Shown: positions 1 to 64,000 of the stretch, piece after piece
Numbering within the stretch: the first letter of the stretch is position 1
Layout: each line of letters begins with the position of its first letter
Assembly (NCBI GenBank): GCA_031841125.1
Contig: CM063109.1
Span: 24,771,321-24,835,320 of the forward strand
DNA: 64,000 bases
DNA from: Acanthococcus lagerstroemiae
Taxonomy: Eukaryota > Arthropoda > Insecta > Hemiptera > Eriococcidae
Direction of reading: 5' to 3'
Position numbers and translations under genes: made by a program
The notes under the pieces: model-generated
Seen by the model: only the letters and a program-made list of their open reading frames with translations
Database searches by the model: none
What the model was told of the DNA's origin: nothing

Positions 1-116
1 CAAAAATCTCACAATTACCGAACCTAACTTTTTTTTTCACTCTCCCCACCACCATTTGATTCTATGTGACGTCACCTTACTCGGACAAATATTTTATATC
101 TACTAACCTAAACCTT

Positions 117-1623
117 TTTTTTTTTTTTTTTTTTTTTTTGTCTACCCGGGTTGATCGAAAGACCATACCACGGAGCCTCCCCTTCTCCCCCCACTATTGG
201 AGCGGGGCTCTGATGAGGGGCATGCATTTTAATGATACCTCATGTCACCTTATTAACCACAGAAATCGTTCCTGGGTAATGTGGTGATATGTCTGTATTA
301 CCTCTATCTATCTCTATATAGCCTAGCATATTCTATTTATACGTCTAATCCGGTGTATTCTTTTCAGCAGGAACAGCCGCAGTGCAGACAAAAACTTGTC
401 CACAACAACAGTCCCGCCCAGGCCGGCACCCACTCTTATACTCACTGATAGGGTACATTATTTTGTTGTCCATGGCTGTCATTGGCCCACCCTCAGCTGT
501 TCAACGCAACATTATCAGAGGGGTGGACTCCCCCCAGCTCCACAACACGACATATGTAGACTACTGAGTGCCAGCACCTGTTTCAGCGGCCTCAGCTGCC
601 CACAGCCGCTTCACACAGTCACGGATGTAAACCCTGCAGCTAGGCCTCAAGAGGTCCAGCTGCGCAGGTCGATCATCGGCAAACAGCGGACACTCTATGA
701 GGATATGTTCCGCAGTCTGCAGACCGCCACATCCGCATCTGTCAGACACACATCTCTTCATTCTGAAGAGGTATGCCTTGAAGCAGCCATGACCAGTCAG
801 TCCCTGGGCTAGGTAAAAGTCCACCCCATTGACTCCCTTCGTACTTGGTGTGGTGGGACGTATGGCGATGCACGCATGCCAAAGTGGCCTCTATGACACC
901 GCACCCCCGGCCGCAGGAACTACCCTTTCGAGCATCGCGTCAGTGACCGGAGGGACGCCTTCGGGCCGGGCCCGAGCCCCCATTTCTACGTGCTGGAACG
1001 GTGCGCGCGTCCTACCAGGGCCACCATGGGGTTCCCTACTGACCGAGGTCCGCACTCCCAGAGCGCTCGCCTGGAAATTTCAGGTCCCCCACGGCCGGAC
1101 GCGCTGCCTCTCTTCACTCACCCCTCACCTCTTCGTCTTGGTCCGTGTGTCGACGCAGGCAGGTGGTGACGACGGGTGAGCCCTGCCAGTGGGTCCGCAG
1201 TGCAGCTGCAGCAGCTCTTCTCTAGGATGGTACAGAGTTCTCCTCCTGTTCGATGGTCGTACTTACTGTGGGAAGTAGTTTTTTGGTCCACTGGCCAGTG
1301 GGTGTATTATCATACCATGTTTGCCAGATTTTGATGCGTGACTTTCCCAACCTTCTCCTCATCACAGTAGCTCATGTTTGTTGCAATTTTGTGGAAGGGG
1401 TGTTCTTTTGTGCTACGAATATGTCACAGCCGATTTTTCTATTGCCAAACAGAGGGGGAGGATACCAGAAATATTACAGGCAGTTAGGTATGGCACAGTT
1501 CTTTACAACCGACCGCACGCAATCACCATTTTTCTGTGCATGCTGTCTATTTTGTTGCGATTTGCCTCGATTCGGTGGGCGAATACTGGACTCCCATAGG
1601 ACATAATGGCATTAACAGTGCCC
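117..1623 (-). mobile_element. R1/Jockey-like LINE fragment A, 5'-truncated and interrupted
   Basis: A non-LTR retrotransposon relic on the minus strand. At 561-824 the minus strand encodes the family's C-terminal cysteine/histidine region after the reverse transcriptase, with a GHGCF motif, CGCGG and HILIECP. At 1253-1606 the minus strand matches the post-RT region found again at 30772-31104. A T-run at about 116-139 is the probable poly(A) tail. The same order of blocks recurs at 29.96-31.1 kb, so the two are copies of one family. Frames are broken throughout, and the copy is interrupted at 847-1256 by another LINE fragment. The clade is inferred from general similarity of the motifs. Confidence 0.7.
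847..1256 (-). mobile_element. 3' fragment of a second R1-like LINE inserted into LINE A
   Basis: This 410-bp GC-rich block is absent from the paralogous LINE copy at about 30.73 kb. It is bounded on both sides by TCGTACTT (839-846 and 1257-1264), an 8-bp target-site duplication. Its sequence matches the 3' end of the LINE at 51900-53100 (compare 849-1110 with 51917-52180). It is therefore a 5'-truncated insertion of that family. No coding frame survives in it. Confidence 0.75.
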
Positions 1624-1759
1624 ACCGAACCTAACTTTTTTTTTTTTTTTTCTGACCTAACCCAACCCTTCCGGCACCATTCTTGCTACTGGTACTATTC
1701 GACTGGTTTCAAATATGCACCACAACCTACATTTACGACTTCGGCCGACGTTTAGCCAA

Positions 1760-1904
1760 CTCTCACAAAAAGAATAACGTGAGTGAGGGTTGGCCTAATC
1801 GGTTCAGGGTGGTGATAGGGAAACATTACCCTGATTTGTACTCCACCCTCGCTGAGCTTAAAAAAGAACAGGGCAACACTGAGACCTGTCTCGCCGAATG
1901 AAGT
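1760..1904 (+). pseudogene. C-terminal remnant of a MULE-type transposase
   Basis: The plus strand reads a short stretch with NNVSEGWPNRF, GKHYPDLY and LKKEQ. This resembles the end of the MULE transposases common in arthropod genomes, where an N-E-x-W-H-x-x-F segment precedes an HP-x-(L/I)(W/Y) segment and a L-K-x-E-Q helix. The family histidine is replaced by proline here. Only about 45 residues remain, with no catalytic core, so this is a fragment. The assignment rests on motif recognition alone. Confidence 0.5.
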
Positions 1905-2149
1905 CTTGGGAGGCGGGTTAAGAATTCACCAGGAAAAAGTGGCTTAATCTGCAAGATCGTATTTACACCATAGTGTTGGATTTCGAAGACCATGTCGCCG
2001 AATCTCCGAATTAGACTATATCTACGTTTACTGGCAGACACCATTGTGTTGAGTGTGAGTAAAGAGAGAAAACGATTTCGTTGCATTTTGTAATATTTAG
2101 TTTTACTGTATACTGCATTTCGATGAGTATTTTATGATTTAAAAAAAAA

Positions 2150-2275
2150 GTGTCGGGATTTGAACTATCGGGATTAAAGGTGTCCAGAAAAAGGATTCGG
2201 GGAAATAAATTTGTGGAAAATTTCTTGTCGGGAAAATGTCTGTTGGGAAAACGGATTCGGGAAAATGGGCCTTTA
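2150..2275. repeat. Degenerate short tandem repeat rich in CGGGAAA
   Basis: Imperfect repetition of units such as GTCGGGATT, ATTCGGGGAAA, GTCGGGAAAA and ATTCGGGAAAA, spaced about 12-35 bp apart. It sits directly upstream of the Penelope-like GIY-YIG region and may be unrelated to it. Confidence 0.45.
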
Positions 2276-2940
2276 CCGCAGGGGAGCAATATCATTCCCA
2301 GGGACACACACAAAATACAGAAAATCTTCAACCAATACAACATAAAACTCGGAATTAGAAACAGACCACCCCTGATCAAACAAATAAGCAACGACAAAAC
2401 AGAAATAAAAGACATGCATAACAACAACGGAGTATACAGACTGGACTACGAACAGTGTGACATGACATACATAGGAGAAACAGACAGGAAATTCACAACC
2501 AGAAAAAAAGAGCATGAAAAAGCTAAAGGATGACATTTGGAAAACACTGCAATGACTAGGGCCACAACAACTACAGTTTAAAAGAAAAGTACAAAATCCT
2601 ACACATAGAAAACAGCACAAGGAAAAGAAGATTAAAAGAACAACTAGAAATAATAAAGGTAAAAATAAAACAAAACAACCTACCAAACACAACAATTGAC
2701 TTCCAAAGCGAGAACCTATTCAGATTAATAACATAACACTCCCTGATTGGACAGACTACCCAACCACAGTCAACCAATAGAAACACACACCAGTAGGTTT
2801 TACCATACGGGGTACTACACATTACTATAAATACAGGACCAACAAAAAGAAATGGTGGGAACTCCACTGAAGATGACGGTAACAGCCGAAAGCACTATGG
2901 ACAGTAGAAACAAAAAAGTGAATTGGCGTGCCCTAAAAAC
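2276..2940 (+). mobile_element. Penelope-like element, GIY-YIG endonuclease end and 3' tail
   Basis: The plus-strand frame through 2533 contains NNNGVYRLDYEQCDMTYIGE followed by R-KFTTR-KEHEKA. This is the signature of the GIY-YIG endonuclease that follows the reverse transcriptase in Penelope-like elements: GVY and YIG separated by about ten residues, then a conserved arginine and a histidine/glutamate helix. Upstream residues (PRDTHKIQKIF, NRPPLIKQI) fit the RT-to-endonuclease linker. The frame closes at 2533. The noncoding tail to about 2940 is shared with a second fragment at 49235-49425. The reverse transcriptase is missing here. Confidence 0.75.
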
Positions 2941-5391
2941 AAAATATTACCAAGTTCACTCACATTCCAACATGGACACTACAATCCTTTTTCTGAGCTT
3001 GCGAGTCGTTCATTTTGCTGATTTCTCGTAAATTCTATACTTCATCTGCATACTTATAGATCAGCCTGCTGGTTATTAGAATGAAATATTCAGCACTTAC
3101 TAGCTGTGTCTCGGTGAGCTGTTGTTCGCCAATGTCGATTGTTTCTCTGATTACAACCTGAAACCGAAGTTCGAATTAGTTTCCTTTGTAAAATTTGATC
3201 GTATATCGATTGACGAATAATTAAATAAGCCATTTACCATACTTAGCGTATACTGTCATAATACAGGCAAGAGTATCGAAGGGAATAACTCATAATGGGT
3301 GAAGCTACAGCTCGCGTTTCAGACATTGCGAGAATGTATGCCCATATTTCATGATATTAGAAATGTAAGAAAATTGATGACATAGACTTTTCAGTGTCAG
3401 ATTGCTCTTTTTCAGAAATAGGTTTTTAGCCTATTCTGGTGGAGCTAACGAGGCTCGTTTATTACAATAAATGAATAAACCTAAATTTCACCTACGGCAG
3501 TCTATAAATAGGTCTCATATATTTCACTTCTGCAACTCACTTCGTATTTTTCTGTTCCACGTATGATGGAATAATTTATTGCACGAGAAGCGTTTTCCTT
3601 TCGGAACTGGTATAGAGTCGTTCCTTTCTCGACTGTAAGTCTTCAGTTCTCTCGAATTTTTATGTCGATGTCTGTTACTTTTTCTTTTGCTTTTACCGGG
3701 TATTTCTCCCTTTTTGGGTCGACTTCTTCCTTTATTACCATAAAGTTTCATTTCTCGAACGCCATCAAATTTTTTACTGAATTCCCTGAATTTGTTCAGC
3801 GTAGGTCTTATTTTCAAATGTACAGCGAGAATAATGAGTTTTTGGTCGATGGCTTCAAAGTAGTTTTTCCAGGTGATGACTGCGTTAATACAGCATCTGA
3901 TATAGTCTAGTCAAATTAGCTCAAAATGGCGGCGAATCGTACATTAAATCACGTGTAGGGGCCGACCTCTTGAACGACGCCTAATAATGTCCTCTTGATT
4001 TCAAGTCACAGTTTTCAGTCTTTGGCGATTATCTCAAAAACTGTGTTTCGTACAGATTTTATACTTTTCAAAATTGAAGCTGATAAAATTTCTCACAAAA
4101 AAAGGTATATTCAAGTTAGTACTTCAATGTTACCGTTTCCGCGGTATATGAGCCGTTGGAAATGACAATTTCTAGGAAAAAGTTGTACCGGTTCAGGTCT
4201 GTCGTCAAATTTCCTCTTTTAACTCCTTCCTCTTCCATTTTGCAGAAAACTCATGAGTTTCCCAAACAGTTAGCATTCATATTGTGCCCCTTCGAACAAA
4301 GCATTCATAAATATTACGTCCCTTCGAACAACAAACAGAGCCATTACGGTTAATGTTTTAAAACCTGCCGCAAAGTTGACTGTGCATGGTTACATTATTC
4401 GATTTTCAATCCGATTTGAAAGTGAGACTAATGCTCGCTCGAGTAATAAACCTCAATTAGAGGAAAAGTTGACGGCGAAACGGCGGCTAAATGTGAACGT
4501 GAACCATGGTTTGGGAATACAAAATTGGAAACTGTCGAGGTTTGACGTTAAGGACGCCGAGAGGCAGTCCTTTTTGGTCACTGAAGTACTTTCGCACTTC
4601 TGTGTTCTCTGAATTTAATTGTAACCGTGGATTTGTACGAACAAACCAAGTGACTGAAAAAAGTCGAGAATTGAGCCTTCTGTGCTCCAGTTTACATTAT
4701 AAATTTTCATTCTGTAACATTTTTCTCTTTTTCTCTTTCTCTCTTCCGCATAATGGAACATTTAACGAACAAAAGAAGTCGCTCGTCCCGGCATTCAGTT
4801 GCGGTATACTGTACACTAGAACATTGCAACGAACAAAAAGATGCAAATCAAGTGACGCAGAGATGAGGCGGAAATTCTTTAAATTGATATATGTATACGG
4901 AAAAAAAGAGAGAAAAAATTTACCACGTAAAATACCCAAGAACTAAAACTGTATGCCCGACAAAATGAAAAAAAGAAGAAAGAAAACCGTCGAGGAAATA
5001 TTGTGTTTCCCGAAGATAAACGAAATAAAAAACACAGCGATGATAAATTTTTGATAAACGTTGACATTTATGTATAGCAAATGTCCGTTCACTTCTTTTA
5101 ATTAAAATATGCTCATTTGGTTGTCTTACGTGTAATTCTACTTTTTGAAGCGTGTCGCCTTTCTCTCAAACTCGCAGATAATATCGGACGCAGATGTGAA
5201 TATGTATCGCGTTGACGTTATGTTCGGTTGTCGCAAGGCTACAGAAACGATTGAATATTTGTAACGTTGCCAAACAAACGTTTCAAAAATGTACAACATT
5301 CTGAAATCCTGAAAATACCAGTCGTACCATTATCAGAAACTGATATATAACTGTGGCTGGGAGGCCTTGATGTGAATTGCCCGCTGTTTAA
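2941..5391. other. Noncoding DNA, no gene recognised
   Basis: AT-rich sequence with only short, overlapping frames on both strands. None shows a recognisable motif, and the low-complexity lysine/serine-rich or phenylalanine-rich translations look like chance. No RNA gene or clear transposon end was seen. Confidence 0.5.
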
Positions 5392-5623
5392 CAAAAGGGA
5401 ACTAACCCACATTTGTAAACAAAATGAGTTATTAGTATCGTTGGAAAGAGCGTAAAACGTAGAATTTTTCAAAATTGGGGCCCGATTCAAAAATGAGTAC
5501 TCACGTTGAAAAAAGCTTATCAATAAACGCAATGCCATATGGTTTCTACATGGCTCTTGAACTTCGAATCACGTGATCTTGAAAAGCGGATTTTGTGGGT
5601 TAGTTTCCTTTTGTTAAACAGCG
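5392..5623. mobile_element. MITE-like element with 30-bp inverted ends
   Basis: The left arm (5392-5421, CGCTGTTTAACAAAAGGGAA continuing) is matched by its reverse complement at 5594-5623 with about one base difference. The 232-bp unit has no coding potential. No convincing target duplication was found, so the superfamily is unknown. Confidence 0.6.
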
Positions 5624-7496
5624 TCCAATTATTATTTTCATGAGTCTTTGCAGAAGAGCATTTGTTTTCATAAAAAATTGTAAGTGAATAAATTTGTAAC
5701 CCTTTCAGTCGTCGTTCAGTACAGAGGTTGATAAGCTACAGGGTTGGACGAACTCGCCGGGGAACCGGGGTTTCCCCGGTAGGCCGGGCCGGCCGAAAAA
5801 CCGTGCAAAAATTGAATGCTTAGTACGTGAGAATTATTGTTTATGGGTCCGTTATAAAGATGAAGAACAGTAAATTAATAAATAATTTAAAATATGAAAC
5901 AAGCTGTTCGATGTGCACAGCGCAGTGTGCCTGTGTACCAGACATAAATTTAACAGACAAACGCACGAATCAATCTGTGACTGCTACCTAAAAATGATAG
6001 TCTGGCCACATTTTCTAAATTTGTCATCGAATTTTTGTAAACACCGATTGACGTCATCTGGTCAAAAGCTGGAAGTATTTGTAAAGCGCGACATAATCGT
6101 AAGATCGCCCGGCGTTCATCAATAACACAAACTGGAAACTTTCAACGCGGCATTAATAATTTGAAAATATTTTACCGGGGATGCTAATAAGCTGCGCTGT
6201 ACCCTCTCGGTTGAATTCGAACTAATGCAACAGTTCATTTTCGACCTTTCATCCGGATTTCAAACTTTGAAGTCTACCCTTCCGTAACAGTTAGTACGGA
6301 GCGGCGTGAATCATAATTTATTTTCTTTCGCCTCCCAAATGTAAATAAGAGCCCTTGCGCAGACCAAATAAAAGTATTCTTTTGGCGAACTACGAGCCGG
6401 CGGGGAAACGGAACGAGTCCGCTGTCACCAAAAATCCAAATTTATGGATGAGAAAATCTGTAAATGAGATTTTTCAGTTAACTGCAATATGGTATTTTTA
6501 TTTATTCTTATTTGTGACAAAATCGATGGGGAGGATTCTCTGCAGATTGGAACGAGCTTGTCGTAGACTGGAAATGCGACACAGAACCTTCATCATGATG
6601 TACTCAGTCCAGTATGTTTTGGTGGAATTATAGTAGCCTCAAAACTTAGTTCATTGGGTTATTTTATCTCATCTGTATTTCTGTATCAATCAGTAATAAA
6701 TGTTATGCAAAAAGTTATAATTGATCATTGTGTATGAATGGTCCTCAAATACGGTGGATGAAAATTTCTTAGAATAAACCCGTATGAATCGGTGGTATGG
6801 CTTATAGCATGAAACGCCTCATCAAATCTAAGCATAGTCGGAGTGCTGACTGATATTTTCTAAGTTGCTAGTAATGTCTGAAGCTACAGAGCAAAAGATC
6901 AGTTTTATGAGTCAACAGAAGTTGGAATTTTGGTCTCCATCCACGTACCTATAATTCCCTTTCGGTGCCTCTGGGATTGCATGTTCATTTTCACATTCAT
7001 TTAATGTGGTGAGCCGTTCCGTTGAATCTAGTTACGTTATCAAATAGGTATTGTAACGTGAAAAGGGCCTTAAATGCATTACAGTTGGTTAAATGAAGTG
7101 TGTTTTCACTTTTATTTACTTTTGTGAATAGAAAGTCACTTTAGAAATTATCTTCTGACTTGAATGTTCGAGTTGTCACACAGTAGAATCTTTTAACCTC
7201 TCAGTTTTCAGTTTCTACGTTTATTGGTCGACTGCCTTGCGGAGCACAGGTTGCTTGTCACTAGGATCGCTTTTCTAGTTAGATGGTCCCAACTCCACCT
7301 TAGAAAAAACGAACGACAACAACTGGGAAAGATTCACGCATCCACGTCGTGTGGGGTAGAAATTCTTTCGTAAATCTTATTCAATTTAAACGCTTAAAAA
7401 TCAATATAAATTTAAAATTAAAAATAATAAATAAAATATTTAATAAAATAAAAATAAATACATAAAAAATATAACTAACAAAAATTATTTACAAAA
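5624..7496. other. Noncoding DNA
   Basis: No supportable gene. It contains a GC-rich palindromic patch at about 5755-5800 in otherwise AT-rich sequence. Short frames at 5913-6125 and 6355-6633 have no recognisable features. An A/T-only low-complexity tract lies at about 7378-7490. Confidence 0.45.
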
Positions 7497-7567
7497 CCGG
7501 CATTGAGAGTCGAACCCGGTGCCTTCAGGTTCACTGCTACACCACAGAGCCACTGACCCGCTGAACG
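7497..7567 (-). repeat. tRNA-derived SINE head (A-box/B-box-like)
   Basis: The minus strand reads an A-box-like TGGCTCTGTGG followed 36 nt later by GGTTCGACTC, a near-consensus RNA polymerase III B box. The spacing is about 8 nt shorter than in a tRNA and no clean cloverleaf forms, so a tRNA-derived repeat is likelier than a functional tRNA. An A/T-only tract lies on its downstream (left) side. Confidence 0.4.
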
Positions 7568-7789
7568 GTAACAGACTAATTGATAATAATGGTACCCATT
7601 TGTAGACAAATAAAAGTTAATTTTTGATTTTCTTTTTTTTTTTTAGTATTTCGACAGAAGTAATTGAAATTTGATTAATATTATTTGAATATTTCTTAAA
7701 TTCCTTAAAAAATCCTTAACAAAATTCTTCAAATTTTTTTACAAACCTTAAAATTCCTTGAATGGTATTCTCCTTAAAGTTGGCAGCTC

Positions 7790-8113
7790 TGGTTGCGGTT
7801 ATAGGACGCTTTATCTTTCCACCTAGATTGATACTGCAACGTAATTTGTACCGAAAAACGCACGAAAACTTGTACTAAGAATTTTTAATGTCACACTAAT
7901 ACAAACGCACAAAACACAGTAGCTAGATCGTTTTGAGAACGCACAGTTTATCGCATATGAAACTGGACTATACGGCAACGGCCAGCGGCCTTTATATATC
8001 CCGGCGTTATCGGCGAAACTTCTTATCGCTTTTGTTATCGAACTTCTATTCTGCTGCTTGAAACGTGTTGATCTTTCTTTGCTTGTCTCGAATGTTCGGG
8101 ATTATTCGCCACA
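7790..8113 (-). repeat. 3' LTR of gypsy element 1
   Basis: On the minus strand a polypurine tract (complement of 8114-8127) is followed at once by TGTGGCGAATAATCC, a normal LTR start. Within it lies TATATAAAGG (complement of 7989-7998), a good LTR promoter TATA box. The distal end is not certain: it lies somewhere near 7780-7830, and no second LTR is available for comparison because the 5' part falls in the assembly gap. Confidence 0.6.
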
Positions 8114-9676
8114 CTGCCCCCTCCTTCAGCCTGGACGTCCCGGCCAGTCTCTAGATCTTCTTCATGGTCACGATGCCAGACTGTCAAACAACTGAAGTGT
8201 ACAACTTTGGTCAGATATTCTTTGAGCGTCCAGTTGAATCACTCAACTATGCCGTCGGATTGCGGATGCAGCGGAGTAGTTTTCGTCTTTCAAATTCCCA
8301 GAAGCTGACATACTTCTTTGAATAACTTGGATTCGAAGTTTCTCCCCTCTGGTCTGTATGTAGCTGTAGTGGGACACCATAATGTGTGATCCAATTCTCC
8401 GTCAGCATCCTGGCCACTACCTCAGCGTCCTGTGTTGGCATTGGTTATACTTCTGGCCATTTACTGAAGTAATTGCCAACACACAACACATACTGGTTTC
8501 CAGCATTCAAGAGTCCAAGAGCGGGAATGGTCCTGCAATACCCATTGCGACCTGTTCAAATGGGTATCCAATGTTGTACTTCTGCATCCGCCTGCAAGAC
8601 CGAATTTGTGGCCCTTTTACTGCCGCACAAGTGGTGCAGCGGCGGCACCACTCTTCCACATCTTCCTTATATGTTGGCCAGTAGAAGCGCTCTCGAATCT
8701 TTATTGAGGTTTTTATGGTGCTCAGATGCCCTCCAGAAACTTGGACATGTACAACACGTAGGATTTCTGGAACCTTCTTCCATGGAATGATTGTCTGCAT
8801 TCGCACTGTTGTGCCATCTTCCAACTCCCAAGCGCGCACCAGAAGGCCGTCACTAATGTGCAGAGATTCCCACTGAGCCCTCAGAGTGGTCTTTTGTCTG
8901 CTTGCTTGGCCCATAGAATCCGACCAACGACTTCATACTCCAGCTGATCTTTCTTCAGCGCATTACTAGACTGCAGCAATATCCGCTTAACAAGTACAAG
9001 TTCCTTCTTCAGTTGCTGACAAAACTGACAGTTGATGGGTACGGTCGCCTCGACAGCCCGTCTGCATTTCAATAGCTTTTGCCTTTCCGGAACTGTATTT
9101 TGCAGGAATACTTCTCTAGCTGCTGAAGCCACCTTGCGATCTGTCCCTCGGGATATTCGAAGGACAGGAGCCATTGTAATGCCGAATGGTCAGTCCAGAG
9201 AATAAATTTCTGGCCCTGCAGATACTTGTGGAATTGGCGCAAAGTTTTGACCACAGCAAGGAGCTCTCTCCTAGTGACACAGTAGTTCCACTCAGGCTAT
9301 GAAAGAGACTTGCTTTAGTAAGCAATGACGCGCTCATTCTCATCTTCCAGCTGGGCAAGTACACCTCCAATTGCTATGTCGCTGGCATCTGTATCCACAA
9401 TGAACGGCTTCTCCGGCTTTGGGAAAGCCAAGACTGGAGCTGTACACAACAGCTCCTTTAATTTCTCAAAGGCTTCTGTGCATTTGTGACTCCAGAAAAT
9501 TCCCGACAATCTTCCGTTAGCTGGTACAGTGGTCGAGCAATGCCAGCAAAGTCTCGAATGTACCTTCAGTAATAGGAACAGAATCCGAATCATTATTTTA
9601 TGAGTTGCCATCATAATTGTAGTGGTGAAAAAACACATCTCCAGAGAAGAATACTGATGTAGTTTCTCTTTGCTTT
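8114..9676 (-). mobile_element. Ty3/gypsy element 1, decayed pol region
   Basis: Reading the minus strand from the gap leftwards: the end of the reverse transcriptase/RNase H connection (EAFEKLKELLCTAPVLAFP, then VDTDASDIAIGGVLAQ) at about 9315-9500; an RNase H segment (LWTDHSALQWL) at about 9069-9254; an integrase zinc-binding domain (GGHLS followed by CRRC-TTC) and the start of the catalytic core at 8507-8914; and a core fragment with HTDQRGE at 8247-8441. The frames are offset from one another, so pol is broken by several indels. The order RT, RNase H, integrase, polypurine tract, LTR is canonical for Ty3/gypsy. The 5' half lies in or beyond the gap. Confidence 0.85.
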
Positions 9677-10176
9677 NNNNNNNNNNNNNNNNNNNNNNNN
9701 NNNNNNNNNNNNNNNNNNNNNNNNNNNNNNNNNNNNNNNNNNNNNNNNNNNNNNNNNNNNNNNNNNNNNNNNNNNNNNNNNNNNNNNNNNNNNNNNNNNN
9801 NNNNNNNNNNNNNNNNNNNNNNNNNNNNNNNNNNNNNNNNNNNNNNNNNNNNNNNNNNNNNNNNNNNNNNNNNNNNNNNNNNNNNNNNNNNNNNNNNNNN
9901 NNNNNNNNNNNNNNNNNNNNNNNNNNNNNNNNNNNNNNNNNNNNNNNNNNNNNNNNNNNNNNNNNNNNNNNNNNNNNNNNNNNNNNNNNNNNNNNNNNNN
10001 NNNNNNNNNNNNNNNNNNNNNNNNNNNNNNNNNNNNNNNNNNNNNNNNNNNNNNNNNNNNNNNNNNNNNNNNNNNNNNNNNNNNNNNNNNNNNNNNNNNN
10101 NNNNNNNNNNNNNNNNNNNNNNNNNNNNNNNNNNNNNNNNNNNNNNNNNNNNNNNNNNNNNNNNNNNNNNNNNNNN
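9677..10176. other. Assembly gap (500 N)
   Basis: Exactly 500 undetermined bases, the usual placeholder for a gap of unknown length. Frames spanning it carry no information. It ends 104 bp before the left end of the Polinton. Confidence 0.99.
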
Positions 10177-10274
10177 ATTGTGGCGTGATCAACATACGCA
10201 GAGAACAACCCCCACACGTTCGTATGCTAATCGCTTTCGCCTTTGTGAATGGTGTCACTCACTCCAATGTATGG

Positions 10275-10280
10275 CATACT
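10275..10280. repeat. Polinton target-site duplication, left copy (CATACT)
   Basis: CATACT directly abuts the element's first bases, AGTAGAAAGGG. The same hexamer follows the right end at 27768-27773. Six-bp duplications are the known hallmark of Polinton/Maverick integration. Confidence 0.9.
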
Positions 10281-10715
10281 AGTAGAAAGGGCTACACTTG
10301 AGGACAAACCGCTTCCCCCGTGGTTATAGCTCCCCCATGTATGATGTGTGTGTATCTATAGTACGTACCGATCCTCCATTAAATGTCCGCCATGGTTCCA
10401 GCCCCCTCGCCACGAAAATACGCCCCCTACGACCCATAATATGGCCGAGAGAACGCAGTTCGTCGGGCCGTCTTGGTATGCGGGCGAATTTGGTGTTTAA
10501 AAAAAAACAGTTGTATCGGAATATACACAAAGCAGTGTGATGTTTTCGCCGGGCTGGCATGCGAATTAGGGGCTGTATTGGAATGTTGTCTATAATATAC
10601 CTACACAAAGCAGTGTGATGTTTTCGCCGGGCTGGTTTGCAAAATGAGTCGCATTTGTTTTACAAAACAGTTTTGTATTCGTAGGTATGTGACTGCCCCG
10701 TCAGGTAGGCGCCTC
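10281..10715 (+). repeat. Polinton left terminal inverted repeat
   Basis: Matches the reverse complement of about 27333-27767, nearly identical for the outer 400 bp and then fading around 10690-10715. It contains an internal 34-bp direct repeat with a 78-bp period (10524-10557 and 10602-10635, beginning TACACAAAGCAGTGTGATG), present in both inverted repeats. Open frames in the two repeats mirror each other and are not taken as genes. Confidence 0.93.
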
Positions 10716-10932
10716 GCCCAAATTCGAATGCAGTCGGCTGGTCGACAGCGTGGCACCGGTTTCGAAAGAGAACACACTTCCAAATAATCTAGAGGATGTA
10801 GTTTTGCATATGCCTTGACCGGACAGCATGACGCCACCTAAAAAATAGGTAGCCCTTAGAACGTGTGCAGGTGAAATATGCGAATCGCATTTTCTGTGTA
10901 GGGCGAATGCTGCCGGCTACCGTCAGGATGTC

Positions 10933-10967
10933 TATAAATACGAGCCACGCGCCCGGCCTTCTCATTG
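10933..10967 (+). promoter_or_regulatory. TATA box plus initiator for the first SAP-like gene
   Basis: TATAAATA at 10933-10940 is followed by TCATTG at 10962, 29 bp from the start of the TATA box. That is the spacing and initiator form expected of an arthropod RNA polymerase II core promoter. The gene's ATG lies about 110 bp downstream. The same arrangement recurs at 13179. Confidence 0.7.
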
Positions 10968-11071
10968 CTTCAAGCGCCTTCGCTACCGATAAGACGTGTC
11001 TCTCTTGATACAGCTCTGATCGATTTACGAAAGCATTTCAAGCTATTTCTCGTGTATTTCTCTTCTGAAAT

Positions 11072-12677
11072 ATGTCCAGAATGATTTCTGAAAACAGCTC
11101 TTCTCAGAGCTACTGGTGTGAGGAAACGAAAAAACTGAAAGTGAAGGATTTGAAGGAGAAAGCCAAACAACTGAAGATCCGTGGATTTTCACGTATGAGG
11201 AAAGCAGAACTAATTCAGGCGATAGGTCAGTGTGTGTTGGAGGAAAAAGCCTGTAGAAACGCAGCCTGAAGAACCAGAGATCGTGAGCGAGAAAATAATT
11301 TCGGAATGTGTTTTAGAAACACAGCCCGAGGCACCAGAGGTCGAAAGCGAGAAGGAATCTAGGGTGTTTGTAAAAGCGAATGAAGAGCCAGAAAGAATAG
11401 AAGGTATGAGTGATCTGGAGATGTCCTTCATCGTTCGTAAGCCAACTATGCCGGCTAAATTGATCACACCGGCCCAGAAACCGGCTTTGTCTAGCCTGTC
11501 TTTTGTAAAAGGAGATGTGTGTTTGCAATCAGAAGAGAATAGAGCTATCGAGAATAATTGCTGTGCTGGAAATTGTTTTGTGTCTTTTTATGCAAAATTG
11601 AAACAGGACGAAGAAGACGATACAGAAATTGAGAGCATCTTGAATGAGATTTATAAAGAGGAAGCGCCAAAGACTGATGTAGAGGATATTCTGAATGAAA
11701 TGACTAGAGTCCAGCCTATTGATGAGGAACTTAAGAATTTTGCTAACGAGTTGTTAATGGAAGAGACTGTTGAATCAGACGTGAGTGTAAATGTAAATGA
11801 CCAGCCTGTCTTCATTGATGAAAACGAGTTGCCGACCATTATTGATAGTGCGCTTTTAAATTACCAGGAGACATCTAACGAAAACACCCTTGTAGATTAC
11901 GACTCGCTCTTAGCTAATTTACCTGTATATAATACTGAACCCATTCAAGAAGAAGAAAGTCAGGAGATTGATTTTGCGATAAATGACCTCTTTAGGCAAA
12001 TTGTAGAAAATAGGATAGTTAATGTAAATAATAGATCTATGGCGGATTCTGATACCGACTCTTTTGTCACAGCGGTCGATGAATTTTCAGAGACCGAGGA
12101 CGAGTTTTATGATGCCCTCTCGGTGATACCTGAACCATGTACGCAGTTAGAAACTGGTTCATTATTGCCGGAGATATGCGTCACTTCCCCGACCGTTTTA
12201 AATAAAAAGACGGTGGCCGAACTAAAAAATATCGCCCGTGACATGTCTATCAAAGCCTTTTCAAAATTGAAAAAGGCCGAACTAGTCCGGGCTATTATCG
12301 ATGGTGGAGATACAGGTAGTGTAAATAAATCCCTTGTAAATAATGTAAATATTGTAAATAGTGACTATGATATTTTAAGCCGTGAAAAACTCCCTGACTT
12401 ACGTGAGTTAGGCAGAGCTGAAGGAATAGCCGGCTATCTTAAGCTTAAAAAAGCCGAACTAGTCCGGGTTATTATCGATGGTGGAGATACAGGTAGTGTA
12501 AATAAATCCCCTGTAAAAAATGTAAATATTGTAAATAGTGATTTTGATATTCTAAGTCGCGTAAAACTCCCCGACTTACGTGAGTTAGGCAGAGCTGAAG
12601 GAATAGCTGGCTATCTTAAGCTTAAAAAAGCTGATTTAATAGAAGCTATCTTGACGGCAGGTATTTCCCTTTCTTAA
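11072..12677 (+). pseudogene. SAP/Rho_N-like repeat protein 1, broken by one indel
   Basis: Two overlapping frames (11072-11269 and 11232-12677) together look like one gene. The first 65-residue frame has a helix-loop-helix motif of SAP/Rho_N type (LKVKDLKEKAKQLKIRGF then MRKAELIQAI). The second, 481 codons, is a long acidic region (glutamate/aspartate-rich, internal repeat around ETQPE) followed by three more copies of the motif at about residues 326-357, 386-414 and 445-473. The last two sit in a 177-bp DNA tandem duplication. An A5 run at about 11244-11248 is the likely indel site. Such motifs bind nucleic acid or act as small protein-interaction modules; a role in genome binding is an inference. 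It is a paralogue of the gene at 13288. Confidence 0.65.
12276..12632 (+). repeat. 177-bp tandem duplication inside the SAP-like gene
   Basis: Two nearly identical 177-bp (59-codon) units start at about 12276 and 12453, each carrying one SAP/Rho_N-like motif and a linker rich in GTAAATA. The high identity and preserved frame indicate a recent in-frame expansion of the motif number. Confidence 0.85.
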
Positions 12678-13075
12678 GGGTCGGTGTTTGTATCTTATTG
12701 GTTGTCGTTCGGGGCTTGTGTTTTTCGGGGTTTGTTGGTTGATTTGTGTCTTCGGGTTGTCGTTTTTTTCCTAATTTGTATCTTGTTGGTGGATTTTTCG
12801 CGTTTTTCGGGGCTTGTAGGTTGATCTGTGTCTTGTTGGGTGATTTTCTCTAATTTGTTGCTCGTTTGGTGGGCTTGTATTTTCTTTGTAATAGGTCGGT
12901 TTTGGTACTTTTTTTCGGGGGCTCGTCATATTGGGACTTGTATTTTTTGTAACTGGTGTCTTATGATAGGTAGTTTTCTCATAATCCGGCAGTCGGGGCT
13001 TGTATTTTTATTGTAATTTGTAGTCTGTTTTTGTCTCCTTTTGGTCTTCAGAGCGTTTGTATACGTAGTAAAAAC
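12678..13075. other. G/T-rich intergenic region between the two SAP-like genes
   Basis: Strongly strand-asymmetric sequence in which GGGGCTTGT or close variants followed by T-runs recurs at about 12716, 12808, 12866, 12940 and 13000. No frame in it looks coding. It may be a decayed tandem repeat or a regulatory/replication region of the element; nothing in the sequence decides between these. Confidence 0.45.
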
Positions 13076-13178
13076 AGCGTTATATGTATAGTATATCGTA
13101 CGAGCTAATGCTGTTGTAAAAAATCATACAAAGGGCCAATCATAATTCAGAGATAGCTATGGTAGTCCTCTAAAAATC

Positions 13179-13214
13179 TATAAATACAGGGTCTTCTAGC
13201 CTTCCTAGTCATTA
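13179..13214 (+). promoter_or_regulatory. TATA box plus initiator for the second SAP-like gene
   Basis: TATAAATA at 13179-13186 is followed by TCATTA at 13209, a 30-bp spacing matching the promoter at 10933. The gene's ATG is at 13288. The shared layout supports duplication of a promoter-plus-gene unit. Confidence 0.7.
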
Positions 13215-13287
13215 GCTTACTTGGCTTGTTACCGGAAGGTTGTACTTGATCTCTGTGTAATAATCTGAAAAAAGCATTCTTTCTGCG

Positions 13288-14166
13288 ATGGCTTCATTTT
13301 TTGAAGTTCAAAATAGCCCTTCTCAGGGCTCTGAATCATTCTGTACTTGTGTGTCGCATGTGAGTGAGTGTGATTCGTTTATCACCGCTGTAGAAGAGGT
13401 CGATAATGAAGTAGGTGAGACAGATGCGGATATCTTAGGTAGATTGTTAGTTAGTGAATTGAAAGAGCTAGCAAAAGCTGAAGGTGTGAAAGGGTATTAT
13501 AAATTGCAAAAATACGCTCTGATAGAAGCTATCTTAAGTATGAATGACGCGGTAGTAGTACAGGGAAGCGGTCTGACGGATTTGGAACGAACAAAGGTGG
13601 ATGAATTACGCCAAATGGCTAAGGACTTGGCTATTAAAGGGTACTATAAATTGAAAAAAGCCGAACTGGTAGCCGCTATTCTCGCTAAACAGGTACCAGA
13701 GAGTGATGACGAAAGTGCGGCAGAGAGTGAAGACGTAAGTGTGGCAGAGAATGAAGATAGAAGTAATAATGAAAGTGAGGTGGAGAGTTTGGGGGAATTA
13801 TACCCGCTTGATGAAGAATTATTTACTCAACCGAAGGAGCGGGGGACTTTTAAGTACATTAATATTAAACAAGTAAGATCACGGCACATAAAGAGATTTA
13901 ATACCCATATAAACGATTTTAAGATATATTTGAAGAAGGAACTACCAAACAAGTCAAAGATAGATGTAGTTACAGGGGCCTTACTTGAGATGTTTACCTA
14001 TGCTAAGAAAAAGTCGGCTTTCAAAACGGGGGATATGATAAACATAATGGTTGAAAATCCGAAATTTTTCCACCATATTTCTACAGGTTACGAGTGCGAG
14101 AATCATATTAAAAAACTGAAAGAAAAGATGGCCCAGATTCTAACTCGGACGAGTCAGTTGACATAA
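13288..14166 (+). CDS. SAP/Rho_N-like repeat protein 2 with a basic C-terminal domain
   Basis: An intact 292-residue frame. Two SAP/Rho_N-like motifs occupy residues 53-83 (VSELKELAKAEGVKGYYKLQ) and 102-132 (VDELRQMAKDLAIKGYYKLK). An acidic/serine linker covers about 136-175, and a lysine-rich C-terminal domain covers 175-292 (FKYINIKQVRSRHIKRFN). The start is the first ATG after a good core promoter. It lies 32 nt upstream of PolB on the same strand and could share its transcript. Function is unproven. Nucleic-acid binding during replication or packaging would fit the motifs, but a host-directed role is also possible. I do not recognise the C-terminal domain. Confidence 0.75.
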   Translation: MASFFEVQNSPSQGSESFCTCVSHVSECDSFITAVEEVDNEVGETDADILGRLLVSELKELAKAEGVKGYYKLQKYALIEAILSMNDAVVVQGSGLTDLERTKVDELRQMAKDLAIKGYYKLKKAELVAAILAKQVPESDDESAAESEDVSVAENEDRSNNESEVESLGELYPLDEELFTQPKERGTFKYINIKQVRSRHIKRFNTHINDFKIYLKKELPNKSKIDVVTGALLEMFTYAKKKSAFKTGDMINIMVENPKFFHHISTGYECENHIKKLKEKMAQILTRTSQLT

Positions 14167-14198
14167 ACGAGTGTATTTTCACAATTCATACGGTTAAT

Positions 14199-17100
14199 AT
14201 GCCTCGAGGAGCAGGACGGTCAAAAATTTTGAATTTAGCTAATGATAGGCGAACTAAACAATGTATTCTGCAAATAAAAAACACAGATAACCTCTGTGCA
14301 CCACGCGCTATAATAACAGGGTTAACCTACCATACTAATGTGATTTTAGATAGGGAGCTGTCTGATAATGAGATTTGTTATATACGTAAAGGCCGTAGAC
14401 TTCAAACAGAGTTAGCTATGGAATTATGTAACAGGCTGCCTAATTTCACTGAAGACGGTTTTACACTAGCGGACATCAAAAATGCCGAAGAATTATTAGA
14501 CATACAGGTAAAGGTAGTATGTGCTGAGAACTTTAACACAGTAATTTATCAGGGGATTGAGAAAGAAACAAAAGTATATTTATACAAGGTAGGTAGCCAT
14601 TTCGACGTTATTATAAAACTAAACGCTTTATATGGAGCTGCCTTTTACTGTACAGTGTGCGATAGAACTTATAGTCATAAAAATCAGCATAAGTTTAAAT
14701 TAATTAAGAATGCCTGTAACTTGTGTACAAAGGAGGAACACCTCCCAGACTCTCGAAAAAAGATTTATTGCCGCGACTGTAATAGATACTGTTTCAACGA
14801 GGCGTGTCTCTATAATCACGTTATTAATGTCTGTCCTGTAGTATACAAATGCAAAAAATGTAATATGATAATCAAGAGGAATAATGACGCTCATAAATGT
14901 GGTTGGGCCCGCTGCAAGAACTGTCAGGAATTTTTGGAAATTAAGACTCACCAGTGCTACATGTTGAATAAAAAGGCCAAAGGAGGCAGATGTGGTCAGT
15001 GTAAGAAGTGTACCCCTAATAACGCTACACAAAATCCAGACTGTACCTACACAGAAAAATACATTTTCTTTGATTATGAAACTGACCAGTCTTCCGGAAT
15101 ACATGTCCCTAATCTGGTAGTGGCCCATGATTTCGAGGGAAATAGGTACAGCTTCAAGAATAACGACGAATTTTGTGAGTGGTTGATTTCTAAAGAACAT
15201 AGGAACTACACCTGTATTAGTCATTATGGAAAGGCGTTTGATAATTATTTCATTCTCCAATACTGCGTTGCCAACACCATCAAGCCGTGGAGTATCTACA
15301 ACGGTACCAAAATCCTCCTTCTAGAAATTCCCCAAATTAACATGAAGATTATAGATAGCCATAATTTTATCCAATCAGCTCTGAGTGCCTTCCCCGAAAC
15401 ATTTGGTTTGAACGAGTTGAAAAAAGGTTTCTTTCCACATCTGTTCTCGAAAAAAGAGAACCAGACATATATAGGGAAAATGCCAGATAAGAAATATTAC
15501 TGTTATAACCGAATGAAACCAAAAGTCCGTGCTACTTTTCTAAAATGGTACCAGGAGCGGGTGAATGAAAATTACGTGTTTGACTTCCAAAAAGAACTGT
15601 TAGAATATTGTCAATCAGATGTCGATATACTGAGACGTGGCTGTCTCGAATTGAGGAAACAGTTTCTGGAAATTGCAAATATCGACCCCTTTCAGTATCT
15701 AACTATCCCGAGTGTCTGTATGGCTATATACAGATCTAAATATTTGAAACCAAAAACCTTAGCCGTTTTAGAATCAGAATTTAAAGACCAGTATTCGAAA
15801 GAATCAATCACATGGCTAAATTCTTTAAAAAATGTTAATATTCAGCATGCTCTGAATGGGGGTGAGGTTAGTGTAGAGGGGGCAAAAGTCGACGGATATG
15901 ATGCATCCACTAAGACAGTTTTTCAATATCATAATTGTTACTTTCACGGCTGTAGGAAATGTTTTCAAGAGGAGACTATAAATAATGTTAATAAGACAAC
16001 GATGGGAGATTTGTATCAGAAAACTAAAGACCGTACTGCCCAACTTGAAAATGCAGGTTTTGAAGTAACCGAGATGTGGAGCTGTCAGTGGTTAGAATCG
16101 AAAGAATATAAAAAATGTGAAAAACCGGAGGTTATTGAACCATTGAACCCTCGTCATAGTCTCTTTGGTGGCCGTACTGAAGCATTTAAACTAAAAGCCT
16201 CCTCTTCTAGTACCGAAAAAATAAAATATATCGATGTGTGCTCCTTATACCCAACAGTCATGTATTATGATAAATACCCTATAGGGCACCCACAGAAAAT
16301 ATTTACCCCCAAACAATATGATCCGAACTGGTACGGTATCATTAAATGTAAAGTCTTGCCCCCATCGAGTCTGTACATTCCCGTACTACCTGTTAAAGTA
16401 AAAACTACTACACGTAGAGTTTCACCAATAGGGAAAATAAAAATAACTAAATCAGACAAACTAGTCTTTCCCCTATGCTTAAAATGCGCCCAGGACCAGA
16501 GTAATAAAAAATGTACTCATACCGAAAGCGAACGCGCCTTCATAGGCACATGGACTACTGATGAGGTTGAGAAAGCCAGACAGCAGGGATATAAAATTCT
16601 CAAAATATATGAAGTTTGGCACTTTAAATCTTCTACGGATCTCTGGAAAGGTTATATCGAGGACTTCATGAAGATAAAATTAGAATCTAGCCCACATAAT
16701 TTCCCTTCTAATGAAGCTTATGCTCAGGATGTTAAAGAAAAAATGGGGATAATTTTGGATGTTAATCGCGTAGCAGTCAACCCAGGGAGGCGGGCAGTAG
16801 CCAAGCTTTGTCTAAATTCGCTTTGGGGAAAATTCAGCCAAAGACTCAATCTCTGTGCCTCCGAATTCATCACAGAGCCCCAACGCTTCTACGAGATTCT
16901 CCTCGATGACCGTTTGAAAGACGTGAACATGTTCTATATTTCGGATGAGATGGTTCAGGCTAATTATAAGTCCCGGGATGAATATGTTAAAAATAATTAT
17001 AATACCAATATCTTTACGGGGGTATTCACCACTTCTAATGCCCGACTTAGACTCTACGACCAATTATCAAAACTAGACCAGAATGTCCTATACTGTGACA

Positions 17101-17498
17101 CCGACTCGATCATATACAGAGACGATGGATGTAATACTGTGGCTACCGGTGACTGTCTTGGAGAGTGGACTGATGAGCTGGGTGGTGGACACATCACCAA
17201 GTTCCTAACAACTGGCCCAAAATCGTACTACTATAAGACAGACGGCGGCAAAGAGACGACTAAAGTTAAAGGTTTTACCCTTAATCATGCAAATGCCCAA
17301 AAAATTACTGGTCAGGCCTTGGAAAATTTAATAGACAGAAAAATCAAAAATATTACTGTAGAAGATGGGATAATTACTCGAGATATTCAGACTAAAAATC
17401 TGGTGAATAAAGAACAGTCAAAAACGCTAAGTTTCAATTTCGACAAACGAGTAATTCGCCCCGATTTTGATACAGTTCCTTATGGTTATAAAAAATAA
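14199..17498 (+). CDS. polB: Protein-primed family B DNA polymerase (pPolB)
   Basis: Intact 1099-residue frame, the replicative polymerase of the element. The 3'-5' exonuclease acids are visible at D292/E294 (FDYET), D348 (FDNYF) and D474 (YCQSDVDIL). The polymerase motifs are A with D679 (DVCSLYP), B with K869 and N873 (KLCLNSLWGKF) and C with D967/D969 (YCDTDS). Before the exonuclease lies a cysteine/histidine-rich zinc-binding region from about residue 151 to 275 (CTVC, CNLC, CRDC, CKKC, CKNC, CGQC). The N-terminus has NTDNLCAPRA, a segment often seen in Polinton polymerases that recalls a cysteine-protease active site, though I cannot show activity. The protein would prime from a terminal protein at the inverted-repeat ends. 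No frame break was seen, in contrast to the capsid genes. Confidence 0.97.
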   Translation: MPRGAGRSKILNLANDRRTKQCILQIKNTDNLCAPRAIITGLTYHTNVILDRELSDNEICYIRKGRRLQTELAMELCNRLPNFTEDGFTLADIKNAEELLDIQVKVVCAENFNTVIYQGIEKETKVYLYKVGSHFDVIIKLNALYGAAFYCTVCDRTYSHKNQHKFKLIKNACNLCTKEEHLPDSRKKIYCRDCNRYCFNEACLYNHVINVCPVVYKCKKCNMIIKRNNDAHKCGWARCKNCQEFLEIKTHQCYMLNKKAKGGRCGQCKKCTPNNATQNPDCTYTEKYIFFDYETDQSSGIHVPNLVVAHDFEGNRYSFKNNDEFCEWLISKEHRNYTCISHYGKAFDNYFILQYCVANTIKPWSIYNGTKILLLEIPQINMKIIDSHNFIQSALSAFPETFGLNELKKGFFPHLFSKKENQTYIGKMPDKKYYCYNRMKPKVRATFLKWYQERVNENYVFDFQKELLEYCQSDVDILRRGCLELRKQFLEIANIDPFQYLTIPSVCMAIYRSKYLKPKTLAVLESEFKDQYSKESITWLNSLKNVNIQHALNGGEVSVEGAKVDGYDASTKTVFQYHNCYFHGCRKCFQEETINNVNKTTMGDLYQKTKDRTAQLENAGFEVTEMWSCQWLESKEYKKCEKPEVIEPLNPRHSLFGGRTEAFKLKASSSSTEKIKYIDVCSLYPTVMYYDKYPIGHPQKIFTPKQYDPNWYGIIKCKVLPPSSLYIPVLPVKVKTTTRRVSPIGKIKITKSDKLVFPLCLKCAQDQSNKKCTHTESERAFIGTWTTDEVEKARQQGYKILKIYEVWHFKSSTDLWKGYIEDFMKIKLESSPHNFPSNEAYAQDVKEKMGIILDVNRVAVNPGRRAVAKLCLNSLWGKFSQRLNLCASEFITEPQRFYEILLDDRLKDVNMFYISDEMVQANYKSRDEYVKNNYNTNIFTGVFTTSNARLRLYDQLSKLDQNVLYCDTDSIIYRDDGCNTVATGDCLGEWTDELGGGHITKFLTTGPKSYYYKTDGGKETTKVKGFTLNHANAQKITGQALENLIDRKIKNITVEDGIITRDIQTKNLVNKEQSKTLSFNFDKRVIRPDFDTVPYGYKK

Positions 17499-17857
17499 TG
17501 TACAACTATTTAAGAATTTTGTTTATTATTTATATAAGAAATGCTTGATTTAGTATTTTGTATATCAACTAAATGGATATAATCAAAGTTTTTTTAAAAT
17601 TTTTATCTGACTTGTTACAAAGCTGTATAATGTAGACTAGATTTTATCCAATGCCGCTTGGTCAGACTCTTGAAAAATGCGTCTTTTTGGCATACATTTG
17701 ATGGTTCATTGATTCTATTTGGGAAAATGTTATTCAACTATTACGCACTTTTTCAGTAGGCCCAGTATGTTTTACATTTTGTAACTCATGAGTGGTAAGA
17801 AATATAGCCATCTATGTACAATTTCTATTTTTGTATCCTTTCATATCTTTTTTGCTC

Positions 17858-17930
17858 CTTTTTTCGAAGGAATGCTCCTTTTTCTCGAGGGAATGCACCT
17901 TTTTTCGAAGGAATGCTCCTTTAGTTGAAT
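17858..17930. repeat. GGAATGCTCC/TTCGAA minisatellite, short array
   Basis: About three units of roughly 24 bp containing TTCGAAGGAATGCTCC or CTCGAGGGAATGCACC plus T-runs. The array lies immediately beyond the end of the ATPase frame. A longer array of the same unit is at 19421-19546, so the two arrays bracket the integrase and ATPase genes. Confidence 0.85.
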
Positions 17931-18595
17931 ACATATTCAAAGTTTTTCTTTATCTGACACTTTTCGCAATCGATGGCCACAAAACTATAGGGTTCACCCC
18001 AACACTTTTGACAAATCTGCTCAAATTGTTTGAAATCTAAACCCCAGGACTGTATTCGTCAGAAATCTGTCGCAAATTTACTTTATCTTGTTTGAATAAA
18101 ATAAAATAATTGAAATTCTCCCTAATTCCCGACTTCTTCGGTATCTTTGTAAATGATTGGGTTAAATAAAAGGTAGAAATCTTTCTGTGTCGGCCTCGCA
18201 TGAAGTAGGTCGCGATCTTGTCCTGCTTCTCTGTTAAAATATCGTCGAATACCACAATAGAGTTCTCGGGTATCTTTTCGGGGGGGTGGTAAGTCTTCAA
18301 CATTGCTGATTTCGTGATAATGTATCTTTTTTTGTGCGCTCTGATTATAACTATTGATTAAGTCGGCCAAAAATCTATATTTCGGTTGATTGTTTGTCTT
18401 GGAACATAAAAATATATCAACTAATGGTTTCTTATGCATGAGAATCGTAAGCAAAACATTTGTCTTACCTGACCCCGACCCACCAGCCAAACATGCCCTC
18501 ATTGTATCAGGAAATGCTTCTACAGCTCGTTGTATAGGTGTAGACTGGTTGTCAAAGTTCAACACCTTTATGCTGTTTTTAATTCTTTTCGACAT
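17931..18595 (-). pseudogene. A32-like FtsK/HerA-family DNA packaging ATPase, two frame breaks
   Basis: Genome-packaging motor of the element. From the ATG at 18595 the frame shows Walker A GGSGSGKT at residues 38-45. The reading then shifts at a G7 run (18280-18286), after which Walker B (SIVVFDDIL) and the QSFTKIP region follow. A second shift at a short C-run near 18040 is needed to reach a C-terminal segment ending at 17931 that looks family-typical (FEQICQKCW, FVAID). Both breaks fall in homopolymers, so assembly error is possible as well as decay. The 5' end overlaps the integrase 3' end by 28 nt. Confidence 0.85.
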
Positions 18596-19488
18596 TTTGT
18601 TTTTAAAAGTTCCAAATTATAAAATTTACCAATAATTTGTTCTCCGCTCTGATCTTGGATACTGTATGTTATCGGATCAGTGTAATGAATGCGTCGTATA
18701 ATGAAGATTTCACGAGTCCAAGGTGCTTTATATTTATTTTCAAATGTGCTCTGTTTAGTCGCTATTCGTACTAAATCGCCTATACGGTATTTGGGTTTCT
18801 CGAATTTGAAGTTATTTATACTAAAAAGTCGTTCAAAAATCTCTTTCTCATTACTTTTATTCACTTGTGAAGGGGTCATGCTGATTGTACGGTGAACTGT
18901 ATTATTGTACGTTTTTGTCAATTTTTTCAAAAAATCCACCCACTTATGATTACCGTTTTTCGTAAACTGAATTTTCAAGTAACTGTTAATGGTTCTATTT
19001 GCCCTCTCGGCAATAGCCGACTTTTCATCGTTATTGGTATGGTACATGCGAATAGAATGCTTTTCTAAAACCGATCTAAAAGGTGTGTTATAGAACTCCT
19101 TCCCTCTGTCCACGTGAAGTAAATTAGGGCACCTGCCCGATTTCTTAATAATCCTTTCAAAAGCTGTAGCTACTTCTTTACCCGTTTTGGTTTTCAACGG
19201 TTCTAAAAACATATACTTGGAGAAAGTGTCAATTATGTTCAAAATATACTTAAATCCCCGGTTTTGTCGCGAATAATCTTTAAGTACGAGCAAGTCACCT
19301 GCCCAAAGATCATCTATACCCCTAGTAACGATTTTTCTCTTCCTAAATTTACGAATGACAGGGGCATGTAACTCTTTTGCCTCTTGTAAACTAGTCATCT
19401 TATACATATTTTGGTCCTTTTTCCGAAGGAATGCTCCTTTTCTGCACCTTTTCTCGAAGGAATGCTCCTTTTTCTCGAGGGAATGCAC
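18568..19488 (-). CDS. Retroviral-type (rve) integrase of the Polinton
   Basis: Cuts and joins element ends to host DNA, giving the 6-bp duplication. The 306-residue frame has the catalytic triad at D65 (WAGDLL), D127 (HVDRGKEF) and E161 (AIAERAN), with 33 residues between the last two. A C-terminal SH3/chromo-like segment (YRIGDLVRI, KYKAPWTREIFIIRRI) is also present. The first 27 codons translate the minisatellite at 19421-19546, so the true start is more likely the ATG at 19407 or 19398. The N-terminal zinc-finger region typical of many relatives appears missing; the conserved ELHAPVIRKFRKRKI starts almost at once. The catalytic core itself is open. Confidence 0.92.
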   Translation of the reverse strand: MHSLEKKEHSFEKRCRKGAFLRKKDQNMYKMTSLQEAKELHAPVIRKFRKRKIVTRGIDDLWAGDLLVLKDYSRQNRGFKYILNIIDTFSKYMFLEPLKTKTGKEVATAFERIIKKSGRCPNLLHVDRGKEFYNTPFRSVLEKHSIRMYHTNNDEKSAIAERANRTINSYLKIQFTKNGNHKWVDFLKKLTKTYNNTVHRTISMTPSQVNKSNEKEIFERLFSINNFKFEKPKYRIGDLVRIATKQSTFENKYKAPWTREIFIIRRIHYTDPITYSIQDQSGEQIIGKFYNLELLKTKCRKELKTA

Positions 19489-19546
19489 CTTTTTTCGAAG
19501 GAACGCTCCTTTTATGCACCTTTTTTCGAAGGAACGCTCCTTTTAT
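19421..19546. repeat. GGAATGCTCC/TTCGAA minisatellite, long array
   Basis: Five to seven units of about 20-25 bp with the same core as the array at 17858-17930. Low-complexity T-rich DNA (19547-19665) follows. The array overlaps the annotated 5' end of the integrase frame, and open frames on the other strand through it are artefacts of the repeat. Confidence 0.88.
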
Positions 19547-19671
19547 ATCTTTTTGTATCTTTTTTCCCCCAACTATTTACACTATTTACACTTATTAGCT
19601 ATTGTATCTTCTTTTTTCTCTTTTTTTCTTTTTTTTCTTTCTTTCTTTTTTTTTTTTTTCAACTATTTACA

Positions 19672-20007
19672 CTATTTACAATTATTAACTAAAAACTCTA
19701 GGCAGAGATGTCCACAGATTACTTCATTTATTTCCTGGTCCTGGTTATAATTGAATAACACAGTCGATTTTTTCCCCCAATAATTAATCAATTCTAATGG
19801 AGGATCGACACCGAATGAGTCGTAATATTTCACAGTATTCCCTTTCTTAGTGTAACAAATCCAGTGAGTGCCACTATTTTCAGAATTATCGAGATTCACG
19901 ATAGCTGATTCAGTTTTTTTGACACGCTCGGGTAATTTGTCTTTCATGTAAACACCTCTAAAATTGGGAATATCTTTTGCATACGTTTCCAGCTCTAAAT
20001 TACTCAA
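19672..20007 (-). CDS. Adenovirus-type (adenain/Ulp1-like) cysteine protease
   Basis: Capsid maturation protease. Catalytic residues visible in the 111-codon frame are H48 (SGTHW), D63 (YYDSFG), Q89 or Q91 in YNQDQ, and C98 (ICGHLC). The length from the stretch NFRGVYMKD to the end fits the family. The frame begins at a TTG at 20007 and has no ATG before residue 21, although the preceding residues (SNLELETYAK) look conserved. Upstream the frame is open only to 20040, crossing an A12 tract (complement of 20022-20033) at which it lies in the -1 register of the PLA2/pX frame. Expression by slippage from that frame, or an indel in the tract, would explain the missing start. Confidence 0.85.
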   Translation of the reverse strand: MSNLELETYAKDIPNFRGVYMKDKLPERVKKTESAIVNLDNSENSGTHWICYTKKGNTVKYYDSFGVDPPLELINYWGKKSTVLFNYNQDQEINEVICGHLCLEFLVNNCK

Positions 20008-20828
20008 CGGTCTGATAGGGATTTTTTTTTTTTCAGAAATTCACGATATAACTCATTCCCTTCTACTGGCTCTCTTTTATTCAAGTATAAACCCTTACCA
20101 CCACTCTTCCTGACACCTGAGCCTTCAATTACCTTATTATGACGTTTTCTCTCAGCTACTAAAGCATCATTCGCTTTTTTATTATTGTAGGCGTTGATTG
20201 CACTCGTAATTAGTGAACCTATACCCGCTATAGCAGGAATACTCGCCAATACTGCAGGTAAAAATCCCCCAGATTTGATTTTTTTTAATTGATCGAGTGA
20301 TAACCTAATTCTCTCACCTTTACGAATTTTTGTGATTTGTTTACGTGTTAATGGTAGATACGTGTTACTCATTACAGAATTTTTAGTACGGCCCTGTTTG
20401 ACCTGAATAACTATAGATTTTTTTGAAGTTGCAATCAGTTTTTGTTGGGTTTCGTCTAAATTCACAGGATATTTCACATAATTAGTTGTCTTCTTCTTCG
20501 CAGAACGTAGGCCGGCCCCCATTTTTTGTTTAACTTTCATAACATTAGTCACAAGCCATGCGTTGAGTTTTTCCATTAAATCAGAGTCGCCTGCTGTAAC
20601 ACGTTTCCATGAGTCCTGTTCTAACTTATAATCGGCCTCATGCCTATCTTTTAAATTATCGGATTGTGCATAACTGATATCGTGGTGCATACAAGCTTCA
20701 TCGAGTTTGTTCTTTGGCTTTACATTTCTCTCCAATTTTAAATCTAAATTTGTTCCAGGACCAGCATATTGGTATCCCCCAGGTAGATGACATTCTATAG
20801 GCAATTTATTGATCAACGTATTGATCAA
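20004..20828 (-). CDS. Parvovirus-type phospholipase A2 domain fused to an adenovirus pX-like segment
   Basis: Virion-associated protein of adintovirus/Polinton type. The PLA2 domain has the calcium loop YAGPGT at residues 21-26 and the active-site helix HHDISY at 48-53 (H49/D50). Residues 187-215 form a glycine/alanine-rich hydrophobic stretch (GGFLPAVLASIPAIAGIGSL) like the adenovirus core peptide pX and relatives in these elements, flanked by basic residues. PLA2 activity is known in parvoviruses to aid escape from endosomes; that role here is an inference. The frame starts at TTG 20828 and has no ATG before residue 47, within the active site. It opens through an A12 tract (20847-20858) in the -1 register of the upstream gene, as described under findings. 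Confidence 0.85.
   Translation of the reverse strand: MINTLINKLPIECHLPGGYQYAGPGTNLDLKLERNVKPKNKLDEACMHHDISYAQSDNLKDRHEADYKLEQDSWKRVTAGDSDLMEKLNAWLVTNVMKVKQKMGAGLRSAKKKTTNYVKYPVNLDETQQKLIATSKKSIVIQVKQGRTKNSVMSNTYLPLTRKQITKIRKGERIRLSLDQLKKIKSGGFLPAVLASIPAIAGIGSLITSAINAYNNKKANDALVAERKRHNKVIEGSGVRKSGGKGLYLNKREPVEGNELYREFLKKKKSLSDR
20022..20033 (-). promoter_or_regulatory. A12 tract at the PLA2/pX-to-protease junction (possible slippage site)
   Basis: Again twelve A on the coding strand, ten codons from the PLA2/pX stop. The protease frame passes through in the -1 register and has no ATG of its own upstream of its conserved start region. Confidence 0.5.
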
Positions 20829-20836
20829 TCCTCCTC

Positions 20837-21604
20837 CTATTTTACCTTTTTTTTTTTTGGACGGGTTGAGGGAACATTTCGAGTATTTTTTGAGTTCTTG
20901 CTTGTCTGTAATCCATCTTCTTCAGCTAGTTCTTGTTGTATGTTCACAAGTTCATTAACTAAATGAGGATTGGTGTTGCCTGCATTTAATTCACCTACTA
21001 GTATATATAGTCTTTTCATGAGTTCGTCTCTAGTGTTCCAGTAGACATATTCGACAGGTGTATTTGTCAGTATTTTTTGTAACCCCCCACCCCTCTTGAT
21101 TTTTCCTCTAGTTATAGGTCCTTCATCAGTATGTCGCCCTTTTGCTAAAATTTCTTTATATTTTTTCAAATCGGTCTTATTATATTGTGTAGAGTCTGAT
21201 TGTTGTGTTATTAAACGCCAGAGACCCTCTGTCCCATGGATAACTTTACCATCTTGAAAAATCAGATTATTATTGACAATCCATACGGGTTCGTTACCTA
21301 TGTACAAATGATTATTTTTAATCTGAATACCTAGTTCTGTATTAGATGGCGTGTAATCTTTTAAATATTTGTAAGCTATATTCCCGACCATTTCAATTTT
21401 ATCACCCATTTCTATGTCTTCTTTTTGTTTTTTTTCAAAACGCTCTATGGGAGGTTTTTGATTCAGTTGCTTATCGATACTATGCAGAGGTGTTAATAAA
21501 GGGGCAAACTGTTCTTCTAAACTGATTTGTCTATTAATTTTCCCTCGTTTTATTTCTTCATACTTGGCGGCTAACGCCTTACCTAATCTGATATACTCCT
21601 CCAT
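20837..21604 (-). CDS. Polinton conserved protein of DUF8207 type
   Basis: A 255-residue protein with a good ATG. Residues about 70-135 contain NIAYKYLKDY, LGIQIKNNHLYIGNEPV, NNNLIFQDGK and GTEGLWRLI. This matches my memory of a domain (DUF8207) that recurs in Polintons and related arthropod and cnidarian repeats, with the sequence GTxGLWxLI as its hallmark. The C-terminus is lysine-rich and ends in the A12 tract at 20847-20858. It lies 7 nt downstream of the penton stop. Function is unknown; its position among capsid genes suggests a structural or assembly role. Confidence 0.75.
   Translation of the reverse strand: MEEYIRLGKALAAKYEEIKRGKINRQISLEEQFAPLLTPLHSIDKQLNQKPPIERFEKKQKEDIEMGDKIEMVGNIAYKYLKDYTPSNTELGIQIKNNHLYIGNEPVWIVNNNLIFQDGKVIHGTEGLWRLITQQSDSTQYNKTDLKKYKEILAKGRHTDEGPITRGKIKRGGGLQKILTNTPVEYVYWNTRDELMKRLYILVGELNAGNTNPHLVNELVNIQQELAEEDGLQTSKNSKNTRNVPSTRPKKKKVK
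20847..20858 (-). promoter_or_regulatory. A12 tract at the DUF8207-to-PLA2 junction (possible slippage site)
   Basis: Twelve A on the coding strand close the DUF8207-like frame (lysine codons, then V-K-stop) while the PLA2 frame runs open through the same tract in the -1 register. Long A tracts are slippery for both ribosomes and RNA polymerases. A one-base miscount in the assembly would look the same. Confidence 0.5.
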
Positions 21605-21611
21605 TTTTTAT

Positions 21612-22321
21612 TTATTTAGCCGGTCTAAAAGCTAAAGTAATCGAAATTTTCTCGCCTCTAAAGTCGACTATTTTACCGTCTTGATCTACTATAGTCACGA
21701 ATAAGGCGTGTATTTCTTCACTATTCACCCTGTAATAAGAAATATTATTGGGTCGTTCAATAATTTTCTCACCAACCTTGTTGTTTAATGGAAAGTCGTA
21801 CAATGTGTTGTCGTGAAGCTTTTTATCGTCAATGTTACACTTGATTAGGTTACATTTAACTCTCACTGTATTTATAGGAAAAATGTTGATAGGCAGGTCG
21901 GAATATTCGACAGCGTTTTGGGGGACAATACGTGTATTACCGAATCCTAAAATATAACCAACTGAATTTTTAACTGAGAAGTCAACGCTACATTTAGAAC
22001 AGAATACTCCCACCCTCAATGTGTTTTTATTCAAAAACATTTTTAGACCAGTCCCAGCGAATTTTGTACTAGTTAATATAACATTAATAATATCATCGAG
22101 CTCGTATGTACCATCAGCTATCTCTAGAGTGAGCAGAGTGCTGGTAGTGTAATCTCTAACAGCAAATATGTTGTTTTTAATGATTTTGAAATATTCGGGA
22201 TAGAGTTGTAGGTCACAAAACTTTTTAAACCCACTTCATAAGCACCATCTAACCGGATCTCTGGCTGGTACTCGCGGTGTATGGTTGACTTGTTACTGTT
22301 TAACGAAATCTGGAAACTCAT
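21612..22321 (-). pseudogene. Penton/minor capsid protein, one frame break
   Basis: Single jelly-roll vertex protein of the virion. The N-terminal frame (from ATG 22321) has the family-typical RLDGAYEVGLKSFVTYNSIPNI. The rest of the protein lies in a second frame that runs through ADGTYELDDI and then the segment from 22040 (GYILGFGNTRIV, YYRVNSEEIHALFVTIVDQDGK) to the stop at 21612. A single one-base shift near the T-runs at about 22174-22187 separates the two. Its ATG overlaps the previous stop as TAATG. Confidence 0.85.
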
Positions 22322-22323
22322 TA
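22319..22323 (-). promoter_or_regulatory. TAATG stop-start overlap
   Basis: The stop TAA of the upstream VDFQ-type gene shares its last A with the penton ATG. Such TAATG overlaps serve as termination-reinitiation sites in some viruses and LINEs. I see no well-placed TATA box for the penton gene, so coupling is plausible but unproven. Confidence 0.45.
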
Positions 22324-22839
22324 TTTATTTTTCCTGAACCAGTCCTTATAGATCACGACGTTTTTTAAGGCACACCTAATGCGTGTATTCTTTGGCGAAT
22401 ACGGGTAACGCTGTTTGTGGTAAGAACACCCTGAAAATTTAGATGTAGAAACCAGATCTACAGTACGTGGACAATTAAGTGTATCTAAATCGCACACTAC
22501 CACCTTAAACTGCAGTAATTCCCTCAAATACTCGGCGCGTTCGCTACCTTTAATGTACACTATAGACGCCCCTCGCACACAATCTTTCAGTAGTTTCACA
22601 GCGTCAAGAAACGTAGTATAACCGTCGTCCCAACGAATGCCGTGAATTTTTGCACACACGTAATCTACCTGCAGTCCCTCAAGTGGTTCCAATACAGAGT
22701 ATGGAAATGGTGGTTTGATAAGACAATGCGTACTCTCGTCACACTTTATACACACAATAGCTAACTCTTTCAACACAAATTGATTATTATTAATTTTAAA
22801 AGCTTGGAAATCGACAATAAGCTTGTGTCTATACTCCAT
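22321..22839 (-). CDS. VDFQ-type accessory protein 1, paralogue of 26465-26944
   Basis: A 172-residue protein from ATG 22839. Start choice: a TATA box at 22881-22889 predicts transcription from about 22855, and the 15-codon-longer frame would begin with a non-ATG codon. Conserved blocks shared with the second copy are IVDFQAFK, NQF(V/I)(L/I)KELAI, KPP(F/C)PY, IHG, VKG-ER-YL and DLD. The opening block, a beta-strand ending in D followed by a KELAI strand, resembles the exonuclease I region of DEDD-type nucleases, but the usual glutamate after the aspartate is absent. Function is unknown. I recall similar proteins encoded in arthropod genomes but can name no characterised relative. Confidence 0.7.
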   Translation of the reverse strand: MEYRHKLIVDFQAFKINNNQFVLKELAIVCIKCDESTHCLIKPPFPYSVLEPLEGLQVDYVCAKIHGIRWDDGYTTFLDAVKLLKDCVRGASIVYIKGSERAEYLRELLQFKVVVCDLDTLNCPRTVDLVSTSKFSGCSYHKQRYPYSPKNTRIRCALKNVVIYKDWFRKNK

Positions 22840-22880
22840 AACGATTAAAATCAAACTGACCGTTTTCCCCTACCGTGGGT

Positions 22881-22889
22881 CCTTTTATA
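22881..22889 (-). promoter_or_regulatory. TATA box (TATAAAAGG) for VDFQ-type gene 1
   Basis: TATAAAAGG on the minus strand, about 45-50 bp upstream of ATG 22839. It is the only clear TATA box seen upstream of the closely packed block running to the protease. Confidence 0.65.
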
Positions 22890-22993
22890 CTTTATCCAAC
22901 ACCTCAGTCTACACAATGACTTACGATTCTTCTTCTTAAACATCAAAAAGAAGGAAAATAGACAGTTGGTAGATTTTTCTTCAGAGCCCATTT

Positions 22994-25019
22994 TTAACCA
23001 GAAACAACCCGATTATTCAGAGGGTTATATATAGTTTTATGGTCCGAAATTAAAACGATGTGTATATCCAGAGAAGACGGAAAAACTGAGCGCCAGTTAA
23101 AGATCACTTTAATATTAATTAAAGATTCTTTTATAACATCCGGCTGGTATGAAGAATCAATCGCGATAATCGGGTATTTGGTCAGGAAAGTATTGTAATC
23201 TATTAACGGCTCAATTTCATCTTCATTTTTGTTATAGTAGGCTGATTTAAACTTTTTGAACATTTGGTAAAGATTGGAACACCTTCTTTCCGCAACATTC
23301 AAATTTAGTCTTTCACGGGGGTAATAGACATTATTGTTGAGCACTACCTGGACATTTTCTAAATCTCTCAGTTCAAAAGTATCTTTCCCGCGAGACTGGA
23401 ACCCAATTAAAATATATTTAGTGCGCGAATAAGCCGTGGGTATATCCCAAACAAAATTAGGACCGCTGACACCTGAAATCGAATGATGTAACCAACCTCG
23501 ATAAAACAACTCGTAATCAGTATTGTTTAAAATGGCCTTTCGAACCTGGGTGGCGTAGCTCAGATTGAATTTAATTTGAGGCACCCTCCAAACGATATCT
23601 TTCAGATTAACACTGATTTTATCGTCGGGGTATACTGCGGGGTTTAGATAGAACGCTGTGTGAAAGTGGTTAGTTGTTCGATAAAATACTAGTTTTTGGG
23701 GAATACGGAATAGAAATTGTTTATGATCCTCGAAAAAGCCCATAACTATGGACATAGGTATACAAACTGAAAAGTAACCCTGCTCATTCATCACGCTCTC
23801 CTGATTTTTGACAGACCAACCCGTATTACTGTACTTTAAATCATTTTCAAAACACGCTAGACCCTTCATTGTTGTAGAAATCCCTGGTTTTCTTATACTG
23901 TCTACCTTATTATCCCCTATATAGTAGTCAATCCGCTCGAAAAATCTCAAGATACCATTATTAAGAAGACGAAAATCTTCAGGTTTATAACACTACCCAA
24001 CAGCCAAAAAACCGCAAGAACGAGAGTAGCCGATTCTAGAAGTATTTTTCACGCTGAATTCAATGCCGCTTTTTGTTTTTCTTAATTAGCTCTCCTTTTC
24101 TCGTAAATTCATTCTGAATTATTTCCCGTAATTTCCCTCACGTGTTAGAAATATTAGTGAATGTGGCCACACTGCATGTATCACAAAACAAACTCGCCAA
24201 CACAGTGACGCGTGTGAACGTGTGTTTTGACGTTTTGATATCGAGACGATCTAAACAGTTTCAACTGATTCTAAGATTTTATCATTAACGATGAAGTGAT
24301 GGAACAACAGTTTTGAGGAAGGCGATCTCTTCAGTGAAAAAATAACGCCTTTTCATTCCGGTATTACAGTTTATTGTTTCTTTTACGAAATGTAAGTGAA
24401 CTAGATAAATGTGTTCCGACAATAAATTTGATGAATATGTATTCAATGCATGAGTATTCATGATAATCACAACGTTCGTTGTTGAATTGGAATAAAATAC
24501 TTACGGAACACAGACGGACAGAGAACAACACGGAAGTTTTCTATTCAGTACCGTCGAAGACGAAGCTTATCGGTAATATCAGTTTAATACAACATCAGTG
24601 TCGCCACATAAAATAGAACAATTTCTCATAATACACTATTAAATTTCCCAGCAAACGTAAAAAATGATTAGCTAACTCAGCATTTTTAATATCATATTTG
24701 AATTCAGCGTGAAAAATACATTAAGAATCATCTATTTTCCTTCATGCGGTTTCCAAAAAATCTCAGTTTGTTGTGTAGTGTAATCTGTAACACTCTCCAT
24801 AATATCCGCCTCTACGGCATTTTTATCATTTTTAAAATCAGTTTTTATTTGCCTCAACGTCACTTTACCACTGATTACTAGTAAACTCTTACAAGGCCGG
24901 GTCACTATGTCCTCATTATAAACAATTATAGGAAACTCTGTTCCTAAATCGTTAAAATTTTCGGATACAGGAGGCCTGTAATCGTAATACTCGACACTCT
25001 CAATGATATTGTCACCCAT
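22994..25019 (-). pseudogene. Double jelly-roll major capsid protein, split by a MITE
   Basis: Main shell protein of the virion. The N-terminal part starts at ATG 25019 (IESVEYYDYRPPVSENFNDL) and is open until the MITE at 24009-24752. The C-terminal part resumes to its left and ends at 22994. It contains family-typical blocks: KIHG-free RFFERIDYYIGDN, GISTTMKG, GFFEDHKQFLF, LKDIVWRVPQIKF, NVYYPRERLNLN, KFKSAYYNK and PIIAIDSS. Even without the MITE the two halves are in different frames near the insertion, so at least one further indel is present. The TATA box is at 25067-25074. The gene cannot make full-length capsid as assembled. Confidence 0.88.
24009..24752. mobile_element. 744-bp MITE inserted in the capsid gene
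   Basis: The ends form an imperfect inverted repeat of about 55 bp. The outer part reads AAACCGCA and the inner, perfect part reads GTATTTTTCACGCTGAATTC (24042-24061 against 24700-24719). CCAAA flanks both sides (24004-24008 and 24753-24757), a possible 5-bp target duplication, though the A-run makes its edge ambiguous. No coding potential. The superfamily is unknown. Confidence 0.8.
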
Positions 25020-25066
25020 TGTCGCTCTGAATGCAAATGAACTTATTTTTAACTAAACTTACCTCC

Positions 25067-25074
25067 TATATATA
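25067..25074 (-). promoter_or_regulatory. TATA box (TATATATA) for the major capsid gene
   Basis: TATATATA on the minus strand about 50 bp upstream of ATG 25019, similar in spacing to the other boxes of the right arm. Confidence 0.6.
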
Positions 25075-25089
25075 GTTTTTTGTCTACCC

Positions 25090-25593
25090 TTACCCGCAAA
25101 CATCTTCACTAGCCTCTCGCTCAGCTAGATATTTACTTTTTGCTTCATAGTTGGCCATGTTCTGAACCTCCCCGTAATTCATTAGACACACACAAGGTTC
25201 GGTATATTCAATCGGGAAAAATCGACACTTACATTCTTGGCAGAGGTCAAAGCAGAAACACCCACCGTGAGTAGCCTGGGGGAAAATAACTTCGGGAAAT
25301 TCATATCCACCCTTCTCTACCTTTTTCATACCTGTGTACATTAAAAAATGTACAGACTCCCGAAACTCAGCCAACTTCTGCTCATCGGTGAACTTTTTAA
25401 CAATGCGCGGTGGTAGCACGATTTTCACATCATCTAAAACACATGCCCACAGAATCTTACCATTCCACTTACTCGCGAATGAGAATACCTCTTTCACTGT
25501 ATAAAACACACCTTCTCTCAAGTTTTGAATTTTCACAAACGGTGAGCCGTTCTGATAAGAACGATTTTGTTTAACACAACAAGGTGAATCCAT
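25090..25593 (-). CDS. Accessory protein, possibly OB-fold-like, with a cysteine-rich tail
   Basis: 167 residues from ATG 25593; the longer frame opens with TTG, and the TATA box at 25652-25659 favours the ATG. The N-terminal half (VKIQNLREGVFYTVKEVFSF, then KWNGKILWACVLDDVKIVLP) has an alternating beta pattern. It resembles a small beta-barrel family I associate with transposon-linked arthropod proteins and possibly single-stranded DNA binding; this is an inference. The C-terminal half has clustered cysteines (CFCFDLCQECKC, then CVC), a possible zinc site. It precedes the capsid gene on the same strand. Confidence 0.6.
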   Translation of the reverse strand: MDSPCCVKQNRSYQNGSPFVKIQNLREGVFYTVKEVFSFASKWNGKILWACVLDDVKIVLPPRIVKKFTDEQKLAEFRESVHFLMYTGMKKVEKGGYEFPEVIFPQATHGGCFCFDLCQECKCRFFPIEYTEPCVCLMNYGEVQNMANYEAKSKYLAEREASEDVCG

Positions 25594-25651
25594 ATCGTCC
25601 GATCGCAAAGACAGTCAGAAGATAAATGATAATTTGACCTGATTTGGGTGC

Positions 25652-25659
25652 TATTTATA
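25652..25659 (-). promoter_or_regulatory. TATA box (TATAAATA) for the 25090-25593 gene
   Basis: TATAAATA on the minus strand, 6 bp beyond the stop of the upstream gene and about 60 bp before ATG 25593. Confidence 0.65.
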
Positions 25660-25664
25660 ATTTT

Positions 25665-26378
25665 TTAGTCCCCGAAAGTTAGTGCCTCTATTCTACCCGA
25701 TGGTAGTCGAAAGTATTTCACCGATGTTTTCCTACTTATGACACGTCTGTTATAAGTTGTACCCTTACTAATAGAGATCAAAGGTTTCAACTTGCAGGAT
25801 CTGCAGTAATATCGGGTCGCATAGTCGGGCTTCAGATAATAATCGGAGATCAGTTGGAAATCTGTTACAGTCTTTGTGTAAAGTTCACGAGTACCAAACA
25901 CTCTTATAGATTCCTGAGTTTTCAAAAATTCTATGTATTTTTCCGCGCATTCTTGACACATATAACTAATTTGGCCAATACCCCCTTCATTGTAATCTTT
26001 ATTGTCGGGTGTATGCCACCATACAGTAACATATTTATGAATCAGCTTATTAGGACCTTGGTGTATAACCTGCTCGCGAGAATAGTCGCTTTCCTGCAAA
26101 GAGATATAAAATCGGATATTTAGGGGTCTGTTTGCTAACGTTTCGAGCGTGTCGTTATAGGAATTTTTAATGTTATTATTATCGCGGACTTTAGATTTTG
26201 ACCAAGCTAGAATGTCTTTAGGTGTCATATTAAGCCATTTATTTTTTAACCAGTTCTCCAAGAGTGGAGGGAACCCACTAATATCGTACATACTGTTAAT
26301 GCCTGCGAAGTAAGCATTTATGGATAAATCAAGCAGTGTAGGCGAGCTCTGAAAAGAGCTATTTTCAGTAGAAGTCAT
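25665..26378 (-). CDS. Accessory protein with two CxxC pairs, function unknown
   Basis: 237 residues with a good ATG. No family was recognised. A CQEC pair occurs near residue 135 and a CRSC pair near residue 190, so a zinc-ribbon-like fold is possible. The first 60 residues are serine-rich and then hydrophobic (FPPLLENWLKNKWLNMTP). The gene has its own TATA box at 26466-26473, which overlaps the end of the gene before it. It sits in a row of separately promoted genes with the same orientation, which supports it being real. Confidence 0.65.
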   Translation of the reverse strand: MTSTENSSFQSSPTLLDLSINAYFAGINSMYDISGFPPLLENWLKNKWLNMTPKDILAWSKSKVRDNNNIKNSYNDTLETLANRPLNIRFYISLQESDYSREQVIHQGPNKLIHKYVTVWWHTPDNKDYNEGGIGQISYMCQECAEKYIEFLKTQESIRVFGTRELYTKTVTDFQLISDYYLKPDYATRYYCRSCKLKPLISISKGTTYNRRVISRKTSVKYFRLPSGRIEALTFGD

Positions 26379-26464
26379 CGCAGAGATTATTAGCAGATAT
26401 CAAATAATATATCCTTCTGGTAATAAGCCAAATGCGTGAGTGATTCTCTCAGACAGCCTCCGCC

Positions 26465-26944
26465 CTATTTATAACCATGATTCTTCAGGTGCTTTTTGTA
26501 GGCATATACTTTTGCTAGGGCACAACGTTGACGGTTAAACAAGTGTGCCTTACATGCGTTGTCTGTATCAATTTTGGCCCTAATATAAATATCTAAATCC
26601 TCAACCCGTACTTTACCTTCTAATACCCTCGAAAGATATTTTACCCGTTCAGTACCCTTCACAAGAGCCACAGCCGCCTGTTTCAATAAATTGAGTCTTA
26701 ATAAAGCCTCGACGTGCCTGTACTCGATTGTCCCTAAACTCCAGGGAAGCCCGTGTATATGATTAGACAGAAAACTGACTCTTTTTTTCATTACAGGGCA
26801 TAACTGTGTGTAAGGACAAGGCGGTTTGAATATGAAACCTATTGCGTTACTCTCATCATTATACTTGAGTATCGCTAGTTCTTTGATGATAAATTGGTTA
26901 TCAAGCGATTTGAATGCCTGGAAATCAACAATGAACACGTCCAT
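26465..26944 (-). CDS. VDFQ-type accessory protein 2, paralogue of 22321-22839
   Basis: 160 residues from ATG 26944. The TATA box at 26995-27002 predicts transcription from about 26968, so the upstream ATG at 26986 would lie outside the transcript. Shared blocks with copy 1 are FIVDFQAFK, NQFIIKELAIL, FKPPCPY, HIHGLPW, LVKGTERVKYL and EDLD. Overall similarity between the copies is moderate, so the duplication is old or the genes are fast-evolving. The function is not known. An RNase H/DEDD-like origin is conceivable from the first block but the catalytic pattern is incomplete. Confidence 0.7.
   Translation of the reverse strand: MDVFIVDFQAFKSLDNQFIIKELAILKYNDESNAIGFIFKPPCPYTQLCPVMKKRVSFLSNHIHGLPWSLGTIEYRHVEALLRLNLLKQAAVALVKGTERVKYLSRVLEGKVRVEDLDIYIRAKIDTDNACKAHLFNRQRCALAKVYAYKKHLKNHGYK
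26466..26473 (-). promoter_or_regulatory. TATA box (TATAAATA) for the 25665-26378 gene
   Basis: TATAAATA on the minus strand lying inside the last codons of VDFQ-type gene 2, about 90 bp upstream of ATG 26378. The overlap of stop region and next promoter shows tight packing. Confidence 0.65.
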
Positions 26945-26994
26945 ATTGCTCCAGAATTCTATGACAGAATGGTGGAGATAATTCATACCCCCTA

Positions 26995-27002
26995 CTTATA
27001 TA
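26995..27002 (-). promoter_or_regulatory. TATA box (TATATAAG) for VDFQ-type gene 2
   Basis: TATATAAG on the minus strand. It overlaps the stop codon (26996-26998) of the PPP1R15-like gene. ATG 26944 is about 58 bp downstream. The box is identical to the one at 27278-27285. Confidence 0.65.
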
Positions 27003-27238
27003 GATGTTTTTCTAACATTTATGAGTGGTGTGGCAAAGTGCCTGTAGTAGATATTACACCTATGGTTTGGATCAAGAATAGGCGATAAAATATTTTCAAC
27101 ATTTCGAATTCTGCGCCGGAAACGCACACGATCTCTAGCCGCCTGTACCCAAATTGATGCCCGCTCCTCTCTATCAAACTCAATCCAACAAACAGCAACC
27201 TTCTCATTAAAGCTTACACGTTTTTTATCCTGCGCCAT
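26996..27238 (-). CDS. PPP1R15/GADD34-like PP1-recruiting protein
   Basis: An 80-residue protein that looks like the conserved core of PPP1R15. KKRVSFNEKV (RVSF at residues 7-10) is a PP1 docking motif of RVxF type. It is followed by hydrophobic residues, then W30 and ARDRVRFRRRI at 34-44. In PPP1R15A/B, herpes simplex ICP34.5 and African swine fever virus DP71L, an RVxF-type motif and a W-x-x-x-ARDR-x-RF-x-x-RI helix recruit protein phosphatase 1 to dephosphorylate eIF2alpha and restore translation. The same order and spacing are visible here. Start choice: TATATAAG at 27278-27285 places transcription near 27255, so the ATG at 27238 is used rather than the one at 27316. Activity is an inference. 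It is the outermost gene, next to the right inverted repeat. Confidence 0.78.
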   Translation of the reverse strand: MAQDKKRVSFNEKVAVCWIEFDREERASIWVQAARDRVRFRRRIRNVENILSPILDPNHRCNIYYRHFATPLINVRKTSI

Positions 27239-27277
27239 TGTAAAATGCCTGTGATGTGCGCGACAGAGTTCGTCGCT

Positions 27278-27285
27278 CTTATATA
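27278..27285 (-). promoter_or_regulatory. TATA box (TATATAAG) for the PPP1R15-like gene
   Basis: TATATAAG on the minus strand, with a TCACA initiator-like sequence about 31 bp downstream and ATG 27238 about 47 bp from the start of the box. Confidence 0.65.
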
Positions 27286-27332
27286 CATGCGCTTTTTTCC
27301 GTTGAAACGCATTCAAACAGGGAGCATCGAAA

Positions 27333-27767
27333 CTAAGCGGCGCCTGTCCGACGAGGACATGACATACCTAACCGAATACAAACTGTTTTTGTAAACAAAT
27401 GCGACTCATTTTGCAAACTAGTCCGACGAAAACATCACACTGCTTTGTGTAGGTATATTATAGACAACATTCCAATACAGCCCCTAATTCGCATGCCGGC
27501 CCGGCGAAAACATCACACTGCTTTGTGTATATTCCGATACAACTGTTTTTAACACAAAATTCACCCGCATACCAAGACGGCCCGACGAACTGCGTTCTCT
27601 CGGCCATATTATGGGTCGTAGGGGGCGTATTTTCGTGGCGAGGGGGCTGGAACCATGGCGGACATTTAATGGAGGATCGGTACGTACTATAGATACACAC
27701 ACATCATACATGGGGGAGCTATAACCACGGGGGAAGCGGTTTGTCCTCAAGTGTAGCCCTTTCTACT
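27333..27767 (-). repeat. Polinton right terminal inverted repeat
   Basis: Reverse complement of 10281-10715 with few differences, including both copies of the internal 34-bp repeat. It ends CCCTTTCTACT at 27767. Confidence 0.93.
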
Positions 27768-27773
27768 CATACT
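27768..27773. repeat. Polinton target-site duplication, right copy (CATACT)
   Basis: Identical to 10275-10280. Confidence 0.9.
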
Positions 27774-27862
27774 GCTCAGACACCTGCGACTCGGATTTAC
27801 AAGATTAAACAATGAACTACTTGGACGTCCATGTCCGTTTGTTAGTCTGAGTTTTTGCGCTC

Positions 27863-29176
27863 TCATTGAGTTTTAGGGTCTTTCGCACTTTTCGCACAGA
27901 TGAACTTGGATATGTGATAAAGCCGGTTTTGGCGATCAGTCGTTCCACATGCTACCCTATATACTGTTTTTGATACTTTTTCGATGATTGGGAACGGGCC
28001 GATTCGAATTTGATCAAGTTTATGTCTATTTAGCATGTTTCCATTTTCTACATATACTAGATCTCCGATTTTAAGCTGTTTATTTATTTTATTTTGATCA
28101 TATTTTGTTTTATTTACTTGGTGATTTTTTAATGTATTATTATATGCTTTTAATCTATCCAAGTTTAAATCTTCAGTTTTTCTTAGTTCGGAAGGTATTA
28201 TGTCTATACTCTTTCCGTTTAAGAGGTATTCGGGGGCGTAGTTAGTTACTGAGTGTATCGTTTTGTTATATTCATCGGTGCACTGTCTTGCTATAGTTGT
28301 CCAGGCTTTGTTATTGTCATCCTCGTTCATTCGACAGCGGATCCTATTTACAAGTGTCTGGTTGAGACGTTCATTAAGGCCGTTTGAGAATGCTGAATCT
28401 ACTGCAGTAAAAATATGTACGATATTATTGTTTGATAGATATTTCTGCAGATCATCGGACGTGAGGCCCCCAAATTGATCTGTGAGGAGGGTTTTTATTT
28501 TATTTTTATCGTGTACTGATTGTATTAATTTTATAAAGTCCTCCGTATTTTGAGATTTTGAAGTCGAAATGAACGCGTAACGGGTGAAATGGTCAACTAA
28601 TAAATGTAGGTAACGTTTTGTGGAACGCCGACCGCCGAAACCTCCTATTGAGTCCAGAGACATAATTTGAAAGGGTTCTGTAGGCGGTCCCAAGTGTCCT
28701 AACAGACCGAATTTCTTTCCTTTACGTGTTTTGTTTTTTATACACGTTTCGCATTCCGATGTTATTTTTTTATGATTTTGTACATATTTTTGGCAGAATA
28801 ATGCGGTGTAATTGTTCGAATTAGGGCGTCTGTGCCTATGTGGCCAAGTTCCTTATGGGCTCTTTCTACTAATGTTCTAATTCCCTGTTCACTTAATACT
28901 ATTTGCTTTTTATTATTTCTATGTTTATAAATGATTCCGCTTTCGTTTATCATATCTTCATCCTGTTGGATGTCTCTTTGATCGTTTATTATTTCTGCTA
29001 TTTTTAGAAAATTTACCGTGCTGATTACTTCGTTTTGCATATTTGACTCTGCATTAAGGACAGGGTTCCTTGATAAGCAATCTGCCTCCTGGTTATTTTT
29101 TCCTGGTCTGTATATTATATTGAAATCGAATTGAGCTAAGAAGTTCATCATGTCCCCAAGTTCTTCATCTGTGCGT
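27863..29176 (-). mobile_element. Ty3/gypsy-like element 2, RNase H end and integrase
   Basis: Different from gypsy element 1. Reading the minus strand from the gap: the end of RNase H (FDFNIIYRPGKNNQEADCLSR), the integrase zinc-binding domain (H-x3-H visible as HKELGHIGTDAL; the cysteine pair CETC lies across a frame change near 28700-28760), then the catalytic core at 27863-28693. The core has SLDSIGG, LLTDQFGG and GLNERLNQTL as the D,D,E residues and a GPY/F-like module (IRIGPFPIIEKV). The 277-codon integrase frame is intact. The 5' part is in or beyond the gap at 29177. The Polinton's right end lies 90 bp beyond the integrase stop, so the Polinton may have inserted into this element's 3' region. 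Confidence 0.88.
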
Positions 29177-29676
29177 NNNNNNNNNNNNNNNNNNNNNNNN
29201 NNNNNNNNNNNNNNNNNNNNNNNNNNNNNNNNNNNNNNNNNNNNNNNNNNNNNNNNNNNNNNNNNNNNNNNNNNNNNNNNNNNNNNNNNNNNNNNNNNNN
29301 NNNNNNNNNNNNNNNNNNNNNNNNNNNNNNNNNNNNNNNNNNNNNNNNNNNNNNNNNNNNNNNNNNNNNNNNNNNNNNNNNNNNNNNNNNNNNNNNNNNN
29401 NNNNNNNNNNNNNNNNNNNNNNNNNNNNNNNNNNNNNNNNNNNNNNNNNNNNNNNNNNNNNNNNNNNNNNNNNNNNNNNNNNNNNNNNNNNNNNNNNNNN
29501 NNNNNNNNNNNNNNNNNNNNNNNNNNNNNNNNNNNNNNNNNNNNNNNNNNNNNNNNNNNNNNNNNNNNNNNNNNNNNNNNNNNNNNNNNNNNNNNNNNNN
29601 NNNNNNNNNNNNNNNNNNNNNNNNNNNNNNNNNNNNNNNNNNNNNNNNNNNNNNNNNNNNNNNNNNNNNNNNNNNN
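29177..29676. other. Assembly gap (500 N)
   Basis: Exactly 500 undetermined bases, inside gypsy element 2. Confidence 0.99.
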
Positions 29677-29956
29677 ATAATTAGATACTCTTGCTGGAGT
29701 ATCGAATAATATGACGATTACACGCGTTATAAAATGCACTTTTTGAAAGTATAACCGCACGGATTACAGTCTTAACTAATAATGCTATCGTTACCTTTAT
29801 AATACGAATTTTCGCATGCCGGTCGCGATAGAAGACTGCCATCTGATAAGGAAGCGGCATACCGACAGGTTTGAACCTATTTGTGAATAATCGAGCTTCA
29901 CTCGATTATTCGTGAAATTTACTCCGTGAATTTTACATATATATATTTAATTCAAA

Positions 29957-31870
29957 AGACCAAACAACGGGGCCACCCCTGCTCCTCCCGCTATAGTAGC
30001 AGGGATCTGCTGAGGGGCTTGCATTTTTAATAATACCTTATATCACCCCTTCCACAGCAGGAAGTGGTCCTGGGGGGGGTGATATGTCTGTCGTATATCT
30101 ACATACATATAACTACGTATAGTAGAGTAGGCTTGTTTCTGCTTCAGCCTAGGCCAGATCCCAATAGGAACACAACTGCAGCGATAGCATTGAGTGCCTG
30201 CCACAGCAGTCCCACCAGAATCCCACTGGACTGTTCCGCTAGTCTTCTGCAGTGGGTTGTTCGTCTACATTAATGTGTGTATCCCATCCACCCTCAGCCA
30301 CTGGTTGTGAGACACAGTGTTATCAGAGGGGTGGACTTCTACACAGCTAGCCACCAAGAGCATGGTATTTAATTTTCAAATATATGTTTGTTTTTTTTTG
30401 TTTTTTGTTGTTTTTTTTTCACCTTCTATATGTATATTCAAATCAGTTACACTGTTGTGATTGACATTTCTTTTCAAAATAGTCTACTGTGTCCCAGTAG
30501 CTGCTTCTTCCGCTTCGACTGCCCACAGTTGCTTCACGCAGTCACGGATGTAAGCCCTGCAGCTAGGCCTTAAGAGGTCGACCATCGGTAAACAGCGGAC
30601 ACTCCGTGAGGATATGTTCTGTCAGACACACGTCTCTTCATTCTAAAGAGGTATGCCTTGAAGTAGCCATGACCAGTGAGTCCCTGGGCTAGGTGAGAGT
30701 CCACCCCATTGACTCCCTTCGTACTTACTGTGGGAAGTATTCTTTTGGTCCACTGGCCAGTGGGTGTATTATCATACCATGTTTGCCAGATTTTTTCTCA
30801 ACCTTCTCCTCACCACAGGGGGCTTGGATAGGGCTGGGGGTAGCTCATGCCTGTAGCAATTTTGTGGAAGGGGTATTCTTTTGCGCCACGAATATGTCAC
30901 AGCCGATCTTTCTATTGCCAAACGCAGGGGGAGGATACCAGATGTATTACAGGCAGTTAGGTATGGCACAGTTCTATACAACCGGCCGCATGCAATCACC
31001 ATTTTTCTGTGCATGCTGTCTATTTTGTTGCGATTTGTCTCGATTCGGTGGGCGAATACTGGACTCCCATAGGACATAATGGCAACATTCATATTACATT
31101 TCATAGAAACTTCGATCTTCCATCCCCTTTAAGATACCGTAATTTTGAATTTACAATTCAGTCTGTGTTAAAATCGAATTCTGTGACCTTGAATCTTCCC
31201 CTTCCCTTACCACCAATACCTCGATTCAGTGATTCGTTCCAATGAAAAAAGTGAAAAGTTGAATAAAAACATGGTTTATTAACAGTGCCCTCGATCATAG
31301 TCCTACGGGATTTGTTGTCATATCCATAGGTATTATGGAAGACGGATAGAGCAGTCGCTGAAACAGAGATTCCGATTTCTCACACATTTTATTGATGTAT
31401 GTGTCTCACCTAAGTTCTTTGTCAACAAACAACCCAAGGTATTTTATAGCATTCTTACTGTCCAGAACATGCCCATTACTTAATTTTATTGCTTGTGATT
31501 TTGGGGTGATCTTATTTTTAATATTCCCAAAGACTATTACCTCTGTTTTTTCTTTGTTACAAGTGAGACCAGCAGCCAGGAGTGTCCCATCTATCCTGTC
31601 CAGAACTCCAGAAATGGCCTTTTCAAGTCCGTCACGAGTCATCCTCATAACACGTAAGATGACAATCAGTGGTGTACAGCCCCTCCAGGACAAAGTTGTA
31701 GCCAATATTCCAGAGCACCGGACCGAGTACTGACCCCTGTGGGCAACCTTTAATTAGAAAAGTACTGGCATTGCCACTACATATTTCTCTGTTCGATGTG
31801 TAATTTCTGCGTAAGCCAAACCGATAGGAGGAAATAGTTTCGACCCGGTCTCTCCTCGCCATCTATCTCG
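29957..31870 (-). mobile_element. R1/Jockey-like LINE fragment B, second copy of the family at 117-1623
   Basis: On the minus strand 31632-31862 encodes the RT motif KGCPQGSVLGPVLWN. At 31406-31705 follows the region after the catalytic acids (AAGLTCNKEKTEVIVFGNIK, AIKYLGLFVD); the usual YADD reads CYEDD, so the active site is altered. 30772-31104 is the post-RT region, and 30540-30700 matches the C-terminal region of fragment A. Relative to copy A this copy has about 190 extra bases at roughly 31084-31272. Frames are broken, so it is inactive. Confidence 0.8.
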
Positions 31871-33330
31871 AAAATTAGCTTAGCTTTTTTGACCTTCCAA
31901 CCTATATTTTGTGACCCTGTTATTTTTCGAATCTCTCTTAGCTTTATTTTATGTTTTATCCTTATCTTCGTTATGGTTAGCCTTCCTGAAGTGGGCTATC
32001 TTCAAACTGTCGCTTTGAGAGCAGCCGCGAAACATCTAGGATCATGAATTTTGAAGGTCAAGTAAGTTCTTCCCCTGGCCAGTAGGGGCTAGAAAGGGTC
32101 TATCGACATGGAAAATCCAAATACCTATATGAGAACGCGTTGAACACGATGAGCTACTCTTCTCTGTCACTATTAGCATAGGAGATAGAGACCATAAAAT
32201 TGGCAAAGTGGACATTTTGGGGTAGAAAAGAAAAAATTGGTGGAATATGTTCAGTTAAGTGTCAGAAACAACATACTAAAAATCCCAACCCCCAGACCCT
32301 GTGCAAAAGGCTTCAGCCCCCTCCCCCCAGAAACCATGTTTCGTCCTTTTTGACGGATATCTTGCGATCTATGAGGCCTAGATGAAATATTTTAAACTGA
32401 AAATGTTCCTCGTGAAATTTCATACAATGTAGATACTCATAAGTTAGCCTAGACCTACCTCTTAGCCTATAAAATTCATTAAAGTAGGCAAAAATCAACA
32501 ATTTTCGTGTTTTTTGCGGTTTTTTGCAAATATATCGCGATTTATGACACCTAGCCTAGAAAATATTTTTAGCTGAAAATTCTCCTCGTGAAATTTCATA
32601 CAAGTTAGGTCACTGAGGAGGTAGCCTACGCCTGCCTTCCGGCCGCAGAACTCCCTTAAAATTAGCCGAAACTCGAAATTGTCACTTTTTCGGGGAAACA
32701 TTTTGCATCTCTACACAATACGCATTTCTTCGCCAATGTCTCGTGACTACAGTGCGAATAATAGGTACGAACCCTCCGCCATACTGAATATAATTAAGGG
32801 ATTCTTTCGTGACCATAGTTTTCTTTAAATATTTCCAAGCTTTCGCGACCAGAGCCATTGAAAAGTTTCAAAATCCTGAATTGGGTTCAATTCTCAATTT
32901 TACAAAATCTTAAGAATCCTGAGAATTTTTTCCTGATTTTCATCATAATTCGTTGATCGTTCTTCCAGTGCGTGATAACAAGTTATTTTATAAATTTTCC
33001 TCAGCTTTCCCGTAAGAATAGTTTGAAGATTTTTAATATGAAAATACGTTCAATTTTCATGTTTGTCGAATTTTCAAGTTTTGGGAGTTTTTTCAAACTG
33101 CTTCATTAATTTTTCCGATGTAACTATAATTTTTGAGGAACTGAACTGAATTTGAAATCTAAAGTCTTCTTATTTTGTATAAATTCAATTAAATGTTTGA
33201 AAAGTTGTTGTTGATTTGATAAACAGTCACTCAGGAAAACAATCAAATACATAGTTACGACTAATAATAATTTTGAAAAATGAAAGATTTGACGATATTT
33301 CAAACTGAGCTCTATTCAACATTTATTTAT

Positions 33331-33905
33331 TTATTTATTACAGCACATGACTCATTGCGTACATATATTCATATCCTGCAGTAAGTCCACGACTACGTCG
33401 CCCACCATGGGGCATGTGTCTCTGCCACCCTACTCCATCTTCTTCTATCTTGTGCCACGCTTGCCCTGTTTGGGCCCACTGCCCTGGAGATTTCATTGAG
33501 CTACTTTATCGAGGGACGCCCCTTCCTCCTTTTATGGTCTCTGGAGACCCGATTCGTAGCTGTAATGTTCCATTTACCCCCATTGCCCTTACTCCATACT
33601 CTCTCACCCTTTCTGTAATCGGACTTATTGTTAAGATGCCATCTACTGTAGAGTAGTTCTTGCAAAATCCCGCTTGATTCACCGTTTGTTTGAAGCCTAG
33701 CGTATCATAGATCCTCCCGTTAATAAGTTTAGCATGAATTTTCCCAATATTGGATGATAGGCTAATAGGGCGGTTATTATTAATATCTTTCCGATTACCT
33801 TTCTTGGGAAGTAGAATTATTTCTGCTTTTATCCATTGTTTAGGGGTAACCTCTTTTTCGAATATTTTGTTAAAGAGTAAAGTTAAAGGTCCCACAGTTT
33901 CGTCT
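33331..33905 (-). mobile_element. RTE-like LINE fragment
   Basis: The minus strand encodes PKQWIKAEIILLPKKGNRKD and then NNNRPISLSSNIGKI, the N-terminal reverse transcriptase motifs of LINEs, followed further on by GGRGVPR (the R-G-V-x-Q region with glutamine missing). The left end is an ATTT microsatellite (33331-33347), the kind of tail RTE elements have. Frame-shifted and truncated at both sides of the active site. Confidence 0.7.
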
Positions 33906-33911
33906 GCTTAG

Positions 33912-34505
33912 AGGGGGAGGGGAGGGGAAGAGTACATGCATCAAGAATTACCAAAAGCGCGAGAAATTTCCCAAGTCCAAACGAAATTTTTGTTTTTTGG
34001 CTCCTACCGTCGCCCCACTATTTTTTGCTCATTTCAACATGGGGTACTCTCATGTAGTAACTGGCCACGGTTTGTAGACAAAACTTATTTTCAAAAAATC
34101 GAAAATATGTTTACTAACGATTCGGACGCTACACTGGCACCAAAACCAGAGGAAAATATTCAATCTGCCTGGACCACTCGCGGGGGTGGGGGAGAGATAC
34201 ATGCATGGAAAATTACCAAAAGTGCGAAAAATTTTCGAAGTCCGAACGAAATTTTTAATTTCGCTCCTACCGCCACCCTACTGTTTTTTGCAGCTCCAAC
34301 TCTTCAAATCTGATTTCTCTTCGCCTAAAGAGCCCTCCCTTTGAATTTCAGGTCCATAACGTACTCCCTTCAGTAATATTATGAATTTTTTGATTTTTCA
34401 CATCTTTTGCTCCTTTGAACAAGGGTACTTTCATATAGTAACTGGCTACAGTTTGGAGACAAGACTTATTTTCAAAAAATCGAAAATATTTTTACTAACG
34501 ATTCT
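33912..34505. repeat. Partial tandem repeat, about 267-bp period
   Basis: The block beginning GGGGGAGGGGAGGGGAAGAG at 33912 recurs at about 34179. Segments around CTTATTTTCAAAAAATCGAA recur at about 34083 and 34458. Copies are incomplete and diverged. Confidence 0.6.
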
Positions 34506-34870
34506 AGGCTAGGCGTCATACATCGCGATACATTTGCAAAAAACCGCAAAAAAAAAACACAAAAATTGTCGATTTTCGCCTACTTTAATGAATTTTCTAG
34601 GCTAAGAGGTAGGTCTAGGCTAACCTCTGACTATCTACCTTATATGAAGTTTCACGAGGAACATTTTCAGCTAATAATATTTCATCTAGGTCTGATATAT
34701 AGATCGCGAGATATCCGCCAAAAAGTACGAAACCATGGTTTCTGGGGGGGGGGGGGTGGAGCCTTTTGCACAGGGTCTGGGGGGGGATTTTTAATATGTT
34801 GTTTCTGACACCTAACTGAACATATTCCACAAATTTTTTCTTTTCCACCCGAAAATGTCCAGTTCGATGT

Positions 34871-37045
34871 TTTTATCGCCCAGACTATATATTTTGTATG
34901 AAAGATTTTTTTTTTTCTTTTTCAAGCCCAGTACATTTTAAACCATGTCCGCTGAAGAGGTGTGCCGGTATTGCAAAGCATTCGTGCACCCTACCACGAT
35001 GTGAAATTAGATTTTTATTTCTATAATGGAATCGATACGTTAACTGAAGCCACACCTGCGAGTAAAATAACATGAAATTGAATGTAACACGATTTCCTAG
35101 TCTCTTCTGGGTTATGGAATATTAGCACAACCGCGAAGTTTCCATTCTTCCACATACAAGAAAAAAAAGAAAAACCGCAACACCGTATCACAATAATTAT
35201 TAAAAAGTCTTCGCAGGCGTTCACCATGTACTCGTGGCTTATACTTGTAGTGTTACAAGAACCACTGTTGGAGCTGTCTGGTTCCAAGTCTGAATCGCTT
35301 TCAAGTTTGTGGTAAAATATAACTATTTTCTTCACCATCATTGCAACTAAGAGCTAAATAGGTGTTCAGTGAAGCTGGTATATTAATTTAAGTTAGGTAA
35401 TAGAGTTGTGTATTTCAATACGAACTTCCCTTCTAAACTTTGTTGTAGTCTGCCGTGTGTTTGAGCTTTGAGGTTGGATGTTTTTAAAAGTATCGTAAAT
35501 GTGCTATAAAACTTTCAAAAATTAATTTTATGTTTACAGCCAAAGGATTATTGATAATGTTGCTCCCTGCGACGAGTCTGCAAAAGAATGAGAGAAAAAA
35601 AAAGAAAAGAAAAGAAAGAAAGAGCTTGACCGTTGCAAGGATGCTTGTACCCACTAGGGTGTCCCTTATTTTACATGTTTTCGCCAATTGATTGGGGTCG
35701 CACTGAAATTTGTTCCAATCGCTATTAGAAAATGGAGACTAAGTCCCAGAGCTCATCAAAAGACGAATAGCTTAGAGGGTGCGTACTTAAGCGAAGTTAG
35801 AACCGAATGCGAAGATGGTACTCGAAACATTACCTTATATTCAAATCTTCAAAGATGATAAGGAAAATTGGACCCAAACCAGACTTGTTGTAACCTGAGA
35901 ATTCAAAAAAGAAGCGAATGTGAAGGTAACAAATAAGATAGGAAATACAATGTACTTAGGGTTATTATTCAAAAATATTAATGCTTCAGTCCCCAGCAGT
36001 TATCCCACTTTTTTTTTCCAAATATATATTGTTGATAGATATAACTGAATTCTACATTTTCAAGGTTTCAGAAGAATATTTGATCCACTTTTAATGGGTT
36101 AAAATTGGATTAAATATGCTAAAATGTCCGTCGGCATGGCTGTCCCTCGAACAATTTTTATAACATATTATTATTTTTTCTAAATTTTCAAGCTGTATAT
36201 TAGAACAAACTGGCAAAATAATACTACTCTAGATGAACGTATGAATAAGTTGGTAACGTGGAAATTGCGTCTTCACAGCTGAGAGTTAGTGTTGCCAACC
36301 TTCAAGATTGTTCCTCGATTTTTTGTCTTTCGGCATGGCTCTTTTTCAACCAACAAAACAGGAGTTTCAATATTTTTTCGCCGCAATTGATGATCAAACT
36401 GTATATTCTTATTGGAGCAATACCATCCGCATACCAAATCCCGTTTTTTTTTTGTGACGAGACTCGTGCATTCGCGTATTATCGTCTAAAATCAAGAATT
36501 AAAAAAAAAAAGTCTTTCGGCATGGTCATCTTTATGTAACGATAGACATTCATCATCCAAAAATAATTACATCTAATTAACGGGTTAGTATGCCTATATC
36601 AATTCTGCATATAATCTTTTGTTTTGGAATCTAGTAATCGATGGCAGAACACTTTTTGTTCGCTGTTGTCTTTCGGTATGGACTTTTTCATGTGTCCTTC
36701 GACATGGCATTCATCATTATGATTGCCATGCCAAAATACAGAATCCCCTCACTGTAGGCCCAATCTTACCAATAGGTATACAGAACGCCTGTTAACGAGT
36801 TCAAATATCCCCTACTTTCCTCCATGAAAAAACATACCTGAAATATCAACATTCTTGAAGAATGAACCGTTAACACAAGCAATTCCTTAGAAATTAACAT
36901 TAGCATTGAAATTACTGAGATAGAGAGGTAGTTAGTTACAACGTAAGAACAAAGTTGCAGATCATGAGATAGAATTGAGGAGTGTGTTGTGGCATTGAAA
37001 TGCACGCGGCGAAGTTATATGCTCGGAGAACTATAAGTAAAGAAA
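34871..37045. other. Noncoding DNA with a decayed TTCGGCATGG repeat
   Basis: No gene recognised. Between 36126 and 36710 the phrase CGGCATGG or a close variant recurs about five times, spaced 40-200 bp apart, and the following sequences are weakly alike. This suggests an old tandem array. Confidence 0.45.
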
Positions 37046-37053
37046 CAGTAAAC

Positions 37054-38397
37054 CAGTGGCGTGCAGTGAGTTTTTCTAGGAGGTAAGCAATAAGTGTAGA
37101 CAGGGATGTACCAAGGAGTTTTTCCTGTAGGGGGGGGGGGCAAAGCTGTGAAAGTACCAACTGACTCAACTCAAAATTCCCAGGTATCAAAGCAAAAAAA
37201 TAAAACTTGTTGGATTTTTCCAACTGACAACTCAAAATTCCGAAACATCAACGCAAAAAAAAAACCACGTTTGCCTTATTGAAATTTTCCAACTTCTCAA
37301 CTCAATTCCCAGGTATTAAAGTAAAAAAAGCCTTTTGATGTGTTCGATTTTCCCAACTCCGCCTGACTAAAATGGTAAACTTTCTCAACTGCTGAGTGAA
37401 AAATTCCTACAGGGGGGTAAGTTGCCCTCCCCCTTCCCATTAGTATTTCCCTGAGCATAGAGGTAAAGTAAAAATCAGAATAAAAGTATGAAACATGCTA
37501 CTGCTACTACATGCAAAAGAGCATTGATCAAATAATTCAAGTTTTTTTTATCCCTATGTAGCGTCATTCCACATGCATGTATCCTTTTCTGTAACGAATA
37601 ATAGACGTGGCCAACAAAACAGTTTTCCACCATCTTCACAATGGGGTAACAATAAAATATATTCATATTGTGATACGTGAAAATGTCTAGCAAAAATTCA
37701 ATCACCTTTCTTTTGCCCAGTTTTGAAAAATGGTAATTCTGGTTTAGGTTTACCACCATTAATAATTTCTTATTGTTTATCAAGAGTAAATCGCGAAAAC
37801 GGGTTTTCAAGAAGATCTGAAATACACATTTTGTGGGCAAAACCAAAAAACAACAACAAAACAGGGCATTCAAACAAAACGCGTAGACGAGTAGAAGAAC
37901 ATAATCACGTTTCACTGAAAAACTTCGACGTTTGTGTGTCGCTAAGCCGAGCCAAGCGAGACTCAAAGCGCTTCCAGAACGGAACCCAGTCCCCAGTGCA
38001 CAGGTTTCGTCGCGTTGAAAGTACTAGTGTGTTTTTGTGTTGGTAATTTGCAAGGAGGCGGGGGGTAGTCGTGCAATGTTACGTGCAGTGTGGAAAAGAA
38101 GCGATAGATCCAGCGCTCACCTCGTTTGCTGGCGTATACGAATATGTACAAGGATTGCCGAACGCTGAACGCCCAAAGAATATACTCTTCTGTTTCAACG
38201 GTATCCTTACGTATCGCCCGTGAATTTATTATAATTATACTTGAGCGTAAGTGTCAGTACAGTCTCTGTTTTGCCTAGTGTTTCATTATCTTTTATTTGT
38301 TACAAGTTGAAGTTGATATTGTATATGAAAACTTATTTTCTCGGGAATTTTCAGGGTAAGCGGTGCTTACCTTGCTTGCCTAAAATGCACGCCACTG
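37054..38397. mobile_element. Nonautonomous hAT element, copy 1 (1344 bp)
   Basis: Starts CAGTGGCGTGCA and ends TGCACGCCACTG, a perfect 12-bp inverted repeat. It is flanked by the 8-bp duplication CAGTAAAC (37046-37053 and 38398-38405), diagnostic of hAT. No transposase frame. Copy 2 at 42342-43678 is very similar along its whole length. Confidence 0.93.
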
Positions 38398-38405
38398 CAG
38401 TAAAC

Positions 38406-39230
38406 AAGATAATAATGAATTATGATGGATGCAAATGGTATTGAAAATATTGGAGATTGTGAGAAGGAGGACAACACAATATGCGGAAACATAGAGGATA
38501 AGTTTGGTAAATTGTGGAAAAATAAGTATCTTAGAATGAGAACGAGAGAGGTCAGATCATGGCACTATACTGCTTGCAGATATATCGGTATGTCGTTGTA
38601 TGGCTACTAAACATGTTTCACTTATTCAGTTGATACCCAACAGGAATGAGTGAGATATTCAAAGTTGTTCATTCTCAGCGTCAGTTGGCATTCTTGGTGT
38701 CGGTCAGTTGCCGAAACGTGACATATATTTTGAAATGGATGTGTGTCTTTTCACCGACCCTCAACGACACATTTATGTCACATTTGACCAACCCGCCGAT
38801 ACTAAGAATGTCTACCGAATCTGGGAATGGACGATTCTTGCCGAATATGTTTATAGTTCCTGTTGTGCGTCAATGCGTGAATCGTGTCCAGTAGCCATAA
38901 GACATATTATGCATATACAGATGTTCTTGGGTCGTTCCAGAAGTGAGGTCACACTATCTATACAACGTTGAGAAAGTGGTAATACTAATAGTCAACTGAG
39001 AATGAAAATGTTTCTTAGGTTTCTGAGAACTGATTGCATAACGTGCAGTTAACTGTTCGGTACTGTATGTTGTGTAAAATCGAGCAAACCGATGAATGCG
39101 AGGACAGGCGGGCTGTCTAAATTTCGTTACTGCAAAATTCACGCTGTAATTGAATTTTTAAACGCTAAAAAGGGAAATTTATCCTATATTGTCAGCACTG
39201 TAAGACAGTGATAATATCATGACCCGGCAG
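38406..39230. other. Noncoding DNA
   Basis: No supportable gene. Short frames near 38646-38971 have no recognisable motif. Confidence 0.4.
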
Positions 39231-39235
39231 CCATG

Positions 39236-39760
39236 TCTAGAAAAGGTTCAAACGCTTTAACAAAGGGCAATTAGACACGCACAATGAAGAGCAAAATGGC
39301 CGCCTATCAGATTTTCTCACTGATGACTCATTTACTTTTGCGCGCACTTGGTTACAAAAGACGGATGATATCACCATTTCTGATATTCATTACAAGATAG
39401 CTTCGCGTTATCTTGGCCCTAATGTGCAATCAAAAACAAACGCCCTGGATTTTTGCAACAGCAAGCGTGGTCCGTGATAATGCATCGGCTCATAGATTCT
39501 AACTCGTGCAGTCCCTCCTCGAGGATCTAAAATGGAACGTTTTTGTGTATCCTTCTTATTCCCGGGACTTGGTCGCTTCGAATTTCCGTTTGTTTTCAGG
39601 GTTGAAACGCGACCTTGGAGGTCACCACTTTGCAAATGAAGGTGAACTGCGCGACGCGATTGAGAAGATTTCTCGGAAATTGTACGGCGCATGGTACTTT
39701 GGGAGTAGAAAAACGTGTGTACTGATTCAGCAAATGTTTGAATCGGAGGGGGATTTTTTT
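39236..39760 (+). pseudogene. mariner-type transposase relic
   Basis: Translated fragments on the plus strand include DNASAHRF and then LLEDLKWNVFVYPSYSRDLV, NFRLFSGLKRDLGGHHFANE and ELRDAIEKI. These match the second and third catalytic regions of mariner transposases, where H-D-N-A-x-x-H is followed by a PPYSPDLAPSD segment; here several of those residues are changed. Stops and shifts lie between the pieces. Terminal repeats were not identified. Confidence 0.75.
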
Positions 39761-39784
39761 TCATTTTGCTCTCAACCCGAGCCC

Positions 39785-39985
39785 TGGGATCCGCCCTTTC
39801 GAGCATTATCTCAGAGATGTCGAGGAGAATGTAAGGGCTGTCTTAGCCCACCTCTCTTCTTGTGGAAAAACCGGCCTAGGTCCAAATGTAGCGAGTTGGT
39901 ACGTGAGCTTGAACCCGGGACCTCCGGATTCCGAGACCAGCGTGCTATCCACTTGGCCAGTCAGACCCCCAGAATCGGAGAGGGT
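39785..39985 (-). repeat. tRNA-derived SINE
   Basis: The minus strand has an A box TGGCCAAGTGG (39949-39959) and, 44 nt further on, a B box GGTTCAAGCTC (about 39905-39915). That is the spacing in a tRNA gene. The anticodon arm pairs poorly, and an unrelated body follows for more than 100 bp, so this is a SINE rather than a tRNA gene. Confidence 0.6.
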
Positions 39986-39990
39986 ATATA

Positions 39991-42129
39991 GAAAAATAAG
40001 CAAATCCTCACGGATAAACTCCTTTTTGTCTGAAGTATTTCGATTTTGTTTTGAGTTTCTTACTGACATTGTGACCTTACTTCTGAAACGACCCACGGAT
40101 TTGCATGCAGTATAGATACTCATCAGTTTACTGATGTTTTTTCGTTGAGGGCCAGCAAAAAGATACACCCATGTCAAAATCGATAATTTATTCACTTTTG
40201 TAAGCCTATTTAATTTTGACCCTTTCTGGATCCTAAATTTGGATTTTTGTGACCAAATCAAAGCCGGATTAAAAATATGATGTGATGTTTTAAATCAGTT
40301 ATAAAGAAATCCAAGTTTGATAATATTTTTCAATTTTGAAGCTAGTTTAATTTTTACTGTTTTTGGGCTCTGAATTTGAATTTTTGAAACCAAATCAAGG
40401 TCGCATCAAAAATTTGAAGCGGTATACAGGATCAGCTACCCAAAAGAGAAACATTTTGATATGTTGTTCAAATCTTCAAACCAGTTTTTCTCCCTTTTTT
40501 AATTTATTTTTATTTTTATTTTATTTTTGCACACAGAGGACTTCTATTTGTCCGGGGATAGCTTGACCCATGCATTAATCCAAGCCTGTCTTCTCGTTGT
40601 ATCATTTGATATTTCATCGGTGAGAATACATGGCTTGCATTTGAAACAACCCTGACGAGAGGGGGAAGGGAGAATACCCCAGGCCCGGACTTTAAGGGGG
40701 CCCGATATTTTTAAAAGGCCTGAATTTCAACGTTTACGGCTACATCATACTGTACATCAAATCAGCAGTCACTCCTTACACCATGAAAGAAACCTCTAAT
40801 CCCTTAGCTTATAATTTTTTCCTATCTGACAAAAGAACAAAATGAACTAGAAGGAAAGAGGGGTCCGTGGAAATTCCCCGAGGCCCTCTTTTTCTCTCTA
40901 CGGGACTGATTCGAAAGTAGACTATGGATCTGTCTGCACCCGCCCTCCTTCATTCCTTCCTCATTTATTTTCAAACGTTAATAACGGAAGCTCGAAACTT
41001 TTGAAAAACGAGTTTATTAATCGTTCGTGTAAAACGTTTCTCACACCATTCAGACTACCCGCTCCAAAACATTACATTTATTACGGAAAGCCTTTGCAAA
41101 CGTATTACAATTTACATTCTATCCCAACACCGGAATATTGAAAGCTAACAAAGAGTAGTGGAAAAAATTAAGTATATTTGACGATGCCTTTCTCACCGTT
41201 TTGGCTGCCTGTTACGGTGATATTAAAAATAATTTCGAACCTTTTAGCAGCGTTTAAGAACAGCGAGTAAATGTATATACAAGAAAACGTTGAAGATTAT
41301 TTGCCTTTGCATCTCACCCGGGCGCGGCGCGAACCAAAGAGGGTGAAAATGAAATTTCGAGACGTTAAATTTATTCTATGGGCTGTAAATGGTTTAAAAA
41401 GACGCTTTTTTATTTCGAATGTATATTGAAATTTCAAATGACGCTTCAGTGTAATAAGTGTACTTATGTATAACTTTCTCGGGCGTAGCTAGCTGGAGAA
41501 AGGAGCAAACGTTTGCAGTTACTGAGTGGAAAATGTGCGATATACGTGACACGGCGGTGAACACACACGGGCAGTGGAAATGGAAATTTACAATATCGAC
41601 GGATGAAGGCGCAAATATGAGGCCTTTCCACGCTAGTTATTTTTTTCGTGGCAATGGGAGAGGTAATAATGTAGAGGAAATGAAAAGTCGGACGTCGAAA
41701 CAACAGTAATTCGAGGCACGAGTAAGACGATGGTTGGACATGAACGCTTTTTGCCCGGTGATCATGTTCTTCATGTGTGTAATGCGTATCCTTGTTAGAT
41801 GGTCGTTATTTACTCTTAGTGAACAGAAGTTTTTTTTCCTTGTTGGGGCACCCCTTGATCAGTTTTGTGTATTTAGAAAAAATGTACAGTGTTTGCGTAA
41901 CATTGATACAAAGTAATCCATGCCGCAAAAGGGTTGAAGTTTTTTTGAGAATAAACATTATTTAAAGAATTTGACAGCGTGTCTATCGGTCTTCCTGGAA
42001 GCAATTCAACCCTCACCTTCTTGAAATCCTCCCCCTTCAGCCTTCCTTTTACATGCACCTTCCAAAGAAAAAGAAGAAATCTTGTTGTATTTGTTTCCTG
42101 TATCCAGTAATCGTTTGTTGTGTGAAGTT
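39991..42129. other. Noncoding DNA
   Basis: No supportable gene. It includes a T-rich tract at about 40490-40530 and a G/C-rich patch near 40660-40720. Short frames near 41458-41703 mirror each other on the two strands and show no motif. Confidence 0.4.
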
Positions 42130-44135
42130 TACAGTCATCATTTTCACTATCCGTGGGACGAATTTGTGCTGCTGGTTAGAAGGAACTGCATACGCCAACA
42201 TCATAAGAGAAATTATAAACCAAAACTACTGCCAGTTTAACAACAAAAATTACAAAGGGCCTAGCAATGGGGTCACCTTTGTCACCCATTCTAGCCAAAA
42301 TATGCATGAACAATTTTGAAAATGATCTACTAAACAATAGCCAGTGGCGTGCGGTGAGTTTTTCTAGGAGGTAAGCAATAAGTATAGACAGAGATGTATC
42401 AAGAAGTTTTTCTTATAGGGGGGGGGGGCAAAAACTGTGAAAGTACCAACTGACTCAACTCAAAATTCCCAAGTATCAAAGAAAAAATAATAACTTGTTG
42501 GATTTTTCCAACTGACAACTCAAAATTCCGAAATATCAAAGGAAAAAAAACCTTTGCCTTATTGGAATTTTCCAACTTCTCAACTCAATTCCTAAGTATA
42601 AAAGCAAAAAAAGCCTTTTAACGTGTTGGATTTTCCCAACTCCGTCTGACTGAAATGGTAAACTTTCTCAACTGCTGAGTGAAAAATTCCTACAGGGGGT
42701 AAGTTGCCCCCCCCTTCCCATTGGTATGTTCCTGAGCACAGAGGTAAAGTAAAAATCAGAATAAAAGTATGAAACATGCTACTATACATGCAAAAGGGCT
42801 GATCAAATAATTCAAGTTGTTTTATCCCTATGTAGCGTCATTCCACATGCATGTATCTTTTTCTGTAACGAATAATAGACGTGGCCAACAAAACAGTTTT
42901 CCACCATCTTCACAATGGGTTAACAATAAAATGTATTCATATTGTGATACGTGAAAATGTCTAGCAAAAATTCAATCACCTTTCTTTTGCCCAGTTTTGA
43001 AAAATGGTAATTCTGGTTTAGGTTTACCACCATTAATAATTTCTTATTGTTTATCAAGAGTAAATCGCGAAAACGGGTTTTCAATAAGATCTGAAATACA
43101 CATTTTGTGGGCAAAACCAAAACCAAAAAAAACAACAAAAAACAGGGCATTCAAACAAAACGCATAGACGAGTAGAAGAACATAATCACGTTTCACTGAA
43201 AAACTTCGACGTTTGTGTGTCACTAAGCCGAGCCAAGCGAGACTCAAAGCGCTTCCAGAACGGAACCCAGTCCCCAGTGCACAGGTTTCGTCGCGTTGAA
43301 AGTACTAGTGTGTTTTTGTGTTGGTAATTTGCACGGAGGCGGGGGGTAGTCGTGCAATGTTACGTGCAGTGTGGAAAAGAAGCGATAGATCCAGCGCACA
43401 CCTCGCTCGCTGGCCTATATGAATATGTACGAGGATTGCCGAATGCTGAACGCCGGAATAGTATACGCTTCTGTTTCAACTGTATCCTTACGTATCTCCC
43501 GTGAATTTATTATAATTATACTTGAGCGTAAGTGTCAATACAGTCTCTGTTTTGCCCAGTGTTTCATTATCTTTTATTTGTTACAAGTTGAAGTTGATAT
43601 TGTATATGAAAACTTATTTTCTTGGGAATTTTCAGGGTAAGCGGTGCTTACCTTGCTTGCCTAGAATGCACGTCACTGACAACAGCAAACACAAGAAAGA
43701 CTTAAAGCTATGAACAAGATATGTAGACGACATATTAATCATCTGGACGGTAACAGACAGACAACTGGACCAATTTCTCACGAAGACAAACAGCATAAAT
43801 AACAATATAAAGTTCACAATGGAAAAGGGCGATGAGACCATAAACTAACTGGACCTAACACTACAAATAAAAGACAACAAGATTCAGTACAACATTTATA
43901 GAGAAGCCACCCACACGGACGCAGTAATACCCATGATTCATTCCACCATCAAAAACACAAAATAGCAGCATTACACAACTACTGCAGCAGAGCAATCAAC
44001 ATATTAAATGACAACAACCATAGAACAATAGAGATTAACAAAATCGAATAACAAATAGCCATTAATAACAAATACCAAAAACAGTAGACAGAATAATCAA
44101 CAAATTAATTTGACAGCAGGCCTGCCAACTGAGTC
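42130..44135 (+). mobile_element. Penelope-like element reverse transcriptase relic, interrupted by hAT copy 2
   Basis: Left of the hAT insertion (42250-42341) the plus strand encodes MGSPLSPILAKICMNNFEND, the RT motif before the catalytic acids. Right of it (43687-44000) come YVDDILIIWTVTD, then KFTMEKGDETIN and LDLTLQIKDNKIQYNIYRE, typical of Penelope-like RTs. In-frame stops are present. The arrangement with the GIY-YIG fragment at 2.3 kb indicates more than one copy of such elements in the region. Confidence 0.8.
42342..43678. mobile_element. Nonautonomous hAT element, copy 2 (1337 bp)
   Basis: Starts CAGTGGCGTGCG and ends TGCACGTCACTG. It is flanked by ACAATAGC (42334-42341) and ACAACAGC (43679-43686), an 8-bp duplication with one substitution. 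Very similar to copy 1. It splits a Penelope-like RT. Confidence 0.92.
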
Positions 44136-44569
44136 TGTCAAAAATAATAGTGAAAAAGTGACCTTCTGAAAAAAAAAGTGACCAAATAGTGATCAAATAT
44201 ACTCTTTTAGGAACTTGAATATAGCAACTCGAAACTGTGCTTGGAAAGTAAAATCAAGTTGATAAAAGAGGGGAAAGACACCACTGCCAATATTTTCTAC
44301 TTCTCACTTCCAAAAAGTAATAACAGTTACTCAACTTTTTTCATTTTCTCCGCTTTTTCACTCATTACAAAAGCAAATTAACAAAAACATGAAAGAAAAT
44401 GTGAGACTTATTCAAGCAGTATAATATGATAAAAATGAAAATTGTATTCGTTTATAATATAGGGAACAATAACGTATTTTAAACTTTCAATACTCAAACA
44501 CTAATGAGAAGATTACTGAACTTAGAATAAGTTAATGATGATATCTGTATCATTTGACTTAGAAAACTG

Positions 44570-47500
44570 ATGACAAATTATTTGTATCCACAGCCTTCTT
44601 CAACTTCTTATTCGCAATTGTCAGTGTGTCAGCATGCACTTTCCTTTTTACACCCAACTCGTGCTTTTTGTTTTTCAAATCATCTTCTAATGCAACCAAT
44701 GTCATTTTGTCTCCTTCTGTTTCTTCTCTCTTTTTTCTTCAGTCTTCTAGTAGCCGCTTTTCTTCTTCACTCTTCTTTTGGGCCTCTTCAGCTTCTTTCT
44801 TCTTTTTCTATCCATACTTTCCCTGTAGGTATAATTTACTAGCAATGCGGACCATGTTTATAATTTCGTTTGTTATTGAAATATTTTCTATTTTATTTTG
44901 ACACTATTTCAATGCACTTTTGACATTTAATCGACCATTCAACAATTCTACTGACATGCTAGTTTTCTCATCTGTCAATATGTTTGCTGAGTCGGAAAAC
45001 GATCGCTCAATGTCAGCGCTCCTATGGTATACCAGAAGCGCCGCTGTAACCAATACGGTTAAATTTGGTTACTTGTCCTTGGAAGTAAGATCATAATCAA
45101 ATACGTGTAAGCGAGTGACAACGCAGAGATCAACAACACCAAGTATCGATGCACAAATTTAATTAATGAATCAACACGAATCTCGTTAAACACGAACGTA
45201 AAGCAGTAAATGGCATGAAAATAAAATATCAACCGAATTGAACTACATCATACTAAGTACACGAGCCACGTCTGTACACGCCTAAAATGTCCAGCATGAA
45301 AATACACGACAATTACGAGTAATGCGTTTACAGCTATCCGCCGGTAAGTCTACTCTTCCACATACAGGTAAATGGTAGGGGTACAAATACGAGTACAAAT
45401 AAAAGTACAAGCTGGGCTGCCGACGAACTCTAAGGTAAAGAAAAGGAACCTGGCGATAAATAATCCAGATTATTTAGAAATTGCGTACCGCGTTATTTAT
45501 ATACATTTCTCCAAAAATCTAACATGGGCATATTTATCATTACAGGTGTAGAATCCATTTCAGCATGTAATAATTTCAGCTCATCAATAGTTTCATCTAA
45601 TGGAACTGCTAATGAAAGAGCCTTATATGAATAGCTCGCACATCTTCATTTCTCTGCCTCTTTACATTATTTCATGAGGCAATAAAAATCTGAAATTTCT
45701 TACAATTCCCAGAGATGGTTGTAAAACACCTTTCTCTAACAGATGTTTGATTGCTGCCATAAGGTGCAGTGGGGTAATTGCAAACGACTTTTTGATTAGT
45801 GACACTTTGCCGATTCACTGTGACCACTCTATGACACTAATCAACATCAAATTTCTGTCACACATACTTTGAGGGGTTCTCTTTTAGTGGGGAAAATTTT
45901 GTACCAATAAATTTACAACTTTTTGGAAAAATGGAACTTTGAAACTTTTCAATTACATTTTTGCATTTACCCCATCATGGGGTATCATGGGGTAAATGCA
46001 AAATCGTACATTATTTTTGCAAGACCTTATTTTTTTTTGCAGTTTTGACCATCTCACGGTATTCTACATGAAATTTACCAACTTTTGATCTATTCATAAA
46101 CTTCGTTCGGTCAAAATTTCTAGGAGTTATCTACCTGAGAAGAAATTTTTCAGTGGAGTGAAAAAAATTTCGAATTTAAAAAAAACAACAAAATTAAGCT
46201 AAAATTAAAAAAATGATGATTTATCATAAGTAGAAATGTATTTTATTAGAAAATACGAAATTTCGATTATCTTAATGGTATTTTCGGACCGTTTTAAACC
46301 TAAAAATCCTTTTAAAAAATTGTTGGGGTAAATGCAAAATTGTATTGATTTTGCAATTGCCCCAGCTTGACTTTTCCTTGGGGTAAATGCAAAAACACAT
46401 ATTTCCGCCAATGTAATTAAAATTTTTCAAAATCAATGGTTTTACTTTAAATTTGAATCTTTTGTGATAATTAACAGATAAATATATTTTCAAAAAAATT
46501 TCACTGGATACACTTCCAGCCGTTTTGAAAAACAACTACCTCCACTTCACTTAGGAGTGATTTCGACATGTAATGATAAAAAAATTTCCACAGAACAAAC
46601 GAGCGCACTGATATGGTTCAGGCCGGGTGAGTATATAAGGAATAGATGTGCCTTAATGTACCAAAATAGATGCTGCGATCAAATATTATGTTTCTTTGCC
46701 TCCAACAGCTGATTTTGCAATTACCCCAATTTTACAATTACCCCACTGCACCTTATAGGAATTACATTATTTTTGAACATCACAGCGTCCTGTTCGCTCA
46801 AAGTTCGCAATTTTTCTAGGACTTCTGCAGACAATACAATTCTATCATATGAGAGCAAATTATTAGCAGCAAAGAGTTCACTTTCAGCCAGTTTTGTTTT
46901 GCAAATATACGGTTAATCAGAATAGTAACTAATCCATTAATTTCCTCAGACAATCGGTGAATTGAAGGTTCATTTTTCTGAAACTTGCCAGTAAATTTTG
47001 TAAACAGGTCGGCACAGTTGGAAATTAAGTGCACTTCAGTCTCAAAAGTAGGTTTTTCAAGAAAGTCGCAAATGATCTTATATTTCTTAATTTTCATTAG
47101 TTGTTTAGAATTTCTACTTTTGGGTATAAAATTTAAAAAGAATTGTCTCGGTGCAGGCCACTGTTCAATGATTCGTTTACAAGCTGCACTCAATGTGAGC
47201 CATCTCGTGCAGGGACATGTTTCACAAGACGGTGAGTGGGTACATTTAACTGACGTTGAATACTCTCAACATTTTCTTGTCTTACAGGGAAATCGTGTAT
47301 GAAGCTATGCATTGCAATTGCTGTATCAGAAATTTTAATGCCGAACTGTGATAATCCTTTTAGAAACGCGTTGTGAACAATATGTATATTACATAAGCCA
47401 ACGTTCAACAGAGTTGTTCCTCGAATTTCTTTCACTGTTTCATTCATTCTTGTAAAAATGCTTTTATTTACATTAGGTCTATCGCTGTCAATCGTAATCA

Positions 47501-47785
47501 AACCGGATAAAGAGAGAGCCGATTTACTGATTGCTGACATGATATGATTTGCAATTATTTTTGCAGTGGCTTCGCCAATAAAAAAGTTTCTAAATGTCGA
47601 ACAGATGGACGATTCAGAGCACTGGACCAGAAATTCACTAAAATTCGAAGTTCTTTTACACCTTTTGCATTTGTAGTTTCATCAAATTGGAGAGAGAAGT
47701 GGGGAATGAAAACTGAAAACAAATATTTGTAAATGTATGTGTATATTCCTTCATGATTTTGTATGTCGTAATATATACACGGCAC
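44570..47785 (-). pseudogene. hAT-superfamily transposase relic
   Basis: Minus-strand pieces in order: FDETTNAKGVKELRILVNFW (near 47700), then DRPNVNKSIFTRMNETVKEI with LLNVGLCNIHIVHNAFLKGL (47190-47540), RLVKHVPARDGSH, RIIEQWPAPRQFFLNFIP (46816-47193), and near 44940-45040 a segment with ADIERSFSDSANILTDEKT, the hAT dimerisation region. All fit hAT-like transposases common in arthropods. Frames are broken, and a TA-flanked MITE (45762-46753) lies within. Its ends were not located. Confidence 0.65.
45762..46753. mobile_element. TA-flanked MITE of 992 bp with AGGTGCAGTGGGGTAATTG ends
   Basis: AGGTGCAGTGGGGTAATTG at 45762 is matched by its inverted copy CAATTACCCCACTGCACCT ending at 46753. TA lies on both sides, as in Tc1/mariner insertions. 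Inside, GGGGTAAATGCAAAA recurs about three times. No transposase. Confidence 0.8.
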
Positions 47786-47839
47786 TTTCTGAATCCGAAC
47801 ATTTATAAGGTTTTCTTAAACTTCTGCTAGGTGCAGCCA

Positions 47840-48590
47840 CTCATCGTTCACTTGGAATTTATTTTTATTTTTTATTTTTTTATTTTTACACCATGATCCA
47901 ATGCGAGGATAGAAAAAAAAATACAAAAAAATTTAACATAAACCATTTGGTAGGTAAGTGAAACCCCCTCAAGTTTGGGCATAGGTTTCCGTCACCTGTT
48001 TCCATTTGCTTCGGTTCTTGGCCACCATGGGCCAATTTTGACCGAAATTTTGAACCAACTCGTCTGACCACCTTGTTAGGAGTCTCCCCCTTCTCCTCCT
48101 CCCCTCATGAGGGACCCACAATGTCAATCTTTCGTTCCATTTATAAGAGGAGTCCCTAACTATATGTCCTGCATATTTTAGTTTGAGCCTTTCAGCATGG
48201 ACCCGGACCTGTTTGGCATTAGTTTTTTCCAAAATTGAACCTACTTTTATTTGATCTTTGAGTTTAACTCCTAAAATGCTTCGTAACATGGAGTTATGGG
48301 TAGATTGAATTTTACAGATTTGTTTTTTCGTGGTAGCTCATGTTTGAGCACCATATGTGAGGACTGGGAGAACTGAGCTTTCTAAAATACGTATTTTTGA
48401 TTTTAATTTTAGATTACTTTTAAAATTTTTTTGTAATGACCAAAAAGCTTTCCACGCATTTGTTCTTCGAATTTTTAATTCTTTTTTTGTTTTTTTAGTA
48501 AATGCTACTGTTTGACCAAGATATTTGTACTCTGAGACAACTTCAATCTCCCTGCCCTCAATTTCAATTTTTTCAAAATTTGTAATCTTC
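47840..48590 (-). mobile_element. RTE-like LINE 3' fragment
   Basis: The minus strand at 47969-48289 encodes the post-RT C-terminal region of RTE-type LINEs: MLRSILGVKLKDQIKVGSI, KLKYAGHIVRD, then RRRRGRLLTRWSDEL and KNRSKWKQVTETY. It ends in a T/A-rich simple repeat at 47858-47887, the usual RTE tail. Confidence 0.8.
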
Positions 48591-48625
48591 TCTCACATGG
48601 AATAGCAAAACGAAATTTCATCACA

Positions 48626-49053
48626 AATGAAGATACGGTTTCCAAACTGCCCTTAGTCCAAAAAAAAAATCGAAATGCGGTTTTCAGCGCTACCTATAGT
48701 GGCCAATGCGAGCACTCCAGAAGTAATCTCGATACCTCGTTCGATGGTCGAATTACGCACATTTCAAAGAGCAGCGGTGAGCTGACAGGAAGAAAGGGAC
48801 CTTCTTATACTACGTTCAGTGCTAAACTGCCCTTTGTCCACGACTTTCGACCACTTTTCCTTCAATAATTCTAGATAGGCTACATTCTCATTTTTGTGCG
48901 TCTTCGGTAGTATGGTAGAGGATTCAGGCTACTCAGTTGTACCATCTACAGAAGTTTTAAATGAACTGGTACAGTGTAGCACAGTTTTTATCGATTTCCC
49001 AAAAAAATAATTTTTGGACTAAGGGCAGTTTGGAAACTGTATCTTCAAATGCA
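48626..49053. mobile_element. MITE with about 36-bp inverted ends
   Basis: GAAGATACGGTTTCCAAACT (48632 onward) continuing to GCCCTTAGTCCAAAAA is matched in inverted form ending at about 49047, with one or two differences. AAAT lies on both sides and may be a short target duplication. Noncoding. Confidence 0.7.
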
Positions 49054-49234
49054 ATAAGCATGTATAACCGAAAATGTCTATCAAACCTATCTTCATGGTA
49101 ACACTGATCACAATGTTGAAGCGCTCGCTTTGTAACGAAAATACACCTCGTCTTACTGCGCAACCAATTACCTGAACGCGTTGCATGTTTTCGTGTCGCA
49201 TTTTCGTTTCACAAATTTCAAAATGACCCCCAGC

Positions 49235-49425
49235 CTAACTTGAGACCATAAAGGCAAAAACGAAACTAAACAACCTAATAAACACAATAACTAACTTCCA
49301 AAGCGGGAGCCTATTCCTATAAATAATACATATAAAACTCACTGATTGGACAGACTACACAACCTCAGACAACCAATAGGAACACACCAAACGGGTTTAC
49401 CATACGGTACTATACAGAATGTCAT
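49235..49425 (+). mobile_element. Penelope-like element 3' tail fragment
   Basis: Matches 2650-2820, for example CTGATTGGACAGACTAC and CAACCAATAG followed by GGTTTACCATACGG. No coding sequence. Confidence 0.7.
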
Positions 49426-51100
49426 CGCAAAGGCCCTTGTTGGCGAGGGCACGAGCCCTTTACAGTAGCATTATTGGAACTGGGCGCGAAATCACTGAGG
49501 TGAACGTGTAGGGTTCAAGGAATCGCTAATATATGTGATTCCGAGAATTATTTAAATAGAAGGAAAAGAATTCGGCGGAGGCCTTTGTAAATTCGTGAAA
49601 ACTTCAATTTCGTTCGAAGGAGATTTTATCTAGTGTAAGATTTCCATTAGTTTAGTCTGAAGTTATTTGCCTAGCATGAGTAAAATATGCAGAACATTTG
49701 ATTCGAAGTTACTTTTCCACGCTCCGTTATTACTTCTACACGAATTGCTGAACACGGCGAAAGTGCGTATTTTATATCGAGTCGGCAAATAACGAGCGCA
49801 GCGCCCGCACCATTCTGTCTGAAACTATTTCGCGTTTGTATACGTTCATTACGTTGAAAATTCGACCGAAATATTCGCCTGTATAACTTCCATCGAAAAT
49901 TTATTAAAATTCGCGAAAATTCGACGCGAAAAAACACTTTCGGACCCGGTTGAAAGTTGTAAATTGAAGAAAGAGTGAACGGCGTGGAGAGACGGGGCGC
50001 GAAGGAAAGCCAATAAACTTTTTCTTTCCAACTAGCGGAAAAAATTCGAAATTTGTCCTCCCCTCCCACCTTTTCTGCCATTTTTGAATTATTATGAGAG
50101 ATTACGAACGGAGTTAATTACAACAGCAGCTGTCTCGTTTAGCCATCTCTGGCCTACGTAATTATGAGCGAGTTGATCGTTATTTAGATAAATGTATATT
50201 AGCCTACGAGGTATGTGCGGAACAATGTTGAGTCATTATTTTATTTTTTACTGTCAAAACGATTTTTCGCTGTCTCGTCGGTATGGGATTGCTGTTTCAG
50301 CTTTACTCGTGGGAACCCCTGTTCGAGTGGGAGGATGTATAATCATTCAGCCGGATGGTTAATGGTAGATTTGAAGAGGTATTCTCGAGTATTTTGGGAG
50401 GGCAGGTGGCGAGCACTGAAACGATGTGAATGCAGAAACAAAAAATAGAACCAGCGGTCGTGTACATTTTTCAAAGGTGGTGTAGAGTCGACGTCGATTT
50501 GAAAATCAGTTTCGACGACAGGCTGAAACATCGATATCAAAGTCGATTTTGAAGTCTTCAGGAGTGTCGGGTAATTATGTATCTTACTACTCGCTGATGA
50601 AGTTCTGCACCACAAGAGTTTGCTGTTCGTAAGATGAACATTGATCAACCTCACACGGTGATTTGGTACGTTGGATTTAACGTGTTGAACTAATCGCTGC
50701 TGCTTTCGTTCGATCATTCTCATTACGATATTCTAGTTTGATCTCCAAGTTTGACTGGTCTACGTTGAGATACTGCAAGACAGCAGCAGTGTCAGAAATG
50801 AGAACAGTAGTACATTGTACCTCGGCCTACAAAAAAGTGGAAGAAACGAAGTATCATTTGCACCCTTTCCTCTTTCAAAAGAGTTCAACGAATTTAAAAA
50901 CCATCGAGCTAGTTGATAAATCTCCGCCTTGGGAGATTTCAGAGATGACAATTACAAGATTTTCTCGTCACTGATGCATAGCAGTGTAACTGTCTGAGGG
51001 CATTGACTTGCTCATGGATACCCTTAGAGACCAAGAGGTCTTTTTCGTCCTCGTAGAAAAAATATTTAAAAATAGAAGAAAATAGGAAACCTTCAAAATA
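49426..51100. other. Noncoding DNA
   Basis: No supportable gene. Frames at 49671-50081 and 50343-50723 lack motifs and look like chance openings. Confidence 0.4.
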
Positions 51101-51104
51101 TCTT

Positions 51105-51490
51105 CCTACAGCACGGAACCCTTATAGTTGCAACATTAGTGTTCTTCTTCTTCAGGTACCGTATCCGATGCCGCGGTAGTTGACATGCGACTTTCCTGGG
51201 CAGGTTAGCCGGGGTAGTTTGCCATTGCTTTGCCCATGGTTTGTTGCGGTAGAGTTTTCCTTCTCTGTGCCGAAGAGTGTATAGCCGCTGTTCGCTTATA
51301 CTAGCCACACGTGTTTCACGACCTTGAGTCAGCTATCTACGACATATACAGGCGCAATACCAATCTTTCTGATCTCGTGGTAACATGCCTTGCGATTGCA
51401 ATGCATTGTTCGTTTGAACTGATGCGGGTTGCCGGACGCGCTATATTTCCATCTCGATTGACACTAGTCGTAAGGGTTGCCATTTCTGTT
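51105..51490. repeat. Dispersed repeat, copy 1 (same family as 53840-54235)
   Basis: Shares a colinear series of blocks with 53840-54235, for example GTTAGCCGGGGTAGTT against GTTAGTCGGGGTAGTT, then GTTGCGGTAGAGTTTT and TTTCTGATCTCGTGGTAACA. Diverged, no frame conserved in both. The class is uncertain; a SINE or a decayed coding repeat is possible. Confidence 0.6.
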
Positions 51491-51899
51491 TTTTTCCACC
51501 TGAATTTCAATGAAAAAATCGGCTAAACTATCTGTTAAATAAAAAAAGGCTAAAATTCGGCTAAATGAAAAATATTGTGAAAATGGTTTTCCGAAAATAT
51601 ATATTGCATAAAAAAAAGAGTAGCATACCTATAATGCGCGAGAATCTTATCCAGTTTTATGCGACATAATTATTTTTGTATGTATTAGGAGTAGATTTCA
51701 TTTTTTACTCGTTATCATTATCAGTCATCGCCAGAACCATACTCAGGCTTCACTGCTTCAAGCTTTACACTTGCTTCCTATGTGACTTGTCACAAGAAAA
51801 GGGCCTTAGTGATGTGGACGCTAAGGCCTTTTTCTTGTGTCTTTTACAGACGAATCACCGATCGGCTGAATTTTCTCGAACTAGCCGATTTTAGGCTAT

Positions 51900-53100
51900 T
51901 TTTTTGAGACCACCAGGTGGTGTGGTGGGACGTATGGCGATGCACGCATGCCAAAGTGGCCCCTGAGACACCGCACCCCCGGCACCGGAAACTACCCTTT
52001 CGGGCATCGCATCAGTACCGAGGGGAACGCTTTGGGGCCGGGCCCGAGCCCCCCTTTTTCCTGGCCGGAACGGTGCGCGCGTCCTGCCAGGGCCACCACG
52101 GGGTTCCCTACTGACCGAGGTCCGCACTCCCAGAGCGCTCGCCTGGAAATTTCAGGTCCCCCGCAGCCGGACGCGCTGCCTCTTCCTCTTCACTCACTCG
52201 TCGTGTGAGACTCGTCTGATTGAAGCTCCAGCCCTGGTCCTGCGGGCGAGCTTCGCTGGATGGTATCCGCCGCCGCAGCAGTTGCAGCAAGTCCAGCTTC
52301 TCCTCCTCCTTGCGTCCTCTGTCTCGACCACTCAGCCTCCATCTTCCGTCGCATGATGGCCGAAACGAAACCCGACACCCGGTTCCAACCGCTTCGGCTC
52401 GTCAACAGCTCCGGGACCAGGGTGTCCGGCGCAAGACGGTTGATCACGCCGTCTCCGGGATCGATCGTGACCGCCCCGCGCCTCTCCTAGGCGTCGCACT
52501 CGAACAGCGTATGCCACGGCGTGTCCTCCTCTCCGCTTGCACAATGGGTGCACTCGGCGCTCCCCGCCAAACCCATCCGGTGCAGGTACGAGCCGAAACA
52601 ACCGTGTCCGCTCAAGACCTGGGTCAGGTGGAAGTTCAGGCTTCCGTGCCTCCTGCCTAACCAGCTTACCGATCAGCTCCCGGGTCCACTCGCCTTTCGA
52701 AGACTGGGCGAGCCTCTCCGTCCATCGCTGAAGCGTTGTCAGCTGAATGCCACGCTTCGCCCGGCGTGCCTCCTGCCGCGTCCTCGCCTTCTTCTGCGCC
52801 TTATAGGACTGCGCCAACTCGTCGACCTTCAGCTCGATGGGTGGAAGGCGCGCCAGCACGCCTACCGCCTCCGTTTACACGGTGGGATACGCGGTGACGC
52901 ACCTTAGCGCGACTCTCCGCTGCTCCTTCTCCAGCTCCACTCTCCGGTACGGGATCTGGACGGCGTCCGCGAATACCGGTGCGTCGTACGTCAGGACCGA
53001 CAGCACGACGTTCGCGTACAACCTCCGCTTCTGCTCCCGCAGGCCGCCCAGGTTCGCCATCAGTCGCGACAGCTGCCCGGCGACCCGGTCCGCCTTCTCC
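51900..53100 (-). mobile_element. R1-like LINE, 5'-truncated, with 16-bp target duplication
   Basis: A GC-rich insert in AT-rich DNA. GCCGATTTTAGGCTAT occurs at 51884-51899 and 53101-53116, and a T7 run at the left edge is the poly(A) tail. The minus strand encodes the end of an RT (LMANLGGLREQKRRLYANVV then LSVLTYDAPVFADAV, near 52940-53090) and a C-terminal region (SSKGEWTRELIGKLV; the family's GHGCF block lies in another frame near 52600). Frames are broken. Its 3' part is the family that also inserted at 847-1256. Confidence 0.88.
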
Positions 53101-53839
53101 GCCGATTTTAGGCTATAAAGTATATATCGGACAAAATGGTCAAAATTTGCTAAAAATAGTCGAAAAAACACTAAATTGGCAATTCTGGTAGTCGCTGTAT
53201 TCGCCACGATGTTAGTGGGGGCATTTCGAATATCACTAACCTTTCATTGTTGGTGGTACTCGACTGTGACACGGGCACGTTATCACTTGGACACACAACG
53301 AATGACATTAGTATTATAGTGATGAATTCTGATGAAAAATCATTCGAGGAAGGCTGGTCTCCCCCCCCCCATTTTCAGAGGGCTTTAGCTAGCAAGTCTT
53401 TTTAGGAGAGCGGGAGGAGGGCAGCAAAAATGTCGACTGAAATATAAAAAATTTAAATTTAAAAAATGAGTATATGTTTTTCAATTTTACCGACCGGTTG
53501 CTAGAATTTGCCGAATACCGACTTTGCAGAACGAGTCGTAAATAACATACGTCTCGTGGTGGATCTTTTGGTTTACTCCCGTCTCGTGTGGGAGAAGATA
53601 TTTGATTTATGTTCCTAATATTTCTTTCCCACTCAATCAAACGTGATAGATATCGCCAGTGAACAGGGTTTCTCTTCAAAGTTGAGGACTTTCCAATAAA
53701 TGCTTTGCAAAACATGAGGTTATTCTTGAGGTTTGAGTATTTTGAGGATTATTATTTGAAGATTAATTCGATTAAATAAAAAACACTGGAAGAAATTTCA
53801 TTAAATGTCCTTATTCTGAGGATTTTCAGTATGTGTTCC

Positions 53840-54235
53840 CTCTTGTTGCGGCTTCGTTTTCTTCAAGCGCCGTATCCTATGACAGACGTTGGTGGTCGCG
53901 ATTTCTGATGTGCGACTTTTCCTGAGTTGGTTAGTCGGGGTAGTTACCGTTGCTTTCCCTACGGTTTTGTTGCTGTAGAGTTTTTCTTCTATGTGCGAGG
54001 CAGTTCCTTTACTAATCATATGTTGCACGAAGTTGGGTAAGCTGTCCACGACATACACACGCGAAGCTTCAATCTTTCTGATCTGGTGGTAACAAACCCT
54101 GCGATTGTAATGCTTTGTTCGTTTGAACTGGCAGGGGTTACAGGAAGCACTACGTTTCCGCACCTCGATTGATACTGTGGTCGCTGTGTTCGGTAGGATT
54201 TTAGAGTCGGGATATTGTTACAATTTGGCCACACA
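53840..54235. repeat. Dispersed repeat, copy 2
   Basis: Same orientation and order of blocks as 51105-51490. Confidence 0.6.
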
Positions 54236-54981
54236 GCAGCTTGTTGTGGCTTTATTGTTAAATGACCTAAGTGGAATATGCAATATTGGGAAACAAAATC
54301 AGAAGATATACCGTTTGATATTTTGATGTTGCTCTGGCGTGTTACTAAATATATTGCTCATGTTGAAGATTATCGTTAATAATTATCAAAAATATCGACG
54401 GCGGAAAGGTGCAAAACTGTAATCCGCATTTAAACTATCCGGGATAAGAGACCTGACTTCCAAGAATTCTACCGAACTATTTTGTGTTTTCAAATTCGCA
54501 TTTTCCCGCATTTGCAATATGCCCCATACCCTTTGCAAAATGCCCATAGATGAGGCATTTTGCCAAAAAGGTGAACCATTTTAAAATTGCAAATACTAGC
54601 ATATTTGGTCTCTCACTGTCCCTTGCCTTGAAATTTTTTCAATATGTAAAGGAAGAACCTTGGTTCTATTTGGGACATATTGTACAAACATTGAATGATT
54701 CGGTTACGATCAGACGGAGAAAGAGCGAAAAATTATGCATTTTGTTCCTTTTTATCTTATGTGAGAACCACAAGCCGTGACACTGATTTTTCGACTGATA
54801 TGACACATCAAAATTGACTAATTTTGGAAATATTACGGATGAAAACGTTCTCTACCAGGCTCGTTATATTATATTCATTCCAGTTTGTTGAATCCTCGTA
54901 AACGAGAACGCTACTCCATTCATGTATACCTCATATATAAGCCGAAAACCTATGTATGTAATTTTTCTGAAGAAAAATACG

Positions 54982-55391
54982 TGGGGCGAGTCCCCGGTTT
55001 GCGTCACGTTAAGCAATTTTCAGTTTCAAAATTGATTAAATCATGGTAGACATGAGGTCAAATACAGAAAATAGGTATTCGAACATAATTTTTTGAGTTG
55101 TGTTACGTTGGAAAAACCTTAAAAATTCGAGAAGTAGATTTGAAAACGCGTGAAATAGACGTAGTATGAAGTTGAAATAGGTATCTATTCAATTTCTCGA
55201 TTTCTCCAGTTTGTGTCATAGGGTCAAAAGGGCCTGGGCTCAGGGAAATGGAGCTTATGATCGACAGAAGAGTCTAGCCTAGTCCTGCAAAAATTACTAG
55301 GTACCATCTCTGCTTAGAAATTAATTAAATCTGTTTTTTTATGTTGTCTGTGACACAAATTGTGGGCTGACGCAAACCGGGGACTCACCCT
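54982..55391. mobile_element. MITE with GAGTCCCCGGTTTGCGTCA ends
   Basis: GGGGCGAGTCCCCGGTTTGC (then GTCA) at 54982 is matched by TGACGCAAACCGGGGACTC followed by ACCC ending at about 55391. About 410 bp, noncoding. No clear target duplication. Confidence 0.65.
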
Positions 55392-55557
55392 AAAGTACAC
55401 AGCTTACACTTACAGATAGTACATAGAGTTTCCATTTTCCTCGACAGATTATACTGCAACGGAATAATTTTTCACTAACTATATAATTAGTTATCCTGAT
55501 GTAGGGTGAGCTTATGTTAAACGTTAATACGGAGACTAAAACAGTCCGAGTGAGGAC

Positions 55558-55672
55558 ATGCGCCATTTTTAATCATCCAGTTCGGTTCCATGAAATGAAA
55601 AATCGGCTAAACAGTAACACTGCGTTACCAGTTTTCGTTTCAGTGAACAAACTGGATTAAAAATGGCGCAGG
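55558..55672. repeat. Short fold-back element
   Basis: GCGCCATTTTTAATCATCCA at 55560 is matched by an inverted copy AACTGGATTAAAAATGGCGC ending at about 55670, with a 2-base difference. About 112 bp, noncoding. Confidence 0.6.
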
Positions 55673-57180
55673 TATATATGGCTTTTCTTTCGTGCTCTAG
55701 TCGCTGTTCTTATGCATACCAAAACAAAATGACAATTGAATTTTAGAAATTATGTCATAATGAGAAAACCGTCTATCAGTTTTCTCATACGACAAAGTGG
55801 GATTGATATAACAAAATATGAATAAAATGACAAGAAATTTGGTTATGACATAAGTTCTTATTAAATAATAAACAGAAATAAAAATTATGAGTTCTTCTTT
55901 GTTGTTCTCATAATATACAGAGTTCTGAACAAAATGACAAGATGACCTGAGCAGCTGGAAATTTGTATGATTTCACACAAGTCTGTCAAGTGCTAATTAA
56001 TCAAGAAGGTTAAAGATGTGTTAGCTTATAGAAAAACTTTTTTCTTCCACCCCCTGTCATTCACCTGTTACTGTTATGTAGTATTTACCTTCTTGCTGTC
56101 TTACTTCTTTCATTCTTATCTTTTGCTGTTATTCTTATATTCAAAGGGAAACTCAATAAGTTGCTGTTGTTATTTGTTAGTTTGTGTATTCTTTATTCTT
56201 TTACATCCCTAATAAGGTAAATAATTCGAAGAACTTCCCTTGAAAACAGCCGAAGTCAGTTCTGAAATTTCAACTTCGCCACCAGACAGCAATGTAACTG
56301 CTGCTGTTCTGCTGGATGCTTTCATATGGGAAGGTCAAGCTCTTTAATTTTCAAAATGCAGTTATTGACTAGGTACTATGCAACATTTATTGGATTAACA
56401 TTGGTAATTGGTGGAATCGGATTGTATATAAAAATACTAGTAAATTAATTGGCATTTTGACAAAATGACAAAACTCGTGACATAACGAAAAAAATGAAAT
56501 GCTCGTCTAACAAAATGACAAAAAATCGTTTGTCTAACATCACTGCTCGCTCTAATGTTAACAAAAATTATCAGAGGAAATTTCACCAAAGACACTCGTA
56601 TCAGATTTATTCCCCTTAAGAGTGAAATGTGAAATTCTATTTGCATACATATTTTCTTTTGAATTGATCTTTCTACATAATTAGCCCGAAAGAGAACGGC
56701 TTCATTTTCATCATAGCTACAGCAGTTATCTTTTGTAATGCGTACCACACTGTAGGGTACAACAGGAAAATTCGTGATGAAAGTTAATTTACCCTTACAT
56801 ACATTAAGCATGAGTCAATGTAACTTTTGTCTCCAAGCGTGCGAGTTTTAAGGGAAACGAATATAACTTTTCTTCAAGTTTTTGAGAATTCCGAATTATC
56901 GCAGTTCAAATTATCGAAGTTTCTCTGCATAGGTACATATATTATACCTATTTATAATTAATTAATTACGAGTTCTGTAAGAAAATTAAATTCAGCTGGT
57001 CGTGATTATCCACGCATACTATACGAAGTACACGAGAGGGAATCGGCAAACGACGCTCAAAATTTTGTTATTAAATAACGCGTTTCATCATTTTATTTAC
57101 TTATTATTATTATTTATTCATAAAGGTTGTAGCCGAGTTGTCGCAATCACCAGCTGATCGGACATGTAGGTTTTGTCTGT
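55673..57180. other. Noncoding DNA with recurring AACAAAATGACAA
   Basis: No gene recognised. The motif ACAAAATGACAA or a close variant recurs at about 55724, 55932, 56460 and 56509. Confidence 0.4.
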
Positions 57181-57480
57181 AGTTGAGGAATTATCTGTCA
57201 AAAGGAGGGCCTCTGTCGAGTAGGGGCCCTTTTTGCGGAGATGTTTGTCGGACTCTATTAGAAGCTGTGATATTCAGTGAAATTGGCGCCGATAAATGAT
57301 TACAAGTGCATTGTATTAACATCGATTCTATGCTGAGATTTGTACAAACTTATCATACTGTGTGTCAATGAAACCAAGCATTCATTACATTATATCGTAG
57401 AGTGAAAAGCGAGTAACTTCGTCCACGATAAGAAGCCTCAGAAATATTATACATTCTGGTTGCCCTATCAGCATGGCGAG

Positions 57481-60304
57481 CAGGGGCGGATAGGGTTTTC
57501 TTAACGGCCTGGGACAGCTGTATGAAAACGGCCCTCAGTTTTCTATAGGAGAACACAAATATTTGACATTTTTGCAATTTGCAAAGTTGGCATGAATTAT
57601 GTAAACAGTTAAGTAGGAAGATATAAACAATAACTTAACATATTCTGTGTTATATCTATTGGGATATAGTGAGTCAAATTGACTAATTAACCTTCCAATG
57701 GTTTGGCTTAAAATTGTAATTTCCTTCAAAATTTCTTCTACATTTAACAACATGAGAATATCTTTCTCTATGCCCATGAGCATAAAGGCTTGCAGGTGTT
57801 CATCACTTATAGTATTTCTTAGTTGATTTTTTATAATTTTTAATTTACTAAATGAACATTTGCATCGTACCTGTGTTATACTCACTGGCAATACAAATTG
57901 GTAAGCAAATGATAGCAAAGGATATGCGTTCATAAATAAATTGTAATTTCGTAAAACACCATAACAGCAAGTAGCACACTTTTAGCAACGCTTACCACGA
58001 AATAGACCTTCACATTTTTCCTCTGATGCATTATATTCGTCTTCTTCGTCGACTTCATCTTCATCAAACACATCTTCATCCAACTCTTCACTAAGAGTAG
58101 TCTTCAAAACATTCCACTGTTCTATAAAATCTATATAATATACTCATTCTTCAAGTCCTGAAAGGAGGTCTCTGACTGAGGAAGATAGTTAGATATTAGC
58201 TTGAAACAACCTGACCAGTACTGTATTTGGTATTTCTTTTTTCATTTTGGTAAAATTCTTCGGATCAAGACAAGCGAAATCAGCGTACAACGAACCGTGT
58301 TCTTCAAAACGATTTTTCATGGCTGAAATAACTGAGTTCATAATCGGATAATAGACTTCAATACGAAGTTTTTCTTTTCCTTCAGTACTTGTGATATGAT
58401 CTTCAGATTCATAATCAAATTGTTTCGTTTTCTTTCTGTTTCTTTTCAAAAGAAAAGAGTGTTCTATATAGCTATATAGTCACTGTTTTTCATTAAAGCC
58501 TTGTATTTCCTCATCAGCCAATTGTGCAAATTTTATGGCTATATCGACAATTTTATTGAAACCCTCTTCATTATTCAACTTTTGAAGTTTTTCAATACTG
58601 ACCATAACCATCTTATACTAAGGCCTACAAATATCAGCCCCAACATTTTGTAAGTACTTTGAAAGAGGTGTTGTTATGTGAAAATTTTCCAGAAAAATAT
58701 GAGTAGTTATAATTGTTTAAAAATTTAAAAGATTGTCCATGTATCCTCGTGAATGCACTCTAGCTTGTCCACGAAGAATATGATCCTTGGATGTGTAGAT
58801 TTTATGAAACGTGATAATGAGTGCTGCATAGTTGGGATTTGCTTTTTCTATCATTTTACTTTCATCTTCCTTGTCAATCTCATGGATAGTATCAAAAATC
58901 TTCTTCAGAACGTATTCTTTTGCCCACCATCTTGTTTCGTTTGTAGTTCTCAAAGCAACATTTGTAATTGTTTGACTTTTCCAGACATCCATTTTAATAT
59001 GGGATTCTCTGACAAATGTGAATGTGCATTTTAGAAGACCAAATAGTGACACCGCTTCAATAATATCATCGACACAATTAGATATTACCAAGTTTAATAC
59101 ATGGACGTAACACCACACATGTATGTGAGCTTTATTCTCAGAAAAATTGGTAAATAGAACTGAGAATCCGAATATACTCCTTGCATACCGGCAGCCCCAT
59201 CTGTAGCATTGCTTATGCATTTCTTTGGATCTAGAGTTGAATCTTTTAAAACTTTCAACACATATATGGCAAAGGCTTCTCCTTTTGTAGAAGTGAAATT
59301 TGAGACAGCAATTAATCTTTCTTCTGCTTGCTCATGCACATACCGCAGGATAATTGTACACTGATCTTTAACTGAAATGTCCTGTGTTGTATCTATTTGA
59401 ATAGAATATACACCAGCCTCCTTGACTCGTCTCACAATATCTTTCCTTATCAGGCTAACAATTGCTGCTACAACATAATTAAGTGTAGTTTTAGAGAGTA
59501 GTGAGTGGCTTCCACCTCCCTGCTTACTTCCGGACTCACGAATTTTCATGCTTTTGGCACGTTCGTTGGAAACAAGTTGGGTACTTTTGCTAACTCGAAT
59601 TCACTGGTGTGACGTCACGATAATATACTTCATAATAAACCTAGACGGCTAACTTGGGTCACGTGGTAGATCGAACGTCCCGTGCCCCGTGCAAGTACCG
59701 CGCAGGGCGCACCGATAACAACATTCACCACGCGAACATTAAGGTGGCAAAATGTTCCTGTCCTATTTAACTACACGTAAAATGAGTGATTTTCAAAGCT
59801 TTTCTTCGAGAAAAATGGAGGGTCAACAACTTGTTTTGATTTCATAATTGTTATCGGTGGATATTTGGAAAATATCTGTTTTTAATTTCAGCCTGAAAGT
59901 CCACTCCAAATTTGAGCTACAATTCAATGAAAATTACAAAATTCCCATAAGATTACGTGTAAACGAGTTGTTCTGCCACTCTATTTAATATCGGCATGCA
60001 ACTATGCAACAATCCATACACGTTCACGTTCGGCCGCTTTAAGTGTGCAGGATATGTACTTAGGTGTCTAGGTACTAGGTAATTATATGTAATTCTGTGG
60101 GTGAGACTTGCTCATCATTTGGGTTTTGACAGCGATTCAGAAAATCAGCTAATACTGTATTCTAAACTAATACCTATGGTAGGTATTTTCAATAATACAA
60201 GCACCAATTTTCTGTTTTTATTTTCATCTGAAGCCAGTTGCTGACCGGCCCTTTTTACCCTTCTAGAAGACGGCCCACTGGCCCATCTTTCCTATCCGCC
60301 CCTG
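57481..60304 (-). mobile_element. Decayed hAT element, 2824 bp, with transposase relic
   Basis: Begins CAGGGGCGGATAGGG and ends CCTATCCGCCCCTG. It is flanked by ATGGCGAG (57473-57480) and ATGACGAG (60305-60312), an 8-bp duplication with one change. Minus-strand frames encode a hAT transposase in order: IQIDTTQDISVKDQCTIILR and NATDGAAGMQG (59094-59549), HVWCYVHVLNLVISNCVDDI and TTNETRWWAKE (58717-59220), and the dimerisation domain LPVSITQVRCKCSFSKLKII (57535-57933). Stops and shifts make it inactive. Confidence 0.93.
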
Positions 60305-60964
60305 ATGACGAGACATCTTCACTACTACACATTAGCTCATTAGCTTCAATCACGAGAATTTACAATAACTCATCATACAGCGAGTTAGGAATATTGTGTG
60401 TATTTTGTTGCATAAGTTGTATAAATGTGTATGGAAACAAGCAAAGGAGAAGAGTACTTAATGGATAAAATTCAACGATATTATCATGGGAAAACAGTTA
60501 CTGATGAACCACAACATACGTAGGTATACTTATGTCCCACCAGGCTAATTTTCCTATCGCTCTAAAAAGGGCCCCTATCATTTTCTTTCTTTCTTAATTC
60601 GTCCGCCTTCGTTTCTTAATGAACTTAACAATTAATTAGTCATTTTTATCAATTCAAACACCGCGAACACTTTTTATATTAACATCATATTTTTCAATTA
60701 AATCAGTCTGAAAGGAATATTTCAGCTTGAAAACTGTGAAGTTGTTTTTCTCAGAATCATCATTGCTGACAGCGGCCGTTTTAACAGATACATAACTCCT
60801 CATTTATCAATAATACAGTTAATATGGGTGGGTCCGGGTGCGGCATCACAGTGTACATTATCGGTGCTGTGCTAATTCCGAACTACGAGCTCTTTTGCAC
60901 CAACATGTTGAGAGGGCATTCTCACATATGGACGCTGTTAAACAAAAAGCTCCCAAACGATATT

Positions 60965-61043
60965 TGAGGAGTTATCTGTCAAAAGGGCGTCCGTTCCATA
61001 AGAAATACATTGAACGGACGCCCTTTTGACAGATAACTCCTCA
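60965..61043. repeat. Perfect 32-bp hairpin with 15-nt loop
   Basis: TGAGGAGTTATCTGTCAAAA (arm 60965-60996 ends GGGCGTCCGTTC) is followed by 15 nt and an exact inverted copy at 61012-61043. Related single arms occur at about 57184 and 60790, so it probably derives from transposon ends placed head to head, but the intact hairpin could also be transcribed. Confidence 0.85.
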
Positions 61044-61049
61044 TTTGTT

Positions 61050-62520
61050 GACGAAATAAGTTATTAGCTTATTAGTAGGTATAGCCAGCAAATGAATAAT
61101 GCCGGTTTACAGACATAGCGTTACCTGATTAGCTTTTTTCAGCGTCTTAATGTTACGTTTTCTCAAAAAACAGATTTTGTCGCTTGAGAGCTTTTTGTTC
61201 AACAGCGTCCATATTCGCCTTTCATCTGTGTCGAGGTGGCAACATCTAACGGACTATCGGTTCTATGCAGGTTGCGAACTACTATACTACCAGCTCTTGC
61301 ACAAGCATGTCTGGGGAATTTTTATATCAATCTTTCTTTTGTGACTGATCAGATAACCAAATGTACCGCATGACCCGGTGATCAGTCGAGTCTCAAGTTT
61401 CTTTTGGCGTCGTTTAGTTCGTTGCAAGACCATCAGATGTTCACGTTTCGGTTTGTCGTCCGATAAAGGTTAACGTTTTCTTGTTTTCAAGATTGTTCCC
61501 GTCTTCTAGTGTACAAATGCGTTAATAGTTCTCGCGTATTCGAACAGGAGTTATTGATTTACTGTACGCGTTCCGAGTCGCCGAATTAATTATTGATTGT
61601 CGTGATGTAATACCGTGACTAATTTATTTCGCCAGTTCGATCTCAGTTTCGGTTTTGTGTTCGTGTTTCGTCACATTAGTTGATCCGATTAAATATTATG
61701 TACATACTCGTATGTCATATTCAAAAAACAACGCGATTTGTGTATTGGTGGACGGTCCTGAGATGAGTGGTTGAGCGTCGCCTAGTGGCAGATGGTGGTC
61801 TGTGCCCCAAACGAAGTGGAGACCAGGCCTTTGCTGTACAGGAACTGTGACGAGGAACAAATGATGCTCTTTCTGCGATGGCGGAGAAATACCACCGTAA
61901 ACCACCGTAGGATCTAATAACCAGTTGCCAACGATGTCCAGTTCATCGGGACTCGATCAAAAGAACGATCTCACATTTATAAGCAGTTTAGGTCATGCTG
62001 TGGATTTAATGTTTGAGTGGCGGGGGAGGGATACACTGGTTTAAATTGCTCCGGGCTCTTCTGGATTCAAGAGGTTTTTAGGATGCAGTTGGTGGGAAAA
62101 TAGTAGGTGTGCTTCCAACTACCAGGGGTGCTAAAATGTACGGCTGGATTAATTCCTTCGGTTGGTGCAGTCATTTGTTTAATTCAAAATTTGATGGGGT
62201 TGAATTTTGGCTGTTTATATAGTTTAGAAGGGAGTCCTCCATCCTGTATTCCTATTATCAGATTTATTTGGTGAAGATTCGGCGGAGGAACATGCTTCAA
62301 TCAGATGCTGCGTCAACATCGATCTGGTAAGACTTTGAAAATTGATTAAAATGCTGCCGTTACCCCTACCCAGTGTGCAAAATCTCTGTGTGTGACGCTC
62401 AAAAAGCGTCACAAAGTCGTCTCAAGCGCCATTTCATGGCGAAAAGGTGTAGTTCAGTTGTCCTCCACCAGCAAGAAATAGAGTGCGTCTCAGTCGACCG
62501 ACACAGGGACAAGGAGCCAC
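61050..62520. other. Noncoding DNA
   Basis: No supportable gene. 61180-61228 is an inverted match to about 60911-60960 (GGACGCTGTT then AACAAAAAGCT), part of the same repeat system as the hairpin. Confidence 0.4.
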
Positions 62521-62521
62521 T

Positions 62522-62721
62522 CATGTGTCACAATGTGTCGCCAGTTAAATGGCCATTATGTGTAGGTTTTTATAATATTTCGTCAGATTATGACTGCGTT
62601 ATGCGCCACAATGTGTCCACACATGTGTCACAATGTGTCACCAGTTAAATGGCCATTATGTGTAGATTTTTCATTGCATATCGTCAGATTGTGATTATGT
62701 TATGCGTTCTATGTTAGCGCG
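62522..62721 (+). repeat. 100-bp direct tandem repeat, two units
   Basis: CATGTGTCACAATGTGTC begins units at 62522 and 62622. Both continue with CCAGTTAAATGGCCATTATG and later CGTCAGATT and TTATGCG. Several substitutions separate them. Confidence 0.85.
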
Positions 62722-62845
62722 ATCTATACGGGTAATTTCTTTGTTTGTACTCATTGTCACCGCGCGTAAAGCCAGTTTGAATTTCGAGTTCGTTATTTGT
62801 AGTTGCGTGTTTTCAAGTTAACTGTTTTTAATTTTACGGCAAAGA

Positions 62846-62911
62846 ATGTCTGGAGTTTCGGACGTTTCGGCCTCTGAAGAAAACGGGATCACAAGAAAAT
62901 ACTTGTACGAG
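62846..62911 (+). other. Candidate first coding exon
   Basis: An ATG opens a 22-codon serine- and glutamate-containing frame (MSGVSDVSASEENGITRKYL, then YE) that ends exactly at a consensus splice donor, G|GTAAGT, at 62912. The exon is a multiple of three. No downstream exon was identified, so it could be a host gene, a transposon exon or chance. Confidence 0.3.
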
Positions 62912-62917
62912 GTAAGT

Positions 62918-64000
62918 TCTCTATTTCTCTATACTTACCTAACTTATTGTAAAAGGTTAGTGTTTTCGAATTTTATTCAGTGTTTTTGGGTACAGCTGTG
63001 TATTTACTCACCGCGGAATCCACTTGCTCGTAATTGGTTAACAAAAAAAGTCGCAGGTCAGATACGAAATCGCCTTGTATCATATCCTTGTACTGGGTAC
63101 TGGAAACGTGATGTGAACAATGGTCATGGAATTCGGCAGGGTGAAACCGTTTTACAAAAAAAACACAAAAAAAAAAAACAAAAAAAACACGCCGCGTTAG
63201 CTCAAGGCGAAGGGAAAGATGAAAGCGGTCGAGATCCTTCTAGATGATGCGAGGGCTGCCATGTAATCAAACGGCTGTGTTTTCGGTTGGTTTGATGTTT
63301 ATATGTGTTTTATTGGTTGCGCCGATTTGAGAATCTGTCAAGTTTCACTGAGTATATCTTGTCCTTAGGATACCTTAGGTTACGTACTTATATAGTTATG
63401 TGCATGTACTTAGGGGTAAGAAGCAGCCTGACGCGAGAGAGGAGCGAACAAAGTAGACAGAGCGAGTTAGATGCGATGTTTGCTTGATAGGGTTTCTCCT
63501 CAGTATGGCTGTAGTAGTCTGCATTGTCAGATAGAGAGTACTACAGGGGAGGTGTCTCGGACTTCAGCTCAAGCACCCATTGCAGTCCTGTAGCCAGCGG
63601 AAGATGGGGGCGAACGGTTGTCAAGTGGAGGTTGAAGGTGGACACTAGTGGGGATAGTCTTGCGGGATGTCCATTGTACTCCCATAATTGGCTTCATGTG
63701 CTGGTTGGTGCATCACGATCGGAGTCAGGGTAAATCAGACGGACTTGATTCACTTGTCCAGGGACACCATGGGGAGAGGTCGCGCCTTCCAGAACCTGTG
63801 GCTAGTGTAGTAGCACTGGGGTTGTAGCCTTGTCAGAGAGCATTGTATACGGAGGTGGGGAGCATCCGTTCACGGCTTGAGTTAGCTGCTAGCCCCTCCA
63901 TTCCATTGCACGTCACAGGCAGCTTTAATGTGTCAAAATTGGGGATGGTGTACTGTCATGCATTCATGGCGCTAAGGGCAGGTGGTCTCTAGGACAACCT
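62918..64000. other. No gene recognised
   Basis: Intron-like or intergenic. An A-rich tract at about 63157-63190 reads as a lysine-rich frame that is low complexity only. The last 600 bp is more GC-rich, but no frame has recognisable features. Confidence 0.35.

Follow-up and report, generated by a model that had tools for sequence, protein, structure and literature searches.

A minimal PPP1R15-like gene carried by Polintons in the genome of Acanthococcus lagerstroemiae, with a proposed role in reversing translational shut-off

Results

A Polinton with a PPP1R15-like gene at its right end

The window, a 64,000-nucleotide stretch of the genome of the scale insect Acanthococcus lagerstroemiae, contains a 17.5 kb Polinton (10281-27767) lying between terminal inverted repeats; its features are listed in Table 1. 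The element resembles Polinton/Maverick elements in its long terminal inverted repeats, its 6-bp target-site duplication, and its genes for PolB, an rve integrase and a double-jelly-roll capsid protein. When the ORFs of the element were scanned against Pfam, only weak, sub-cut-off matches to an FtsK/A32-type ATPase were obtained, and no protease family (adenain-like) was found among the ORFs scanned. The capsid frame is open for 332 codons, compared with 421 in five near-identical copies, and is shorter than that of most such copies; the window element may therefore be inactive, and is probably impaired.

The sequence-only reading of this DNA had described the outermost gene of the right arm as encoding an 80-residue protein with an RVSF motif followed by W and ARDRVRFRRRI, and all of these were present (residues 7-10, 30, and 34-44, respectively). 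The gene is the outermost in the Polinton; its start codon, at 27238-27236 on the minus strand, lies 142 bases inward of the right terminal inverted repeat and opens a frame of 80 amino acids with no internal stops. That reading also held that a dedicated promoter and an ATG support a real gene; the ATG and an uninterrupted 80-codon frame are present, and the single TATA match, TATATAAG, is by itself weak evidence.

Table 1. Features of the Polinton and of its PPP1R15-like gene (window coordinates)
Feature	Position	Strand	Evidence or remark
Target-site duplication CATACT, left copy	10275..10280		read from sequence
Left terminal inverted repeat	10281..10673		96-99% complementary to 27380-27767
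Protein-primed-type DNA polymerase B (PolB)	14199..17498	+	PF03175, E 5.9e-46
P-loop ATPase-like ORF, 157 aa	18122..18595	-	Pfam matches weak, all below cut-offs
rve integrase	18568..19407	-	PF00665, E 1.2e-13
Double-jelly-roll major capsid protein, 291 aa	22994..23869	-	PF21738, E 2e-30
orf167, neighbour common to C-type elements	25090..25593	-	72% identity to L047 2310-2783
orf237, neighbour common to C-type elements	25665..26378	-	29-44% identity in C loci L014, L017, L027-L031
orf173, next gene inward of the PPP1R15-like gene	26465..26986	-	orf172 paralog; no Pfam family above cut-off
PPP1R15-like gene, 80 aa	26996..27238	-	PF10488, E 8.3e-7; PDB PPP1R15/DP71L matches; 48 host-genome matches
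W30 codon, aligned with PPP1R15B W662	27149..27151	-	invariant in 7/7 representatives and 46/46 alignment rows
RVSF codons (residues 7-10), PP1-docking motif	27209..27220	-	V and F invariant in 7/7 representatives; RVxF-like in 45/47 element-type copies
Candidate TATA box TATATAAG	27278..27285	-	consensus match only, read from sequence; 47 bases 5' of ATG
Right terminal inverted repeat	27380..27767		96-99% complementary to 10281-10673
Target-site duplication CATACT, right copy	27768..27773		read from sequence; perfect 6-bp duplication with left copy

Several other features of the region were recorded. The orf172 (22321-22839) and orf173 (26465-26986) genes are paralogs with approximately 41% identity in cross-matches, neither with a Pfam family above cut-off. 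Two left-arm proteins (11406-12677 and 13288-14166) carry repeated Rho_N (SAP-like) motifs, one of them with a 177-base tandem repeat, and pieces of a retroelement-type integrase lie directly beyond the right end of the Polinton (27863-29151).

Homology to PPP1R15

The window protein matched PF10488, the PPP1R15 core, with 29.3 bits (E 8.3e-7), above the curated cut-off of 26.1 bits, and no match to this family at E <= 1 was found in the other nine window ORFs of the same scan. The PPP1R15 identity proposed from the letters thus has the significant profile match that was named as its own test. Six sequences were listed by a PDB sequence search at E <= 10, five of which were PPP1R15A, PPP1R15B or DP71L (E 1.6e-6 to 2.4e-4), with DP71L the best match; the sixth, a splicing factor (E 1.1), was taken as chance. 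A profile built from seven representatives, the host exon described below among them, matched PPP1R15A (E 7e-18), PPP1R15B (5.7e-13) and DP71L (1e-11) in the PDB, and PF10488 was matched by all seven. A chance motif is ruled out by the Pfam and PDB matches together with the genome-wide recurrence reported below.

With the window protein as sole query, a protein database search returned one candidate and none that was scored; with the seven-representative alignment, 48 proteins were obtained among 211 candidates. Many of the 48 resemble insect PPP1R15 exons, with an intron-like leader ending before VRF, and the organism names on three of them are Odontomachus, Bracon and Cotesia. P0017 (Bracon brevicornis) bears the UniRef name 'Protein DP71L', yet it looks like a piece of the wasp's own PPP1R15. 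Two metagenome proteins, P0047 and P0048, also belong to the PPP1R15 family and possibly come from undescribed viruses, the contig of P0048 being up to 31.6 kb. Among IMG/VR viral contigs, the window protein found no relatives and the window PolB no match; a search of the same contigs with a degenerate DNA motif gave one match, judged by eye to be chance (a helicase-like frame surrounds it). As expected, no relatives were found in an annotated phage collection.

Conserved residues and predicted function

Functional residues named for PPP1R15B are RVxF, the hydrophobics Y650 and I652, W662, F672, I676 and R658, the last of which occupies the PP1 Arg site; the terminal helix F696-Q700 serves actin binding (PMC4394352). 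When the window protein was aligned on PPP1R15B, R26 corresponded to R658, W30 to W662, F40 to F672, I44 to I676 and Y64 to F696 in the actin-binding helix, while C17, W18 and I19 sat around the hydrophobic sites. Invariant in the seven representatives, host exon included, are V8, F10 and W30 and, after W30, A34, D36, R39, F40, I44, L51, L55, H59 and R60. In a broader alignment of 46 rows (the window protein, 40 of the 48 database proteins and five other element-type proteins, with eight short or near-duplicate proteins omitted), W30 is the sole invariant residue, while R26 belongs to the nearly invariant positions. The Arg-site arginine four residues before W is found in all 8 A-type and 13 B-type copies and in the B-like L002 (types are defined below) and is replaced in some C copies, e.g., by Q in L014 and W in L061. 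AlphaFold2 modeled the window protein with a mean pLDDT of 80.1 and a pTM of 0.41: the first 21 residues are unstructured and helices span residues 22-55 and 57-68, with a pLDDT of about 88-96 over residues 31-70. Such a predicted unstructured start followed by helices is in line with a protein that takes up its fold upon binding its partners.

We consider it likely, on these alignments, that the protein recruits PP1, together with actin, to dephosphorylate eIF2alpha and so lift translational shut-off. Produced from the gene at the right end of the element, it would wrap the host PP1 catalytic subunit with RVSF, the hydrophobics that follow, and R26; W30 and the helices after it would be set against G-actin, and PP1 would thereby be aimed at phosphorylated eIF2alpha, restoring translation once the activity of the element or virus triggers an eIF2alpha kinase. 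PKR is not known from insects, and therefore the kinases opposed would probably be GCN2 or PERK. Expression, binding of PP1 and actin, eIF2alpha dephosphorylation, and benefit to the element are all steps that we infer from sequence.

An unlikely, though the most serious, alternative is that the protein binds PP1 for some other purpose, either steering it towards some other phosphoprotein of the host or the element, or sequestering it. The RVxF motif by itself is common to many PP1 regulators (PMC4394352), and KGP is gone from in front of W30 in the window type, which reads ASIW where B and C types, PPP1R15A/B and DP71L read KGPW or QGPW, a difference that counts against a PPP1R15 function; such a turn is nevertheless not strictly defining, because the host exon has ISPW. 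What argues against the alternative is that the protein keeps the part after W30, including the invariant residues listed above from A34 to R60; in PPP1R15 this part confers specificity for actin and eIF2alpha rather than binding to PP1.

Recurrence of the gene in three element types

A search of the host genome (658 Mb, 438 contigs, nine of them large) gave 48 PF10488 matches, 30 of them above cut-off; 47 are element-type and one is an apparent host PPP1R15 exon. This exon (exon H, at C7:1645461) begins at an AG splice acceptor directly before VRF and, judged from its 1.3 kb locus, looks like the host's own PPP1R15. Throughout the family a separate exon codes for the core (PMC4394352), and database protein P0001 is a relative of exon H, 94% identical over the core.

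The window type, type A, comprises 8 copies with protein identity of 99-100%. Type B comprises 13 copies in which the gene adjoins an integrase; identity to the A protein is 40-46% in the twelve copies found by tblastn, and L026, whose second half is altered, gave no hit. In type C (25 copies) the gene lies beside orf237- and orf167-like genes, and identity to A is 35-46% (eight copies whose loci were in the tblastn run). One further copy, L002 (G000:C6:55161019-55161213), is B-like, has an open frame and has the top PF10488 score of all 48. No element genes were found within 9.9 kb around it (L032), and it is a solo remnant or possibly a domesticated copy.

B elements have their own rve integrase and PolB, the latter (L034) with 20% identity to the PolB of A over a 142-residue stretch, and in 8 of the 13 copies a capsid match lies about 6-7 kb from the PPP1R15 gene. 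The orf167 of C is 72% identical to that of A, and the 16 capsid matches with 55-56% identity to A include the 6 with a C-type PPP1R15 gene no more than 15 kb away. Judged by these sequences, A, B and C are distinct elements, with C nearer to A than B is. A relative of orf172/orf173 adjoins the PPP1R15 gene in B elements.

A PPP1R15 gene was present within 8 kb at 8 of the 11 A-type capsid places checked and absent within that distance at C6:23921947, C2:8160353 and C3:10398643. Sequence shared between A copies stops about 510-600 bases before the ATG (716 in L016, 146 in L022), marking the terminus; several C pairs lose shared sequence at about 440-490 bases before the ATG, which suggests that the gene is outermost in C elements too. 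The sequence-only reading had looked to related Polintons for the same gene at the same place. This held for all eight A copies (by order relative to orf173 and orf237) and seemingly for C, but not for B, where the gene sits beside the integrase. The motifs on which it staked the identification, RVxF and A-x-D-x-x-R-F, are found again in further Polinton families of this genome.

A database search gave capsid relatives bearing the names Parthenolecanium corni and Kerria lacca. No telomere array was seen at six contig ends of the host genome, and G000:C6:37039622-37058656 was found to hold six same-strand capsid-gene matches, mostly about 3.9 kb apart, forming a tandem array of capsid-gene units. 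The 96 COX1 matches in the host genome are mostly short chromosomal pieces with TGA codons, probably nuclear mitochondrial DNA copies; the mitochondrial COX1 sequence is very AT-rich and insect-like. A member of the COX1 family that reads through in the standard code lies on a small contig (C11:405992-407317) and is probably bacterial (endosymbiont or contaminant).

An accessory gene under purifying selection

Capsid genes of the host genome (356 candidates, 126 scored) were sorted into bands by Pfam score. A PPP1R15 match lay within 15 kb of 8/11 capsids in the B band and 6/21 in the C band, and of 0/92 in four other bands and 0/2 of the remainder; these bands are a rough sorting rather than a tree, that of C is mixed, A capsids fall outside the 126, and some contigs are short. 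Because 92 of the 126 scored capsid genes, in four bands, have no match within 15 kb, we regard the PPP1R15-like gene as an accessory gene of some lineages.

Internal stops are absent from 43 of the 47 element-type copies; the other 4 have stops, and further copies have altered ends. RVxF, R, W, F and I stand together in an uninterrupted frame of 64 codons or more in 39 of the 47 (8/8 A, 13/13 B, L002 and 17/25 C), a test that excludes the C-terminal helix, which is altered in, e.g., L013, L024 and L026. The dN/dS ratio was computable in 16 of 19 pairs and was 0.07-0.49 in 15 of these 16, with diverged element pairs at 0.24-0.49; L063, which has an internal stop, enters two of the compared pairs, and three A-B-C pairs were saturated at synonymous sites. 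Fisher tests on four pairs gave p values of 5.6e-5, 7.2e-4, 0.013 and 0.040. The PPP1R15-like gene is therefore under purifying selection in the elements, although the L004-L003 pair (five differences) had a dN/dS of 1.03, and neutral change is also expected in copies that reside in the host genome, both of which count against our reading.

These data bear on whether the gene might be a passenger, captured once and since then retained without currently benefiting either element or host. That Polintons of this genome manage without it, as at the 92 capsid genes above, and that some copies have internal stops or altered ends would fit such a history, but the dN/dS values well below 1 in diverged pairs and the presence of the gene in three element types and at two different positions make it very improbable. 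Least credible of all is that the copies are extra PPP1R15 genes serving the host: although L002, whose frame is open and whose 9.9 kb surroundings (L032) yielded no element gene, might alone do so, the copies are numerous, dispersed and mostly within elements, and the host seems to retain its own PPP1R15 exon at C7:1645461.

Origin and number of captures

In a tree of 59 rows and 73 columns only, A grouped with P0039 (support 99/91) near C, and B lay apart. Holding A with the clade of the host exon, P0001, P0002, P0003, P0007 and P0010 was rejected (AU p 0.016), and with it the capture of A from this host's own PPP1R15 gene; holding B with the host clade was not rejected (AU p 0.27). Neither A+B+C as one clade (AU p 0.104) nor A+C (p 0.279) was rejected. 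The earlier suggestion that the gene was taken from a host gene or from another virus is thus narrowed for A by the rejection of the host-exon clade, and no donor was identified.

Counted from the F of RVxF, the distance to W is 20 residues in A and 24 in B and C. From these comparisons, one capture followed by rearrangement and two captures are both possible, and we lean towards two captures because positions, polymerases and RVxF-W spacing differ. We propose tentatively, with somewhat more doubt than conviction, that insect Polintons took up PPP1R15 in two or more independent events (one in the A+C line, one in B) and kept it to defeat the eIF2alpha-kinase response.

Discussion

Whether Polintons are infectious viruses is a long-standing question. 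Reversal of translational shut-off would fit a bulk replicator in a cell that fights back, and less a quiet transposon, and such elements may counter host-cell defenses as free viruses do. If the repeated-capture proposal is true, the integrated elements would be viruses that were infectious until recently and had a true countermeasure against host shut-off, and Polintons could be a reservoir from which other insect DNA viruses obtain PPP1R15. The system offers a handle for testing: a single 80-residue protein, conserved residues already characterized in solved structures, and several naturally occurring variants within the same insect genome.

To our knowledge, a PPP1R15 gene is not among the known genes of Polintons. 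Literature searches found no report of a Polinton/Maverick with PPP1R15, GADD34 or eIF2 (subscription papers and non-PMC preprints being thinly covered), and nothing relevant on PF10488 or on horizontal transfer of PPP1R15/DP71L in viruses; the main text of PMC11071296 contains no GADD34, PPP1R15, ICP34.5, DP71L, eIF2 or phosphatase. This agrees with the sequence-only reading, which knew of no such gene described for these elements. It appears that the protein is of an already known kind and that the Polinton as its carrier is new, so that the list of PPP1R15 carriers gains an element class.

The window protein shares with cellular PPP1R15A (GADD34) and PPP1R15B (CReP) the ~70-residue C-terminal core, with RVxF, the Arg-pocket R, W, F, I and the terminal helix; unlike them, it has no long N-terminal region, its frame has no intron, and it is encoded by a Polinton. 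Mammalian PPP1R15 proteins, by comparison, exceed 600 residues (PMC4394352). As predicted from its sequence, the window gene encodes a minimal viral-type PPP1R15, essentially the ~70-residue C-terminal core alone. The viral PPP1R15 proteins of herpes simplex virus (ICP34.5), African swine fever virus (DP71L) and a granulovirus (coGV-gp036) are likewise core-only or core-containing and borne by DNA viruses. Because the granulovirus protein is named, beside the herpes case, in PMC4394352, the use of a PPP1R15 strategy by an insect DNA virus has a precedent. The carriers there, however, are herpes-, asfar- and baculoviruses, whereas here the carrier is an integrated Polinton, and identity is 40-46% even between A and B within one genome.
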